NCBI RefSeq assembly: GCF_028330985.1
Contig: NZ_JAQMUE010000111.1
Span: 1-64,000, forward strand
Direction of reading: 5' to 3'
Length of the DNA: 64,000 nucleotides
Source of the DNA: Roseofilum reptotaenium CS-1145
Lineage (GTDB): Bacteria > Cyanobacteriota > Cyanobacteriia > Cyanobacteriales > Desertifilaceae
In this document: one piece after another, positions 1-64,000 of the stretch
Numbering within the stretch: position 1 is the stretch's first letter
How the letters are laid out: each line of letters begins with the position of its first letter
Made by a program: the position numbers and the translations under genes
The notes under the pieces: model-generated
What the model saw: only the letters and a program-made list of their open reading frames with translations
Told to the model about the DNA's origin: nothing
The model's database searches: none

Positions 1-392
1 TCGCCAATAGTAATGATGTCATTCTCAAGAGACACAGTTCCCTTGATTTCCGACTCGTACCATGACCAAAATTCAGACTCTGATTCAGTTTCCTTGAGTT
101 TGTCAAAGACTGCTAGGGCTTTCGCTAAGGCGTTGATGCACCCATCGCGAGTGAAAGATTCATTGCAAGTATTATCGGAAGTCTGAGACTTGCTGGCAAC
201 TTTGAACCGAAGCGATAAACGACTACGGTTCTTGCTGATAGGGACACCCTTTGGGGTTGATTTCTGGCAAGCTTTGAGGTAAATCCTCACTAACTCATGG
301 TCAACGTACTTGGATGGGTCAATTTGGTTAGAGTGGAAATACTCACTTGCCATTGACCAGGAACGATCTAGATAGTCTTTCCAGTTTTGCAC
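1..392 (-). CDS. Possible tyrosine-recombinase/integrase N-terminus (partial, runs off left edge)
   Basis: A reading frame on the minus strand is open from about 392 to the window start. The first possible start is GTG at 392, directly after an in-frame TAG; an ATG at 353 (protein starts MASEYFHSNQ) is the alternative. The N-terminal part contains a basic stretch, SKNRSRLSLRFKV, which resembles the opening of cyanobacterial phage-type integrases. The catalytic half would lie outside the window, so no active-site residue can be checked. Its position next to a tRNA-Pro 3'-end copy supports an integrase. It could instead be an unrelated protein; the family call is weak. Confidence 0.35.
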   Translation of the reverse strand, partial: MQNWKDYLDRSWSMASEYFHSNQIDPSKYVDHELVRIYLKACQKSTPKGVPISKNRSRLSLRFKVASKSQTSDNTCNESFTRDGCINALAKALAVFDKLKETESESEFWSWYESEIKGTVSLENDIITIG

Positions 393-406
393 CTATTTTG
401 CACCTA
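385..406. repeat. Tandem 11-mer repeat
   Basis: TTTTGCACCTA occurs twice in direct tandem (385-395 and 396-406), just upstream of and touching the start region of the putative integrase. Such repeats can be arm-type recombinase sites or simple duplication; no function can be assigned from sequence. Confidence 0.5.
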
Positions 407-486
407 TTTCCTTTTCAAGGTTCTAGAGTGCAAACTAGGCAAAGCTTTCACCTCTTGGGATGGCGTTAATTCACTTTAGGGTCTAC

Positions 487-508
487 GGTTCAAATCCTGT
501 CATCCCGA
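487..508 (+). other. tRNA-Pro 3'-end fragment, probable att core
   Basis: The stretch begins GGTTCAAATCC and ends GTCATCCCGA. It matches, from memory, the T-loop, 3' T-stem and acceptor strand of cyanobacterial tRNA-Pro. The sequence to its left does not complete the T-stem and gives no anticodon arm, so this is only the 3' end of a tRNA. This is the usual trace of an element integrated into a tRNA gene. The intact tRNA would be expected at the other end, outside the window. Confidence 0.55.
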
Positions 509-659
509 TTCATCAATATCTTTGGTTTCTAGACTTTTCTACTCTGACTCCCTTGTCTAGAATCAGATACTTACATATATTTCACATAAATTCATAGCTG
601 TCTCCTTCTGGAGACAGCTATGATGGTGATTTTTACTGATCCATCATGTCTGAGTAGCT

Positions 660-2153
660 TTAATAATTCATCAGAGCCTTAGTTGTTGATTCCCCAGCCT
701 TATTTAACTGAGAAATTAGGGTGGTATTCAAACCGGTGAATAGTGCCCATTGAGCCAATAGAGAAAAGGCAAAGGGTAAGACTAAAGTCTGGGCAGTTTG
801 TTCTAAGGCAAACCAAGCACCTCCAAAGACGGAGAACATCCACCACCCAGCGGCCATTTTCGGGCTGAGTTCTAATACTCCAACAATCATTAAGGGTAGA
901 AGTAACCCTGCAAACACTAAAAATCCGGCGATCGCCATGCGCTTTTTAGAGCGATTGAGTAAACTTAATTGGATAATCAGCCCATAAATCAGCATCAGAT
1001 TAGCTGAGAGAATCAAAGAGAAAATCGCCCAAGTTCGTTCTGGGTTCGGTAAGCGGATACATGCCCAAAATACCCAAATCCCAGTAACTATCAACACTTG
1101 GAGAGCGATCGCTACCACAGCAGGACTCTTTTCTCCCCAAAGCAAATCCCCAATTAAACCTCGATTTTCCCTAGGCTGTTGATGGCGATATCTAGCCCAA
1201 TCTAAACAGTTTTGACGCTCTGGAGCGACCATAAAACTGCTCAGAAGCACGACCATCAGATTAAACAAACTGAGGGCAAATAAGAGATAACATCCTTGGT
1301 CAGGGTAATCTAACTCAACAGGAAGAGCGAACCCCAATAACCATATCTGAAGCCCTGCAATCATTCCATAGCTTTGAGACTTGCTCATACGTGTGCCTAG
1401 GGGATTTTGGTATACTCGATTCACAATCTGAGCGATCCAATAGGCGATCCCTACACCAGTTACCACTGTTAATCCATAACCCACTGAAGCTGATGACAGG
1501 GGAAGTGTGAACCAATAGCCGTCAAAATACCTTGCCTGGTGAAAAACATACTCATCCAAGCACCAATTCACCCCTTGTAAATAATACGGCATCACCATTA
1601 AACTGATAAGACTCGCACTACCCGCACGAGCTTGTTCCCCAATCTTTTCATTACCGATTAGGCCAAATAACAGGGCAAGGCTATAACACACGCAACAACC
1701 CAATCCCCAGAGGCTATACAGGGCTAAAACATGAACTAAAGAATACTCTTGTAGAGCGGCCAAAGCATGAAGGGGTAAACACAGCAACGCAAAAAAGTAT
1801 ACAACAATTGGCACGCCCAGAATTTTACCCCATAAGACTTTTTTACTCTCTTGAGGACTGAAGCGAATAAAATTGAGGGTTCCTTTTCTGACCTCTTTCG
1901 CCATGTCACTGGTCAATAAAAAGACCCCACAGATCCATAAGGTTAAAGGTATAATCCAACCCAAGGTATGGAAAATAACTGACCAGGAGAACTCCTGATA
2001 ATGATTATATTCCGTGGCTATTAGGATCAGAAGACCTTGTAAGATAACAGCCGCTCCCAAGGCTAACAAGAGGGGAGCGGGTTTGAGTCTCCCTTTTAAC
2101 TCCCTTAATAATTGGGGATTCCATTCCCCAATTCGATTGAATACTGAATCCAT
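660..2153 (-). CDS. ABC-2 type transporter permease-like membrane protein
   Basis: A 497-residue polytopic inner-membrane protein. The first ~25 residues are a cytoplasmic lead (MDSVFNRIGEWNPQLLRELK), followed by many hydrophobic segments spread over the whole length. The opening NPQLLRELKGRLK and the MAKEVRKGTLNFIRFSPQ segment resemble ABC-2 family permeases, in which the membrane subunit pairs with a separate ATPase. No ATPase gene is visible next to it, so substrate and direction are unknown. A TAGGAG sequence lies about 11 bases upstream of the ATG at 2153. It could also be a conserved cyanobacterial membrane protein of another kind. Confidence 0.6.
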   Translation of the reverse strand: MDSVFNRIGEWNPQLLRELKGRLKPAPLLLALGAAVILQGLLILIATEYNHYQEFSWSVIFHTLGWIIPLTLWICGVFLLTSDMAKEVRKGTLNFIRFSPQESKKVLWGKILGVPIVVYFFALLCLPLHALAALQEYSLVHVLALYSLWGLGCCVCYSLALLFGLIGNEKIGEQARAGSASLISLMVMPYYLQGVNWCLDEYVFHQARYFDGYWFTLPLSSASVGYGLTVVTGVGIAYWIAQIVNRVYQNPLGTRMSKSQSYGMIAGLQIWLLGFALPVELDYPDQGCYLLFALSLFNLMVVLLSSFMVAPERQNCLDWARYRHQQPRENRGLIGDLLWGEKSPAVVAIALQVLIVTGIWVFWACIRLPNPERTWAIFSLILSANLMLIYGLIIQLSLLNRSKKRMAIAGFLVFAGLLLPLMIVGVLELSPKMAAGWWMFSVFGGAWFALEQTAQTLVLPFAFSLLAQWALFTGLNTTLISQLNKAGESTTKALMNY

Positions 2154-2345
2154 ATCCGAACACGCTCCTAAACGCTCTCTAGGGTTAATCTCTTTTGGTT
2201 TGAACCCTATGTACTGGTTGAATCCTAAGTGCCAAGTCTATAAGTCTATCTGTTGAAGATACCCTTCCATTATGGCTGAGAGAGCGAGCAACGGGTATAG
2301 GTATTAAGAATGGGACAATTCCCATCCACCCATCCCCTGAAAGGA

Positions 2346-4367
2346 TTAAGATTCTAAGGCTGCCGGTTCTAGGACATGCTGAAAATGGACAACATCTTCT
2401 CTGGGGTCAGCATAGGTGACTTTAAGCTCGATATAATCGCCAGGAGCTACCGGGTTGGTAAAGCGAATGGCCATTTCTAAACCCAGCTCTTCTAATAAAA
2501 CTAGGGCTAAATTGTCGTTTTCCCGTAACCAGCGCAGGACTAAACCTTGCCAAACTTGATCGAGATGGCGACGCAGAAATTCTAATCCCCAATATCGGTT
2601 GGTTTGGCGTTCTACCCAGTTGGCTTCTTGGGTGCTGGGAGCAATGGCAGCCATAAGTTCTTGTAGTTTGGCTTCGGAGAAGGGCAGGGGATCACCCCGC
2701 AGATGGGCTTTGAGTTGGAAGTGCGTCAGTAAGTCCATGTAGCGCCGGATGGGGGAGGTCACTTGAGTGTAAAAGTCAAGTCCGAGACTGGCGTGACGAG
2801 CGGGGGTAATGCTCATTTCACTGCGGGGCATACAACGACGTAGGGCGCAGGAGCGGACAGGTCCTGCGGGGAGTTGCATGAGTTCTTCGGCTGGGGGGAG
2901 TTCAGGTTGGGGTTGGGAACGGAAGGGAAAGGGAAGTTGATGGGTAGAACCATAACGTCCGGTGACTTCTCCAGCCAGGATCATCATTTCGGCGACGAGT
3001 TGCCGAGAGATGGCATCTTCGAGGAGGGTGATGGTTACTTCGTCGTCTTTGACTTTGATGGAGGCTTCGGGCATGGAGATGTTGATTGCGCCTTGGGCTG
3101 TGCGCCAGGTTTGCCGCAGTTTGGCGAGTTGGGCGAGGGTGGCGATTTCTGGTTCTGCGGGAACGCCCAGATGGAGCATTTCTTCTACATCGTCGTAGGT
3201 GAGGCGATAGGTGGGTTTGATCAGGGTGGCGTGGATGGTGTAGTCGGCGATCGCCCCTTCTGAGTCTAAAATTACGCCGAAACTGAGGGCGCAGCATTCT
3301 TTCCCTTGAATTAAACTCATGGGGCCGGTAGCCAATTCTGAGGGAAACATGGAAATCATGCCCGTGGGGGTATAAATGGTAGTGCCTCGCCGTCTGGCAT
3401 CTAGGTCTAGTTCATCTCCAGGGGTTAACCATCTTGTGGGATCGGCAATGTGAATCCAGACGCGAGTTTGATCGTTTTCCAGGTATTCAATGCTCAAACC
3501 ATCGTCAATTTCTGTGGTACTTTCATCGTCAATGGTATAGACCTTAAGATGAGTTAGGTCTAGGCGGTTGGAGTCCGGGTCATCCGGAGCATTTTGAAGG
3601 CAACCTTGGGCCACTTCGAGTACCTTTGTTGAGAATTGAGTTGGAATTTGACTCCGCCGCAGAAATAGGTTTTCGTGGGGACTCCATAGCCCCAAGGTAA
3701 CTAAGAGATCGAAGCAGGCTTGGGGAGTATCGGGACGATTGAGCGCTGTTAGGGTTTCGCCAACGATCGCCGACGGCTTAAACCCTTCTGTGCTGTTACC
3801 ATGGATAGCGTATTTCTCGATCGCCTCTAAACGAGAGCGATCGCTATTTGTCCACTCTAACACTTCTCCCGCTAGGGCCCGATTGATGCGATTAAGAAAA
3901 TCAATGGCTTCCTGTTGCCGTTGTTGTTGAACTTCTTTTTGGTGCTGAATTTCCGCGACTAAACTACTCGGGCGGGGTTCATAGCGATCGCCCTTTTGCT
4001 TAAAGTAAAGCTTATCTTCAACCAATAAGCAATGGGCAGCATAACACAAGGGAGGACTTTGATCGCTATAGAGTAACTGAGCTAGGTCTTCGGGGGTTAC
4101 CGCTTCCCCCGCTTCTACCAACAGTTCCCAGGCTACTTCTAAGTTGGATGGGTCAAGATAGGGCCCTACTTCTTTGAGGAACCGGGGAATATCTGAGGGG
4201 GTATAAGCTTCTCCCGCCACTTCATAGGTAATCTGTTGGCGCTTAATCGTATGACTATGAGCGCCTTCGTCAATTACTACCCAATTTTTCTTTCCTTCTG
4301 GGCGATCGGCTACTGCCAGTCGCCGTTCCCCATTGAGTCTAAATTCAATTAGCCTTCCCTTCTCCAC
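2346..4367 (-). CDS. Ribonuclease II/R family (RNB domain) exoribonuclease
   Basis: A 673-residue 3'-5' exoribonuclease of the RNB family, acting on RNA in the cytoplasm. The catalytic block YTIDDESTTEIDDGLS at residues 278-293 holds the metal-binding aspartates, followed by VWIHIADPTRWL and the RRRGTTIY motif. The N-terminal ~250 residues are an OB/helical region typical of the short cyanobacterial version, and the last ~70 residues look like an S1-type OB fold (GDYIELKVTYADP). The start is GTG at 4367 with AGGA upstream. It lies downstream of rpmG and rpsR on the same strand, a common cyanobacterial neighbourhood for RNB genes, so co-expression with the ribosomal genes is plausible. RNase II and RNase R cannot be separated from sequence alone. 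Confidence 0.88.
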   Translation of the reverse strand: MEKGRLIEFRLNGERRLAVADRPEGKKNWVVIDEGAHSHTIKRQQITYEVAGEAYTPSDIPRFLKEVGPYLDPSNLEVAWELLVEAGEAVTPEDLAQLLYSDQSPPLCYAAHCLLVEDKLYFKQKGDRYEPRPSSLVAEIQHQKEVQQQRQQEAIDFLNRINRALAGEVLEWTNSDRSRLEAIEKYAIHGNSTEGFKPSAIVGETLTALNRPDTPQACFDLLVTLGLWSPHENLFLRRSQIPTQFSTKVLEVAQGCLQNAPDDPDSNRLDLTHLKVYTIDDESTTEIDDGLSIEYLENDQTRVWIHIADPTRWLTPGDELDLDARRRGTTIYTPTGMISMFPSELATGPMSLIQGKECCALSFGVILDSEGAIADYTIHATLIKPTYRLTYDDVEEMLHLGVPAEPEIATLAQLAKLRQTWRTAQGAINISMPEASIKVKDDEVTITLLEDAISRQLVAEMMILAGEVTGRYGSTHQLPFPFRSQPQPELPPAEELMQLPAGPVRSCALRRCMPRSEMSITPARHASLGLDFYTQVTSPIRRYMDLLTHFQLKAHLRGDPLPFSEAKLQELMAAIAPSTQEANWVERQTNRYWGLEFLRRHLDQVWQGLVLRWLRENDNLALVLLEELGLEMAIRFTNPVAPGDYIELKVTYADPREDVVHFQHVLEPAALES

Positions 4368-4511
4368 AGCACTATCCTAGGGATTGATTCACAACATCAC
4401 AGCCTTAATTTACCAGTCTTTGGCAGAGTTAACTTTCCTAGTTCAGAAATTCTTCTCTGTCCGACTTTTCTCCATAGGATGTGCTGACTTTACCCATCCC
4501 GACTCCGCTGC

Positions 4512-4730
4512 TTAACCTTCTTGGTTGACAAAGGGTAATAGGGCAATCAGCCGCGCCCGTTTAATGGCTGCTGTTAGGGCACGTTGTTGCTTACAGGTTA
4601 GCCCCGTGATTCTACGAGGCAAAATCTTACCTCTTTCAGTGATGTATTTACGGAGTAAATCCACATCTTTGTAATCAATTTTTTCTTTGGGTTGAATGGG
4701 GGAAACCCGTTTTCTGTAGTAATTTGACAT
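4512..4730 (-). CDS. rpsR: 30S ribosomal protein S18
   Basis: A 72-residue protein with the S18 signature: [33 protein letters not shown] (read as consecutive parts), ending with the basic [11 protein letters not shown] tail. S18 binds the platform of the small ribosomal subunit next to S6. Length is normal for cyanobacterial and plastid S18. It is transcribed with rpmG 71 bases upstream, the usual rpmG-rpsR pair. Confidence 0.97.
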
Positions 4731-4801
4731 AGGTTTGATCTCGGTTGATATTCTGGGGACAATGGGCTTAATTCCAGCAACTCAAAATAAGCAACTGGAG
4801 G

Positions 4802-4996
4802 TTATTTAATTTCCTTGTGGGTTGTATGGGCGTTACAGTGGGGGCAGAACTTTTTCAGCTCTAATCGGCCCGTCGTGTTACGACGATTCTTCTTGGTTGT
4901 ATACCGAGAGACACCTGGCGATCGCTTCGCCAAGTTACTGCGACACTCTGTACATTCTAGGGTCACAGTAATGCGGACACCTTTATTCTTAGCCAT
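4802..4996 (-). CDS. rpmG: 50S ribosomal protein L33
   Basis: A 64-residue basic protein beginning [18 protein letters not shown]. It carries two CxxC pairs (ECTEC near residue 15 and CPHC near residue 52), so it is the zinc-binding form of L33. It is the first gene of the rpmG-rpsR-RNB group on the minus strand. No strong Shine-Dalgarno sequence is visible. Confidence 0.97.
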
Positions 4997-5043
4997 AGCT
5001 TTACGGGCGCTAAAAGTTTTTAGAGTTAATTAAACACAATTTC

Positions 5044-5568
5044 CTATTGTCTCATACGTCTTTGTAATTGTGCAACTATTTGTTTGAGTTTCAAATCTAA
5101 AGAATAACCACGACGGGTTTGAATCATCAAAGTCCCTGCTACTTGGTCATGAAAAGCTTGTCGCCAATTGGTTTCGGCAAAGGCCCAGCCACAATCGACC
5201 CCTAGGGGTAATATTAACAGCAGTGACCAGGCATTGGCTGGATTGAGAGCATTAAATCCGATCAGAGCCAACATTGAGGCGAGTCCGAGAACGGCTTCGC
5301 GTTTTAATAAGTCAGAAAATAGGGGAGTCCGTCCCGTTTGGTCTACCACTCGCAGATCAAAGGCATAGCGTCCCAAACTTTGCCCCTTATTTTTGAGGAC
5401 AATAAAGATCCGAGCCGTAAACCAAGCTAAGAGAAACGCTAGTAAAAACAAACTCCTACCGGCGATCGCACAAAAGAGCCAAATCGTAGCCAAATCTATA
5501 GCAAACGCTGCTGTCCGTCGTGACAGAGGCGCTCTGGGAAAATAGCGATCGGGGGGGGGACTGAACAT
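5044..5568 (-). CDS. RDD family membrane protein
   Basis: A 174-residue protein with the RDD signature: an Arg and an Asp in RRTAAFAIDL near the N-terminus and an Asp in the FHDQVAGT stretch near the C-terminus, separated by three or four hydrophobic segments. The internal GQSLGRYAFDLRVVD is also typical. RDD proteins are inner-membrane proteins of mostly unknown role; some act in ion homeostasis. The start region holds nine consecutive C residues on the coding strand (positions 5551-5559), coding Pro-Pro-Pro at residues 5-7. Confidence 0.82.
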   Translation of the reverse strand: MFSPPPDRYFPRAPLSRRTAAFAIDLATIWLFCAIAGRSLFLLAFLLAWFTARIFIVLKNKGQSLGRYAFDLRVVDQTGRTPLFSDLLKREAVLGLASMLALIGFNALNPANAWSLLLILPLGVDCGWAFAETNWRQAFHDQVAGTLMIQTRRGYSLDLKLKQIVAQLQRRMRQ

Positions 5569-5572
5569 GAAC

Positions 5573-5605
5573 AGTAGGGAGTAGGGAATGGGGAATAGGC
5601 AATAG
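5573..5605. repeat. Short tandemly repeated G-rich motif (STRR-like)
   Basis: Three imperfect heptamer-like units of the form AGTAGGGA / GTAGGGAAT / GGGGAATAGG run between the RDD gene and the receiver gene. Repeats of this kind are scattered through filamentous cyanobacterial genomes. I assign no function. Confidence 0.5.
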
Positions 5606-5606
5606 A

Positions 5607-6071
5607 TTAATTCTTTTGGTGGTGTGATAAGGCCTGTTCTAGGGTTGTGATTTTTTCTTCCAAATACTTATGCTGCGATCGCCGAATCAAATGCCCCTTC
5701 AACCGTACCATGACTTCTTTGATATTGAACGGTTTGGTAATATAATCAACCGCTCCCAGTTCAAAAGCTTTAACTTTATCCGCCACCTGAGCGATCGCCG
5801 TAATGAAAATCACGGGAATTTGCTCCGTTTGAGGATTATCCTGGAGTTTTTGACACACTTCATAGCCATTCAGACCTGGCATCATCACATCTAGAAGGAT
5901 CACATCAGGACAGATTTGTTCAGCTATTTCCAAAGCTTCAAGACCATTGACTGCTGCTTCTACTTGATAGCCATCATCAAGCAAAAGTTCAATCAACAAG
6001 CGCATATTAGTGGCATTATCTTCAACCACCAGGATGGTAAATTGGGATGGTTCAAACTGAATGTGCTGCAT
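5607..6071 (-). CDS. CheY-like single-domain response regulator
   Basis: A stand-alone receiver domain of about 154 residues. It has the acidic pocket VVEDN, the phospho-acceptor Asp in ILLDVMMPG (residue 61 counting from the ATG), the conserved Thr/Ser position in FITA and Lys in YITKPF. The last ~25 residues are a short coiled-coil tail (YLEEKITTLEQAL). There is no output domain, so it acts by protein contact. ATG at 6071, with AAGAG four bases upstream, is preferred to the in-frame TTG at 6086. No kinase gene is adjacent. Confidence 0.9.
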   Translation of the reverse strand: MQHIQFEPSQFTILVVEDNATNMRLLIELLLDDGYQVEAAVNGLEALEIAEQICPDVILLDVMMPGLNGYEVCQKLQDNPQTEQIPVIFITAIAQVADKVKAFELGAVDYITKPFNIKEVMVRLKGHLIRRSQHKYLEEKITTLEQALSHHQKN

Positions 6072-6172
6072 AGAACTCTTAACCAAAAATGGGATGACTC
6101 TATGGCATCTACTGCCCTATTCTTAAGGTCTACCGAAGAACAAGGCAATCGCATAAAACCCCTTTGACAATC

Positions 6173-6832
6173 CTATCCCGGATTCTGGCTTGTCCCGACT
6201 AAACAAGCGCCTTCCCAAATAATCCCCGTCAGATTTGCACCCTCTAACTCTGCACAAAGTAAATGGGCTTCTTTTAAGTTAGCACCAATCAAATTCGCCC
6301 CACGTAAGTCAGCTTCTTCTAAATTCGCTTGAGTTAAGCTTGCGCCTTGGAGATCGGCATAACTTAAATCAACCCCTTTAAGATTAGCATTATTCAAATT
6401 TGCACCTCGCAAGTCAGCGCCTCGCAAATCTGCACCTTGTAGCTTAACCCCGATTAGGTTAGCTCCACTGAGAAATGCCCCCGCTAAGGAAGCTTGGGTT
6501 AAAGTCGCACTCATCAAGTTAGCCCCTCTCAGGTTACTCCCTCGTAAATCAGCTTGAGTTAAATCTGCTTGCATTAAGTTTGATCCGAGTAAATTCCCCC
6601 GCAGATCAGCCCCAATCAGTTGGGCTGCCATCAGATTTGCACCGTCGAGTCGGGTTCCTTTGAGATTAGCAGAGGAAAGAATCGTTCCCACTAAGTTAGC
6701 TCCCGCTAAATTAGCATTCGGGAGTTGGACTTCAGTCAGGTCTTCATCTTCTAAGTTTACCCCTGGAAGGTGTTTGAGATGGCCAGCACGAAGGGCAACA
6801 AGATCTAAATCCATAGTATTTATTCGATTCAT
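6173..6832 (-). CDS. Pentapeptide-repeat protein
   Basis: A 219-residue protein made almost entirely of A(D/N)LxG pentapeptide repeats from about residue 25 to 210, expected to fold as a right-handed quadrilateral beta-helix. Cyanobacteria carry many such proteins and most have no known function. Its ATG overlaps the TGA of the upstream DICT/HD gene (ATGA), so the two are probably translationally coupled and work in the same process. A second in-frame Met lies six residues in; the overlap favours the first. Confidence 0.88.
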   Translation of the reverse strand: MNRINTMDLDLVALRAGHLKHLPGVNLEDEDLTEVQLPNANLAGANLVGTILSSANLKGTRLDGANLMAAQLIGADLRGNLLGSNLMQADLTQADLRGSNLRGANLMSATLTQASLAGAFLSGANLIGVKLQGADLRGADLRGANLNNANLKGVDLSYADLQGASLTQANLEEADLRGANLIGANLKEAHLLCAELEGANLTGIIWEGACLVGTSQNPG

Positions 6833-8193
6833 CGGTAGGTTGAGTTCAGGGAAGCAAGGGGGGTGGGATTCTCATCAAGTAACCAGATGCCTGAAGCAAT
6901 TTTAGGGGGCAAGTTCGAGAGTTGCAAGCCCTGTTGCATTCCTCGCACTAATAAGGTCAACGTTTCCACTAATTTGGGGTCAAATTGGGTTCCAGCCAGG
7001 TCTTGGCAATATTCTAGGGCTGCGATCGCCTCTTGGGAATTCTGACTCTGGAGTTGCTGTTCAAAGGTCGCAATCAGGCTGAGAATCCGAGATTCAATCG
7101 GAATCCGATCGTAGGCGAGACCTTCCGGTTTGCCAGAACCATCCCAATGTTCGTTTTGATGACTAATAATATGGGCGATCGCCTGAAGTTGGGGCATCAT
7201 CCGCAAAATCGAAGGTTTGGGCAAATCTGAGAGCTGTTCCTGAAGTTCTTGTTGCCGTTTGCTTTGGTAGGGATCGAGGGCTTCAGGGAGACCTTGTAAG
7301 CAGGGCAGTCTATGGAGCAGAGCCGCTAACCGTAAGCGTTTCACTTGCCACACGGGTAAATCCAGCAATTGTCCCATGACATCCGAGAGCGCTGCCACTT
7401 CTGTCGCTACATGGGGGTTGCTTAGATCGGCTTGGTCAATGACTTGAGCCATCCGCAACAAGGCTTGAATTTTATTGGAGCGCAAGTTATCCGTCAGGTC
7501 TTGAAACTGATAGAGAGGGGAATCACTATTGTAAGGGTTAAGTTGATTTTGGCAGTTTTGCAGATAGTCTACAACAGAAGAGACTACAGCATTGAGTAGA
7601 TCGGCTTCTGGAGGTTTAGGGGTGATGTTTTGCAGGCGATCGTCGAGCTGTTGAGCTAATTTTGGATCGTAGGCTTGCAGATGTTCGGCCACTAACGTAA
7701 CCGTTTCCTTCACTAACGTCGGTTCAAATGTCCAAAACCCATAAAATTTCCGTTCGCAATCGTTTTTTGGCCATCCTTTTACTCCATAATCAGCAGCAGA
7801 TAATTCTTGGCATAAGACCATCGCCGTATAGTTGTTGGACATAATAATCAGATGCCATTCCTGACAAACTGGATCGTGGCTCTCTAGACCCACTAATTGA
7901 ACATTAGGGAATTGACTGGTCGGATGTTGAGTAAATCCTGCCTCTTCAGTGGCTAAAATCACCACTTCGGAAGCTCGTTGGGCTAATTCTCGATAGCGTT
8001 CTGCTTCTTGCTCATACCATTTCCCCTGTTGGAATGCTGCAATCAATAGGGGTTGATCCTCACATTGGAGAATAAAATCTTCTAAGGCATGACACAGGGC
8101 AACCAAAGTATTTTTGTAATAGACCCCAAAGTTCAGGGGTTGGGTGTTTTGGTGGGCTGTATGCAGTTTTTGCAGGATTGAGCCAGTTAACAT
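6829..8193 (-). CDS. DICT sensory domain protein with degenerate HD-GYP-like domain
   Basis: A 454-residue two-domain signalling protein. Residues ~1-180 look like a DICT domain, a sensory module found with cyanobacterial diguanylate cyclases and two-component proteins. Residues ~240-430 look like an HD-GYP-type phosphohydrolase: ALLHRLPCLQ (residues 291-300) stands where HDIGK is usual, and HQNEHWDGSGKPEGL (345-359) where HHE..DGSGYP is usual. The metal-binding HD pair is therefore altered and GYP is GKP, so catalysis of c-di-GMP breakdown is doubtful and it may only bind ligand. It is divergent from the PKS/NRPS locus, sharing a 238-base intergenic region. Confidence 0.72.
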   Translation of the reverse strand: MLTGSILQKLHTAHQNTQPLNFGVYYKNTLVALCHALEDFILQCEDQPLLIAAFQQGKWYEQEAERYRELAQRASEVVILATEEAGFTQHPTSQFPNVQLVGLESHDPVCQEWHLIIMSNNYTAMVLCQELSAADYGVKGWPKNDCERKFYGFWTFEPTLVKETVTLVAEHLQAYDPKLAQQLDDRLQNITPKPPEADLLNAVVSSVVDYLQNCQNQLNPYNSDSPLYQFQDLTDNLRSNKIQALLRMAQVIDQADLSNPHVATEVAALSDVMGQLLDLPVWQVKRLRLAALLHRLPCLQGLPEALDPYQSKRQQELQEQLSDLPKPSILRMMPQLQAIAHIISHQNEHWDGSGKPEGLAYDRIPIESRILSLIATFEQQLQSQNSQEAIAALEYCQDLAGTQFDPKLVETLTLLVRGMQQGLQLSNLPPKIASGIWLLDENPTPLASLNSTYR

Positions 8194-8304
8194 TGTTTTA
8201 TCTTATCAGTTGCTTATGAAATACTAATCTTCAATTCTTGCATTACATTTTGACATAATTTACCAAGGTAGAGCCACACTTTTCAGAAAATCAAAAAAGA
8301 CGCT

Positions 8305-8310
8305 TATAAT
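8305..8310 (+). promoter_or_regulatory. Candidate -10 element of the PKS/NRPS locus promoter
   Basis: A perfect TATAAT lies 121 bases before the first PKS start in the only sizeable gap upstream of the locus. The matching -35 region is weak (TTTCAG at 17-18 bases spacing). If used, it gives a leader of about 110 bases that contains a HIP1 site. No operator-like palindrome apart from HIP1 is evident. Confidence 0.35.
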
Positions 8311-8431
8311 ACAGCGCCTGCACTTGGGATGCGTATCATAGACGAATTAAAGCTTCTGTTGAGAGCGATCGCTCATCGTGTCCCCACCTATGGTATATAG
8401 TTAGTAACCTGGGCTTTAAGACTTGGAAGAG

Positions 8432-11400
8432 ATGATTTCTGCAACGAATGAGAACGAAACCAATCACCATGAGCGATCCATAGCTGTTGTGGGGATAAGC
8501 TGTCGCTTCCCTGGTGCAAAAAACTACCGTGAATACTGGAATAATTTACTCCAAGGAGTCAATAGTATAACTACTACATCCCAGAGATGGGATATTGACA
8601 AATTTTACTCTTCCATTCCAGAGACTTCTAACAAAACAATTAGTAAATGGTCCGGATTAATCGAAGGAATTGATAAATTTGATGCTGGATTTTTCGGGGT
8701 TTCGCCAAGGGAAGCCAGTCGAATGGACCCTCAACAGAGGATTCTCTTAGAATTGAGTTGGTCTTGTTTAGAAGATGCGGGTTATTCGCCGTTAGAACTC
8801 TCCGGAAACCCGATAGGAGTATTTATCGGTGTTTGCAACTCTGACTATAATCAAATACAACATCAAAATGGCAATATTCAGGGACATACAGCCACAGGAA
8901 CGTACACCTGTATGATTGCTAACAGAATCTCTTATTTCTTTAACTTTCATGGCCCTAGTGTGCCCGTAGATACTGCTTGTTCGAGTTCTCTAGTTGCTCT
9001 GCACCAAGCCATCAATTCTATTCAAGCACAAGAATGCCAGATGGCACTTGTAGGTGGAATTAATATATTATGCACTCCCACCAGCTATATATCATTCAGT
9101 CAGCTCGGCATGTTATCTCCAACAGGGCAATGCAAAACATTTGATAGCCAAGCCGATGGCTATGTTAGAGGAGAAGGAGCCGGAATAATCCTATTAAAAC
9201 CTCTAGAACAAGCCCGATTAGACCGAGATCAAATTTATGGTGTCATCAAAGGAAGTGCTGTCAATCATGGGGGCAGAGCAAGAACTTTAACCTCTCCTAA
9301 TATTTATGCTCAAACTCAAGTTTTGCGAGCTGCCTATACCCAAGCTAATATTGCTCCCAACACCGTTGCTTATATAGAAACTCATGGTACAGGAACACCC
9401 TTGGGAGATCCCATAGAAATCAATAGTCTCAAACGGAGTTTCAAACAACTCCATCAACACTATGGAATCCCAGCACCACAAAATCCCTACTGTGGTCTAG
9501 GAGCAGTAAAAACGAATATTGGGCATACAGAAGCAGCCGCCGGGATTGCGGGATTAATCAAAGTTTTATTATCGATAAAAAATAAACAAATCCCTAAAAC
9601 CATCAACTTTCAGAAACTCAATACTCGAATAGACTTAAGCCAGACTCCATTTTATCTAGTCAGAGAAACTCAAGAATGGAAACCCTTAATTACAGACAAT
9701 GGAGAAATAGTTCCTAGGCGAGCCGGAGTAAGTTCCTTCGGGTTTGGAGGAGTCAACGCTCATATCGTGTTGGAAGAGCCGCCCGAACAAGACCAACTAA
9801 AAACAGAACTCGCTCCTTCATTCAATCTATTAACGCTTAGTGCTAAAACCAAACCCGCGCTGCAAGACTTAGCCCAGAATTATATCCCTTATTTACAATC
9901 TCAGGATGAATCTGAAATAGCAGACATTTGCTATACCAGTACCCTAGGACGGGCGCATTTTGAAGAAAGACTAGCAATCGTGGCTGAGTCTAAGCAAGAG
10001 TTAGAGGAAAAACTCTTAGAATTTGCAAAGCAACCTTACACCTACGGGGTCATTCGAGGAACAGCACTGTCTGCCCAATCTCAAGACGTGGCTTTTCTAT
10101 TTACAGGCCAAGGGTCTCAATATATTAATATGGGACGACAGTTATATGAAAGACACCCAACTTTTCGCCAGGTTTTAGACGAATGTGACGCAATTCTGAA
10201 ATCCTATCTAGAAGTCCCTCTATTAAAAGTTTTATATCCTGATGAATCTCAGCCGCTTGAGGCCTCTCTCATCGACCAAACTGCTTATACCCAACCCGCT
10301 CTCTTTGCTGTAGAGTATGCTTTGGCTAAACTATGGGAATCTTGGGGAATAAAACCCAGTATTGTGATGGGTCATAGTGTTGGGGAATATGTCGCTGCTT
10401 GTATTTCCGGAGTCTTCACCTTAGAAGAGGGTTTGAAATTAATTGCCATGCGGGGACAATTAATGCAACGCTTGCCTCCCGGTGGCAAAATGGTCTCTGT
10501 ATTAGCATCGGAAACTCAAGTCAAAGCAGTCATAAAGAACTATTCTAGACAAGTTAGTATCGCCGCTTTCAATGGGCAACGAAGTATTGTCATCTCAGGG
10601 GAAATAGACGCTTTAGCAGCAATTTGTAGTCAATTAGAAAGTCTCGGAATTAAAACTAAAACGCTACAAGTCTCCCATGCCTTTCATTCCCCATTAATGG
10701 AACCCATGATAGCTGAATTTGAAGCAATAGCTCAAGGAGTAACTTATCGTCAGCCCAAAGTCCCCTTAGTTTCTAATGTGACAGGTAGAAAAGCTGGAGA
10801 AGAAGTCAGCACTGCTCAATATTGGGTTAATCATATCAAAGAACCAGTTAGATTTGCACAAAGCATGGTGACCTTATGTGAGCAAGGATATGAAACTTTC
10901 TTGGAAATTGGGCCAAAACCCATATTGTTGGGTATGGGAAGAGAGTATGTATCCGAGGAAGGCGGTTTATGCTTACCTTCCTTACGTCCAGGAATACCAG
11001 AATGGCAACAAATGCTCTCTAGTTTAGGGGAATTCTATGTAAAGGGCGCGAAGGTAAATTGGTTAGGATTTTACGACAGTTGGGGTTTCTCCGGACAGAA
11101 AATTTCTTTACCGACTTATCCATTTCAAGGAGAAAAATATTGGATAGAAGATTCTGAAGTTAACGAAGGAACGTCAATTATTAACTTATTGAATCAGGGC
11201 GATGTCTCGCATTTAACTGAACGATTGAGAACCGTTGAAGAGTTTAGTCCTCATGAAGTTGATTTACTTCCCAAATTACTGAAGTGTTTGGTCAAGCAAC
11301 ATCGACAAGAGTTAGGAAAAGCTGGCATTCATGATTATTTTTATTCTATAGATTGGCGAGAAAAAGTAGGTTTTGGTCAAACCCGGTTAATCAAACCGGT

Positions 11401-14392
11401 AGAAATGGAACGTCAATCCATTTTGGGTGAGTTAGCACTCAAGGAAGAAAAGCCAGGAAATATTCTGACTCTATTAGAAAAAATCGGGATAGAGTATATC
11501 ATACAAGCCTTGGATAAAATGGGCTGGTCTTATCAGCCTACAGAGCTGTTTTCACTAGAGAGAATTACCCAAAAATTAGGGATCGTCAATAGCCAAAAAC
11601 AACTGTTTAATCGGATTTTACAAGTTCTCGTGCAAGAAGGAATGCTTAAAAAGCGATCGCAACAATGGGAAGTTGTACAAGAGCTACCCCCCGTAAATCC
11701 CAGTCAAATTTATCAGTCGAGATTACAGAAATATCCAGATATCGTTGCCGAATTAACGCTTCTTCACCGTTGTGCCTCTCAGTTGAGTGCTGTATTGCGA
11801 GGAGCGATAGACCCCGTACAGCTAGTCTTTCCAGAAGGGGATTTGACCGCAGCAACACACCTCTATCAAGAGTCTCCCACTGCTCAGGCTATGAATACGA
11901 TTGTCCAACGGGCAGTCAGCCAAGTGATAGAAAAGTTACCTCCAAGGCAAGGGGTCAGAATCTTAGAAATTGGCGCAGGAACAGGAGGAACAACCGCTTA
12001 CCTTCTCCCCCACCTTCAACCGAGTCGAACCCAATATGTTTTTACCGATCTAGGGTCCCTATTTCTCCGGAAAGCACAAGAAAAATTTCAGGACTATTCC
12101 TTTGTTTCGTACCAAACGTTAGATATTGAACGCGATCTCGAACAACAGAATGTTGATTTACATCAATACGATATCGCGATCGCGGCTAATGTACTTCATG
12201 CCACTGAAAACCTCAAACAGACCTTAAACAACGTACATCAGTTACTCGCTCCAGGAGGACTCATTGTCTTATTAGAAGTTGCGACTCAGAACCTATGGCT
12301 AGATTTGGTTTTTGGACTGTTAGAAGGATGGTGGAGATTTCAAGATTATGAATTGCGTCCTGATTATCCATTACTCAATCGGCTGCAATGGCAGCAACTG
12401 TTGAAGGAAACGGGATTTAGTGAGCAGGTCATACTCCCTGAACAATCTGGGCAATTAGAACTCTCTTCTGACCAAGTCGTGATGATTGCACAAGCAGAAG
12501 AAACCGCTAGACTCGAAGATCGAGCAGACTCTCGACATTGGTTGATTTTGGCAGATCCAGAGGGAATTGGCCAGCACCTAGCGACCCATTTACGTTCAGT
12601 CGGACACTCTTGCACGTTGGTCTTTCCTGGAGAACACTATCAAAAGATTGGAGCAGCAGAATTTATCCTTAATCCTCACCACCCTTTAGAGTTTGGACAA
12701 ATGATGACTGAAATTGTCCAACAGTCAAGTTTATATGGAGTGGTGCAATGCTGGACTCTGGAAAGGGGCGATATCCTTCAGAGAGAACCGTTAAATGAAT
12801 GGTTGAAATCAGGATGTGGCGCGACCTTATCCTTAGTGCAAGAATTAGTCAAACTTGAGAACAGCCAACCGCCAAAATTATGGGTCGTAACTCAAGGAGT
12901 GCAACCCCTTCCCGAACCCGAACCCCTATTATCTGGACTCGCCCAATCTCCAGTCTGGGGGATGGCCAAAGTGATTGACTTAGAACACCCAGAATTGAAC
13001 TGCGTTCGAGTGGATCTTGACCCAACAGAACCGGTGGAGAATCAGGCATTAAACTTATTAGATGAACTCCACTCAAGGGAGAGTGAAAATCAAGTGGCTT
13101 TTCGAGGACAACGCCGTTATGTTTCTCGGTTAGTCCCGAACGATGTGGCTACACCATCGATTCCTCCCAGCTTCGGTAAAGAGGTGACTTATCTGATCGC
13201 AGGAGGCTTAGGGGGATTAGGTTTGCTGGTAGCGGGCTGGATGATTGAGCAAGGCGCTCAACATTTGGTGTTGCTCAGTCGTCGTTCTCCTGATGCGTTA
13301 ACCGCAGAAAAATTAGCTCAACTGAGGAAATTGGGGGGTTCCGTGACGGTAGAAAGGGCTGATATATCCGATTTAGACGCGATGACTCAGGTGTGCGATC
13401 GCATTAATCGCTCCCCATACCCCCTAGCAGGAGTGATTCATTCGGCGGGGATGCTCTCGGATGCCGTCTTGCAAAATCAAACTTGGTCAAGTTTTGAACC
13501 CGTTATGAAAGCCAAAATAGAAGGGGCTTGGAATTTGCACCAGCTTACTAAGAACCAACCTTTAGATTTCTTCATTTTGTTCTCGTCAGTTGCTTCTCTG
13601 TTTGGTTCTTCTGGACAGAGTAACCATGCCGCCGCTAATGCTTTTCTCGATCATTTAGCTCATTATCGACGCAGTATGGGGCTACCAGCATTAAGCATTC
13701 ATTGGGGAACCGTATCGAAAGTCGGAGAAGCAGCAGAACGGGGTGCAGATATTCGTCTGCAACAACAGGGGTTAAATGCTATTTCCCCTGATGAAGTTTT
13801 AGAGGCTTTAACGATTCTCTTGACTGGAGAGTTAACGGAAGTGGGCGTTGTCAATGTGGATTGGTCTGTCTGGGAAGATCGGATTGCCCATTCTCCCTTC
13901 TTGGAAGATTGGCAACAGAAAGCCACAGTGACTGAGGTGACACCCACTGTTGAATCCAATATTGTACAACAGTTAAGCCATTCTACGCCCAAAGAGCGGC
14001 GATCGCTGCTCATCTCTCATCTGCGGAATCAAATGGGCCCAGTACTAGGTCTTAAGAACGTTAGCGAAATTGGATTGGAAGATAAGTTTTTTGAACTGGG
14101 AATGGATTCTTTGACTTCCGTTGAATTACGCAATAAACTACAAAGAAGCTTGGAAATCACTCTGCCTTCGACCCTTGCATTTGACTATCCGACAATCGAC
14201 AAATTAGTCGAATACTTGCTTCAACACTTATCCGGTTCACCCATAGCCAATAGCCCACCTTTTATTCCCCAACAACAGGAGGAGACCCTAGAGGAGGATC
14301 TTGAAGAAGGACATGCTCCCATACAAGACCTGTCAGAAGAAGAAGTCGAAGCGTTGATTAATCAAAAATTGAATGCACTACTTGAGGATTAA
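8432..14392 (+). CDS. Type I PKS module 1: KS-AT-cMT-KR-ACP
   Basis: About 1986 residues forming one extension module. KS ~17-440 has Cys183 (DTACSSS), His318 (THGTGT) and His365. AT ~545-870 has FTGQGSQ, Ser649 (GHSVGEY) and SHAFH, a malonyl-type signature. A C-methyltransferase has its SAM loop EIGAGTGGTT at ~1179. KR has GGLGGLG at ~1590, but the catalytic Tyr position is His1732 (GQSNHAAAN). ACP Ser1893 (GMDSLTS). The C-terminal LSEEEVEALINQKL helix is a docking tail. The N-terminus lacks the coiled coil seen on the downstream PKS proteins, so this is probably the first module, yet no loading domain is present and the KS has Cys, not Gln. The ATG at 8432 has GGAAGAG very close upstream; TTG at 8423 is the alternative start. 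Confidence 0.92.
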   Translation: MISATNENETNHHERSIAVVGISCRFPGAKNYREYWNNLLQGVNSITTTSQRWDIDKFYSSIPETSNKTISKWSGLIEGIDKFDAGFFGVSPREASRMDPQQRILLELSWSCLEDAGYSPLELSGNPIGVFIGVCNSDYNQIQHQNGNIQGHTATGTYTCMIANRISYFFNFHGPSVPVDTACSSSLVALHQAINSIQAQECQMALVGGINILCTPTSYISFSQLGMLSPTGQCKTFDSQADGYVRGEGAGIILLKPLEQARLDRDQIYGVIKGSAVNHGGRARTLTSPNIYAQTQVLRAAYTQANIAPNTVAYIETHGTGTPLGDPIEINSLKRSFKQLHQHYGIPAPQNPYCGLGAVKTNIGHTEAAAGIAGLIKVLLSIKNKQIPKTINFQKLNTRIDLSQTPFYLVRETQEWKPLITDNGEIVPRRAGVSSFGFGGVNAHIVLEEPPEQDQLKTELAPSFNLLTLSAKTKPALQDLAQNYIPYLQSQDESEIADICYTSTLGRAHFEERLAIVAESKQELEEKLLEFAKQPYTYGVIRGTALSAQSQDVAFLFTGQGSQYINMGRQLYERHPTFRQVLDECDAILKSYLEVPLLKVLYPDESQPLEASLIDQTAYTQPALFAVEYALAKLWESWGIKPSIVMGHSVGEYVAACISGVFTLEEGLKLIAMRGQLMQRLPPGGKMVSVLASETQVKAVIKNYSRQVSIAAFNGQRSIVISGEIDALAAICSQLESLGIKTKTLQVSHAFHSPLMEPMIAEFEAIAQGVTYRQPKVPLVSNVTGRKAGEEVSTAQYWVNHIKEPVRFAQSMVTLCEQGYETFLEIGPKPILLGMGREYVSEEGGLCLPSLRPGIPEWQQMLSSLGEFYVKGAKVNWLGFYDSWGFSGQKISLPTYPFQGEKYWIEDSEVNEGTSIINLLNQGDVSHLTERLRTVEEFSPHEVDLLPKLLKCLVKQHRQELGKAGIHDYFYSIDWREKVGFGQTRLIKPVEMERQSILGELALKEEKPGNILTLLEKIGIEYIIQALDKMGWSYQPTELFSLERITQKLGIVNSQKQLFNRILQVLVQEGMLKKRSQQWEVVQELPPVNPSQIYQSRLQKYPDIVAELTLLHRCASQLSAVLRGAIDPVQLVFPEGDLTAATHLYQESPTAQAMNTIVQRAVSQVIEKLPPRQGVRILEIGAGTGGTTAYLLPHLQPSRTQYVFTDLGSLFLRKAQEKFQDYSFVSYQTLDIERDLEQQNVDLHQYDIAIAANVLHATENLKQTLNNVHQLLAPGGLIVLLEVATQNLWLDLVFGLLEGWWRFQDYELRPDYPLLNRLQWQQLLKETGFSEQVILPEQSGQLELSSDQVVMIAQAEETARLEDRADSRHWLILADPEGIGQHLATHLRSVGHSCTLVFPGEHYQKIGAAEFILNPHHPLEFGQMMTEIVQQSSLYGVVQCWTLERGDILQREPLNEWLKSGCGATLSLVQELVKLENSQPPKLWVVTQGVQPLPEPEPLLSGLAQSPVWGMAKVIDLEHPELNCVRVDLDPTEPVENQALNLLDELHSRESENQVAFRGQRRYVSRLVPNDVATPSIPPSFGKEVTYLIAGGLGGLGLLVAGWMIEQGAQHLVLLSRRSPDALTAEKLAQLRKLGGSVTVERADISDLDAMTQVCDRINRSPYPLAGVIHSAGMLSDAVLQNQTWSSFEPVMKAKIEGAWNLHQLTKNQPLDFFILFSSVASLFGSSGQSNHAAANAFLDHLAHYRRSMGLPALSIHWGTVSKVGEAAERGADIRLQQQGLNAISPDEVLEALTILLTGELTEVGVVNVDWSVWEDRIAHSPFLEDWQQKATVTEVTPTVESNIVQQLSHSTPKERRSLLISHLRNQMGPVLGLKNVSEIGLEDKFFELGMDSLTSVELRNKLQRSLEITLPSTLAFDYPTIDKLVEYLLQHLSGSPIANSPPFIPQQQEETLEEDLEEGHAPIQDLSEEEVEALINQKLNALLED

Positions 14393-14397
14393 GGGGG
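14393..14397 (+). promoter_or_regulatory. Shine-Dalgarno that sets the start of the second PKS gene
   Basis: GGGGG directly follows the TAA of PKS gene 1 and stands five bases before ATG 14403. This argues against the longer in-frame start at 14373, which lies inside the preceding gene. Confidence 0.6.
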
Positions 14398-14402
14398 ACA
14401 TC

Positions 14403-17400
14403 ATGGAGAAAGTCAATAAGTTAGGACAATTGACCCCTCTACAGCGATCGCTCTTAGCGATCGAAAAATTAGAATCTAAACTCAAGAAACTAGAAAACTC
14501 TCGTCAAGAGCCAATTGCGATCGTCGGTCTAGGCTGTCGATTTCCAGGAGGAGTCAATAGTCCAGAATCCTTCTGGAACCTTTTATCTGAAGGAACCGAT
14601 GCGATTACAGAAATTCCTCAAAATCGCTGGAATCTCGAAGACTACTATGATCCTAACCCAGAAACTCCCGGCACAATCTACACACAATCCGGGGGATTTG
14701 TCAACTCATTAAAAGAATTTGACGCAGAATTTTTCAACCTTTCAGCTAAAGAAGCAGCCTCTCTCGATCCTCAGCAACGATTGCTTTTAGAAGTCACGTG
14801 GGAAGCCTTAGAACATGCCACCATTAATCCCCAACATTTAATGGGAACGAAAACAGGGGTTTTCATTGGCATTAGTACCCATGACTATCTGCAAAAATTG
14901 GCGAGTCGGGACCTCAAAGAAATTGATGCCTATATGATTAGCGGGAATGCCAATAGTACCGCATCAGGAAGACTGTCCTATAGTTTAGGATTAGTCGGGC
15001 CAAACTTTGCTGTAGATACCGCATGTTCATCCTCACTCGTTAGCCTACATTTAGCTTGTGCCAGCTTAAGAAATAGAGAAAGTCATGTCGCCCTAGCCGG
15101 CGGTGTGAATTGTCTGATTTCACCCTTAATTCATATTAACCATTCTAGAGCCAGAATGTTATCGGCTGACGGCAGATGTAAAACATTTGATGCTAAAGCC
15201 GATGGATTTGTGCGCAGTGAAGGCTGTGGAATAGTTGTCCTCAAACGTTTATCTGATGCCCAAGCTGACGGCGATCGGGTATTAGCAGTGATTCGAGGAA
15301 CAGCCATCAATCAAGATGGTCAGACCAGTGGATTAACCGTTCCCAACGGCATCTCACAGCAAGCGGTAATTGCTCAAGCTCTCAAGAATAGCCAACTAGA
15401 CCCAAAAGAAGTCAGCTATATCGAAGCTCATGGTACAGGAACGGCTTTAGGTGACCCGATTGAAGTCGGGGCTTTAAGAGCGATTTTTAAAGACAGTCAC
15501 TCCCCAGAAAATCCGGTCTTCATTGGCTCGGTAAAAACGAATATTGGTCATGCAGAAGCGGCTTCAGGAATTGCGGGTTTAATTAAGGTTGTTTTACAGC
15601 TTCAACATAAAACAATTGCGCCTCACTTGCATTTTCAAAACCCCAATCCTTATATTGAGTGGTCAGAAACACCGGTACAAGTGCCAACTCAAGTCATGCC
15701 ATGGACGACTGAAAATAAATCCAGAATTGCTGGAGTTAGCTCCTTTGGTTTTAGTGGCAGTAATGCTCATGTAATTGTGGAAGAAGCCTCCCAGATCAAG
15801 GCGAAGTCTCCCCGGCAAGAGTCGGAGCGATCGTATCATTTACTGACTCTTGCTGCGAAAACAAAACCCGCATTATCTGACTGGGTGAATCGATATAGAA
15901 ACCATATCCAAGATCGTCCTGATTTAGAACTGAATGATATTTGTTATAGCGCTAATACAGGACGTGCCCATTTCAAGTATCGGTTAGCCATTCTAGCTTC
16001 TAGCAAGCAAGAGCTGATACAAAAACTCCATGATGTTGAACAGGAGAAAGAAGAGAGCAGCGTCGGGAAAATACTCAGCAGTGGAGAAGCACCTAAACTG
16101 GCTTTTTTGTTTACTGGACAAGGCTCCCAGTACCTGAATATGGGAAGGCAGTTGTACGAAACTGAGCCAGTATTTCAGAACGCGATACAAGAGTGCGATC
16201 GCATCCTAAAGACTGAGCTAGATTATTCCCTGATTGATGTGCTTTATCCTGATGAAGTAGACCCTAAAGTTTCGGATCGCCTCCATCAAACTCAGTATAC
16301 GCAACCCGTCTTATTTTCCTTAGAATATGCTTTAGTTCAACTGTGGAAATCTTGGGGAGTTGAACCCGATAGTGTGATGGGTCATAGTGTCGGTGAATAT
16401 GTGGCCGCTTGTGTGGCAGGAGTCTTTAATTTAGCAGAAGGACTCAAACTGATTGCCGCACGGGGACGGTTGATGCAGAAGTTGCCAGAAGGAGGAGGAA
16501 TGCTGGCAGTCAGAGCCGCAGAATATCGGGTGAGAGATTGGATTAGATCCTATGGGAATCAAGTCAGTATTGCGGCTATCAATGGACAAAGTAATTTGGT
16601 AATTTCAGGAGAATTGCTTAGTCTCGAAAACATTGCCCAAGCTTTAGCAAAAGAAAATATTAAAACCAAATTTTTACAAGTCTCTCATGGGTTCCATTCT
16701 CCGTTAATGGAACCCATTTTAGAAGAGTTTGCCAGCATTGCTCGTCAAGTTAACTATCATCAACCCAGTATTCCTATTATTTCTAATGTAACTGGGACAA
16801 AAGTCGATCGGGATATCTCCACTGCCTCCTATTGGGTGGATCATATTCGAGAGCCGGTACGTTTTGCCCAAAGTATGGAGACGTTAGAGAAGACGGGTTA
16901 TGGAGTATTTGTGGAAATTGGCCCGCAACCGATCTTACTGGGAATGGGGAGTCAATGTTTGCCCGAAGATAAAGGAACTTGGCTGCCCTCTTTGCGCCCT
17001 GGCGTAGAAGACTCTATACAGATTTTATCGAGTCTGGGGCAACTCTATAGTCAAGGAGTGAATATCGATTGGTTGCACTTTTGGCAAGACTATAAGCGAA
17101 AAAAAGTTGATTTACCTACCTATCCTTTCCAACGAAGAACCTATTGGATTGAATCTGATCAGCCAGATAAAACGATCCAGAAAGATCGAGGTCTGGATCA
17201 GGAAAAATATTTTTATCATCTGCAATGGCAACCGGTTGATCGTTTTGAAAAACCGGTCGAGTGTCCTCCAGGGAATTGGTTGATTTTTGTTGACGACCGT
17301 CAAAGCTTGAGCGATTCATTAAGGACTCTGCTGCGAGAAAAAAATAAGAACGTCAGTTGGATTTATAAGGGAAGCGGTTATGAACAAATCGAAGAAAATG

Positions 17401-20400
17401 AATACAAAGTTAATCCGGAACATCTGCAAGATTTTGAAGACTTATTAGAAAATCTAAAATTAGCTGGGCGAGAGGATTTTGAAAACATCCTTTATTTGTG
17501 GAGCTTGGATACTCCGCCAACAGAGAAGTTGAACTTAGAGCGTTTAAAAGTAGCTCAGGATTTTGGCTGTGGTGGAGTTTTACATTTAGTGCAAGCCTTG
17601 CTGAAAGGCACGAGTTTAGGAAAATTATGGATTGTTACCCGTGGAGCGCAATCTGTTTCACTAACTCCGGAAAGGGTGAATGTGGCGACATCGCCTTTGT
17701 GGGGATTGGGCACAGTGCTGTCGTTAGAACATCCTCAATTGTGGGGAGGATTAGTGGATTTAAATGGGGAAAAACAAGAGGATGAAGGGCAGAAATTATG
17801 GCATTTAATTGATAATCTGGAGAAGGAAGATCGTTTGGCTGTGCGAGGAGAACAGATCTATTATTCTCGTTTACTTCAATTACCGGTATCCGAGTCAAAA
17901 CCGGTGGCTCTAGATCCAGATGGCATTTATTTAATTACAGGAGGAACAGGAGCCTTAGGATGGCATACGGCCCAATGGATGGTCAATCAAGGGGCGAAAC
18001 ATCTCCTATTAATCAGCCGTCGCGAACCTTCTGGCCAGAAACAGGCTAAAATTCGGGAATTAGAAGAGGGAGGAGTTGAAGTACAGGTTGTTTTAGCAGA
18101 TGTGCGCGATCGCCAACAACTCTCACTTATCCTACAACATCAGAGTCGCGATCGCCCCCTCAAAGGTATCATTCATGCCGCTGGAGTCGTTGCTATTGAA
18201 CCCATAGAAGAGATATCCCTGGGTCAATTGCAAGAGATGATGGCAGCTAAAGTACTCGGTGGCTGGAATTTGCACCAATTGAGTCAAGACCTAGACCTAG
18301 ACTGTTTTGTTACCTTCTCTTCCATTGCGGCGGTATGGGGTTCAATCGGTCAAGCTCACTATAGTGCGGCCAATGCATTTTTAAATGGTTTAGTTCACTA
18401 CCGTCAAGCTCAAGGATTACCCGGTTTATCGGTGAACTGGGGGCCTTGGTCAGGAGGCGGAATGGCTGGGGAAAAAGACTTACAGGAGTTAAGCAAACGA
18501 GGAGTCAATCCCTTATCTCCCCAACAGGCGATCGCCGCTTTAGAACGAATTTGGCACAGGGGTAATCCCCAAACAACAATCGCCAATGTAGACTGGACGA
18601 TATTGGCCCCACTGTATCAAACAGGACGGCAACGACGGCTATTAGACGAAATTTCTGTTGATTTGCCTCAATCTTCAAGCTCAGAACAAACGTCAGAAAT
18701 CTTACAACAGATTCAAGCTGCACCCAAACATCAACAAAAAGAGTTATTGCTCACCTGCGTTCAACAGGAAGTAGCCAAAGTCTTAGGATTATCCTCCAAC
18801 CAACTGCCGAACCGAGAACAAGGCTTTTTTGAATTAGGGATGGATTCCCTGATGGCCGTTGACTTAGGAACAAATCTGACTCGTCTGTTGGGCGTTCGAT
18901 TACCCTCTACGCTCACCTTTGATTTTCCCAACATTGAGCAACTGAGTCACTATCTGGCGACAGAACAATTAACCGTCGATCCAGCGCCAACCATCGCTCA
19001 GTCTGCTCCTCCATCCTCCTCCCTCAAAGAGCCGATCGCCATTATTGGCATCGGTTGTCGATTTCCTGGAGGCGCGACAGACCTCGATCAATTTTGGCAA
19101 GTGCTGGCCACAGGAACGAATACGCGCCAAGAAATTCCTCCAGATCGTTGGAATTTAGACTCCGTAGGCGATCGGATGGCCACTCCCTACGGCAACTTTC
19201 TCCCAGAAGTCGATCGCTTCGATCCCACGTTTTTCGGCATTGCCCCCAGGGAAGCGACAGCCCTCGATCCCCAACAGCGCTTGCTTCTAGAAGTCACTTG
19301 GGAGGCTCTCGAACGGGCCTGTGCAGTGCCTCAACGGTTAGCTCAACAGTCTGTTGGTGTATTTATTGGCAATGATGGACAAGATTATGCCGAATTAGTC
19401 CATCAACATTTAGCTCAAGAGCCAGACAGTCCGATCGCTCTCCATGCTGGGGTAGGCAATACCTTTTCGGGCATGGCTGGTCGTCTGTCTTATACCCTGG
19501 GATTAACAGGGCCCGCCATAGCCATTGATACCGCTTGCTCTTCTTCCTTGGTCGCCCTTCACCAAGCGTGCAATAGTTTGCGTTTGGGAGAATGTGAGAT
19601 GGCGATCGCCGGAGGAGTGAAACTCCATCTGACCCCCACCTCCTATCTGCTCGCTTCCCAAGCTAACATGCTCTCGGCTGACGGTCTGTGCAAAACCTTC
19701 GATGCAACAGCAGATGGCTACAGTCGCGGGGAAGGCTGCGCGATCGTGATCCTGAAGCGATGGTCAGATGCCCAAAAAGATGGTGACTCAGTGCTGGCTG
19801 TCATCCGAGGCAGTGCAGTTAATCAAGACGGGCCCAGCAGCGGATTCACCGTTCCCAACGGTCAAGCTCAACAGCGCTTGATTCGACAAGCGTTACGCCA
19901 AGCGGAGATCGACCCCCAAGAGATCAGTTACTTAGAAGCTCACGGAACCGGAACCTCCTTGGGCGATCCGATCGAACTCAATGCTGCGGCTGCGGTGTTA
20001 GGTGAAGGACGTTCCCAGGACTCTCCCTTGTGGGTTGGCTCAGTGAAAACCAATATCGGCCACTTAGAAGCCGCCGCCGGAATATCGGGAATCGTGAAGG
20101 TGGTGTTAGCGATGCAACATCAGACCCTTCCTCCCCATTTGAATTTTAATCAGCCGAATCCCAAAATCGATTGGGACAATTCGGCGATCGCCGTCCCCAC
20201 CCAACTCACCCCTTGGACTGTTTCCGGAAAGCGCTATGCTGGCGTGAGTTCATTTGGATTTACCGGAGTCAATGCCCATGTCATTCTGGAAGAAGCGCCT
20301 CCCCGAGATCCCCAAGACCACTCTGTAAATCCCTCAGACCGTCCCTATCATCTCGTCACCCTATCCGCAAAAACCGAAACAGCACTTCAGGAATTAGTCA

Positions 20401-23400
20401 CTCGAGTGCAGCGTCATCTCGAATCCCATCCTCACATGAAGCTTGCAGACCTGGCTTACAGTCTGAACACCGGTCGCGCTCACCTCGAACATCGACTCGC
20501 TCCGATCGCCTTCAGTCTCCAAGACCTACAAGAAAAACTGTATCGCTGGCAAACCGGACAACAAACCCCTGAGCTTTGGAGCGGAAATCTTCCCAGTCTA
20601 ATGTCATCCCCTAAAGTCGCTTTTCTCTTTCCTGGGGAACCTTTAGAGTCTGGCAACTGGGGAGAGAACTTGTATAAACAGTCCCCTGTATTCAAAGCAG
20701 CGATCGATGAATGCGATCGCCTCTTGAGTTCTCAGTTCCCCAGCTCGATCGCACAATTCCTCTACTCTCCCTCCGAAGAAAGCCAACCTGAACATCAACC
20801 GATCCGGCGATCAAGTATATTTGCCCTAGAATATGCCCTCTGTCAGTTATGGATGTCTTGGGGAATTGAACCCGATCTGCTCTTCGGTCATGATGTGGGA
20901 GAATATGTCGCCGCTTGCGTCGCTGGAGTCTTCAGTCTAGAAGACGCATTACGTTTAATCACAGCAGACTCAACTAACTTAACCTCAATTGCTCAGGAGA
21001 TCGTCTACTCGCCCCCTCATATTCCCATCCTCGCGATCGCCCAATCCCACCCCCCTATCTCCACACCAGATTACTGGATAAACTCCCGCCAACTCCCTTA
21101 TCCATGGGCGGAAAAAATCCAAGCATTACGAGAACAAGCAGAGTATCTCTTCCTAGAACTCGGGCCAACTCCAAGTTTATCGACAACAGAACAACACTCG
21201 ACTCCTCAAAAGCCAGAAAATTACTTCCTATCCTTATCTTCTCAAGGTCAAGAATGGCAACAACTCTTATCAAGTTTAGCTCAGTTATATGTGCGAGGAG
21301 TAAATGGTGATTGGTTAGGATTCGATCGCCCTTACCTCCCGAACCGTAAACCCCTCACCTTACCAACCTACCCGTTCCAAAGAGAACGATATTGGCTTCA
21401 AACAGCTCCCTCAGTTCTGACTCAACATCAGAGTTCCGTTAACCCCAATCCTCCCCTTCCCGAAACCCCTGAAATCTTAGCTCAAAACTTGCAACAGTTC
21501 GGTGACCTATCCCCCAGCGAAGTAGCCTTATTGCCGAAACTCCTAGACCTCCTCAAACAGTATCAAAACCATCCACAAGATCCTCCAGTTGAACCCGATC
21601 CGCTTGCCCCTTGGCTCTACGAACTACACTGGAAACCAAAAGCCAATTTTTCTGGCGATCGAGCCGCTAATTTTTTGCCTTCTCCTCAGGACTTATATTC
21701 AACCCTCAATACAACGTCTCAACGCCTTTTAGCTGAGAATGACCTACAGAACTATACCGAAATTTCTGCCCATTTAGAATCCTTGAGTGTAGACTATATC
21801 ATTCAATGCTTACAGGAAATCGGTTGGTCTTACCCCGTAGGAGAGCAATTAGAAACAGCAACTCTCATCGATCGATTCGGTATCCTTCCCAGCACCTCTC
21901 GGTTATTCAATCGGATGCTACAAATCCTGGCAGAAGAGGGAATTTTAAAGCAGGAAAATCACCACTGGAAAGTCCTCCAATCTTTGCCAGAAGTGAATCC
22001 TAAGAGGCAGCATCAAAACCTTCTCAATCAATATCCCACGGCTAAAGCTGAATTAACCTTGCTTGGGCGTTGTGCGAGTCAACTGAGCCAAGTTTTACGA
22101 GGCACAGTAGATCCTGTGCACTTGGTTTTTCCGCAAGGAGATTTTACCGATGCCATTGAAATGTATCAAGGCTCTCCAGCAGCCAAAGTGATGAATGAGT
22201 TGATCGAAAATGTAGTGGTTAACAGCTTGAAAACCATTCCCGATTGCCAAGGCATAAAAGTTCTCGAGATTGGAGCCGGAACCGGAGGAACAACCCGCTC
22301 AGTCCTCCCCCATTTTGCGCCCGAACAAACCCAATATCTTTTCACAGATGTGGGCAGTTTATTCACCACTAAAGCCCAACAAAAATTCCAAGATTACAAG
22401 TTTGTTACTTATCAAACTCTCGACATCGAAGTTAACCCCAATACTCAAGGCGTTGAGTCCCATCACTACGATATTATTATTGCGCCTAATGTCCTTCATG
22501 CTACCCGTAGTTTACAGGAAACCTTATCCCATGTACGGCAACTCTTAGCACCTGGCGGACTGTTGATCTTATTAGAAGCGAATATTCGGATTAGATGGGT
22601 GGATTTGATTTTTGGACTCTTAGAAGGATGGTGGAGATTTGAAGATACAGAACTGCGACCTGACTATCCGTTATTGAGTCGCGAACAATGGAAAAAACTG
22701 CTACAAGAGACGGGATTTAGTCAAGCGATTACTGTTCCTGAATTTGACCAGATGCCCTTGGTCTTATCTCAGCAAGCAGTAGTCGTTGGACAAGCGGATA
22801 AAACGAGCGAATGCTCTCATCCGTCCCTCGATAAAAACTGGTTGATTTTTGCCGATCGACAAGGATTAGGTCAAGCTTTGGCTAAAACCCTGGATTCTAG
22901 GCAAGAAAACTATCGATTGGTTGTTCCGGGAGAGGGAATAAATCCCCAAAATCCTCAAGAATTTGAAGATATATTGACCTCTTTATCTTTATCTTCATCC
23001 ACTCAAACCCATGTCGTTTATCTATGGGGATTAGATAGTCCTGGTTTAGAGCAAATGAGTCCAGAAGCGATTAAAGAAAATCTAAGCTGGCACACTCAAA
23101 GTCTTTTATATTTAGTCCAAAGTCTCTCTCGACTTAAACGGATCTCGTCTTGCCGCTTATGGATCGCCACACAAGATTCACAACCGGTTGTTCCTGATTC
23201 ATCTTTATCTGGATTAGCTCAATCTTTCCTCTGGGGAATGGGGTTGACGATTTCTCTGGAACATCCAGAATTCTGGGGCGGACTCATTGATTTAGATCCT
23301 CAGGTTTCTTGGGATGAATTGAGTCAAATTTTACGCACAGAAATTGACACTTCAGAAGGAGAAGACCGCATTGCATTTCGAGGGCAATCTCGTTATGTTC

Positions 23401-24674
23401 AGCGATTGGTTAAACCCGATTGCCAATTCTCTAGCTCTCAAACTCTGGACAGGAATGCTACTTATATCGTTGCTGGAGAATTAGGCGGTTTGAGTTTACC
23501 CATAACGGAGTGGATGGTAGCTCAAGGGTTTCGAGATTTGGTCTTAATCAGTCCTGAGCAACCGTCACCGGATCAAAAAACTCAAATTAATCAGTTACAA
23601 AACCAGGGTACGCTAATTAGGTTGATTCAAGCTGACTTGACGGGTTGGGAGGAAGTACAAAGGGTTTTTGCTGAACTGGATAGGGATAGGTCTTCCTTGA
23701 AAGGAATTATTTATACCTTAAATTTAAGTAATATGACCAACATAACAGAAAAACTCTTTTCTGAGTTAAAAAGGGAAGTCCATCGTGGTATGTTAGGGCT
23801 ATGGAATTTACACCAAATTACTCAGAATCGCGAGTTGGATTGCTTCGTGAATTGTTCTTCTTTGGCTTCTGTAGTGGGTTTATCGGGTCAGATACAGCAA
23901 GGCGCATCGGATTATTTTGCCGATAGTGTTGTCCGCTACAGACAAATCCAAGGATTATCGGGTTTAACCCTGAATTGGGGGGTTTTATCCGTAGGCAATT
24001 TAAGGGGTGAAACAGAGTTGACAGAATTTAAAAAACGAGGGGTGTGTGCGTTGTCTGCTGATACAGCAAAATTAACGTTAACCCAGATGTTACAGAGGAA
24101 GCAGGGCCAAGCGATGGTGGCCGATATTGACTGGAGCATCTTTAAACCGCTTTATGAGATGGGGAGACAGAGATTACTGCTAGAGGAGATAGAGAGTCAA
24201 TCTTTAAGTCATGAAGGTCAAGAGCAGACGGGTCAAATTCTGGAACAGGTGAATCAAGCTTCAGAGAGCGAACGGATGGATTTAGTCATTGGTCATATTC
24301 AACAGCAAACGATGAGGGTTTTGGGATTGAAAGAAACTCAAATGCCTAGGGCTGAACAAGGCTTTTTTGAAATGGGGATGGATTCTTTAACCTCGGTGGA
24401 ATTCAAGACTCGTCTGGAAGCCGATTTCCACTGTGCTTTACCGACGACGTTGGTTTTTGAATTTCCTAATATCTTGAGTTTAGCGGAGTATATCGGGCGA
24501 AAAGTTATGGGTTGGGATAGAGAGGAGGCAGAAATCAGTGAATCGGGATCGAATCAGTCTCTTGAACGAGAGATTGAAGAATCAACGGTTGATGTTGGCC
24601 AGCTTTCTGAACAGGAGATGGAAGATTTGATTAATCAAGAATGGGCAGAATTAGGACTTGAAAACGATGAGTAA
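14403..24674 (+). CDS. Type I PKS bimodule (modules 2 and 3): KS-AT-KR-ACP-KS-AT°-cMT-KR°-ACP
   Basis: About 3423 residues. The N-terminal coiled coil (LQRSLLAIEKLESKLKKLE) is a docking domain. Module 2: KS Cys208, AT Ser662 (GHSVGEY, SHGFH), KR with GGTGALG at ~1179 and Tyr1320 (GQAHYSAAN), ACP Ser1482. Module 3: KS from ~1540 with Cys1712 and both His motifs intact; a degenerate AT with FPGE for FTGQG, Asp2164 in GHDVGEY where Ser is required, and ~90 residues missing, including the SHxFH block; cMT with EIGAGTGGTT at ~2622; a degenerate KR with GELGGLSL and Gln3166 in place of the catalytic Tyr; ACP Ser3328. The tail QLSEQEMEDLINQ is a docking helix. Module 3 thus keeps KS, cMT and ACP while AT and KR look inactive. 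The stop overlaps the next gene by 8 bases. Confidence 0.92.
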   Translation: MEKVNKLGQLTPLQRSLLAIEKLESKLKKLENSRQEPIAIVGLGCRFPGGVNSPESFWNLLSEGTDAITEIPQNRWNLEDYYDPNPETPGTIYTQSGGFVNSLKEFDAEFFNLSAKEAASLDPQQRLLLEVTWEALEHATINPQHLMGTKTGVFIGISTHDYLQKLASRDLKEIDAYMISGNANSTASGRLSYSLGLVGPNFAVDTACSSSLVSLHLACASLRNRESHVALAGGVNCLISPLIHINHSRARMLSADGRCKTFDAKADGFVRSEGCGIVVLKRLSDAQADGDRVLAVIRGTAINQDGQTSGLTVPNGISQQAVIAQALKNSQLDPKEVSYIEAHGTGTALGDPIEVGALRAIFKDSHSPENPVFIGSVKTNIGHAEAASGIAGLIKVVLQLQHKTIAPHLHFQNPNPYIEWSETPVQVPTQVMPWTTENKSRIAGVSSFGFSGSNAHVIVEEASQIKAKSPRQESERSYHLLTLAAKTKPALSDWVNRYRNHIQDRPDLELNDICYSANTGRAHFKYRLAILASSKQELIQKLHDVEQEKEESSVGKILSSGEAPKLAFLFTGQGSQYLNMGRQLYETEPVFQNAIQECDRILKTELDYSLIDVLYPDEVDPKVSDRLHQTQYTQPVLFSLEYALVQLWKSWGVEPDSVMGHSVGEYVAACVAGVFNLAEGLKLIAARGRLMQKLPEGGGMLAVRAAEYRVRDWIRSYGNQVSIAAINGQSNLVISGELLSLENIAQALAKENIKTKFLQVSHGFHSPLMEPILEEFASIARQVNYHQPSIPIISNVTGTKVDRDISTASYWVDHIREPVRFAQSMETLEKTGYGVFVEIGPQPILLGMGSQCLPEDKGTWLPSLRPGVEDSIQILSSLGQLYSQGVNIDWLHFWQDYKRKKVDLPTYPFQRRTYWIESDQPDKTIQKDRGLDQEKYFYHLQWQPVDRFEKPVECPPGNWLIFVDDRQSLSDSLRTLLREKNKNVSWIYKGSGYEQIEENEYKVNPEHLQDFEDLLENLKLAGREDFENILYLWSLDTPPTEKLNLERLKVAQDFGCGGVLHLVQALLKGTSLGKLWIVTRGAQSVSLTPERVNVATSPLWGLGTVLSLEHPQLWGGLVDLNGEKQEDEGQKLWHLIDNLEKEDRLAVRGEQIYYSRLLQLPVSESKPVALDPDGIYLITGGTGALGWHTAQWMVNQGAKHLLLISRREPSGQKQAKIRELEEGGVEVQVVLADVRDRQQLSLILQHQSRDRPLKGIIHAAGVVAIEPIEEISLGQLQEMMAAKVLGGWNLHQLSQDLDLDCFVTFSSIAAVWGSIGQAHYSAANAFLNGLVHYRQAQGLPGLSVNWGPWSGGGMAGEKDLQELSKRGVNPLSPQQAIAALERIWHRGNPQTTIANVDWTILAPLYQTGRQRRLLDEISVDLPQSSSSEQTSEILQQIQAAPKHQQKELLLTCVQQEVAKVLGLSSNQLPNREQGFFELGMDSLMAVDLGTNLTRLLGVRLPSTLTFDFPNIEQLSHYLATEQLTVDPAPTIAQSAPPSSSLKEPIAIIGIGCRFPGGATDLDQFWQVLATGTNTRQEIPPDRWNLDSVGDRMATPYGNFLPEVDRFDPTFFGIAPREATALDPQQRLLLEVTWEALERACAVPQRLAQQSVGVFIGNDGQDYAELVHQHLAQEPDSPIALHAGVGNTFSGMAGRLSYTLGLTGPAIAIDTACSSSLVALHQACNSLRLGECEMAIAGGVKLHLTPTSYLLASQANMLSADGLCKTFDATADGYSRGEGCAIVILKRWSDAQKDGDSVLAVIRGSAVNQDGPSSGFTVPNGQAQQRLIRQALRQAEIDPQEISYLEAHGTGTSLGDPIELNAAAAVLGEGRSQDSPLWVGSVKTNIGHLEAAAGISGIVKVVLAMQHQTLPPHLNFNQPNPKIDWDNSAIAVPTQLTPWTVSGKRYAGVSSFGFTGVNAHVILEEAPPRDPQDHSVNPSDRPYHLVTLSAKTETALQELVTRVQRHLESHPHMKLADLAYSLNTGRAHLEHRLAPIAFSLQDLQEKLYRWQTGQQTPELWSGNLPSLMSSPKVAFLFPGEPLESGNWGENLYKQSPVFKAAIDECDRLLSSQFPSSIAQFLYSPSEESQPEHQPIRRSSIFALEYALCQLWMSWGIEPDLLFGHDVGEYVAACVAGVFSLEDALRLITADSTNLTSIAQEIVYSPPHIPILAIAQSHPPISTPDYWINSRQLPYPWAEKIQALREQAEYLFLELGPTPSLSTTEQHSTPQKPENYFLSLSSQGQEWQQLLSSLAQLYVRGVNGDWLGFDRPYLPNRKPLTLPTYPFQRERYWLQTAPSVLTQHQSSVNPNPPLPETPEILAQNLQQFGDLSPSEVALLPKLLDLLKQYQNHPQDPPVEPDPLAPWLYELHWKPKANFSGDRAANFLPSPQDLYSTLNTTSQRLLAENDLQNYTEISAHLESLSVDYIIQCLQEIGWSYPVGEQLETATLIDRFGILPSTSRLFNRMLQILAEEGILKQENHHWKVLQSLPEVNPKRQHQNLLNQYPTAKAELTLLGRCASQLSQVLRGTVDPVHLVFPQGDFTDAIEMYQGSPAAKVMNELIENVVVNSLKTIPDCQGIKVLEIGAGTGGTTRSVLPHFAPEQTQYLFTDVGSLFTTKAQQKFQDYKFVTYQTLDIEVNPNTQGVESHHYDIIIAPNVLHATRSLQETLSHVRQLLAPGGLLILLEANIRIRWVDLIFGLLEGWWRFEDTELRPDYPLLSREQWKKLLQETGFSQAITVPEFDQMPLVLSQQAVVVGQADKTSECSHPSLDKNWLIFADRQGLGQALAKTLDSRQENYRLVVPGEGINPQNPQEFEDILTSLSLSSSTQTHVVYLWGLDSPGLEQMSPEAIKENLSWHTQSLLYLVQSLSRLKRISSCRLWIATQDSQPVVPDSSLSGLAQSFLWGMGLTISLEHPEFWGGLIDLDPQVSWDELSQILRTEIDTSEGEDRIAFRGQSRYVQRLVKPDCQFSSSQTLDRNATYIVAGELGGLSLPITEWMVAQGFRDLVLISPEQPSPDQKTQINQLQNQGTLIRLIQADLTGWEEVQRVFAELDRDRSSLKGIIYTLNLSNMTNITEKLFSELKREVHRGMLGLWNLHQITQNRELDCFVNCSSLASVVGLSGQIQQGASDYFADSVVRYRQIQGLSGLTLNWGVLSVGNLRGETELTEFKKRGVCALSADTAKLTLTQMLQRKQGQAMVADIDWSIFKPLYEMGRQRLLLEEIESQSLSHEGQEQTGQILEQVNQASESERMDLVIGHIQQQTMRVLGLKETQMPRAEQGFFEMGMDSLTSVEFKTRLEADFHCALPTTLVFEFPNILSLAEYIGRKVMGWDREEAEISESGSNQSLEREIEESTVDVGQLSEQEMEDLINQEWAELGLENDE
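20610..21400 (+). other. Degenerate acyltransferase domain of PKS module 3
   Basis: The catalytic Ser of GHSxG is Asp (GHDVGEY, residue 2164 of the bimodular PKS). The FTGQG motif is FPGE, and the spacing from there to the ELGP motif is about 173 residues against about 267 in module 2 of the same protein. The lost part includes the region that holds RLMQxLP and the catalytic-His block SHxFHSP. The flanking linker to LPTYPFQ is kept and the frame is open, so this is decay or remodelling inside an intact gene. Confidence 0.88.
23440..24160 (+). other. Degenerate ketoreductase domain of PKS module 3
   Basis: The NADPH loop GGLGGLG is GELGGLSL, the catalytic Tyr is Gln3166 (GQIQQGASDYF), and the usual Asn of AAAN is Asp. 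The Ser region NCSSLASVVG is kept. With Tyr and Asn both lost, reduction is not expected. Confidence 0.85.
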
Positions 24675-27666
24675 ATCTAGTGAACTTTCCCCCTTGCAAC
24701 GCTCTGTGTTGGTGATTGAAGGATTAAAAAATAAGATCAAAACTCTGGAAAATGCCCAAACGGAAGCGATCGCCATTGTCGGTATGGCCTGTCGTTTTCC
24801 GGGAGGCGCGAACACTCCCGAAGCCTTTTGGCATCTTTTATCTGAGGGAGTCGATGGCATTAGCGAACTCAAGGGCGATCGCTGGAAGGTCAATGACTAC
24901 TATGACCCCAAACCAGGAACTCCGGGGAAAATGTACACCTGTGAGGCAGGATGCGTGGACAATATTGACCAATTTGACCCTCAATTTTTCAATATTTCAC
25001 CGCGAGAAGCGATGACCATTGATCCCCAACATCGTTTACTGCTAGAGGTCAGTTGGGAAGCTTTAGAACAGAGCGGTAATATTCCCGACAGAATACAAGG
25101 GAGTCCCACCGGAGTTTTTGTGGGCATCAGTGCCACAGAATATAGTTGGATTGCCAAACAAGCCAACGCTGACCTGAGCATGGGAGCCTATGCAGTAACC
25201 GGTTTACCTTTATATGGTGCAGCCGGTCGCTTATCCTATACCTTTGGATTAACTGGCCCTTCCATGGCGATCGATACGGCCTGTTCTTCTTCTCTAGTGG
25301 CGCTCCATCAAGCCTGTAATAGCTTGCGCCAAAAAGAATGTGATATGGCTTTAGCCGGTGGGGTGAACCTATTTCTCTTGCCTAATGGCTTTATTTGGCT
25401 CTCTCAAGCCCAAATGTCCTCCCCCGATGGTCGGTGTAAAACCTTTGACGAGAGTGCAGATGGTGCGGGTTGGGGATCGGGTTGTGGGATGTTAGTCCTC
25501 AAACGTCTATCGGATGCTTTAGACTCACGGGACAATATTTTAGCAACTATTCGAGGCTCTGCTGTCAATCAAGATGGGCCAACCAGTGGCTTTACGGTTC
25601 CCAATAGTGCTTCCCAGCAACAAGTGATTCGTCAAGCCTTGAGAAATGCCCAACTGAATCCCTCTCAGGTGAGTTATATTGAGGCTCATGGAACAGGAAC
25701 GCCTCTCGGAGACCCCATTGAATTAAGATCTTTGGCAGAAGTGTTTGCACAAGACGGGGCGAGACAGGAGCCTTTGGCGATCGCCTCAGTGAAAACGAAT
25801 ATCGGTCATTTGGCTTCCGCCGCAGGCATTTCTGGCGTGATGAAAGCGATCTTACAGTTGCAACATCAACAGATTGCGCCTCATCTGCACTTGAAACAAC
25901 CCACCTCTAAATTTAATTGGCAAGAAACTTCCTTCTATATTCCCACCCAACTCACCCCTTGGAAAGCAAAAGAAGGTACAAGAATTGCAGGAGTGAGTTC
26001 TTTTGGTGCAAGTGGAACCAATGCCCATATTCTCTTGGAAGAAGCACCTCTAGCGAGTCGAAGTGAAGCGGAATTCGAGCGTCCCTACCATCTCTTAACT
26101 TTATCGGCAAAAACTGAAAAAGCCCTATCTGAGTTAATTGAGCGCTACTCAACCCATCTGGAAACCCATAAAGACTTGAAACTCGCTGATATTTGCTTTA
26201 CCGCTAATACAGGGCGATCGCATTTTAATCATCGTCTGGCACTTTTGGCTCAGGATCGACAAGAGTTACTCAATAAACTGCGGGGTTCTGAACAAAATCG
26301 ATGGTCGGGACACCTGCACAATGAGGCCAAACCTCCTAAAGTTTCCTTCCTCTTTACCGGACAAGGTTCTCAGTATTTAAATATGGGCAAGGAGTTGTAT
26401 GAAACTCAACCCATTTTTCGCCAAGCTTTAGAGCAGTGCGAGGCCATTTTACGCTCCGAATTGGATTGGTCTTTACTAGACCTTCTCTATCCTCAAACGA
26501 GTGATTCAGATGCTCTCTTAGATCAAACCGCCTATACTCAACCCACATTATTTGCCTTAGAATATGCCCTCGTTCAACTGTGGAAATCTTGGGGAATTAA
26601 ACCCAATTGGGTGATGGGTCATAGTGTGGGAGAATATGTAGCTGCTACCGTCGCTGGGGTGTTTAGCTTAGAAGACGGTTTAAAACTAATTGCTGCACGG
26701 GGCAAGTTGATGCAGAACTTACCCGGAGAGGGGACAATGGCAGCCGTTATGGCATCCGAAGAAACGGTGAAAGCAGCGATCTCCTCTGACCCTAGTGTAT
26801 CCCTTGCCGCCATTAATGGCCCGACCAGTGTCGTGATTTCTGGAGCCAGAAACGCCATCACCCATTGGTGTAACCAGCTAGAGTCCCAGGGGATTAAGAC
26901 CAAGTCGCTCAACGTTTCCCATGGATTTCACTCTCAGTTAATGGAACCCATATTAGCGGAGTTTGAGGCGATCGCCAATTCCATCACCTACCACGTGCCC
27001 AAAATTCCCCTCATCTCCAATCTCAGTGGAACTCGCGCCGACTCTAGTATCGCTACGGCTCGTTACTGGGTCAATCATATTCGTCAACCCGTCCGATTTG
27101 CCCCCAGCATGGAAACCTTACATCAAGAAGGATGTAAAATTTTCCTCGAAATTGGCCCCAAACCCATCTTATTAGGCATGGGACGATACTGTATTTCTGA
27201 ACCTGAAATTTTGTGGTTACCGTCCTTACATCCCGCCATCCAGGACTGGCAACAAATCCTATCAAGTTTAAGCCAGTTATATATTACAGGGATTAAAGTC
27301 GATTGGAAAGGCTGCGATCGTCCTTATCCTCGTCAAAAATCCATTTTACCCACTTATCCCTTTCAACACCAATCTTATTGGGTGGAAATATCGGAATTGG
27401 CAGAAAAGGGATCTTCTGATATCATGCATAATTATTATGTCAGATTGGCAATCCATGCTTTTGAAAATGGTCAGTTGCAGGAGTTTCAACACCACTTAGA
27501 ACAGGTTGAAAACATGTCTAATCTAGAACTTAAAGCGTTTTTAAATAACCAAAGTCAATCCCCCATCTTTGCGTCCCTATTGGCCGGTGATTGGGAAAAG
27601 GTATCTGAGATTTCAACTCAAGTTGAACGGATGTCGGAGGAAGAAATAAAATCCACAATTCGCTAA
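24667..27666 (+). CDS. Type I PKS half-module 4a: KS-AT
   Basis: About 999 residues. N-terminal docking coiled coil (LQRSVLVIEGLKNKIKTLE), KS ~35-460 with Cys206, EAHGTGT and KTNIGHLAS, and AT with FTGQGSQ, Ser653 (GHSVGEY) and SHGFHSQ. After the post-AT PTYPFQ motif the protein ends with ~90 residues of helical, acidic sequence (LQEFQHHLEQVENMS ... RMSEEEIKSTIR), probably a docking tail. There is no ACP, so the malonyl extender must be loaded on the ACP of the next protein. The ATG at 24667 overlaps the preceding stop; a TTG at 24658 is in frame but less likely. Confidence 0.9.
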   Translation: MSKSSELSPLQRSVLVIEGLKNKIKTLENAQTEAIAIVGMACRFPGGANTPEAFWHLLSEGVDGISELKGDRWKVNDYYDPKPGTPGKMYTCEAGCVDNIDQFDPQFFNISPREAMTIDPQHRLLLEVSWEALEQSGNIPDRIQGSPTGVFVGISATEYSWIAKQANADLSMGAYAVTGLPLYGAAGRLSYTFGLTGPSMAIDTACSSSLVALHQACNSLRQKECDMALAGGVNLFLLPNGFIWLSQAQMSSPDGRCKTFDESADGAGWGSGCGMLVLKRLSDALDSRDNILATIRGSAVNQDGPTSGFTVPNSASQQQVIRQALRNAQLNPSQVSYIEAHGTGTPLGDPIELRSLAEVFAQDGARQEPLAIASVKTNIGHLASAAGISGVMKAILQLQHQQIAPHLHLKQPTSKFNWQETSFYIPTQLTPWKAKEGTRIAGVSSFGASGTNAHILLEEAPLASRSEAEFERPYHLLTLSAKTEKALSELIERYSTHLETHKDLKLADICFTANTGRSHFNHRLALLAQDRQELLNKLRGSEQNRWSGHLHNEAKPPKVSFLFTGQGSQYLNMGKELYETQPIFRQALEQCEAILRSELDWSLLDLLYPQTSDSDALLDQTAYTQPTLFALEYALVQLWKSWGIKPNWVMGHSVGEYVAATVAGVFSLEDGLKLIAARGKLMQNLPGEGTMAAVMASEETVKAAISSDPSVSLAAINGPTSVVISGARNAITHWCNQLESQGIKTKSLNVSHGFHSQLMEPILAEFEAIANSITYHVPKIPLISNLSGTRADSSIATARYWVNHIRQPVRFAPSMETLHQEGCKIFLEIGPKPILLGMGRYCISEPEILWLPSLHPAIQDWQQILSSLSQLYITGIKVDWKGCDRPYPRQKSILPTYPFQHQSYWVEISELAEKGSSDIMHNYYVRLAIHAFENGQLQEFQHHLEQVENMSNLELKAFLNNQSQSPIFASLLAGDWEKVSEISTQVERMSEEEIKSTIR

Positions 27667-27718
27667 AAATAAAATCCTAACAATCCATAAAAGTCATCAA
27701 AGAATAGGGTAATGCCTC

Positions 27719-30670
27719 ATGAATCAGTTTGAAGATTTGGCTCAAATATTTCAGCGACTGTCTCGACTCTCTCCAGAACAACTGCGAGCCTTAGAAATCC
27801 TGTTGTTGAACAACGGTCAAAATGTCCCGAATGAGTCGAAAACGCTTCTGGGCGATTACTATGATGAATTGTCGGCAATTGAAGATGAAGACGCGATCAT
27901 TAACTACCCAGCGATTCCGCAAATCATTAATGACTTTTCCTGGGTCTTTATTGGTGAAAAATCCACCAAATCTTACGAAATAGCACGAGCTGCTCGACAG
28001 GAAATGAGGAGAATGTCCTGGAGAGTTATCGACTTCTCAGCCTGCAAAAATGCCTTGGATGTGGGCTGTGGTCATGGAACAGATGTCGTTGAACTCACTC
28101 GCAAGTATCCCCATTTATCCGTAACTGGATATACCTTATCCAGCAAGCAAGTAGAAATTGGAAGCGGTAAAATCGAGAAATTTAAGTTACAAGACCGTGC
28201 CCAAATTTTACGTCGAGACAGTTCTAAAGATGATTTCCCAGGTTCCTACGATTTAGTCTATGGATTTGAAGTAATTTGTCATATTCCCGATAAAAAAGGA
28301 CTCTTTGATAACATCGATCGCCACCTGAATGAGAACGGACATCTCGTCTTTGCTGACTTTTTCTCCAATGCGTCTTTCTCCATTGACTACGAAGCGCACT
28401 CTTCCTATCTAATCACCAAAGCGGAATGGATTGAATTGCTCTCTAACCATCATCTGCAAGTGGTCAGTTATGTGGATATCAGCCATGAAGTCGGCAATGG
28501 ACTCTATGACCCCAACGTACAAGAAAATATTGATTATATTTGCCAGCTCAAGAACTTAAACGAAAATGCCAAAACTGGGATTGAGTCCTACATGAACTTA
28601 TACAAGTTATTGCGTAAGGGATTATTGAGCTATGTCCTGGTCACGGCACAAAAACGGGAGAACCTATCCGTTCAAGAACTGTATGACTTAAACCAGAAAC
28701 AGCTCGAAGTTTCTCTCACGTATCCCGAGGTCTCCCTACAACAGCTTTTCTATGGCATTGAATGGCAACTGCGGGAGAAAAACTCCAAAGTTTCTACAGG
28801 ACAAAACCCTGGACATTGGCTGATTCTAGCTGATGGAAATGGGTTCGGGAAACGCTTAAAAGGGTTGCTGGAAAAACAGGGGCAACAGTGTACATTAGTT
28901 TATCCAAAAGGTCAGACTCAACACAAGGAACCAGAAGATTGGGAAGTGAACCCCTTAAACCCCCAAGAGTTTACAGACCTCTGCCAGAAATTAGGAGCGA
29001 CTCATCCTGAAGATTGGCGAGGAATGATTCATCTCTGGAGTTTGGAGAGTCCTACTCCAGAAAACTTAAGTGAAGAGCAGTTAAGAAATGCCCAAAACTT
29101 GGGCTGTGGCAGTGCCCTGCATCTCCTGCAAGGTCTGCTCAAATCGGGCTTAAAGAGGAACTGGCCGAAACTTTGGCTCGTGACTCAAGGGAGTCAACCC
29201 GTAGGGGAAAATCCCAAAAACTTAGCCGTTGCTCAATCGAGTTTATGGGGATTTGGACAGGTGGTCTCTTTAGAACATCCTCACTTATGGGGAGCTTTAG
29301 TGGACTTAGACCCAGAAACAGATAGGATGGAATTATTGCTCGCCGAACTGCTGAATCCCACGGCTGAAGACCGAATTGCGTTTCGTTCTGGACAAGCCTA
29401 TGTTGCCCGTTTAGCCAAAACCCTAGTGGCTGAGTCGGAAGCGGTATCCTTTACAGAAGAAGGCACTTATTTGATTACAGGTGGACTGGGAGCGCTGGGT
29501 TTGCGAACGGCTGAATGGATGATTGAGAAAGGAGCAAAATCTCTGATTTTAATCAGTCGAAGTCAACCGTCTCCAGAGAAACAGAATCAAATTGCTCGTT
29601 TGCAGGAACAAGGCGCTAAGGTGAGGGCGGTACAAGTCGATGTGTGCGATCGCCAAGCCTTAGAATCTGTAATAGAGAAAATCCCCGACTCCATGCCCCC
29701 TCTCAAAGGCGTGATTCATCTAGCTGGGGTTTCTGGAGGGATTGAACCGGTAGAAAACATTACCCATGCAGACTTGGAGTCCGTTCTCGCGGCCAAAGTG
29801 ATGGGAGGATGGAATCTCCATCAACTGACTCAAACTCTAGACCTAGAGTGTTTTGTGTGCTTTTCATCCATTGCTGCCGTTTGGGGTTCTTTTGGTCAAT
29901 CTCACTACGGCGGAGCCAATGCCTTCCTTGATAGCTTAGTCCATTATCGGCGCTCTCTGGGCTTACCAGGGGTGAGTATTAATTGGGGGGCTTGGTCTGG
30001 AGGTGGTATGGCCAATGCAGAAGATTTAGAAGAGCTGAGTAAGCGAGGCGTGTACTCCATTTCTCCAGCCCAAGGGATGGGAGCCTTAGAGCAACTTTGG
30101 AATAGCACCCAGGTGCAAACTACTGTGGCTGAGGTCGATTGGAGTCGGTTCAAAGAGATTTACACCGTGGGTAAGGATCGCCTATTCTTAGAACACATGG
30201 GATTGCGATCGCCCGAAGAAGACGAAACGCCCTCCACAGCACCCCAATCTGAAATTCTTACCCAACTGCAAAGAGCATCTTTGCCAGAGCGTAAAAAACG
30301 CTTAACTCAATATATCCAACAAGAAATCGGTAAACTGCTCAAATATCCAGCCAACCAACTTCCCGATTTACAGCTAGGATTCTTTGAGATGGGTATCGAT
30401 TCCCTCACCGCCGTTGAGCTAAGAAATGAACTCAGTTCCGGCTTATCCTGTGCCCTGAGTGCTGCCACTTTATTTGATTGCTCGAATATCCGGGATTTAG
30501 CCGAATTTATCCTCACGGAGTTCTTTACTGAACCCGCTTCTGGGGAGCAAAATCCAACCCCCTCGACTCCATGGAGTGCAGAACTCGGTGACTTATCGGA
30601 TGAGCAGTTAGAAGATGAAATTTCCCAAGAACTCGAAGGGATTGAAACCTTGTTAGCCGAAGGAGAGTAA
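27719..30670 (+). CDS. Type I PKS half-module 4b: MT-KR-ACP
   Basis: 983 residues that complete module 4. The N-terminal ~35 residues (LAQIFQRLSRLSPEQLRALEILL) are helical and may dock to the tail of the KS-AT protein. A SAM methyltransferase spans ~90-330 with DVGCGHGTD at ~114; it is a different family from the EIGAGTGGTT domains of modules 1, 3 and 5 and is close to the MT of module 6. KR has GGLGALG at ~588 and Tyr730 (GQSHYGGANAF), so it should be active. ACP Ser895 (GIDSLTA). The C-terminal LSDEQLEDEISQELE is a docking tail. The MT may be O- or C-methylating; an active KR in the same module is compatible with O-methylation. It is 52 bases downstream of its partner gene. Confidence 0.9.
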   Translation: MNQFEDLAQIFQRLSRLSPEQLRALEILLLNNGQNVPNESKTLLGDYYDELSAIEDEDAIINYPAIPQIINDFSWVFIGEKSTKSYEIARAARQEMRRMSWRVIDFSACKNALDVGCGHGTDVVELTRKYPHLSVTGYTLSSKQVEIGSGKIEKFKLQDRAQILRRDSSKDDFPGSYDLVYGFEVICHIPDKKGLFDNIDRHLNENGHLVFADFFSNASFSIDYEAHSSYLITKAEWIELLSNHHLQVVSYVDISHEVGNGLYDPNVQENIDYICQLKNLNENAKTGIESYMNLYKLLRKGLLSYVLVTAQKRENLSVQELYDLNQKQLEVSLTYPEVSLQQLFYGIEWQLREKNSKVSTGQNPGHWLILADGNGFGKRLKGLLEKQGQQCTLVYPKGQTQHKEPEDWEVNPLNPQEFTDLCQKLGATHPEDWRGMIHLWSLESPTPENLSEEQLRNAQNLGCGSALHLLQGLLKSGLKRNWPKLWLVTQGSQPVGENPKNLAVAQSSLWGFGQVVSLEHPHLWGALVDLDPETDRMELLLAELLNPTAEDRIAFRSGQAYVARLAKTLVAESEAVSFTEEGTYLITGGLGALGLRTAEWMIEKGAKSLILISRSQPSPEKQNQIARLQEQGAKVRAVQVDVCDRQALESVIEKIPDSMPPLKGVIHLAGVSGGIEPVENITHADLESVLAAKVMGGWNLHQLTQTLDLECFVCFSSIAAVWGSFGQSHYGGANAFLDSLVHYRRSLGLPGVSINWGAWSGGGMANAEDLEELSKRGVYSISPAQGMGALEQLWNSTQVQTTVAEVDWSRFKEIYTVGKDRLFLEHMGLRSPEEDETPSTAPQSEILTQLQRASLPERKKRLTQYIQQEIGKLLKYPANQLPDLQLGFFEMGIDSLTAVELRNELSSGLSCALSAATLFDCSNIRDLAEFILTEFFTEPASGEQNPTPSTPWSAELGDLSDEQLEDEISQELEGIETLLAEGE

Positions 30671-30672
30671 TC

Positions 30673-33600
30673 ATGAATCAGACCTCACCTTCCTCTCAAC
30701 CGACAACTGATTCTTCTCGGAAGATGCTGCAAGCGCTCAAGCAAATGCGGGGCAAACTTGAAGCATTAACTGAGGCGCAAACGGAACCCATTGCTATTAT
30801 TGGTCTCGGTTGTCGGTTTCCGGGAGGAGCCAAGGATAGTGCCACCTATTGGCATCTTTTGGAACAAGGAATTGATGCCATTTCCGAAGTGCCCGGCGAT
30901 CGCTGGAACTTTGAAGATTATTACGATCCAGAGGGCGAGAAACCAGGAAAAACCTACACGAAAGAGGGCGGGTTTATTGAAAATGTCGATCAATTTGACC
31001 CCCACTTTTTCCGTATTTCCCCCAGAGATGCGGTGGGCTTAGACCCTCAGCAACGCATCCTTTTAGAAGTGACCTGGGAGAGCCTAGAAAATGCTGGAGT
31101 AACCCTAGAACACCTGCGACATAGCCAAACGGGTGTGTACATGGGCATCTGCACCGATGATTATGCCAGCTTGAGAATTCAATACCAAGAGCAAGGAGGC
31201 ACCGATGAATCATCGGGTTTGGGCATGGGACGCAGTATTGGAGTGGGGCGAATTTCCCATTTTTTAGGGCTGCAAGGGCCCAATATCCAACTCGATACGG
31301 CCTGTTCTACCTCTTTAGTGGCCATTCATCTAGCCTGCCAAAGTTTGCGATCGCGAGAATCGAATTTAGCCTTAGCCGGTGGGGTCAACCTCATTTTATC
31401 CCCTACCAGTACCATGGGTCGCTGCCAACTGAACATGCTCTCTCGCGACGGACGCTGCAAAACCTTTGATGTGTCTGCCGATGGCTATGGACAGGGCGAA
31501 GGCTGTGGAGTGGTCGTCTTAAAACGGCTCTCAGATGCCCTCGCTGATGGAGACTTTATCTGGGGGTTAATTCGAGGCTCGGCCATTAATCATGATGGTC
31601 CGAGTAGCGGGATGACGGTTCCCAGTCGTATGGCGCAAAAGAAAGTCATTCAAGAAGCTCTCAAGAGCGTAAAATTAAACCCCCATCAAGTCAGTTATGT
31701 AGAAACCCATGGTACGGGAACTTCCTTGGGCGACCCGATTGAAATTGAAGCGTTATCGGCGATTTATGGTAAAAATCGCCCTCAAGAAAACCCCTTGATG
31801 ATCGGTTCAGTGAAAACTAATTTTGGCCATTTAGAAGCTGCCGCCGGAGTTGCTGCATTAATTAAGGTTATTTTATCTCTTCAGCACCGCCAAATTCCAC
31901 CTCACCTCCATGTCCAACAACCTAATCCTCATCTAGATTGGGATCGTTTACCGTTGAAAATTCCCCAGTCTCTTCTGGATTGGGACACCGAAAGTGAACC
32001 GCGAATTGCAGGCATTAGTTCCTTTGGAGCGAGTGGCACAAATGCCCATATTCTCGTAGAAGAAGCGCCCGTTGAAAAGCAGGAAAAATCGGAAGCTGAA
32101 GACAGTTCAGAACCGCCGGTTCAGCTCTTAACTCTTTCAACCAAAACACCAAAGGCACTGGATGAATTAGTCCATTCTTATCAAGATTATCTGTCCACTT
32201 ATCCAGAACTCGATCTGGCAAATTTGGCTTATACCACTCATTTAGGTAGAAGTCATTTTAATCATCGATTAGCGCTGATTACATCAAGTCATTCAGCCTT
32301 GCAGCAGCAATTGCACAGCTATCTCTTAGACCCGGTAGAAGCGATCGCCGTCTATGGTGCAGAGGTATCAACCAGCACAGAACCCCCTGAAATCGCCTTT
32401 TTATTTACGGGTCAAGGTTCCCAATATGTCAACATGGGTCGGGAATTGTACGAGAGTTCGCCCGTTTTTCGGGAGGCGATCGCCCAGTGCAACACCATAC
32501 TCAGTCGTGAATTAGACTGCTCTCTCCTGGAAATCCTTTATCCAGATTCAGAGGCAGACTCCTCCCGACTCCTCGATCGAACCGCCTATACTCAACCCGC
32601 CCTCTTTGCTCTAGAATACGCTCTATTTAAACTGTGGCAATCCTGGGGAATTCAGCCCGGCATTGTCATGGGTCACAGTGTGGGAGAATACGTCGCCGCT
32701 TGTGTTGCTGGAGTCTTCAGTTTAGAAGACGGCTTAAGGTTAATGGCTGCCCGGGGTCGATTGATTCAAAACTTACCGCAAAATGGCTCAATGGTGGCGG
32801 TTAAAGCCTCTGAATCTGACCTGCGTCCTCGACTACTTCCTTACGAGAAACAAGCAGCCATTGCCGCCATTAATGGCCCAGAAAGTGTGGTTATTTCTGG
32901 GGAAAAAACTGTCTTAAAAGACATCGTGGAGAAACTGGAATCTGAAGGTATAAAGACCCAAACTTTGCCCATCTCCCATGCCTTCCATTCTCCTCTTATA
33001 GAACCCATTTTGGCTGAGTTTAGAGCAGTTGCCCAACACATCACATACCATCCGCCCAAAATTCCAATCGTATCTAATATGACTGGAGAACAAGCCGGAG
33101 AGGCGATCGCCACAGCCCACTACTGGGTCGATCATCTGCGCCAACCCGTGAAGTTTGCATCCGCCATGACCGCAATGCAAGATTATCCCATCTTCCTAGA
33201 ACTTGGGCCCAAACCCATCCTATTGGGAATGGGGCGATCATGTGTGTCTGACGATCTAGGAATTTGGTTGCCCTCCCTGCGTCCGGGGATAGGGGACTGG
33301 CAACAAATGTTATCCAGCTTAGGGCAACTGTACACCCAAGGAGTCGAGATCGACTGGTCGGGGTTTCACTACCAACAGAAACGCCACAAAGTGTTCTTAC
33401 CCACCTATCCCTTTCAGAGACAGCGCTATTGGTTAGAAAAGCCGAAACCAGCTACTCACAAGCCCTCTTGGGGATCTCTGGGTTCCCCCCAAGAAATTTC
33501 TGCCTTGACCGAACGATTGCAGAAAAGGGGGTCTCTTTCCGAAAGTGAGTCGAAACTGATTCCCAAACTGCTAGAACTTCTGGCGCAAGAGGCAAACGAA

Positions 33601-36600
33601 ACCAGCCATCAAGACCCCATTTTAGAAGAATGTTATGGTGTGCAATGGCGCTCTAGGGCGTGCTTTGGCTCCCGATTTTCCGGGGAAAGTCTCCAGTCTC
33701 CCCCAATCCTACAAGCGCAGTTAGTTCCTCAGCTTTCTGAACTGGCAAATCGCCCAGCTTTACAAGGTTATGACGAAATTCCCGTGCAGTTAGAACTCTT
33801 ATCTAGGGAGTATATTATTCAGGCTTTGCAAACCCTAGGCTGGTGTTATAAATCAGGAGAATCGTTCTCTCTAGAACAGCTCACGGCACAGTTGGGGATT
33901 ATCCCAGCTCATCATCGACTGGTTAAGCGCTTGTTGGTGTCTTTAGAAGAAACCAAAATCCTGCATAAAAAAGCAGAAGAATGGGAAACTCAGCAATCCT
34001 TGCCACCCGTTAATCCTAGCTCAACCTATCAAACGTTGCGCGATCGCTATCCTCAAGCCATCGCTGAATTCACCTTACTCCATCGCTGTGCCTCCCAACT
34101 CAGCTCCGTTTTACAAGGAACTCAAGACCCCGTACAACTGGTGTTTCCAGAAGGCGATCTAACCACTGCAACCCAACTGTACCAAGACTCTCCCGTATCT
34201 CAGGCGATGAATAGCTTAGTGCAACAGGCGATCGCCAACATCCTGGAAACCCTCCCTCCCAGTCAAGGCATACGCATCCTAGAAATCGGTGCGGGAACTG
34301 GAGGCACAACCAGCGCCATTCTCCCCACTCTCCCTCCCAGTCAAATCCAATATACCTTTACAGACTTAGGCCCCCTATTTCTCACCAAAGCCAAAGAAAA
34401 ATTTTCCGACTATCCCTTCATTACCTATCAAACCCTTGATATTGAACAAAACCCAGCATCCCAAGGATTCCCCAATCATCACTATGATCTGATTATCGCT
34501 GCCAACGTTCTCCATGCCACCTCGAATATTCGTCACACTCTCACCCATGTGCGCCAACTCTTAGCCCCCGGTGGACTCCTCCTATTACTCGAAGCAACCG
34601 AACCTCAACAGTGGGTGGATCTGATCTTTGGATTATTAGAGGGATGGTGGAAATTTAGCGATACGGAATACCGACGAGATCATCCCCTGTTGAACAGAAA
34701 TCAGTGGCAACACCTGCTACAAGAAACGGGCTTTACTCCGGTTTCCTCCGTTCCCCAAGCAGCAAAGGTTGATGACGTTTTATCCAAACAAGCTCTCATC
34801 CTCGCCCAAGCTGACTTTGAGTCTAGAAAACCAAACGCAACATCCCAGAGTTGGTTGATATTTGCCGATCGCGCTGGAGTGGCGCAAAGCCTAGCAGCTC
34901 AGTTAGAAGAGATCGCCGCTACCTGTATCTTAGTGGGGATGGGAGAAGACTATCAACAGATTGCCCCCAAACAATGGCAGATAAATCCCCATAACCCCCA
35001 AGACTTTAGGAAACTGATGGCAGAAGTGGCGATCGAATTTCCACAATTATCAGGCATTATCCAATGTTGGACATTAGAACCCCCCACCGACTCCAACCTC
35101 AGCCTTGAAGATTTAAACCGCTTATCTGAGCTGGGCTGTGGGACAACCTTGTCCTTAGTGCAAGCCATCATCGAGCAAGAACGATTTTCACCCCAATTAC
35201 AAATCGTCACCCAAGGCTCTCAATCTGCATTGCACCATGGGGGACAACCTCCTGGAATTGCCCAATCCTCCCTTTGGGGTATGGCTAAAGCCATCCGCTT
35301 AGAACATCCCGAACTCTCCTGTCGGGTTTTAGATCTAGACCCTCAAACTTCCCTAGAAGAGCAAGCGACAAGCCTCCTGCAAGAACTTGGCTCATCTGAC
35401 TCAGAAGACCAAGTGGTGTGGCGAGAACAACTACGCTATGTCCCTCGGTTAGTGAAAACCTCGAGTGAGTCCACATCTGGACGGGTAAAACTGCGATCAG
35501 ATGCCACGTATCTGATTACCGGAGGCTTAGGAGGATTAGGCTTGCTCGTAGCCGACTGGATGATTGAAAGAGGTGCTCAACACTTAGTGTTGGTCACTCG
35601 CCGTCCTGCCGATCCCGCAACACAAGCTAAATTAACCCAACTTGAGCAAAAAGGATGCTCTATCCGTGTCGAAATTGCTGATGTGGCCAACTTCGAGGCC
35701 ATCCAAGCAGTCTTCAATACAATTACTGAATCATCCTATCCCCTTGCTGGCATTATTCATGCGGCAGGAATGCTCTCGGATGGCGTACTCAAAAACCAAA
35801 CCTGGTCTAGTTTTGAAGCTGTTATGGCTCCTAAAGTTCAAGGGGCTTGGATCTTACATCAACTCACCCAACATCAATCCCTCGACTTTTTGGTCCTATT
35901 TTCCTCAGTTGGTTCTTTATTTGGTTCCCCTGGACAAGGTAACCATTCGGCTGCCAATGCCTTTCTAGATGCTTTAGCCCATTATCGACAAGGGATAGGA
36001 TTACCTGGATTGAGTATCCATTGGGGAGCAGTTTCTCAAGTAGGAGAAGCCGCAGAGCGAGGTGCAGATGTGCGCGTCAAACAGAAAGGTATGGAGGCTC
36101 TGAGTCCAGATGAAGTGCTAAAAGCGCTAGAGCATTGGATGGGTTCTGCACAAGCGGAGGTGGGAGTCGTTTCCATGGAGTGGGCAGCTTGGGAAGAGCA
36201 GGTGAGAACTTGGCCCTTTTTATCCGATTGGCAAAAGACTGACTCTTTAATTTCTACGCCTTCAAAAGCTAGCATTCTACAACAGTTGGAAATGGCATTG
36301 CCTAGTGAGCGACAAGATCTCTTAATCGCCCATATTCGCCATCAAGTTGCCCAAGTTTTAGGGATTGAGAAGGTTGAGTCCATTAGTTTGAAGGAAGGCT
36401 TTTTTGATTTGGGCATGGATTCGCTCACCTCTGTGGAATTGAAGAATAAATTACAAACCAGTTTGGGCTGTTCCCTACCTTCTTCTTTGATGTTTGATTA
36501 TCCAACGGTATCTGAGTTGGTGAATTACTTGGCAGGGCACGTTCTAGACTCAGAGGGCGATCGCGATGAAGTCCCGACGACGGATAAATTTGCACCGCCT

Positions 36601-36702
36601 TGGGGTGAAACAGGGAATCGAGGCGATCCAGATTTAGAGGAATATTCTGATGAAGATGTTGAACTTTCTTTACTAAATAAATTAGATAAATTGGGGTATT
36701 AG
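30673..36702 (+). CDS. Type I PKS module 5: KS-AT-cMT-KR-ACP
   Basis: 2009 residues, starting two bases after the preceding stop with GGAGAG as ribosome-binding site. N-terminal docking coiled coil, KS with Cys211 (DTACSTS), AT with Ser669 (GHSVGEY) and SHAFH (malonyl type), C-methyltransferase with EIGAGTGGTT at ~1204, KR with GGLGGLG at ~1617 and His1758 at the catalytic Tyr position (GQGNHSAAN), ACP Ser1917, and a C-terminal acidic docking tail (EYSDEDVELSLLNKL). It has the same architecture as module 1, including the Tyr-to-His change and the SIHWG.VS.VGEAAERGAD segment after it, so the two are close paralogues. KR activity is uncertain. Confidence 0.92.
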   Translation: MNQTSPSSQPTTDSSRKMLQALKQMRGKLEALTEAQTEPIAIIGLGCRFPGGAKDSATYWHLLEQGIDAISEVPGDRWNFEDYYDPEGEKPGKTYTKEGGFIENVDQFDPHFFRISPRDAVGLDPQQRILLEVTWESLENAGVTLEHLRHSQTGVYMGICTDDYASLRIQYQEQGGTDESSGLGMGRSIGVGRISHFLGLQGPNIQLDTACSTSLVAIHLACQSLRSRESNLALAGGVNLILSPTSTMGRCQLNMLSRDGRCKTFDVSADGYGQGEGCGVVVLKRLSDALADGDFIWGLIRGSAINHDGPSSGMTVPSRMAQKKVIQEALKSVKLNPHQVSYVETHGTGTSLGDPIEIEALSAIYGKNRPQENPLMIGSVKTNFGHLEAAAGVAALIKVILSLQHRQIPPHLHVQQPNPHLDWDRLPLKIPQSLLDWDTESEPRIAGISSFGASGTNAHILVEEAPVEKQEKSEAEDSSEPPVQLLTLSTKTPKALDELVHSYQDYLSTYPELDLANLAYTTHLGRSHFNHRLALITSSHSALQQQLHSYLLDPVEAIAVYGAEVSTSTEPPEIAFLFTGQGSQYVNMGRELYESSPVFREAIAQCNTILSRELDCSLLEILYPDSEADSSRLLDRTAYTQPALFALEYALFKLWQSWGIQPGIVMGHSVGEYVAACVAGVFSLEDGLRLMAARGRLIQNLPQNGSMVAVKASESDLRPRLLPYEKQAAIAAINGPESVVISGEKTVLKDIVEKLESEGIKTQTLPISHAFHSPLIEPILAEFRAVAQHITYHPPKIPIVSNMTGEQAGEAIATAHYWVDHLRQPVKFASAMTAMQDYPIFLELGPKPILLGMGRSCVSDDLGIWLPSLRPGIGDWQQMLSSLGQLYTQGVEIDWSGFHYQQKRHKVFLPTYPFQRQRYWLEKPKPATHKPSWGSLGSPQEISALTERLQKRGSLSESESKLIPKLLELLAQEANETSHQDPILEECYGVQWRSRACFGSRFSGESLQSPPILQAQLVPQLSELANRPALQGYDEIPVQLELLSREYIIQALQTLGWCYKSGESFSLEQLTAQLGIIPAHHRLVKRLLVSLEETKILHKKAEEWETQQSLPPVNPSSTYQTLRDRYPQAIAEFTLLHRCASQLSSVLQGTQDPVQLVFPEGDLTTATQLYQDSPVSQAMNSLVQQAIANILETLPPSQGIRILEIGAGTGGTTSAILPTLPPSQIQYTFTDLGPLFLTKAKEKFSDYPFITYQTLDIEQNPASQGFPNHHYDLIIAANVLHATSNIRHTLTHVRQLLAPGGLLLLLEATEPQQWVDLIFGLLEGWWKFSDTEYRRDHPLLNRNQWQHLLQETGFTPVSSVPQAAKVDDVLSKQALILAQADFESRKPNATSQSWLIFADRAGVAQSLAAQLEEIAATCILVGMGEDYQQIAPKQWQINPHNPQDFRKLMAEVAIEFPQLSGIIQCWTLEPPTDSNLSLEDLNRLSELGCGTTLSLVQAIIEQERFSPQLQIVTQGSQSALHHGGQPPGIAQSSLWGMAKAIRLEHPELSCRVLDLDPQTSLEEQATSLLQELGSSDSEDQVVWREQLRYVPRLVKTSSESTSGRVKLRSDATYLITGGLGGLGLLVADWMIERGAQHLVLVTRRPADPATQAKLTQLEQKGCSIRVEIADVANFEAIQAVFNTITESSYPLAGIIHAAGMLSDGVLKNQTWSSFEAVMAPKVQGAWILHQLTQHQSLDFLVLFSSVGSLFGSPGQGNHSAANAFLDALAHYRQGIGLPGLSIHWGAVSQVGEAAERGADVRVKQKGMEALSPDEVLKALEHWMGSAQAEVGVVSMEWAAWEEQVRTWPFLSDWQKTDSLISTPSKASILQQLEMALPSERQDLLIAHIRHQVAQVLGIEKVESISLKEGFFDLGMDSLTSVELKNKLQTSLGCSLPSSLMFDYPTVSELVNYLAGHVLDSEGDRDEVPTTDKFAPPWGETGNRGDPDLEEYSDEDVELSLLNKLDKLGY

Positions 36703-36706
36703 AACG

Positions 36707-39700
36707 ATGAGTATCAATTCAGGAAAAAGCGAATCTGCCTTAAAACGAGCGCTTCGAGCTGTGGAAGATATGCAGTCGAAGTTAGAAGCAATGGATTATG
36801 CTCGTCGAGAGGCGATCGCGATTATTGGGATGGGTTGCCGTTTTCCTGGAGGGGTCTCTAGTCCGGAAACATTCTGGCATCTGTTATCAGAAGGAACAGA
36901 TGCCATTACTGAGATTCCCCAAGACCGATGGAATATCGACGAGTATTACGATCCTGACCCGGAAGCTCCAGGGAAAATGTATACTCGCTATGGTGGATTT
37001 ATCGAGGAATTAAAGGGATTCGATCCGGGCTTTTTTGGCATATCGGGTAAGGAAGCAACGTTCCTTGACCCTCAGCAAAGACTGCTCTTAGAAGTGGCTT
37101 GGGAATCGTTAGAACAGGCAGCCATTAATCCGGAACATCTAGAAAAAAGTTTAACTGGAGTGTTTGTGGGCATTTCTGGTAATGACTATACCCAAATTGC
37201 TGGATCGAATATTGAAGAGATTAATCCCTATCTGGCCAGCGGAAATGCCCATAGTAGTGCATCGGGAAGGCTATCTTATGTTTTAGGATTAACGGGGCCG
37301 AATGTGGCCGTAGATACGGCTTGTTCTTCTTCTTTGGTCACGGTTCACTTGGCTTGTATGAGCTTGAGAAATCAAGAGTGTAATTTAGCTCTGGCTGGAG
37401 GAGTCAACCGGTTGATTTCTCCTTTAACTCATATTAATCACTCCAGAGCGCGGATGCTTTCTGCCGATGGTCGATGCAAAGCGTTTGACGATAGTGCGGA
37501 TGGATTTGTGCGCTCTGAGGGATGCGGAATGGTGGTGCTAAAGCGGTTGTCGGATGCCGTGCGCGATCGCGATAATATTTTAGCAGTTATTCGAGGTACA
37601 GCCCTCAATCAAGATGGTCATACCAGTGGGTTAACGGTACCGAATGGCCCTTCTCAGCAAGCCGTTATTCGTAAAGCGTTAGAAAATGGTCAGATCGATC
37701 CATCTGAAGTAAGTTATATCGAAACTCATGGTACAGGAACGTCCCTGGGCGATCCAATTGAAGCAGGGGCATTAGGAGCGGTTTTTGGCTCAAGCCATTC
37801 TCCAGAAAATCCCTTACGCATTGGCTCAGTAAAAACGAATTTTGGTCACGCAGAAGCAGCCGCTGGAATTGCTGGATTAATAAAAGTTGTTTTACAACTG
37901 CAACACCAAACGATTGTGCCTCATTTACACTGTCATCAACCCAGTTCTAAGATCGATTGGCAGCATTTTCCCCTGCAAGTTCCGATGCAACTCACGCCTT
38001 GGAGTGTTGGGGATAAACAGCGTCGTCTGGCTGGAGTGAGTTCCTTTGGCTTTAGTGGCACGAATGCTCATCTTGTGGTCGAAGAAGCGCCAGTTTCCTT
38101 GACTGAGACTCGGAAAGAAGAGCCTAAATCTCCTTATTATTTATTGACCTTATCAGCGAAGAGTGAACTGGCTCTTAATAACCTGGTTCGGTGTTATCAA
38201 AGCCATCTAGCAACTCATCCCGAATTAGAACTATCTGATATTGCCTATACAACCAATATTGGTCGCAGTCATTTGAATTATCGTCTGAGTCTGATCGCGT
38301 CTAATCACTCAGAATTAAGCGAACAATTGCGGCAATTCCCCAACGCAGAAGGGATAGGAATGTTTGTCGGAGAAGGTGCGAGTCAGGGAAATTCACCTAA
38401 AATTGCCTTCCTATTTACCGGTCAAGGTTCTCAATCTCTCCATATGGGCAAATCCTTGTATGAAACTCAGCCCGTATTTCGCCAAGCTTGTGAGGAATGC
38501 GACCAAATTCTTCGAGATGAGTTGGAATATTCGATTCTGGATGTCATCTCTGGAAAATCAAGCCAGGGTACGGAGGATTCATTATTAAATCAAACGGCTT
38601 ATACTCAACCGGCTTTATTTGTCATTGAATATGCGCTGTGCCAATTATGGCAATCCTGGGGAGTTCAACCTCAAGGGGTGATGGGTCATAGTGTGGGCGA
38701 ATACGTGGCGGCAACGATTGCTGGAGTGCTGAGTTTAGCAGAGGGTTTGAAGCTGATTGCTGCGCGAGGACGGTTGATGCAACAGTTACCGTCTGGTGGG
38801 GGTATGATTTCTGTGATGACATCGGAGTCTAAGGTACGAGACCGGATTTCCCCTTATGCAGAACAGGTAGCAATTGCGGCAATTAATGGCCCGGAAAGTG
38901 TGGTAATTTCGGGTGAGAATGAAGCGTTACAGGCGATCGCCACCACTCTAGAATCAGAGGGAATAAAAACAAAGCCGTTAGTTGTCTCCCATGCCTTCCA
39001 TTCCCCATTGATGGAGCCAATGTTAAATGAATTTGCCGGAATTGCCCGTCAGATTCAGTACAAAAAACCACAACTGCCCCTCATTTCTAACGTCACGGGA
39101 AAACGGGCAGACTCCAGCATAACCACCCCTGAATATTGGGTCAACCACGTGCGGCAACCGGTGCGATTTGCTGACAGTATGCAGACCTTATATCAAGAAG
39201 GGTATGAGATTTTTCTCGAAATTGGCCCGAAACCCATATTGTTAGGCATGGGACGGCAATGTTTACCCCCAGATTGGGGAATTTGGCTCCCTTCTTTACG
39301 TCCTGGAGTAGAAGATGGGCAACAAATGCTCTCCAGTTTAGCTCAGTTGTATATCCGAGGCATAGAGGTGGATTGGTTGGGGGTTCATCGACACTCTGCA
39401 CGCCAAAAAGTAGCGCTGCCGACTTATCCCTTTGAACGAAAAAATTATTGGATTGAGGTCAAAGAAGAAAAGCGCGATCGCTCTAATCTAGCTTCAAGTC
39501 CCATTTTGAATCTGATCGATCGAGGGGAGGTGCAAGACTTAATCGAGGAACTTAATTTAGCCGCTATTTTTAGTGCAGAAGAAGCGGAAGTTCTACCGAA
39601 AGTGTTAAGTCTCTTGATTGATAGGCATCAGAACCATCTTCAGTTCAAAGGAAATATTGTTCATGATTATTATAATTCGGCGATCGCCCTCACTCAAGAG

Positions 39701-42430
39701 ACAAGAGATACAGGAGCAGTGCAGCAGCGATCGCTACAGTTTCTGACGTTTGGTATTTTCCCAGAAATTGTACCCGATTTTTCATGGGTTAAGCTCTGCG
39801 TTACTCCAGATCTGGAGCGCGATCCATTGTACCCGATGGCACTCAAAGCTCAAGAGAAACTCAGAGAACTCTGTTTTTCCCAAGTTGATTTTTCTGCCTG
39901 TCAAACCGTTTTAGATTTTGGCTGTGGGTATGGTTCAGATATCATTAGTCTGGGACAAAAACATCCTCATCTGCAATTAAATGGCTATACGATTTCCAGC
40001 GAACAAGCTAAATTTGCTACCCAACAAGTGAAGGGCTATGGTTTAGAGAAGCAAATCAAAGTCTTTAATCGAGATAGCAGTAAAGACGAGTTTCCCAATC
40101 ACTACGATCTTGTCTTTGGATTTGAAGTCGCCCATCATATTAAAGAAAAATCCAATCTATTCTCCAATATCAGTCGGCATATGTGCGAAAATGGCTGGTT
40201 AGTCCTGGCCGATTTTATCGCCCATGGAGAAGTCGATATCGATCATGAAGAAACCTCTTCTTATTTTATTACCAAACACCATTGGGTTGAGCAACTTTCC
40301 CAACATCAACTCCAACTTACCGGGTTTATTGATGTGAGTCGGGAAATTGCCAATTTTCTCTATGCTCCAGATTTTGAAGAAATTCTGCATGAACTTTATG
40401 CAGAAAATCCAGATGATAATGTCAGAGCAGCATTCCAATCTTATAATCAATTGGGTAAGTTACTCGAGAGAAAGTTGGGAAGTTATGTGTTATTAACTGC
40501 GAGAAAGTGTGAAACGCGATCGCTAGAAGAATTACGGTTATTGAACCAAGACGCGTTTAACCATCCGGTAGTTTATTCGGAAGTTGAACCGGAGGAATGG
40601 GTGTATGGGTTAAGTTGGGAGCGTGATGAAATTACTCCAAGGGATGGAGAACGAGAGCCTGTAGGAAAGTGGTTGATCTTGGCCAATAAACCGGAAATCA
40701 GGCAACCATCAGCTCCCTTTTTAAGTGATAGCTGTATTTGGGTCTCTCCTGGTCTGACGTATCAGCAATTAGAGGATCGAGATTACCAAATTAATCCCCA
40801 AGAACCCGATCATTTTCATCAGTTACTCAAGGCAGTTAATAGACCCGAATCTCCTCTGCAAGGAGTCATTCATCTTTGGAGTGTGCAAACTTCAATTGAT
40901 GAGTTAGACGCATCTCAAGAACTCAGTTGTCTGAGTACTCTCTATCTGGTTCAAGCCTTAGTTTCCCAAACGCAATGGTCTGGAAGATTACTCCTGGTAA
41001 CCCAAGGCGCTCAAGCTGTAGATCGTGACTCTTGGGTGCAAAACCCCCAACAAGCATCCCTTTGGGGGTTAGGGAAGGCGATCGCCTTAGAACATCCAGA
41101 ACTTCAGTGTCAATGTATTGATTTAGACCCCAAAATAGAGGTATCACAATCCTTACCTTTTCTAGCCACAGAATTGTGTCATCCAGATGAGGAAAACCAA
41201 ATTGCCTTTCGCAACCGTGTCCGCTATGTTCCGAGGTTAGTCCACCGACGCAAGTACTCTGAATCTGAGGCTCAAACCTCCCTTACTTTACGCTCGGATG
41301 CCACTTATTTAATCACGGGAGGATTGGGAGGATTAGGGTTAAATGTAGCTCAATCTATGGTCAAACAAGGAGCTAAATCTCTCGTTCTCACTGGGCGTAA
41401 TCTTCCCTCTGCTCAAGCCAAAGAAATCATCACTCAACTCAAAGAAAATGGAGTGCAAGTTTCAGTGATACAGGGAGATATTTCCCGACGGGAAGATATT
41501 GCTCTGATTTTGGCTCAAATCGAGTCTTCTCTTCCTCCATTAAAAGGGCTTGTCCATGCAGCAGGAGTCCTCGAAGATGGGGTCATGCAAAATATGAGTA
41601 AAGCACAATTGACGAAAGTCATGGCTCCTAAAGTACAAGGCAGTTGGTATTTACATGAACTCACGCAAAAGATGACCTTAGATTTCTGGATTTGCTTTTC
41701 TTCAATTGCTTCTTTATTCGGGTCATTGGGTCAAGGTAACTATGCAGCAGCCAATGCATTTATGGATGGATTGGCTCACTATCGGTGGGGGTTAGGATTA
41801 CCTGGATTAAGTATTAATTGGGGAGTATGGGGCCAATCCGGAATGGCGGCTCGTTTATCCCAGGAACAGCAAGAGCGAATTAAGATGAGCGGAATGGGCG
41901 TGATGCTACCCGAAAAAAGCTTGCAGGTGCTGTCTGAGTTATGGTCAGAAGCCAGCGGACAAGTTGCCGTATTTTCTGTTAACTGGTCTGAGATTTTTGC
42001 TAACCTTCCGTCTGGGGTAAACCTGCCGGTCTTACAGAACTTTGAGTCAGGACGTTCAACTCTAGAACCCGAACTTTCTTTATTGGAGTCCTTGAAATCT
42101 GCATCAGCACCAGAACAAAAAACGCTCCTCATTGATTATCTACAGCATCAAGTGGCACGCGTTCTAGAAATGCCAGTGACTCAAATGGATATCCATCAAT
42201 CTCTAACGATGATGGGAGTTGATTCTTTGATGGCAGTTGAATTACGGAATCGATTTAATACTCAATTAAAAGTTGATGTCCCCATTACTCGGTTTATCGA
42301 AGGGGTAACTATTGCTACTTTATCGGTTGAGATCGAGGAGCAAATTTTTGCGGAAGCTGACTTGGGCGATCGCCCCTTCTCCGATCCGATCGCGGATAAC
42401 TCTGTTAATCGTATACAAGGAACCCTATGA
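36707..42430 (+). CDS. Type I PKS module 6: KS-AT-MT-KR-ACP
   Basis: 1907 residues. N-terminal docking coiled coil, KS with Cys206, AT with Ser662 (GHSVGEY, SHAFH), a SAM methyltransferase of the same type as module 4 (DFGCGYGSD at ~1070), KR with GGLGGLG at ~1538, an LED motif (B-type) and Tyr1679 (GQGNYAAAN), so active by motif, and ACP Ser1840 (MGVDSLMA). The C-terminal ~30 residues do not show the LSEEE helix of the other PKS proteins, fitting a hand-over to an NRPS protein with a TubC-type docking domain. The stop overlaps the next start as ATGA, so translation is coupled. Confidence 0.92.
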   Translation: MSINSGKSESALKRALRAVEDMQSKLEAMDYARREAIAIIGMGCRFPGGVSSPETFWHLLSEGTDAITEIPQDRWNIDEYYDPDPEAPGKMYTRYGGFIEELKGFDPGFFGISGKEATFLDPQQRLLLEVAWESLEQAAINPEHLEKSLTGVFVGISGNDYTQIAGSNIEEINPYLASGNAHSSASGRLSYVLGLTGPNVAVDTACSSSLVTVHLACMSLRNQECNLALAGGVNRLISPLTHINHSRARMLSADGRCKAFDDSADGFVRSEGCGMVVLKRLSDAVRDRDNILAVIRGTALNQDGHTSGLTVPNGPSQQAVIRKALENGQIDPSEVSYIETHGTGTSLGDPIEAGALGAVFGSSHSPENPLRIGSVKTNFGHAEAAAGIAGLIKVVLQLQHQTIVPHLHCHQPSSKIDWQHFPLQVPMQLTPWSVGDKQRRLAGVSSFGFSGTNAHLVVEEAPVSLTETRKEEPKSPYYLLTLSAKSELALNNLVRCYQSHLATHPELELSDIAYTTNIGRSHLNYRLSLIASNHSELSEQLRQFPNAEGIGMFVGEGASQGNSPKIAFLFTGQGSQSLHMGKSLYETQPVFRQACEECDQILRDELEYSILDVISGKSSQGTEDSLLNQTAYTQPALFVIEYALCQLWQSWGVQPQGVMGHSVGEYVAATIAGVLSLAEGLKLIAARGRLMQQLPSGGGMISVMTSESKVRDRISPYAEQVAIAAINGPESVVISGENEALQAIATTLESEGIKTKPLVVSHAFHSPLMEPMLNEFAGIARQIQYKKPQLPLISNVTGKRADSSITTPEYWVNHVRQPVRFADSMQTLYQEGYEIFLEIGPKPILLGMGRQCLPPDWGIWLPSLRPGVEDGQQMLSSLAQLYIRGIEVDWLGVHRHSARQKVALPTYPFERKNYWIEVKEEKRDRSNLASSPILNLIDRGEVQDLIEELNLAAIFSAEEAEVLPKVLSLLIDRHQNHLQFKGNIVHDYYNSAIALTQETRDTGAVQQRSLQFLTFGIFPEIVPDFSWVKLCVTPDLERDPLYPMALKAQEKLRELCFSQVDFSACQTVLDFGCGYGSDIISLGQKHPHLQLNGYTISSEQAKFATQQVKGYGLEKQIKVFNRDSSKDEFPNHYDLVFGFEVAHHIKEKSNLFSNISRHMCENGWLVLADFIAHGEVDIDHEETSSYFITKHHWVEQLSQHQLQLTGFIDVSREIANFLYAPDFEEILHELYAENPDDNVRAAFQSYNQLGKLLERKLGSYVLLTARKCETRSLEELRLLNQDAFNHPVVYSEVEPEEWVYGLSWERDEITPRDGEREPVGKWLILANKPEIRQPSAPFLSDSCIWVSPGLTYQQLEDRDYQINPQEPDHFHQLLKAVNRPESPLQGVIHLWSVQTSIDELDASQELSCLSTLYLVQALVSQTQWSGRLLLVTQGAQAVDRDSWVQNPQQASLWGLGKAIALEHPELQCQCIDLDPKIEVSQSLPFLATELCHPDEENQIAFRNRVRYVPRLVHRRKYSESEAQTSLTLRSDATYLITGGLGGLGLNVAQSMVKQGAKSLVLTGRNLPSAQAKEIITQLKENGVQVSVIQGDISRREDIALILAQIESSLPPLKGLVHAAGVLEDGVMQNMSKAQLTKVMAPKVQGSWYLHELTQKMTLDFWICFSSIASLFGSLGQGNYAAANAFMDGLAHYRWGLGLPGLSINWGVWGQSGMAARLSQEQQERIKMSGMGVMLPEKSLQVLSELWSEASGQVAVFSVNWSEIFANLPSGVNLPVLQNFESGRSTLEPELSLLESLKSASAPEQKTLLIDYLQHQVARVLEMPVTQMDIHQSLTMMGVDSLMAVELRNRFNTQLKVDVPITRFIEGVTIATLSVEIEEQIFAEADLGDRPFSDPIADNSVNRIQGTL

Positions 42431-45400
42431 ACTTAGTTGAATTTCTTCAAGATCTCTCAATTCAAGGTTGGAAACTTTGGTCAGACAATGGAGGATTGTC
42501 CTATGATGCTCCTGGCGATCGCTCCATTGATGCTGTATTAGCTCAACTCAAAGAACACAAAGATGAAATTCTACGCTTACTCCAAGAAAATCCAGGCATT
42601 TTGCAGGTTTATCCCCTGTCCTATAGTCAACAAGCCATGTGGTTTTTATGGCAATTAGCCCCGGAGAGTCATGCCTTTAATTCATCCTTAGCCCTGCGCA
42701 TCTGTTCAACGGTGGATGTAGTCGCCTTACATCAGACCTGTCAAACTTTGCTTGAACGCTACCCGATATGGCGCACCATTTTTCCTCAGCGAGGTCAAGA
42801 ACCGATTCAACAGGTCTTAGAGGATCGGTCTATCGATTTTCAGCCAATTAAGAGTTCAACGTTAACTGAAGAGCAGCTTAAAGCTCAAGTCATTGCCGCC
42901 CATCAAGAAGCATTCGAACTCCAACAAGGGCCCATTGTTCGAGTTCGATTATTTACTCGTGCGGAAAACGATCATGTCCTCTTAGTTACAACTCACCACA
43001 TTGCGAATGATATTTGGTCGATTGATATTTTGCTGCAAGAATTGCCACAAATCTATCAAAGTATACAAGAAGGAGTCCAGGAAACCCTGCCTCAGATTCA
43101 ATACTCGTATTTGGATTATGTACGTTGGCAACGCAACCTCTTAGCCAGCGATCGCGGCGAAAAACTGTGGAACTACTGGCATCAGAAACTAGCCGGTGCA
43201 AACGGTATACTCCCTCTGCCTTGCGATCGGCCTCGACCGCTTCAACAAACCTACAATGGAACATACCATCTGTTTACCCTTTCCGAAGACCTAAGCGCAA
43301 AACTTCAGGAACTCGCTCAACAAGAAAGTTCTACCTTATACATGGTTTTGCTGGCTGCTTATCAGGTCTTACTCTATCGTTACACCCAACAAGATGAGAT
43401 TTTAGTCGGATCGCTAACATCTGGTAGAACCCAACCCGAATTTGCACCGATCTTTGGCTATTTTACCAATCCAGTCGTGATGAAAGCAAATTGTGCTGGA
43501 TATTTGTCGTTTCGACAGTTTCTAGCGCAAGTTAAACAGACCGTTTTAGAAGCACTAGCTCATCAAGATTTCCCCTTTTCTTTGCTCGTCGAACGATTAC
43601 AAGACTCCCGCGATCCGAGTCGTCCTCCCATTTTTCAAACCATGTTTGCCTTACATAAGCTTCAGCAGTCTCAATCCTTCCAAAACTTGATGTTGGGAGA
43701 AGATAAAACCTTGAACAATTGGGGAGGATTAGCCGTTAAGCCCTTTGATATTCCTATGGCTGAGGGGCAATTTGATTTAACCTTAGAAATCACAAAAACA
43801 GAATCCTCTTTGATCGGCATCCAAAAATATAATACAGATTTATTCGATCCAGAAACTATTGTGCGGATGGTGGGTCATTTCCAGGTGTTGTTAGCAGGAA
43901 TTATCACGAACCCAGATTGTAAACTGTCTCAGTTACCTCTACTTACAGAAACTGAAAAACAAGACCTGATCAACATCAATCACGATCCCGCTAAAAATGA
44001 AGGTTTTGATTCATCCCCGATTCATATTTTAGATGCTTTTGGGCAACGGGTTCCCCTAGGAATAGAAGGAGAGCTTTATACCAGCGATCGCTCTTTGAGT
44101 TCTGAGCAGTCCAAGTCTTTCGACCATCCAGAATTGGGTCGTTTATACTCAACTGGAGAATGGGGAAAACGCTCGGGGAATGGAACTTTAGAACGACTGG
44201 GAGAGGTGAAACGGATCGTCTCGGTTAAAGGACGAAGAGTGAACTTGCAAGCTGTAGAAGAAGCACTACACTCCCTCGCGGACATTCAGCAGTGTTCTGT
44301 GTGCGGCGATCGCCAAGGAGAGTTAGTGGCTTATATCGTGCCCTCTAATCCTCTATCCCTATCATCTATTGAGTTACAGATCAAGTCTGAGCTACCTGTA
44401 GAGCTTCAACCCTCGGTCCGTATTCCTGTGGTAGCCTTGCCTTACACTCAGCAGGGTAAGATTGACACAGATCGTTTAGCGCAGTTAGAGGCGATCGATT
44501 CTGAGTTGGTTGAACAGTGGCAAGAACAACTCGATAAAATTTCGAGTATCGAACAAGTTGCTGTTGTCATAGAACCGAAAAAATTTGCGCCTCCATCTCT
44601 CCTCCATTTATGGGATCTTCTACCGGAAGATAACTTATCCATTTCTGAACCCGACGCATCTTCTGCGAGCGATCGGGTATCGTCATCTAAAAACAGTCAT
44701 TCCCGCCTTAATATCCCAGCAATGAGTGAGGGTGGAGAATTACAGTTTCCAGAAAAAGCTCCTCAAAACTTATCTGAAGCCTTGATTCAAGCTGCACAAA
44801 ATCCTTCGGAGACAGGACTCATTTACCTGAATGCGGATGGCTCGGAAGAAAGACAATCTTATACTCAGTTGCTGCACCAGGCACAATGCATTTTAGCCGG
44901 CTTGAGACAACGGGGTTTGAAGCCTCAAGACAAAGTTATTTTTCAGCTCGAAAACTCTCAAGACTTTATTCCAGCATTTTGGGGATGTGTGTTAGGGGGA
45001 TTTATTCCTGCTCCCTTATCGTTTCCAGTCAATTCTGACTGGAGTAAATTACAAAATACTTTGGAATTATTAGAATTCCCTTTAGTCTTAACCACTCGAA
45101 ACCATAGCAGAACTTTAGAAAAGTGGGCGCAAGAGTTAAAATGGTCTAACGTTCAAGTCGCCACCTTAGAAGATCTACAAACTGGTAAGGCCGAAACTGA
45201 CTATTATTCCAGTCAACTGGATGAATTAGCCTTACTCATTCTCACATCAGGCAGCACCGGAAAACCCAAGGGCGTTATGCTCACCCATGGAAATATTCTG
45301 AGCCGCAGTGAAGGAGCCAAACGTTGCCATGAGTATAGTTCAAAAGATGTTTCTCTCAATTGGTTTCCTTTAGATCATGTGGTCGGTTTAGTCATGTTCC

Positions 45401-48366
45401 ATATCCGAGATGTATATCTCGGTTGTCAGCAAATTCAAGCCCATATTAATATGGTTCTCAATCATCCTGTTACCTGGATAGATTGGTTAGAGAAATATCA
45501 AGTTACCGTAACTTGGGCCCCAAATTTTGCTTATGGTTTGATTAATGCACAATCTGAAGCAATTGAGCAAGGTCATTGGGATTTATCTTCTGTGCGCCAT
45601 ATGATTAATGGGGGGGAAGCGATCGTTGATAAGACTGCACGACAGTTTATGCAATTACTGACTCCACACCAATTGATAAAAACAGCAATGAAACCAGCTT
45701 GGGGAATGTCAGAAACCAGTTCAGGAATCGTGTTTTCTAAGGATTATACTTGGGACGGAGAACGGGAAGATATGCCTTTTGTCGATCTAGGGCTTCCTAT
45801 TTCTGGAGTCTCTCTAAGAATTGTCAATGAGCAGAACAAACTCCTTGAAGAAGGGGAAATTGGTCAGATTCAAATTCAAGGGGTGACTGTCACTCAAGGG
45901 TATTATAACAATCGAGAGAAACAAGAAGAAGCATTTACTCCCGACAGTTGGTTTAAAACGGGAGATTTAGGTTTTCTTCAAGAGGGTCGGTTAACGATTA
46001 CGGGAAGACAGAAAGATGTGATTATTATTAATGGGATTAACTATTATAGTCATGAAATTGAAGCAGTTGTTGAAGAGTTGGAAGAGGTAGAAGTTTCCTA
46101 TACTGCCGCTTGTGGAGTTCGTCAACGCCAAGATGATAGCGATCGGTTAGCTGTGTTTTTTAGTCCTAAGAACTTGAGCGATTCAGAGAAAATACAACTG
46201 CTGAAAAAAATTCGGACTCAAGTGATCCAATCGATGGGAATTAATCCAGATTTTTTGATTCCAGTTCATTCAGAAACGATTCCGAAGACGGCTATTGGTA
46301 AAATTCAGCGATCGCAGTTAAAACAGCGTTTTGAAGCGGGAGAGTTTAAGCCGATCTTAAAACAGGTGGATTTGCTGCTTGAAAATCAGAACACACTACC
46401 CAATTGGTTTTATCGGCAAATTTGGCAACCCAAAGCAGTAGAAGGGGTTTATCTTCAGCCCCACAAGGGTTTAACACTCATCTTTTTTGAGGGTGAAGGA
46501 TTAGCCCGTGGGTTAGTAGAGCAATTGACGAAACATCATCAATCCTATATCCAAGTCATTGCCGGTTCTGAGTTTACTCAAATCGATGAACAGTGCTATT
46601 CTATTGCTCCGGATCGCCCAGAGCATTATCAGCAACTTCTGGAGTCTGTATCCATTCAGGATTGTCCGATTGCTCAAATCATTCACCTAGGGCAATATCA
46701 CACTCAAACCCAAGAAATTAGTAGCACGGAGGAATTGGAAGCAGCACAAGAGCAAGGATTATATAGCCTCTTGTTTCTCTCTCAAGCTCTGGAAAAAAAT
46801 GGAAATCTAGACCAGCCCCTACAGTTGTTTTGGGTCACAAGTTTGACTCAAAGGGTAGAGCCGAGCGATCGCATTGCTCCTGAAAAGGCAACCGTTTTAG
46901 GGTTGGTGAAAACTCTACCTCAAGAAATCCCTGGATTCGCTTGTCGCCATATCGATCTATCGGTAACCGACACTGAAGAGGAGCAGAAAACCGATTTGTG
47001 GCAAGAACTCTGTACAGTTTGTCCAGATGTGGAAATTGCGTATCGCCATGGCAAACGATATACTTCCGGTTTGCAAGTTGTCCCTTGGGACTGGGGAGAT
47101 AAACCTCAACTGCCCTTTAAACCCGGAGGCACTTATCTCCTCAGTGGTGGATTAGGTGGCATCGGGGTAAAAGTGGCTCAGTATCTTTTACGGACCTATC
47201 ATGCTCGACTCTTATTGGTGGGGCGCACCCCTTTACCATTACTAACCTCGGAAAAACAGGACACTTATCAACAGTTACAAACTTTGCCAGGAGAAGTCAT
47301 TTATCAGGCGGTTGATATTGCTCATGAGCAACAGGTACACCAAGCGGTTCATTCGGCGATCGCTCTATGGGGAAGTCCACTCGATGGCGTAATTCATCTG
47401 GCAGGAACCCTACAGGAAAAGCCTGTCTTATCCGAGACTCAAGCGAGTGTGGCTGAGGTGTTGCGTCCCAAAGTTTTAGGAACGTGGGTGTTACATCAAT
47501 TGGTTAAAGATCATCCAAAGAGTATATTTATTCACTTTGCTTCGGTGAATGGATTTTTAGGGGGATCGACGGTAGGCGCTTATGCTGCCGCAAATAGTTT
47601 TCAAGGGGCATTTAGCGAATATCAAAATGCCCAAACTCCCGTGCAAAGTTATGGCTTGGCCTGGAGTATGTGGGATGAAATCGGTATGAGTCAAGGCTAC
47701 CAGATGAAAGAGCTGAGTCAGGCAAAAGGATATTGTGCGATCGCCCCTTCTCAAGGACTGACCTCCCTGCTCGCCACCCTATCTCAACCTCCCGGCTATT
47801 GGTTTATTGGACTCGACTCCACCAAACCCTATATCCAGTATTTGCTCTCTAACTGCCAGAATTTACAACAGTTAACCGCCTATTTTACGTCCGGGGAAAA
47901 ATGGGCCGTCAATCCATGGCAAGATCTACAAGTGCGCGATCTCCTAGGAACCCTTACCCACTGTGAAGGCGTGCAACTCGAAGAAATGCCCTTAACAGAA
48001 ACCGGTGATATCGATCTCCGGCAACTGCTGGGGAGCAACTTGAATTCCAAAGACCCCCAAAATCAACAACCGCGCACCCCCACAGAACATCAACTGGTGC
48101 AAATCTTTGAAGCCGTCCTCAAGGTTTCTCCAGTCGGAATTTATGACAACTTCTTTGAATTAGGCGGCCATTCCCTACTGGCAACTCAGTTAGTCTCCCG
48201 TATCTGCCAAACCTTTGAAATTGATATTCCTTTAAACCTAGTCTTTCAAAGCTCCACTCTTCTGGAACTCGCTGAACGAATTGATGGCATTTGCACGTTA
48301 CTCGTCGATGCCCAAGTCAATCCCACTGAAGATTTACAACCCGGTGAAGAAGAAATCGAATTATAA
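42427..48366 (+). CDS. NRPS module 7: TubC docking-C-remnant A-acyl-adenylation-KR-PCP
   Basis: 1979 residues. Residues 1-55 fit a TubC N-terminal docking domain. The condensation domain is ~60-500, with HHIANDIWS at 190-198 (Gly of HHxxxDG is Ile). Residues ~530-690 are a leftover A-domain C-terminus (see separate entry). A complete acyl-adenylating domain spans ~775-1305 with LTSGSTGKPKG at ~939 and the LDHVVGLVMF and DVYLGCQQ segments known to me from AerA/McyG-type loading domains, which lack the amino-binding Asp. KR has GGLGGIG at ~1575 and Tyr1719 (GAYAAANSF). PCP Ser1916. This fits activation of an alpha-keto acid and reduction to an alpha-hydroxy acid, which the C domain would link to the polyketide as an ester. 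The acidic C-terminus (GEEEIEL) could dock to the next NRPS. Confidence 0.85.
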   Translation: MNLVEFLQDLSIQGWKLWSDNGGLSYDAPGDRSIDAVLAQLKEHKDEILRLLQENPGILQVYPLSYSQQAMWFLWQLAPESHAFNSSLALRICSTVDVVALHQTCQTLLERYPIWRTIFPQRGQEPIQQVLEDRSIDFQPIKSSTLTEEQLKAQVIAAHQEAFELQQGPIVRVRLFTRAENDHVLLVTTHHIANDIWSIDILLQELPQIYQSIQEGVQETLPQIQYSYLDYVRWQRNLLASDRGEKLWNYWHQKLAGANGILPLPCDRPRPLQQTYNGTYHLFTLSEDLSAKLQELAQQESSTLYMVLLAAYQVLLYRYTQQDEILVGSLTSGRTQPEFAPIFGYFTNPVVMKANCAGYLSFRQFLAQVKQTVLEALAHQDFPFSLLVERLQDSRDPSRPPIFQTMFALHKLQQSQSFQNLMLGEDKTLNNWGGLAVKPFDIPMAEGQFDLTLEITKTESSLIGIQKYNTDLFDPETIVRMVGHFQVLLAGIITNPDCKLSQLPLLTETEKQDLININHDPAKNEGFDSSPIHILDAFGQRVPLGIEGELYTSDRSLSSEQSKSFDHPELGRLYSTGEWGKRSGNGTLERLGEVKRIVSVKGRRVNLQAVEEALHSLADIQQCSVCGDRQGELVAYIVPSNPLSLSSIELQIKSELPVELQPSVRIPVVALPYTQQGKIDTDRLAQLEAIDSELVEQWQEQLDKISSIEQVAVVIEPKKFAPPSLLHLWDLLPEDNLSISEPDASSASDRVSSSKNSHSRLNIPAMSEGGELQFPEKAPQNLSEALIQAAQNPSETGLIYLNADGSEERQSYTQLLHQAQCILAGLRQRGLKPQDKVIFQLENSQDFIPAFWGCVLGGFIPAPLSFPVNSDWSKLQNTLELLEFPLVLTTRNHSRTLEKWAQELKWSNVQVATLEDLQTGKAETDYYSSQLDELALLILTSGSTGKPKGVMLTHGNILSRSEGAKRCHEYSSKDVSLNWFPLDHVVGLVMFHIRDVYLGCQQIQAHINMVLNHPVTWIDWLEKYQVTVTWAPNFAYGLINAQSEAIEQGHWDLSSVRHMINGGEAIVDKTARQFMQLLTPHQLIKTAMKPAWGMSETSSGIVFSKDYTWDGEREDMPFVDLGLPISGVSLRIVNEQNKLLEEGEIGQIQIQGVTVTQGYYNNREKQEEAFTPDSWFKTGDLGFLQEGRLTITGRQKDVIIINGINYYSHEIEAVVEELEEVEVSYTAACGVRQRQDDSDRLAVFFSPKNLSDSEKIQLLKKIRTQVIQSMGINPDFLIPVHSETIPKTAIGKIQRSQLKQRFEAGEFKPILKQVDLLLENQNTLPNWFYRQIWQPKAVEGVYLQPHKGLTLIFFEGEGLARGLVEQLTKHHQSYIQVIAGSEFTQIDEQCYSIAPDRPEHYQQLLESVSIQDCPIAQIIHLGQYHTQTQEISSTEELEAAQEQGLYSLLFLSQALEKNGNLDQPLQLFWVTSLTQRVEPSDRIAPEKATVLGLVKTLPQEIPGFACRHIDLSVTDTEEEQKTDLWQELCTVCPDVEIAYRHGKRYTSGLQVVPWDWGDKPQLPFKPGGTYLLSGGLGGIGVKVAQYLLRTYHARLLLVGRTPLPLLTSEKQDTYQQLQTLPGEVIYQAVDIAHEQQVHQAVHSAIALWGSPLDGVIHLAGTLQEKPVLSETQASVAEVLRPKVLGTWVLHQLVKDHPKSIFIHFASVNGFLGGSTVGAYAAANSFQGAFSEYQNAQTPVQSYGLAWSMWDEIGMSQGYQMKELSQAKGYCAIAPSQGLTSLLATLSQPPGYWFIGLDSTKPYIQYLLSNCQNLQQLTAYFTSGEKWAVNPWQDLQVRDLLGTLTHCEGVQLEEMPLTETGDIDLRQLLGSNLNSKDPQNQQPRTPTEHQLVQIFEAVLKVSPVGIYDNFFELGGHSLLATQLVSRICQTFEIDIPLNLVFQSSTLLELAERIDGICTLLVDAQVNPTEDLQPGEEEIEL
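44010..44490 (+). other. Gutted adenylation-domain remnant inside NRPS module 7
   Basis: Between the C domain and the working adenylation domain lie ~160 residues that align by eye with the end of an amino-acid A domain: VPLGIEGELYTSD, LYSTGEWGK (for LYRTGDL), LERLGEVKRIVSVKGRRVNLQAVEEAL in consecutive parts (for LGRxDxQVKIRGxRIELxEIE) and TQQGKIDTDRL (for the A10 motif). Core motifs A1-A6, including the ATP loop, are absent. It cannot activate a substrate. Confidence 0.78.
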
Positions 48367-48411
48367 CTCGATTGAGATGATTTACTCCTGTTCAATGTAC
48401 GAAAAACAACC

Positions 48412-49305
48412 ATGAAAACTCTGAGCTTACCTCCCTTATCTAACAGCCTAGAAGAAGCCCGCACACACTTTGAAGAATTTGGCTTTGCCTTAATTGCTAA
48501 CGCCCTTTCCCCGGATGAAGTCAAAGAAGCCAAAGAACGTCTGATTGAACAAGCCAAAGCTGAACGAAAAGCCGGTGTTGCCATGATGGATAGTGGCGCA
48601 ACATTTAACCCCAATGGCCCCAATCAACGCGTCTGGAGCTTAATTACCAAAGGCGAAATTTTTCGCCGAATTGCCATCAAAGAGGCCCCTTTAAATCTGA
48701 TTCGAGATAGATTTGCCGCTACCAATGATGGCCCCATGCCAGAACCCTTTGCGGGTGAAGCTCTGTTATCTTCCTTGAGTGCCAATATTGCCTGTAAAGG
48801 AGGCTCCGCCATGCCCTTACATTTCGATCAGGGCTATTTACCGGTCACGCCCTATCCCATGGTGATTAACATGATGTGGATGCTCTCGGACTTCACCGAA
48901 GAGAATGGAGCCACCCTAATGGTTCCGGGTTCCCATAAACTCAAACCTCAGCAAGTGATGAAAGGACAAGCCATTCCTGTACCAGAAGAAGCTCCCGAAC
49001 CGATCCCTGCTGTTGCTCCTGCGGGGACAGCGATGGTATTTGATGGCCGACTGTGGCATGGCACGGGAGTCAACAAAACCGATGAACCCCGCTATGGGAT
49101 TTTGGCTTATTATTGTCGTCCCTTTATGCGTCAGCAAGAACATTTCTGGCTGACTCTCGACTGGGAAGAAGTCAATAGCTATGCTCCTGAATTAAAGGAA
49201 CTCTTAGGCTTAAAAATGTGGGGGCCCCTTGGTATGGCAGGGAATGGAAAAGATGGCACGGTTCAAGAGGTTGGCGCTCCTGTTATCCGAGAGATGCATC
49301 GGTAA
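48412..49305 (+). CDS. Phytanoyl-CoA dioxygenase (PhyH) family Fe(II)/2-oxoglutarate oxygenase
   Basis: A 297-residue non-haem iron oxygenase. The metal triad is visible as His137-x-Asp139 (LHFDQGY) and His216 (LWHGTGVN), and Arg227 (DEPRYGI) is placed to bind 2-oxoglutarate. Length is normal for the family. It lies between two NRPS genes on the same strand with gaps of 45 and 68 bases, so it is almost certainly a tailoring enzyme of this pathway, likely a hydroxylase of a carrier-bound or released intermediate. The hydroxylated position cannot be read from sequence. No clear Shine-Dalgarno precedes the ATG. Confidence 0.88.
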   Translation: MKTLSLPPLSNSLEEARTHFEEFGFALIANALSPDEVKEAKERLIEQAKAERKAGVAMMDSGATFNPNGPNQRVWSLITKGEIFRRIAIKEAPLNLIRDRFAATNDGPMPEPFAGEALLSSLSANIACKGGSAMPLHFDQGYLPVTPYPMVINMMWMLSDFTEENGATLMVPGSHKLKPQQVMKGQAIPVPEEAPEPIPAVAPAGTAMVFDGRLWHGTGVNKTDEPRYGILAYYCRPFMRQQEHFWLTLDWEEVNSYAPELKELLGLKMWGPLGMAGNGKDGTVQEVGAPVIREMHR

Positions 49306-49360
49306 TTCCCTGAAGTGAATCAGGGTTGGATCAATGAGTCATATTTGAGGTCATATTCTA

Positions 49361-49365
49361 GGGAG
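49361..49365 (+). promoter_or_regulatory. Shine-Dalgarno that sets the start of the terminal NRPS
   Basis: GGGAG lies eight bases before ATG 49374. The longer in-frame start at GTG 49365 would overlap this sequence and is less likely. Confidence 0.6.
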
Positions 49366-49373
49366 TGTCTGCG

Positions 49374-52300
49374 ATGAAACCTATCGATCAATTTCTGTCA
49401 GAACTGCGTGAATTGGGCGTTAAAGTGTGGGTTGAAGGCGAGAAACTGCGCTGTCGCGCTCCAGAAGGCGTGTTAACCCCAAGTATGCGAGGCACCTTGT
49501 CAGAGCGCAAAGCAGAGATTATCCGGTTTCTCAATCAAAGCTTAACTCCGGTTCAAACTCTACCCGCCATTTCTCCCATCCCTCATGATGGCAGTCCTCT
49601 CCCCCTTTCTTGGGCCCAAGAAAGACTCTGGATTCTTGACCAACTGGAAGGGAAGAGTTCTGTCTACAATGTGCCTGGAGCCTTCCGAATTACGGGAGAT
49701 CTTCAGGTTCCTATCCTAGAATCAGCTTTGGCGGAAATCATTCGCCGCCATGAAGTTCTACGGACTCGCTTTGAATCGCTAAATGGCACTCCAGTACAGG
49801 TTATTGACCCCCCAGTTGAGTTTGAACTTTCGATCCAAGATTGGCAACATCTCCCCCTAACCCAACAACAGGAGCAGTTAAACCGAGAAATTCGCCGTGA
49901 AGCTCAAGCTCCCTTTGATTTAGCAACTGGGCCTTTATTGCGCGTGAGTTTAGTTCGACTTTCAAGAACAGAGTCGGTGTTGCTGGCTAATTTGCACCAT
50001 ATTATCTGTGATGGTTGGTCAGTGGGTGTCTTGTTCCAAGAGTTATCCACACTCTATCAAGCGTATCTTCAGGGAGAACCCTCTCCTTTGCCTGAACTGC
50101 CGATTCAATATGCTGACTATAGCCAATGGCAGCGCACTTGGTTAAGTGGGGAAGTTCTGGAGACTCAATTGGGATATTGGCAACAAAAACTGGCTGATGC
50201 TCCTGGTTTATTACAATTGCCAACGGATAGACCTCGACCGGCAGTGCAAAGTTATCGGGGCGAACACCAAGTATTTACCTTGCCTCCCCATCTGACGGAA
50301 CCCTTGCAACAGCTCAGTCAAAAGGCAGGTGCAACGTTATTTATGACCCTATTGGCAGCGTTTTCCACACTGCTGTATCGATATAGTAGCCAAGATGATA
50401 TTTTAATCGGTTCGCCGATCGCCAATCGCGATCGCCAGGAAGTTGAACCTCTGATGGGGTGTTTTGTCAATACCTTAGTCTTGCGAACCCAGTTTCCAGA
50501 CGATATAACCTTTGAGCAATTGCTTACTCAAGTCCGGGAAGTCACTTTAGAAGCCTATACTCACCAAAATGTGCCATTTGAACAGGTGGTGGATGCGCTG
50601 CAACCGGAACGTAATTTGAGCCATTCCCCCCTATTTCAAGTGATGTTTGTATTGCAGAATGCTGGAGCCTTATCCTGTGAGTTACCAGGAGTGAGTTTTG
50701 AACGCTTAAGCTCCCAGATTGCCACCTCTCGATTTGACCTTACCCTCTCCATGGAGGAAACCGACCAAGGAATTTTAGGCTATTGGGAGTATGCTACCGA
50801 TTTGTTTGATGCTGCGACTATTGCCCGCATGGCAGGTCACTTGCAGGTACTATTAGAGGCGATCGCCGCTAACCCCCAACAGAAGATCGGCGAACTCCCC
50901 CTACTCACAGAAGCAGAACGCCATAAGTTACTTGTAGAGTGGAACAATACCACCACTGATTATCCTAGGGATAAATGTATTCATCAGTTATTTGAAGAAC
51001 AAGCTGAACGGACTCCTGATGCGATCGCTATTATCTTTGGACAAGAGCAGTTAACCTACCGAGCATTAAATCAGAAAGCTAATCAATTAGCTCGCTATCT
51101 GCAACGTTTAGGAGTACAACCTGAAGCACTGGTGGGAATTTGTGTTGAACGTTCCCTAGAGCTGATTGTGGGCATCTTAGCCATTCTCAAAGCGGGAGGA
51201 GCGTATGTACCTCTAGACCCCAATTATCCAGCAGAGCGTTTGAGTTATATGATAGCGGATGCCAACGTTCCGGTCTTAGTCACCACTCAGGATGGCTTAG
51301 AGAGGTTACCCGAACCTCAAGCGCAAGTGGTGTGTTTAGATAGGGATTGGGAGGCGATCGCTACACAAAGCCAAGAAAATTTACGCAATAAAATCAATAT
51401 CCAATCTCTAGCGTATATTATCTATACCTCCGGTTCCACAGGCAAACCTAAAGGGGTAATGATTCCTCATAAAGCTGTTGTACGCTTAGTAATAAAGACA
51501 AATTATTTACAACTGAAGGGGGGCGATCGGGTCGCTCACGCCTCTAATCCCTCTTTTGATGCTGCAACGTTTGAAATTTGGGGGGCACTCTTAAATAGAT
51601 CGACTTTGATTATTATCCCCAAAGACACGCTCATGACTCCGGAAAAATTGGCTGCTTGTCTATGGGAAGTCTCCATTGATCATCTTTTTATTACAACTGC
51701 CTTATTCAATCAAATTGCAAGACAAGTACCCACCCTCTTTAAATTTTTAAAGAGTTTACTGTTTGGTGGTGAAGCTGTCGATCCAACTTGGGTCAAACAA
51801 ATTTTAGACAAGGGTAGACCAGAACGGTTACTTCATGTATATGGCCCCACAGAAAATACAACATTTTCCAGTTGGTATTTAGTGGACAACGTTCCAGACG
51901 ATGCTACTAATTTACCAATTGGTTCTCCCTTATCAAATACTCAATTCTATGTTCTTGACTCTAATTTAACTCCTGTTCCTATTGGAGTACCAGGAGAACT
52001 ATATGTTGGAGGTGATGGTTTAGCGAGAGGTTACCTCAATCGACCTGAATTAACAGCAGAGAAATTTATCAACAACCCTTTTGATTCTGGAAACCAGACC
52101 AGTAAACTGTATAAAACTGGCGATTTAGTTCGCTATCTACCCGATGGCAACATTGAATTCCTCGGAAGAATAGACACTCAAGTGAAAATTCGCGGATTTC
52201 GCATCGAACTGGGAGAAATTGAAGCCATTTTATCCACTCATTCCCACGTCGAGCATGGTATTGTCATCCCACGAGAAGATACACCCAATAGCAAACGCTT

Positions 52301-55300
52301 AGTTGCCTATGTTGTGAGCGAAAATCCCGATCTTACTCCTCTAGATCTACGGCAATTCGTGCAAGATAAACTACCAGAGTATATGATACCTTCTGCATTT
52401 GTTATACTCGAAAAACTCCCCATTACCCCCAATGGGAAAGTAGATAGAAAAGCCTTACCTGCTCCAGATATTGAATTAACCAGAACAGAAGAATTCATTG
52501 CTCCTCAAAATAAAATAGAACAGACGTTAGCTGAAATTTGGCAAGACGTTTTAGGATTACAGCGAGTAAGCGTGAATGATAACTTTTTTGAAATTGGAGG
52601 AGATTCAATTATCAGCATTCAAATTGTTTCTCGCGCTCAACAAGCAGGCATTGGCTTGACTGCCAAGCAACTGTTTCAACATCAAACTATTGCACAACTC
52701 GCAACCGTTGCCAGTACACTACAACCATCCTCTGCTCAACAAAACCGTGTGACGGGTGAAGTTCCGCTTACTCCCATCCAGCATTGGTTCTTTGAGCAAA
52801 ATCTTGCTGAACCTCACCACTTTAACCAATCTTTTCTCCTCAAAGTCCCTGCTGATATTAACCCCCAGTTTCTATCCACAGCCATAGAAAAAATTGTAAA
52901 CCACCATGATGCTCTACGTTTGCGATTTTTTAAGAATGAAACAAGCTGGAAACAAATCAATAAGAACGTAGAAGAAATTATTCCATTTGAGAGAGTTGAT
53001 TTATCCTCAGTACCTCCCTCTGAACAAACCCGTGTTTTAGAAGACAATATTGCTCACCAACAGACGACCTTAAATCTGGCTGAAGGCCCTCTTATTAGAA
53101 GTCTCCTCTATCAAGTTGGAAAACAGACAGAAGGACGTTTACTGATTGTTGCCCATCACCTAGTTATCGATGGAGTTTCTTGGCGTATTGTATTAGAAGA
53201 TTTATCAGCCGTTTACCAACAACTAGAGAAGGGTGAACCCCTACAACTTCCTGCAAAAACCACAGCATTTCAAGATTGGTCAATTCATCTTTTAGAATAC
53301 AGCAAATCTCCCCATCTTCAATCGCAACTAAACTATTGGTTGACTCAATCTCAAGACTATAAACTACCTATCGATTATCCAGAAAACACCACTCACAATA
53401 CAGTTGGAAATACGGATAATATTTCCGTACAGCTAACTTCAGAAGAAACTCAAGCTCTCTTACAAGAAGTCCCCTCCGCTTATAATACCCAAATTAATGA
53501 TATCTTACTCACTACCTTAGTACAAACGTTCAAAAATTGGAGCGGACAATCAACTCTATTTCTAGACTTAGAAGGACATGGACGCGAAGAATTGTTTGCT
53601 GACATCGATTTATCTCGAACCGTGGGTTGGTTTACCAGTGTCTTTCCCATTATACTCCAACAACCTGTGGAAGATAATATAGGGGAAAATATTAAATCGA
53701 TTAAAGAACAACTACGAGCAATACCCCATCGTGGGATTGGCTACGGTATTTTACGTTATCTCAGCTCAGATCTAGAAATTAAGTCTGGACTTTCAGCTCT
53801 CCCACAACCTGAAATAAGCTTTAACTATTTAGGTCAATTTAATCCGAATGAATCTCAAAAGAATTCTTGGCAAGTCGCTTCAGAAGCCATGGGTTTAGTT
53901 CAAAGCCCTCATGGCAAGCGTCCCCATATATTAGATATTACAGGAATCGTCTTGAAGGATAAATTGCAAATTGATTGGACGTACTGTAATTATCTGCATC
54001 AACGATCAACCATCGAAACTTTAGCAGAAAATTATATCAATAACTTAAAAGCACTCATTCATCACTGCCAATCTCCAGAAACCGGTGGATATACTCCTTC
54101 AGATTTTCCTGCTGTTCAGTTCACACAGATTCAGTTAGATACCATTATCTCAGATATTCAACAAGAAAATCATAACCCAGTCAAGATAACTGCAATTTAT
54201 CCCCTTTCTCCCTCACAACAAGGAATGTTATTTGAGTCCTTATCCGCTTCAGAATCTGGAGTTCATATTGAACAGGTTGTTCTGAATTTAGAAGGAGATT
54301 TAGATATGCAAGCGTGGCAGAAAGCTTGGAAAAGTTTGATAGATAGACATGAGATTTTGAGGACTGGTTTTCTATGGAAAGATTATGATAAGCTCGCTCA
54401 GTTTGTTTTGCAAAGTGTACCTTATGAGTTACAAGTTGAGGATTGGAGAGCAGAAAAAGATATTCAAGAAAAGTTGGCTCAATATATTCGGATAAAGCAA
54501 GAGAAAGGCTTTAACTTAACCCAAGTTCCTCTTCTGGATTTATCTCTATTTCGATGGGAAGATAAAGCCTATTATTTTGTTTTCACAGTACACCATGTTT
54601 TGGTAGATGGATGGTCTTTAGGAGTCATATTCAAAGACCTATTAACACTCTATCAAGGATTGACTCAGGATTCTCATTTTTCCTTATCTCCTACCTATCC
54701 CTATCAAAACTATATCACGTGGTTATACAGTCAAGATTTGACTGAAGCTCAGGAATTTTGGCAAGAAAAATTACGAGGATTCACCCAACCTACTCCGTTA
54801 GGAAAAGAAGTTTCATCGGATGACTTTGCGCTTCCAGAACAACCATATGGTCGTCGAGTAATTAGTTTATCTGAGTCCTCTACAGAAGCTCTGAATCTTC
54901 TCGTCAAGAAAAATCGAGTTACTTTCAATATTCTGATTCAAGGAATTTGGGGATTATTGTTAAGTCGCTATAGTCATCAATTAGATATCGTTTTTGGGGC
55001 TTCTGTTTCGGGTCGTCCTCCAGAAATTTCTGGAATTGAGTCTATGGTTGGCTTATTGATTAATACTGTTCCAATTAGGTGTACTGTTATTCCCGATCTT
55101 CCTCTGTGGTCTTGGTTACAAGAACATCAACAACAACAATTTCAACAAAAATCCTATGAATATTGTTCTCAAGGCCAAATTCATTCCTGGAGTGAGATCT
55201 CCATGTCATCACGGTTGTATGACAGTATCCTAGTCTTTGAAAATTATCCAGTTGATGCCTCAATCAAAAATTTTTCAGGGTTTAAGATTAGCCTTAATCA

Positions 55301-56687
55301 AAATCATTCTTTAGGAGCACAAACTCAGTCTAGTTTAACTATTCTGGCGATTCCTGGCTCCAATTTCAAAATTAATGTTGTTTATAGTCATTCTAAATTC
55401 AAGGGGTCGGAAATTAAAAAAATACTCGATCATTTTCTCATGATTTTCGATTTGATTATTAAAAATCCTGAAATAACTTTAACAGAGATCGCTAATGCGA
55501 TTTCAGACGATCAAGTTCCACAGGTTAATCCGGATCACTTATTCAAGGAAATTACGAGTCAGGATAGTCAAGAATCCTTCCTTTTACCGCGAAATTCTAC
55601 CGAGCGAAAGCTGGCAAAAATTTGGTCAGATATTCTTCAAATTGAACCCATAGGAATTAGAGATGGCTTTTTCAATCTGGGTGGACATTCGCTTTTAGCA
55701 CTAAAATTGATGGCTAAAATTGAGCAGGAGTTCGATCGGCATCTTTCCCTATCCACTCTCTTTCAAGCTCAGACTATTGAAAAACTGGCGATATGCTTGC
55801 AAGAATCAACAGATTTTAATTCTTGGTCAGCCTTAGTCCCGATTCAAACTCAAGGAAATCAACCTCCTTTCTTTTGTGTTCCAGGAGCGGGTGGAAATGT
55901 GATTTATTTGTCTAATTTGGCTTGTTATTTAGGAGAAGAGCGACCTTTCTATGGGTTTCAATCCAGAGGTTTGGATGGAGCATCAGAACCCTACACTACA
56001 GTCGAAGCTATGGCGAGGGATTATATTGGATATATTAAAGCGGTACAACCAGAAGGGCCTTACTATTTAGGGGGTCATTCTTTCGGTGCTTTAGTGGCTT
56101 TTGAGATGAGTCAGCAACTAGAAGCGCAAGGGGATAGAGTGGCTCGACTGGTGATTCTGGATAGTCCAGTTCCAGATGCGCTAGAAAATAAACCGAATAT
56201 CGATCGCGATTGGTCTCTTTCCCGGAAACTGATTTTAGTGGTGGCATTAATTGAACAGTTTTTTGGCACGGAAATCGGAGTATCTGCGGAAGTTTTGGAA
56301 TCCCTCGAAGCAGAAGAACAATGGCAATATATCTATGAACAGCTACAAACCGTGGGCTTTTTCCCCGAAGGAGCAGGGGTTCAACAGATTCGAGGGTTTG
56401 TGAATGTGTTAATGAGTGATTATGACGCAAGCTATTCTTATTACCCGCAAAGCAATTATCACATTCCGATCGTGTTATTGAAGGCAAGAGATACGGTCTC
56501 TGAAGATATGGCAGAAAAAGGCTTTGGCCATACTCTCAAAGCAGAGATTGCCAGCGATCGCCTCTGGGGTTGGGGTCGTTTCTCCTCTGAACCCGTAGCA
56601 CTTTATACTGTACCAGGTACACACTTAACTATGTTAAAACCCCCTCATGTCCAAGTCTTAGCAGAAACCTTGCGAAATTGTTTTTAA
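49374..56687 (+). CDS. Terminal NRPS (modules 8 and 9): TubC docking-C-A-PCP-E-C-PCP-TE
   Basis: About 2437 residues. TubC docking domain 1-55. C1 with HHIICDGWS at 208. A domain ~515-1030 with YTSGSTGKPKG at ~684; placing the ten specificity positions by eye gives D-A-F-F-L-G-V-T-F-K, a branched-chain aliphatic class (Ile, Leu or Val). PCP1 Ser1078 in GGDSI, the form that precedes epimerases. E domain ~1100-1540 with HHLVIDG at 1261, EGHGRE and FNYLGQF. C2 ~1580-2040 with HHVLVDGWS at 1740, expected to be the D-specific type that follows E. PCP2 Ser2106 (GGHSLLA). TE ~2160-2437 with Ser2236 (GGHSFGAL), an Asp in ILDSPVPD and His in PGTHLTM. The last module has no A domain. The TE should release or cyclise the product. 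The stop overlaps the convergent radical SAM gene by four bases. Confidence 0.92.
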   Translation: MKPIDQFLSELRELGVKVWVEGEKLRCRAPEGVLTPSMRGTLSERKAEIIRFLNQSLTPVQTLPAISPIPHDGSPLPLSWAQERLWILDQLEGKSSVYNVPGAFRITGDLQVPILESALAEIIRRHEVLRTRFESLNGTPVQVIDPPVEFELSIQDWQHLPLTQQQEQLNREIRREAQAPFDLATGPLLRVSLVRLSRTESVLLANLHHIICDGWSVGVLFQELSTLYQAYLQGEPSPLPELPIQYADYSQWQRTWLSGEVLETQLGYWQQKLADAPGLLQLPTDRPRPAVQSYRGEHQVFTLPPHLTEPLQQLSQKAGATLFMTLLAAFSTLLYRYSSQDDILIGSPIANRDRQEVEPLMGCFVNTLVLRTQFPDDITFEQLLTQVREVTLEAYTHQNVPFEQVVDALQPERNLSHSPLFQVMFVLQNAGALSCELPGVSFERLSSQIATSRFDLTLSMEETDQGILGYWEYATDLFDAATIARMAGHLQVLLEAIAANPQQKIGELPLLTEAERHKLLVEWNNTTTDYPRDKCIHQLFEEQAERTPDAIAIIFGQEQLTYRALNQKANQLARYLQRLGVQPEALVGICVERSLELIVGILAILKAGGAYVPLDPNYPAERLSYMIADANVPVLVTTQDGLERLPEPQAQVVCLDRDWEAIATQSQENLRNKINIQSLAYIIYTSGSTGKPKGVMIPHKAVVRLVIKTNYLQLKGGDRVAHASNPSFDAATFEIWGALLNRSTLIIIPKDTLMTPEKLAACLWEVSIDHLFITTALFNQIARQVPTLFKFLKSLLFGGEAVDPTWVKQILDKGRPERLLHVYGPTENTTFSSWYLVDNVPDDATNLPIGSPLSNTQFYVLDSNLTPVPIGVPGELYVGGDGLARGYLNRPELTAEKFINNPFDSGNQTSKLYKTGDLVRYLPDGNIEFLGRIDTQVKIRGFRIELGEIEAILSTHSHVEHGIVIPREDTPNSKRLVAYVVSENPDLTPLDLRQFVQDKLPEYMIPSAFVILEKLPITPNGKVDRKALPAPDIELTRTEEFIAPQNKIEQTLAEIWQDVLGLQRVSVNDNFFEIGGDSIISIQIVSRAQQAGIGLTAKQLFQHQTIAQLATVASTLQPSSAQQNRVTGEVPLTPIQHWFFEQNLAEPHHFNQSFLLKVPADINPQFLSTAIEKIVNHHDALRLRFFKNETSWKQINKNVEEIIPFERVDLSSVPPSEQTRVLEDNIAHQQTTLNLAEGPLIRSLLYQVGKQTEGRLLIVAHHLVIDGVSWRIVLEDLSAVYQQLEKGEPLQLPAKTTAFQDWSIHLLEYSKSPHLQSQLNYWLTQSQDYKLPIDYPENTTHNTVGNTDNISVQLTSEETQALLQEVPSAYNTQINDILLTTLVQTFKNWSGQSTLFLDLEGHGREELFADIDLSRTVGWFTSVFPIILQQPVEDNIGENIKSIKEQLRAIPHRGIGYGILRYLSSDLEIKSGLSALPQPEISFNYLGQFNPNESQKNSWQVASEAMGLVQSPHGKRPHILDITGIVLKDKLQIDWTYCNYLHQRSTIETLAENYINNLKALIHHCQSPETGGYTPSDFPAVQFTQIQLDTIISDIQQENHNPVKITAIYPLSPSQQGMLFESLSASESGVHIEQVVLNLEGDLDMQAWQKAWKSLIDRHEILRTGFLWKDYDKLAQFVLQSVPYELQVEDWRAEKDIQEKLAQYIRIKQEKGFNLTQVPLLDLSLFRWEDKAYYFVFTVHHVLVDGWSLGVIFKDLLTLYQGLTQDSHFSLSPTYPYQNYITWLYSQDLTEAQEFWQEKLRGFTQPTPLGKEVSSDDFALPEQPYGRRVISLSESSTEALNLLVKKNRVTFNILIQGIWGLLLSRYSHQLDIVFGASVSGRPPEISGIESMVGLLINTVPIRCTVIPDLPLWSWLQEHQQQQFQQKSYEYCSQGQIHSWSEISMSSRLYDSILVFENYPVDASIKNFSGFKISLNQNHSLGAQTQSSLTILAIPGSNFKINVVYSHSKFKGSEIKKILDHFLMIFDLIIKNPEITLTEIANAISDDQVPQVNPDHLFKEITSQDSQESFLLPRNSTERKLAKIWSDILQIEPIGIRDGFFNLGGHSLLALKLMAKIEQEFDRHLSLSTLFQAQTIEKLAICLQESTDFNSWSALVPIQTQGNQPPFFCVPGAGGNVIYLSNLACYLGEERPFYGFQSRGLDGASEPYTTVEAMARDYIGYIKAVQPEGPYYLGGHSFGALVAFEMSQQLEAQGDRVARLVILDSPVPDALENKPNIDRDWSLSRKLILVVALIEQFFGTEIGVSAEVLESLEAEEQWQYIYEQLQTVGFFPEGAGVQQIRGFVNVLMSDYDASYSYYPQSNYHIPIVLLKARDTVSEDMAEKGFGHTLKAEIASDRLWGWGRFSSEPVALYTVPGTHLTMLKPPHVQVLAETLRNCF

Positions 56688-58285
56688 AAACCAACGCGGG
56701 TCAACTGCTTGCTGCTTTCTGCTTTCGGGGTAAGGGGAGCGCTGAGGGCTTCATCAAGACTGGCTCGACCGAGCCGTTCTTCTAAAACTTGCATGACTTC
56801 CCGACCAAAGTCATTACTATTGCGCTGCCATGCAGCTAAACAGACTTGGCCAAAAAATGAGCCTAATGGTTCTGGATTCCAGAGTAATTTGCGAGCTGTC
56901 CAGGGCATCATACTCATGGGATCGTAGTCGGGTTTAAGAATGCCTTGGTCAAAGGCATATTGTTCGAGGTGAGTATGGGGTTGTAAACCGATAAAGAAAA
57001 TGGCGGGTTCGACTTTATCGACTCCAAAGATTTCTTCTAAGGCCCGATGATAGGCGATGGTTTGGCGAATGGTGTCATAGGTTTCGTCAATTACGTTGAA
57101 GGAATAATTGACGGATACGAGATCGTTAAAACCGGCTGCTTTTAAGTCCCGACAGTTTTCTAAAACTACGCGCAGATTATAGCCCATTCGCATTTTACGG
57201 ACTAATTCTTGGGAGCCACTGGTAATGCCGATTTCAAAGTAATTCATTCCTGTTTTGACCATCAGATCGCACAGTTCAGGAGTGAGATTATCCGCCCGGA
57301 TATAGGAGGCCCAGTGAATATCAGTTAAACCCGCTTCCAGGATTTTGTGGAGCAATTCGATCGCATCGGGAATGAATTTCCGTGCTGGAATAAATTGGGC
57401 ATCGGTAAACCAGAAGTTCCGTACCCCCCGGTCATAGAGTTGACGCATTTCTTCGACGACTTCATCGGCGGGGTTGATGCGAACTTTTTTACCTTCGACA
57501 ACTGTATAAATGCAGTAGCAGCAATTATGGGGGCAGCCACGTTTGGTTTGTACGCCTAAGTAAAAGTCGGGATCTTGCAGGTAGTAGTTAAAGGCTGGCC
57601 AAATTTCTTCGATATAGGTATAGTTGCAGGCTGTTTTTTCGAGGGGAGTGGGGGGTTCGTGGATGAGGCGATCGCGGGCCACTGTTTGACCGACAACATA
57701 ACAGCGCTCGCCACTGATATCTTGATCCTTTAAGAGTTTTTCTAAGAGGCTTTCTCCTTCACCCACGGAAATAACGGTTCCTGGGGGAAGGGAGCGACCA
57801 AGTTGTTTATAAAAGACGCTCACCGCACCGCCTCCCACCACTAAGCGGGTGTTGGGGTTATATTTTTGGGCACGCTTTAAGCCTCGCTTAATCAGGCTCA
57901 TATTCCGCCAAAGTTCCCCATAGTAGGCAGTTGCTAATCGAAAACCGCCCAGAGCGCCTCGCAGCTTAATGAAGGGATTAAAGCTATAGTAAAATTCAAA
58001 GGCGTTTTGTAGGGGGTTGCCGCTTCTTCCGCCTACGGGGGCATAGATTTGAATGTCTCGCCAGGAGAAGATCAGTAAGTTGGGGCGAAACTGATCGATC
58101 GCCTCGTCTAGAGCTTGTTTATAATCGAGGGGGGGAATTGTTCCCAGGTCGAAGATCTGTTGTTCCACAGAGGGGAAACACTTGTGGATGTGATCGGCAA
58201 GATAGACCACACCGATGGGAAAGATGGGGTTACAGGGAAGGCGGACGTAAAGAAGGCGATCGCCAGTAACGGAGGTAGCGTGCAT
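56684..58285 (-). CDS. B12-binding-type radical SAM protein
   Basis: A 533-residue radical SAM protein. Residues ~1-200 look like a cobalamin-binding-type Rossmann domain (VVGGGAVSVF near 149). The 4Fe-4S motif CPHNCCYC gives Cys251, Cys255 and Cys258, followed by the TIM-barrel strands (NYFEIGITSGSQ, NYSFNVIDETYDT). Similar full-length proteins are common in cyanobacteria outside biosynthetic clusters, and I recall a family name linking them to high-light acclimation of photosystem II, without being able to verify it here. AGGAAA stands six bases before the ATG. It is convergent with the NRPS, so it is probably not part of that pathway, though methylation chemistry cannot be excluded. Confidence 0.82.
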   Translation of the reverse strand: MHATSVTGDRLLYVRLPCNPIFPIGVVYLADHIHKCFPSVEQQIFDLGTIPPLDYKQALDEAIDQFRPNLLIFSWRDIQIYAPVGGRSGNPLQNAFEFYYSFNPFIKLRGALGGFRLATAYYGELWRNMSLIKRGLKRAQKYNPNTRLVVGGGAVSVFYKQLGRSLPPGTVISVGEGESLLEKLLKDQDISGERCYVVGQTVARDRLIHEPPTPLEKTACNYTYIEEIWPAFNYYLQDPDFYLGVQTKRGCPHNCCYCIYTVVEGKKVRINPADEVVEEMRQLYDRGVRNFWFTDAQFIPARKFIPDAIELLHKILEAGLTDIHWASYIRADNLTPELCDLMVKTGMNYFEIGITSGSQELVRKMRMGYNLRVVLENCRDLKAAGFNDLVSVNYSFNVIDETYDTIRQTIAYHRALEEIFGVDKVEPAIFFIGLQPHTHLEQYAFDQGILKPDYDPMSMMPWTARKLLWNPEPLGSFFGQVCLAAWQRNSNDFGREVMQVLEERLGRASLDEALSAPLTPKAESSKQLTRVGF

Positions 58286-58607
58286 AGGGCGTTTCCTGTT
58301 CTAAACCTGGATTTATGAGAGTTTTTCACATAACTTTACGATAACATTGGTTTTGGGATCTGTTGGAGGAAATTTTGGGTCCAGGGAGTTGGGACTTAGA
58401 TTAGATTTACTAATCATCAAGATTAGAGATGATCATCGATAAGTGCAGAGAAAATCCTTATAAAAGTCTCTAGGACTGCAATTGACTGCCTAGAAAAGAG
58501 GTTAAAAAAGGATTAATGGTAGTCGCCTTTACAACCCGTTGGGATCAGAAGTGTTAGAGTGGCCAATGTAGGCTAATATGCGTTATTTTTGATCTTTTCA
58601 TAAGAAT
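58286..58607. other. Divergent intergenic region (322 bases)
   Basis: AT-rich spacer between the radical SAM gene and the DUF1830 gene. It should contain promoters for both directions, but I see no convincing -35/-10 pair, repeat or RNA gene. Confidence 0.5.
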
Positions 58608-58970
58608 ATGGCACAAATTCTTGATCCCCTTCCACCAGAGCAGTCCTATCGCATTCTTTGCTGCTATGTAAATGCGACCAGTAAAGTGCAAGTTGCTCGG
58701 ATCTGTAATATTCAAAATTGGTACTTTGAACGGGTGGTGTTTCCCGGACAGCGTTTAGTCTTTGAATCGGTTCCGGAAGCCCTATTGGAAATTCACTGTG
58801 GCATGATGGCCAGTGCGATTTTATCGGATAAAATTCCTTGCGATCGCTTAAAACTACAAGAATTAGGTATAGAAGGGGAAGGGCAAATGCTCAAGGAATC
58901 TAACTCTTTACCCAAAGTGATTAATACCTTAACCAACTTTAAAGCCCCAACGTTAACGGCGATTGATTAA
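58608..58970 (+). CDS. DUF1830 family protein
   Basis: A 120-residue soluble protein with the conserved block YRILCCYVNATSKVQVARI followed by NWYFERVVFPGQRLVFE. This is the DUF1830 signature, found in cyanobacteria and of unknown function. No signal peptide or membrane segment is visible. Confidence 0.8.
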   Translation: MAQILDPLPPEQSYRILCCYVNATSKVQVARICNIQNWYFERVVFPGQRLVFESVPEALLEIHCGMMASAILSDKIPCDRLKLQELGIEGEGQMLKESNSLPKVINTLTNFKAPTLTAID

Positions 58971-59098
58971 GAAAACCTTTAATCTCTGGTTAGAAGAAAG
59001 ATGGGGAAGTAAAAGACGACGGGCTAAACTTCTTTATCTGAATCTAGATTGAAATTTTAGCTTTAGACGGTTACGTTTAATAAATCTGGTTTTAATTT

Positions 59099-59536
59099 GT
59101 GGATCTTCCTTCATTTTTATGGCTCTGGAAAATAGCGGCCTGGTCAATGGGCTTGGCCCTATTTTCCTATGTCTTATTAGCGATGACAGGAACTGGAGTT
59201 TGGTGGAGTCGGCAAAACCGCCAACCCTTACCTCGATGGTGGCGATCGCTCCATTATATTCTCGGTTCTATTTTAGTCTTTCTGGTTCTTTTGCTGCTGG
59301 CGATCGGTATCGTCGGAACCCTGGGACATTATGGCAGCTTAGGGCATTCCTCTCACCTATTTGCGGGACTATTAGTGGTTGCTTTAGTCCTGATTTCTGC
59401 CACCAGTGCAACTCAGATCAGTCCCCAAAGACCTTGGGCTAGACCTCTACATCTGCTCACCAACACCCTCCTATTTATGGGCTTCAGTTGGGTTTCCCTT
59501 ACTGGATGGAGTGTGGTACAAAAATATCTACCTTAG
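59099..59536 (+). CDS. DUF4079 family membrane protein
   Basis: A 145-residue protein with four predicted membrane segments (about residues 12-32, 50-72, 84-102 and 116-136). The LGHYGSLGHSSHLFAGLL and FSWVSLTGWSVVQKYLP stretches resemble the cyanobacterial DUF4079 family, whose role is unknown. The GTG start at 59099 is chosen because the hydrophobic lead MDLPSFLWLWK matches the family opening. The next gene starts 16 bases after its stop. Confidence 0.7.
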   Translation: MDLPSFLWLWKIAAWSMGLALFSYVLLAMTGTGVWWSRQNRQPLPRWWRSLHYILGSILVFLVLLLLAIGIVGTLGHYGSLGHSSHLFAGLLVVALVLISATSATQISPQRPWARPLHLLTNTLLFMGFSWVSLTGWSVVQKYLP

Positions 59537-59552
59537 ACGGATCAACCGGATT

Positions 59553-60110
59553 ATGCGCGATCGCCCCCAGCAAGACTCATCACTGTTTAAAATTTCCCCC
59601 CTTATCCGTATCCCCCTATTAACCCTCTATAGTGCCCTCACCGTCCCTTTACCGATTTTAGGGAGGGTAACCCCGTCTGGAGTTTCTCCACTGCTCCTGT
59701 GGGTCGCTGTTGCCCTAGGAGCAGTGATTCTCTGGGGAGCGCTCAGTGAACGAGTTACCCTGGATGAGGAACAGATTCAAGTCAACTATCCCTCCTGGGT
59801 CTTTTGGGCAAAACACCGTCATTGGTCTTTGCCTTGGTCAGAAATCCAAGCCTTAAAACCCAGAACAACAGGACAAGGAGGATTGGTTTATTATTTTTTG
59901 GCTAAATCTGGAGATGCCTACTTACTTCCCATGCGGATTGCCGGATTTTCCCAACTGGTGCTAAAAGTTCAAGAGAAAACCCAAATTGATACCAGCAAGG
60001 TGAAACCTCTAGCCCAACCTTGGATGTATGCCCTGTTATTTGGCTTTAGTCTGATGCTCCTAGGTGTAGATGCTTGGACTATTTCCACTGCCCTAAACCA
60101 AGTTTTGTAA
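59553..60110 (+). CDS. Conserved membrane protein of unknown function
   Basis: About 185 residues from ATG 59553. Two hydrophobic segments near the N-terminus (about 20-35 and 45-62), a soluble middle part rich in beta-type sequence (VTLDEEQIQVNYPSWVFWAKHRHWSLPWSEIQAL in parts) and one membrane segment near the C-terminus. The layout resembles bacterial PH-domain-like membrane proteins but I do not recognise the family. It is probably co-transcribed with the DUF4079 gene. An upstream extension of the frame exists but overlaps that gene and is unlikely. Confidence 0.6.
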   Translation: MRDRPQQDSSLFKISPLIRIPLLTLYSALTVPLPILGRVTPSGVSPLLLWVAVALGAVILWGALSERVTLDEEQIQVNYPSWVFWAKHRHWSLPWSEIQALKPRTTGQGGLVYYFLAKSGDAYLLPMRIAGFSQLVLKVQEKTQIDTSKVKPLAQPWMYALLFGFSLMLLGVDAWTISTALNQVL

Positions 60111-60142
60111 AACTCGGTTTTCCCTATTCCCTCTCCTGATTT

Positions 60143-60910
60143 CTATTGTTTCATGGGAAACGTATGCTGGGCAGACAGGGAAGGTGAACGGGTGGGAAAA
60201 GGAGAAGGCGATCTCCTCTGCTGGGCTAGTCCATCCTGATTAAACCGATAACCAACCTTGCGTACCGTTTGAATGACATGGGGTTGGCGAGGATCTCTCT
60301 CAATTTTCTTGCGTAAAGAAAGAACATGGGTATCCACAGTACGAGGATTATCAATCTCATCTGGCCAAGCCCGTTGTAGTAACTGAGACCGACTTAAGGG
60401 TTCTCCTCCTACTTGAGCCAGGGCATAAAGCAAGCTAAATTCTTGGGGTGTTAAATCAATCGCCTCTCCCTTAAGAGAGACCTGTCGTTGCACCAGATCG
60501 ATCTTCAGTTCACCATAGTTAAGATGGGCAGGAGGGGTAAGTTTGTTTTGCCGTCGGATCAGAGCTTGTACCCGTGCCATAAACTCCTGCATTCCAAACG
60601 GTTTGGTGAGATAATCATCTGCACCGGCTTGCAGTCCAGCGACCACATCAGTTTCTGCATTACGAGCAGAAAGCATTAAAATCAAAGATTTTTGTTGATT
60701 GTAAATCCACTGACAAAGTTCTAAACCTTGTCCTCCAGAAATACTACCATCTAAAACCACTAAAGTCGGTTCCCGCACCATATAAACATGACGAGCGCTG
60801 GCACTATCGGCAGATTGGTAAATCCCATAGCCAGCCTGCTGTAAGTGCCAACCGAGAAGCGATCGCAGATGAGGGTTGCTTTCAATAATCTGAATACCAA
60901 TCAAGACCAC
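60143..60910 (-). CDS. OmpR/PhoB-type response regulator
   Basis: A 255-residue two-domain transcription factor. The receiver (~1-120) has Asp54 (VVLDGS) and Lys in YLTKPF; the acidic pocket is unusual, with IIESN where DD is common. The winged-helix DNA-binding domain (~128-228) shows LTPQEFSLLYAL, RSQLLQRAW, RTVDTHVLSLRKKIE and VRKVGYRF. The last 25 residues are low-complexity and basic. Start is GTG at 60910 with a weak ribosome-binding site. No histidine kinase is adjacent, so its signal and targets are unknown. Confidence 0.9.
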   Translation of the reverse strand: MVLIGIQIIESNPHLRSLLGWHLQQAGYGIYQSADSASARHVYMVREPTLVVLDGSISGGQGLELCQWIYNQQKSLILMLSARNAETDVVAGLQAGADDYLTKPFGMQEFMARVQALIRRQNKLTPPAHLNYGELKIDLVQRQVSLKGEAIDLTPQEFSLLYALAQVGGEPLSRSQLLQRAWPDEIDNPRTVDTHVLSLRKKIERDPRQPHVIQTVRKVGYRFNQDGLAQQRRSPSPFPTRSPSLSAQHTFPMKQ

Positions 60911-61253
60911 TTCGGTTTAATTTCCCTACCACACTATGCAGCATATAACTCGTTCACCTTAACAAGGTTTAACTTACTTTTTTGTAGTTGTCGATACCGA
61001 GTATTCTGGTTTGGGCTTTTTAGGGATCGGTACAGAATTTGTTTCTTTGGGTATGCTAAGTTTAAGAAACTCTAGCAAATTGCCTATCTCAATTCTGTCT
61101 GGAGATTCGTTAAAATAAAGCTATCAGTGGCCCTAGGCCATTCTGCGATTGACCGATCCGGATTTTGCCTATTGGGAAGTGAACAGACCAAAGGATCGAC
61201 CCTTAAGATACCCAACAAAGTGAAGTTCAGTTGACGATCAGGAGACAACTCTT
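60911..61253. other. Divergent intergenic region (343 bases)
   Basis: Spacer between the response regulator and the DUF6761 gene. An AGGAG ribosome-binding site lies near its right end, about nine bases before ATG 61254. I see no RNA gene, repeat or convincing promoter pair. Confidence 0.5.
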
Positions 61254-61505
61254 ATGATGCTTCAGGATACTCAAACCATCCGCTTTTACCAAAAAATTAC
61301 TGATTCTCTTGTAGACCTCTGGAACCGGGGATACCGCTATGACGACTTGCGTATGTATCTCGAAGGCTATCTGGCGGCATTAAGACATTCCAATTGTATT
61401 GAAACCTATTTAGTCCATCGGCTAGAAGAAGAAGCCTATCGATATTTACGCGACCGATCTAATTTTGAAATGCCCCTACCTGAACCCGAAGCCAAATATT
61501 ACTAG
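61254..61505 (+). CDS. Small conserved cyanobacterial protein (DUF6761-like)
   Basis: An 83-residue soluble protein (MMLQDTQTIRFYQKITDSL, then WNRGYRYDDLRMYLEGYLAALR) rich in aromatic and charged residues and mostly helical. I recognise it as a conserved cyanobacterial family, probably DUF6761, with no known role. Two ATG codons are adjacent; either may be the start, and AGGAG supports both. Confidence 0.65.
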   Translation: MMLQDTQTIRFYQKITDSLVDLWNRGYRYDDLRMYLEGYLAALRHSNCIETYLVHRLEEEAYRYLRDRSNFEMPLPEPEAKYY

Positions 61506-61557
61506 CCCAGAGTCATGGGCGATCGCTGGTTTCTAGGTTGTTTCAACCCCAAAAAAT

Positions 61558-61609
61558 ATCCCCTGGTAGTTTTCAGATAGACTTTATCCCTAAATAACCA
61601 CCGGGGGAT
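61558..61609. terminator. Imperfect hairpin between convergent genes
   Basis: ATCCCCTGGTAGTT (61558-61571) can pair with AACCACCGGGGGAT (61596-61609) over 14 bases with one mismatch and one G-T pair and a 24-base loop. It lies between two convergent genes and may act as a bidirectional terminator. No T-tract follows closely, so rho-independent termination is uncertain. Confidence 0.4.
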
Positions 61610-61632
61610 TATCGATCAATAGAGTGGTTATT

Positions 61633-61956
61633 CTAGGACGCTAAAGCCACTTCCACCATCTGGGCGAGTTCTCCACTTTGGTATAACCCAAAAACAATGT
61701 CAGAGCCGCCAACAAACTCCCCATTAATATAAAGCTGGGGAATGGTTGGCCAATTAGAATACTCTTTAATTCCTTGGCGAATCGCATCATTTTGCAACAC
61801 ATCTATTGTTTCATAGGGGACTGCAAGCTGATTGAGCATCTGCACCACATTATTGGAAAATCCACATTGGGGCATCAGTTTATTCCCCTTCATAAACAAA
61901 AGAATTTTGTGTGCTTTAATTGTATTGTCAATGTGTTCTTTCAAGTCTGGAGTCAT
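61633..61956 (-). CDS. grxD: Monothiol CGFS glutaredoxin (Grx4 family)
   Basis: About 107 residues from ATG 61956. The CGFS active site is at residues 31-34, preceded by LFMKGNK and followed by NWPTIPQLYINGEFVGGSDI, the glutathione-binding part. Proteins of this type bind a 2Fe-2S cluster with glutathione and deliver it or sense iron, rather than acting as a disulfide reductase. It lies 77 bases downstream of a BolA-like gene on the same strand, the known partner family. A TTG start 10 codons upstream is in frame but unlikely. Confidence 0.93.
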   Translation of the reverse strand: MTPDLKEHIDNTIKAHKILLFMKGNKLMPQCGFSNNVVQMLNQLAVPYETIDVLQNDAIRQGIKEYSNWPTIPQLYINGEFVGGSDIVFGLYQSGELAQMVEVALAS

Positions 61957-62033
61957 AGTTATCAAGTGAGGAAAGTAGAACGGCAACCTTAAATCGGTTT
62001 CAGAGTCTCGATCTTAACTGATTTTTAAGAATT

Positions 62034-62285
62034 TTACTGAACCGCTTGAAATTCTTCTGGGGTGTATGTCTTTAAACCCAAGGCATGAATAGCATTACTG
62101 GCCATGGCCTCCTGAACGGCTGCATAAACCAACTGATGTTGTTGTACCGGTCTTTTGCCTTCAAACTCACGGGAGACCACAATCGCTTCGTAATGATCCC
62201 CTCCTCCCGTCATATCCTTCAGTTGAATTTGGGCATCAGGAAGCTTGGCTTTAATCATCGCTTCTACTTCGGCTGGACGAACCAT
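62034..62285 (-). CDS. BolA-like protein
   Basis: An 83-residue protein of the BolA family: VEAMIKAKLPDAQIQLKDMTGGGDHYEAIVVS in consecutive parts, then FEGKRPVQQHQLVYAAVQ and IHALGLKTYTPEEF. The conserved His near the C-terminal half (IHAL) is a cluster ligand in BolA-CGFS glutaredoxin complexes. Pairing with the adjacent glutaredoxin gene supports a role in Fe-S handling or iron sensing. AAGGAG stands six bases before the ATG. Confidence 0.9.
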   Translation of the reverse strand: MVRPAEVEAMIKAKLPDAQIQLKDMTGGGDHYEAIVVSREFEGKRPVQQHQLVYAAVQEAMASNAIHALGLKTYTPEEFQAVQ

Positions 62286-62391
62286 ACAAGACTCCTTAAT
62301 GATTACTTACGATAATCGTTCTCAACTCTTTATTGTAGCGATCGCCCGTTAGAGACTCAAGGGAATGACCCCGCTGATACTCTTATGGATT

Positions 62392-62994
62392 CTATTGGGG
62401 AACCGCAGACGTAGCTTCACTATCCTCATCCCTTTTGGGATAGGGAGAATCTACAAAGCCTAATTCAAATAATTGTTGGTATGCCTTTTTACCCATTTCG
62501 GTGGTGGGGTTTTGAGAGCGAATCACCTGTACCAGCAGGGGAACCGCTAAATCAGCTTCGTTTTGAGCGCGATGGACGAGGGCAAGCTGATAGGTTGCTT
62601 CATCCCGTTTTTGCGCCGTTTCCACAGCTAAATCCCGTTGGCTATTCGCAATACGATTATCAATACCAGAGAAACTCGCTGCCAGTTCCTGATAAAAATT
62701 CGATAATTGGTTAAACACTTGACGAGCATCTTGGAGTTTTTGCTGCGCTAGGGCATAATTTTCATTGCCCACGGCTTGAGCCGCTTCAGCCATCAGGCGA
62801 TCGCCGCCAATCCTACTCAGTAGGCTGTTTTCCTGATTCAGGGGTCGAAATTCATCGGCATTCGGTTGAGCGTCTTGAGCCGCTAAGTTCTGGTGAGTCG
62901 ATTGCCCAAAGGCTACGTTTGTGAAGGCGATCGCAGAAGTACAAATAGCTAGGGTCGTCGCTTGCAGGAGTTGAGAGGGTTTTAAAGATACCAT
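62392..62994 (-). CDS. Exported protein of unknown function
   Basis: A 200-residue protein with a clear Sec signal peptide (basic MVSLKPSQ, hydrophobic LLQATTLAICTSAIAFT, likely cleavage after VAFG near residue 30). The mature part is mostly helical and tetratricopeptide-like (ALAQQKLQDARQVFNQLS, ATYQLALVHRAQNEADLA, KAYQQLFELG). No catalytic motif is visible. It probably resides in the periplasm or thylakoid lumen. Confidence 0.65.
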   Translation of the reverse strand: MVSLKPSQLLQATTLAICTSAIAFTNVAFGQSTHQNLAAQDAQPNADEFRPLNQENSLLSRIGGDRLMAEAAQAVGNENYALAQQKLQDARQVFNQLSNFYQELAASFSGIDNRIANSQRDLAVETAQKRDEATYQLALVHRAQNEADLAVPLLVQVIRSQNPTTEMGKKAYQQLFELGFVDSPYPKRDEDSEATSAVPQ

Positions 62995-63121
62995 GAGTTG
63001 TAAGAGCTAGGGTGAAGACTAACAATATAAAACAAATCTAAACATAATTTAGCAGACAGTTCCCCTTTTTATCTGTTCCAATCAAAAGCAAGAGATAAAC
63101 GATCGCAATAGAGTAGTGAAG

Positions 63122-64000
63122 ATGGTCAAAGTTTTTGAGCAGTTGTGGCGCTTTCTTGGGAGTCAACTGAGTTCTCCCCCGGATCAGTCCTCCGATCCCG
63201 TTCAGGCCAAGTCGGGTATCCCAGAGTCAGAAATCGGGTTAGTACTGCAACGGGGCGGCCAAGAATTGGTTTTAGAAAAGGCTTCAGATCGGCTGACGGT
63301 TTCCCCGAAGTCGAATATGTCTTCAGACTGGGCCAAGGATCTCCCTTCCTTAGCGACTCGTCCTATTGCTCCAAAACTCTCAGAATTAACGGTCGATCCC
63401 CAAAGCTTAGAAACGGCAATTACTTCAGCTCGCAATTCCCAAGATGTAGCCTTTGCCAGTCATGTCTATCAGATCAAAAATTCACCGGGAACCTACACCT
63501 ATTTGTCCAACGAGATTACCATTCAATGGTCGCCAACGAGCAATGCCCAAACTCGCAGGGGCCCGATTCAAAAGTATGGCCTGCGGGAAGTCAAACCGGT
63601 GGAAACACTCCCCAATACCTGGGTTTATCAACTGACGGAAAAATCCACAGAAAATCCGATTAAAATTGCCAACCGCCTAATTGCTTCTCCAGTAGTCCTT
63701 ACGGCTGAACCCAATCTCATTATTCCCAGCCAACCCATGTATCGCCCCACCGATGGGTCTTATCGACAACAATGGTATCTGAACCATAATGGGGGAAACT
63801 ATCTCGCGACTGGGTCGCATATTGATGCAGAACGCGCTTGGGATCTGACCAGGGGCGATCGCTCCATTGTCGTCGCCGTTGCCGATGATGCGATCGACCT
63901 CAACCATCCTGACTTCCAAGGATTAGGTAAAATTGTTGCCCCCAAAGACTTCAAAGACCGAGACTTTATCCCCCAACCCGGAGGACTGGTGGAAAACCAT
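63122..64000 (+). CDS. Subtilisin-like (S8) serine protease, partial at right edge
   Basis: A reading frame of 293 codons from ATG 63122 runs off the window. Residues ~1-200 are a propeptide-like region with no signal peptide. At ~248-264 the sequence IVVAVADDAIDLNHPDF matches the catalytic-Asp motif of subtilases, with Asp255 as the likely nucleophile-assisting residue and HPDF conserved. QQWYLNHNGG before it is typical of calcium-dependent cyanobacterial and proprotein-convertase-like S8 enzymes. The His and Ser motifs lie beyond the window. Several short overlapping frames here are not genes. Confidence 0.85.
   Translation, partial: MVKVFEQLWRFLGSQLSSPPDQSSDPVQAKSGIPESEIGLVLQRGGQELVLEKASDRLTVSPKSNMSSDWAKDLPSLATRPIAPKLSELTVDPQSLETAITSARNSQDVAFASHVYQIKNSPGTYTYLSNEITIQWSPTSNAQTRRGPIQKYGLREVKPVETLPNTWVYQLTEKSTENPIKIANRLIASPVVLTAEPNLIIPSQPMYRPTDGSYRQQWYLNHNGGNYLATGSHIDAERAWDLTRGDRSIVVAVADDAIDLNHPDFQGLGKIVAPKDFKDRDFIPQPGGLVENH

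Follow-up and report, generated by a model that had tools for sequence, protein, structure and literature searches.

StsA is said to be an initiation module of the order A-KR-T that handles a keto acid, and its adenylation-ketoreductase (A-KR) unit reportedly has one half of a split pseudoAsub on either side. A cassette consisting of A, KR and PCP is also characteristic of AerA-type loading modules. The StsA structures (PDB accession codes 6ULW, 6ULX and 6ULY) carry an aliphatic residue in place of Asp235; counting along the printed chain places Ile at position 306 and Met at position 415, the same numbers as those given in PMC11253843. According to PMC4558948, Val235 is found in A-KR didomains of the HapC, HctE, HctF and NpnA kind, HctE and HctF take 2-oxoisovalerate in ATP-PPi exchange, and the KR lies between A8 and A9. 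The A domain of HcaB (hectoramide B) retains Asp235 with a non-fitting code, as stated in PMC10949194; there, the same module of HcaB also possesses a KR, a CAL domain and other domains, the CAL domain being viewed as possibly non-functional and the first A domain taken as the active one, and similar CAL domains are mentioned for the cryptophycin, hectochlorin and didemnin B clusters. In open-licence papers we found no description of a dead A domain preceding an A-KR unit, and the feature may have been noticed earlier.

The window, a stretch of 64,000 nucleotides from Roseofilum reptotaenium CS-1145, contains such an arrangement in the protein of module 7, which is encoded by a single uninterrupted open reading frame of 1979 codons for amino acids (Table 1). 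Pfam, PDB and HMM alignments bear out the order proposed for it in the initial annotation: a C domain, the C-terminus of an A domain, a complete keto-acid-type A domain, a KR and a PCP. Upstream of module 7 lie C-methylating PKS modules; directly 3' of it follows a gene for a PhyH-type dioxygenase and then a terminating NRPS that has three Condensation stretches but a single AMP-binding domain, along with two carrier proteins and a TE, and a radical SAM protein encoded on the opposite strand marks the end of the cluster. The dioxygenase may act on the hydroxy acid, since in Pseudanabaena sp. ABRG5-3 (L126), too, a PhyH-family gene lies close to the A-KR loading module.

Table 1. Features of the module 7 protein and of the genes that follow it in the window; aa, amino acid positions in the module 7 protein.
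Feature	Position	Strand	Evidence and remarks
Module 7 protein	42427-48366	+	single open reading frame, 1979 aa
TubC_N docking domain	42436..42588	+	Pfam PF18563, 4.9e-10, aa 4-54
Condensation (C) domain	42604..43968	+	Pfam PF00668, 1.7e-106, aa 60-514
A-domain remnant (ghost), A6-A10 end, amino-acid type	44008..44496	+	PDB A-domain C-termini; HMM; ghost clade
Asub part of ghost	about 44200-44496	+	within remnant 44008..44496
Split pseudoAsub, N half (borders approximate)	44500..44631 (~aa 692-735)	+	StsA 6ulw_A co-linearity; family profile
Keto-acid-type adenylation domain, complete (core + Asub)	44731..46386	+	McyG 4r0m_B, aa 769-1320; StsA 6ulw_A; Pfam AMP-binding, aa 788-1160
Ketoreductase (KR), structural and catalytic parts	46477..47679	+	Pfam PF21394, aa 1351-1517; PF08659, aa 1568-1751
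Split pseudoAsub, C half, A10-like end (borders approximate)	47860..48042 (~aa 1812-1872)	+	family profile; StsA co-linear match
Peptidyl carrier protein (PCP)	48091..48282	+	Pfam PF00550 (PP-binding), 1.9e-14, aa 1889-1952
PhyH-type dioxygenase	48412-49305		
Terminating NRPS	49365-56687		
Radical SAM protein	56684-58285	opposite	

The 163 amino acids of the remnant, referred to here as the ghost, match, among proteins of known structure, the C-terminal ends of amino-acid A domains. Thirty-seven distinct PDB sequences align with it at E ≤ 1e-5, the best being LgrA (E 1.5e-18; query residues 5-158 to chain residues 1546-1713), and with an HMM of 15 functional A domains it scores 61.7 bits over positions 319-489 of 493; only the Pfam profile AMP-binding_C responds weakly (aa 610-678; 22.3 bits, cut-off 24.5). 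By these scores the likeness to A-domain C-termini is far beyond chance. The alignment with A domains that had been proposed as a check thus upholds the assignment as an amino-acid A-domain C-terminus; the proposed extent, A7-A10, stands for its end and not for its start, as the remnant begins just before A6. The motif and HMM check of the window's remnant found A1-A5 absent, and it is not a functional amino-acid A domain. It retains an A10-like Lys, and its A10 motif reads D-T, without the D-E signature that is typical of ghosts.

Relatives of the cassette were collected at a match threshold of E ≤ 1e-150. They were found in 20 of the 386 genomes of a phylum sample and in 73 of the 388 genomes of an order sample, from which 20 partial matches were left out (19 with the A domain only and one, G649, with the middle part only). 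Within the genus, the window's genome and one other (G426) have the full cassette, and no full cassette was found in the four other genus genomes listed. A scan of named genomes yielded two loci, in the MAG UBA2566 (L011, 92% identical) and in Mastigocoleus testarum (L012, 47%), and four of the 12 plasmid records that matched the cassette were taken further. Altogether 95 rows were read, 21 of which (L056-L076) repeat places already present with longer flanks, leaving 74 distinct rows; the counts given below refer to the 62 complete ones, 60 from cyanobacteria plus one each from Paenibacillus (L124) and Streptomyces (L125). Dropped before counting were L084 (the same locus as L127), L077 (its ghost is partly masked; it serves only as partner of the window in pN/pS and dN/dS), L047 and L111 (without ghost and without pseudoAsub), L114 (upstream region masked), L117 (a stop close to where the match begins), L052 (ghost Asub present, frame interrupted within the KR), L121 (cassette cut; ghost scarred), and L092, L108, L122 and L123 (partial or at contig ends). 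Ghost extents were measured exclusively with the HMM of 15 P-loop-intact A domains (493 positions). That the remnant could be an assembly artefact or part of a broken pseudogene has next to no probability, given the single open frame, a 92% identical relative (L011, which is L077 on the same contig) that is in frame over its readable part while its upstream part is masked, and the same architecture on contigs of many other genomes.

The A domain downstream of the ghost is probably the working one. In the window, its P-loop and A10 Lys are intact, the position of Asp235 is occupied by Val and that of StsA residue 415 by Met. TSGSTG, the A10 Lys and Gly-Met at StsA positions 414-415 are kept in all 62 downstream A domains, and Asp235 is replaced by Val (47), Ile (12) or Pro (3). 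The window's KR has its NAD motif, Ser and Tyr; among the 62 cassettes the Ser is found throughout and the Tyr in 60. The two deviating KRs (L102 and L104), with Leu and Phe in place of the usual active-site Tyr, are perhaps inactive for want of this residue. The replaced Asp235, Gly-Met at 414-415 and the co-linearity with StsA agree with the keto-acid-type A-KR unit which the initial annotation had seen beside the remnant. From these residues, catalysis in the window's module is probably carried out by the StsA-type A domain, and a keto acid would be its substrate; for 4-methylthio-2-oxobutanoate, the example named in the initial annotation, the data contain no pointer. An A domain interrupted by a KR between A8 and A9 is ruled out, as in 62 of 62 cassettes an A10 of the GKI.R type, belonging to the downstream A domain itself, stands ahead of the KR. 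HapC, HctE, HctF and NpnA (C-A-KR-PCP or A-KR didomain), as described in PMC4558948, share Val235 and the A-KR pairing with module 7 but differ from it in the stated location of the KR.

What the initial annotation overlooked is that the A-KR unit of the window appears to be flanked by a split pseudoAsub, just as in StsA. The module 7 protein is co-linear with StsA (6ulw_A) over aa 701-1954 (E 9.4e-242), and the N half of the pseudoAsub aligns from chain residue 25 onward. The family profile of this N half weakly matches the A8 region of A domains and what follows it (E 0.0012, one target), that of the C half matches the A-domain end (E 3.3e-5, one target), and the profile of the ghost Asub family gives, for comparison, E 8.1e-30 (one target). 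The A9/A10-like piece 3' of the KR belongs to this split unit. In view of the profile matches of the flanking pieces, the module seemingly holds three Asub-like units: that of the ghost, the working one and the split one. StsA resembles the window in the aliphatic residue for Asp235, in Gly-Met at 414-415, in its KR and in both pseudoAsub pieces; it differs in that at most 24 chain residues precede the N half of the pseudoAsub, in a chain numbering that fits the published one, and this leaves no room for a ghost A domain.

The remnant is not peculiar to module 7. All 60 cyanobacterial cassettes counted have a ghost, at least its Asub part, and only those of Paenibacillus and Streptomyces have none. 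In extent, the ghosts form a graded series: eight are full-length, one is of middle length, 16, that of the window included, comprise A6-A10, and 35 consist of the Asub only, three of these in modules with a C domain and 32 in modules without. These 32, whose frames begin with the Asub or have it close to the N-terminus, resemble AerA-type loading modules (none was identified as AerA), which, unlike module 7, have neither a C domain nor the A6-A7 part. The P-loop is missing from eight of eight full-length ghosts, as measured against 15 functional domains that had been chosen for possessing it; only this loss clearly marks them as dead, since six of the eight keep the A10 Lys and three keep Asp235. 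A D-E in the A10 motif occurs in 50 of 60 ghosts and in none of the 15 functional A domains. Scars of truncation can still be read: L121 (G595:C714) runs in frame from an A-domain start straight into A8, so that this ghost apparently represents a step between the full-length and the Asub-only state, and in L127 and L035 the A-domain start is joined to the stretch before A6. The view that the core of an ordinary A domain was deleted and replaced by the cassette holds in its first half, to which the eight full-length relatives without P-loop and the scars in L121, L127 and L035 attest. It fails in its second half: because sister modules have a full dead A domain and the cassette side by side, the core was not simply replaced, and its truncation was probably later.

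The Lys retained in the window's ghost might be taken to mean that the ghost Asub is still catalytic and acts as a second mobile C-terminal subdomain for the downstream A domain. We consider this very improbable, since that Lys is missing from 48 of 60 ghosts (the window and six full ghosts are among the 12 that keep it), each of the 62 downstream A domains brings its own A10, and StsA manages without a ghost.

Trees indicate that the full, mid and half ghosts have one origin and descended mostly vertically. Against 15 functional A domains, the 25 ghosts of these three classes form one clade (100/99; 167 columns), as do the eight full ghosts when 490 columns are used (100/100), and the 16 halves are a clade of their own on the ghost tree (99/96). 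Ghost class changes seven times on the 62-row cassette tree, compared with a minimum of 16 and a mean of 24.4 in 1000 shuffles, and five times among the 27 rows with a C domain, where the shuffle minimum is seven; ghost and cassette distances are correlated (Mantel r 0.78, 24 rows; none of 2000 permutations as high). The window's ghost is sister to L078-L081 (89/89) and its cassette is nearest to the same rows by path, within an unresolved fork of 16 rows. The tree of all 60 ghosts, at 83 columns too short to place the Asub-only class, is mostly unresolved with functional domains inside; the D-E signature, the position and the profile assign the Asub-only ghosts to the same family. One full-length ghost, L053, stands among the halves on the cassette tree, and its placement with its cassette neighbours on the ghost tree is rejected (AU p 0.009). 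This result and the single clade of the 16 halves (99/96) weaken a repeated origin of the half truncation; a chimeric L053 is an equally good answer.

The term fossil, under which the remnant was first described, implies neutral decay, and substitution counts argue against it. Counted plainly without a codon model over 15 pairs, which share no row and do share branches, pN/pS is 0.33 for the ghost Asub (bootstrap 0.27-0.42) and 0.57 (0.45-0.72) for the linker; the A domain, KR and PCP reach 0.24, 0.28 and 0.26, and the N and C halves of the pseudoAsub 0.45 and 0.35. Eight pairs give 0.32 for the C domain and 0.35 for the A6-A7 part of the ghost. The pair formed by the window and L077 gives 0.33 for the ghost on 12 differences (six and six); the highest pair (L042-L099) stands at 0.72, and one pair had zero differences. 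Corrected dN/dS (21 pairs) agrees overall. With a value so close to that of the C domain, the ghost is hardly a neutral scar, and since it is seemingly protected by selection, it probably has a structural job. We therefore regard as unlikely, though by no means negligible, the reading that the remnant is linker left behind when the core was deleted, now disappearing and useful for spacing only. Such a leftover would fit the graded loss and readable scars among relatives, the strong divergence of the window's ghost (no end branch in the ghost tree of 40 rows is longer than its 1.06, with 0.6 for its cassette), the lack of a ghost in StsA, L124, L125, L047 and L111, and single ghost stretches whose corrected dN/dS rises, on few changes, to 0.69 (Asub) and 1.23 (A6-A7 part). 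It fits poorly with a pooled ghost value like that of the C domain and below that of the linker, with constraint on even the dead core of full ghosts (0.35, 0.36 and 0.38 in three pairs), and with the retention of the Asub unit even at the N-terminus of loading modules.

We judge it probable, with room for doubt, that an ancestral amino-acid A domain persists in module 7, stripped of its core, in a structural and non-catalytic capacity, while the downstream A domain performs catalysis. In this proposal, an amino-acid A domain would have stood before a keto-acid A-KR cassette in the common ancestor of the cyanobacterial α-hydroxy-acid modules. It would have lost its P-loop while still full-length, and an in-frame deletion would then have removed the core, leaving A6-A10 in extension modules such as module 7 and the Asub alone in most loading modules. 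The StsA-type A domain would adenylate a 2-keto acid and load it onto the PCP; after its reduction by the KR to the 2-hydroxy acid, the C domain would make an ester. Most likely the ghost would pack on the split pseudoAsub and the A-KR platform, or position them with respect to the C domain or the N-terminus. In two cyanobacterial cassettes outside the counts (L047 and L111, from genomes G129 and G543), the ghost and both halves of the pseudoAsub are missing together, a joint loss, probably by one event, that hints at a structural coupling between them. These two also indicate that cyanobacterial cassettes can lose the ghost, and the chemistry as such does not need it, as StsA and the Paenibacillus and Streptomyces cassettes do without. 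AlphaFold models of window aa 528-1330 and 690-1889, computed from three-row alignments, were unusable (mean pLDDT 37.1 and 35.8).

The initial annotation had set module 7 apart from the cryptophycin layout, and this contrast does not hold. A plasmid of Nostoc sp. ATCC 53789, given in PMC6835634 as the original source of cryptophycins, encodes a protein (L127, WP_114085955.1) with the same half remnant; genes for a P450, a dioxygenase, panD and a flavin oxidoreductase follow 3' of its gene. Strain and neighbouring genes make L127 the probable CrpD of cryptophycin biosynthesis. It shares with the window the order C domain, half ghost, pseudoAsub N half, keto-acid-type A domain, KR and PCP, and its remnant begins at HMM position 317, that of the window at 319; it differs in a cassette that is 50% identical and in a further module that precedes in the same protein. 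A wider statement is possible, though here our doubts slightly outweigh our confidence: the cyanobacterial hydroxy-acid modules, that of cryptophycin included, may share a pseudo-adenylation domain of single origin which is no longer catalytic and has become a scaffold that the keto-acid platform requires, in connection with the split pseudoAsub.

HcaB, whose Asp235-bearing A domain stands next to a CAL-type domain and a KR, resembles the class of full ghosts, the order being deduced from the figure legend and text of PMC10949194. Knowing HcaB by this description, we would read its CAL domain as the working keto-acid A domain, the reverse of the authors' view. If the wider statement on a shared scaffold is true, published A-CAL-KR annotations are to be turned around, the CAL domain being the A domain that works and the one annotated as A a dead scaffold. 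The role of the CAL domains, left as an open remark in the hectoramide B paper, becomes directly testable. For the engineering of such assembly lines, there is a warning as well: if a keto-acid module were swapped at an ill-chosen border, the ghost or the split pseudoAsub would be severed. The full dead domain, the half and the lone subdomain provide a readable series for a catalytic NRPS domain that is possibly turning into a structural one, and this series bears on how assembly lines change their building blocks.
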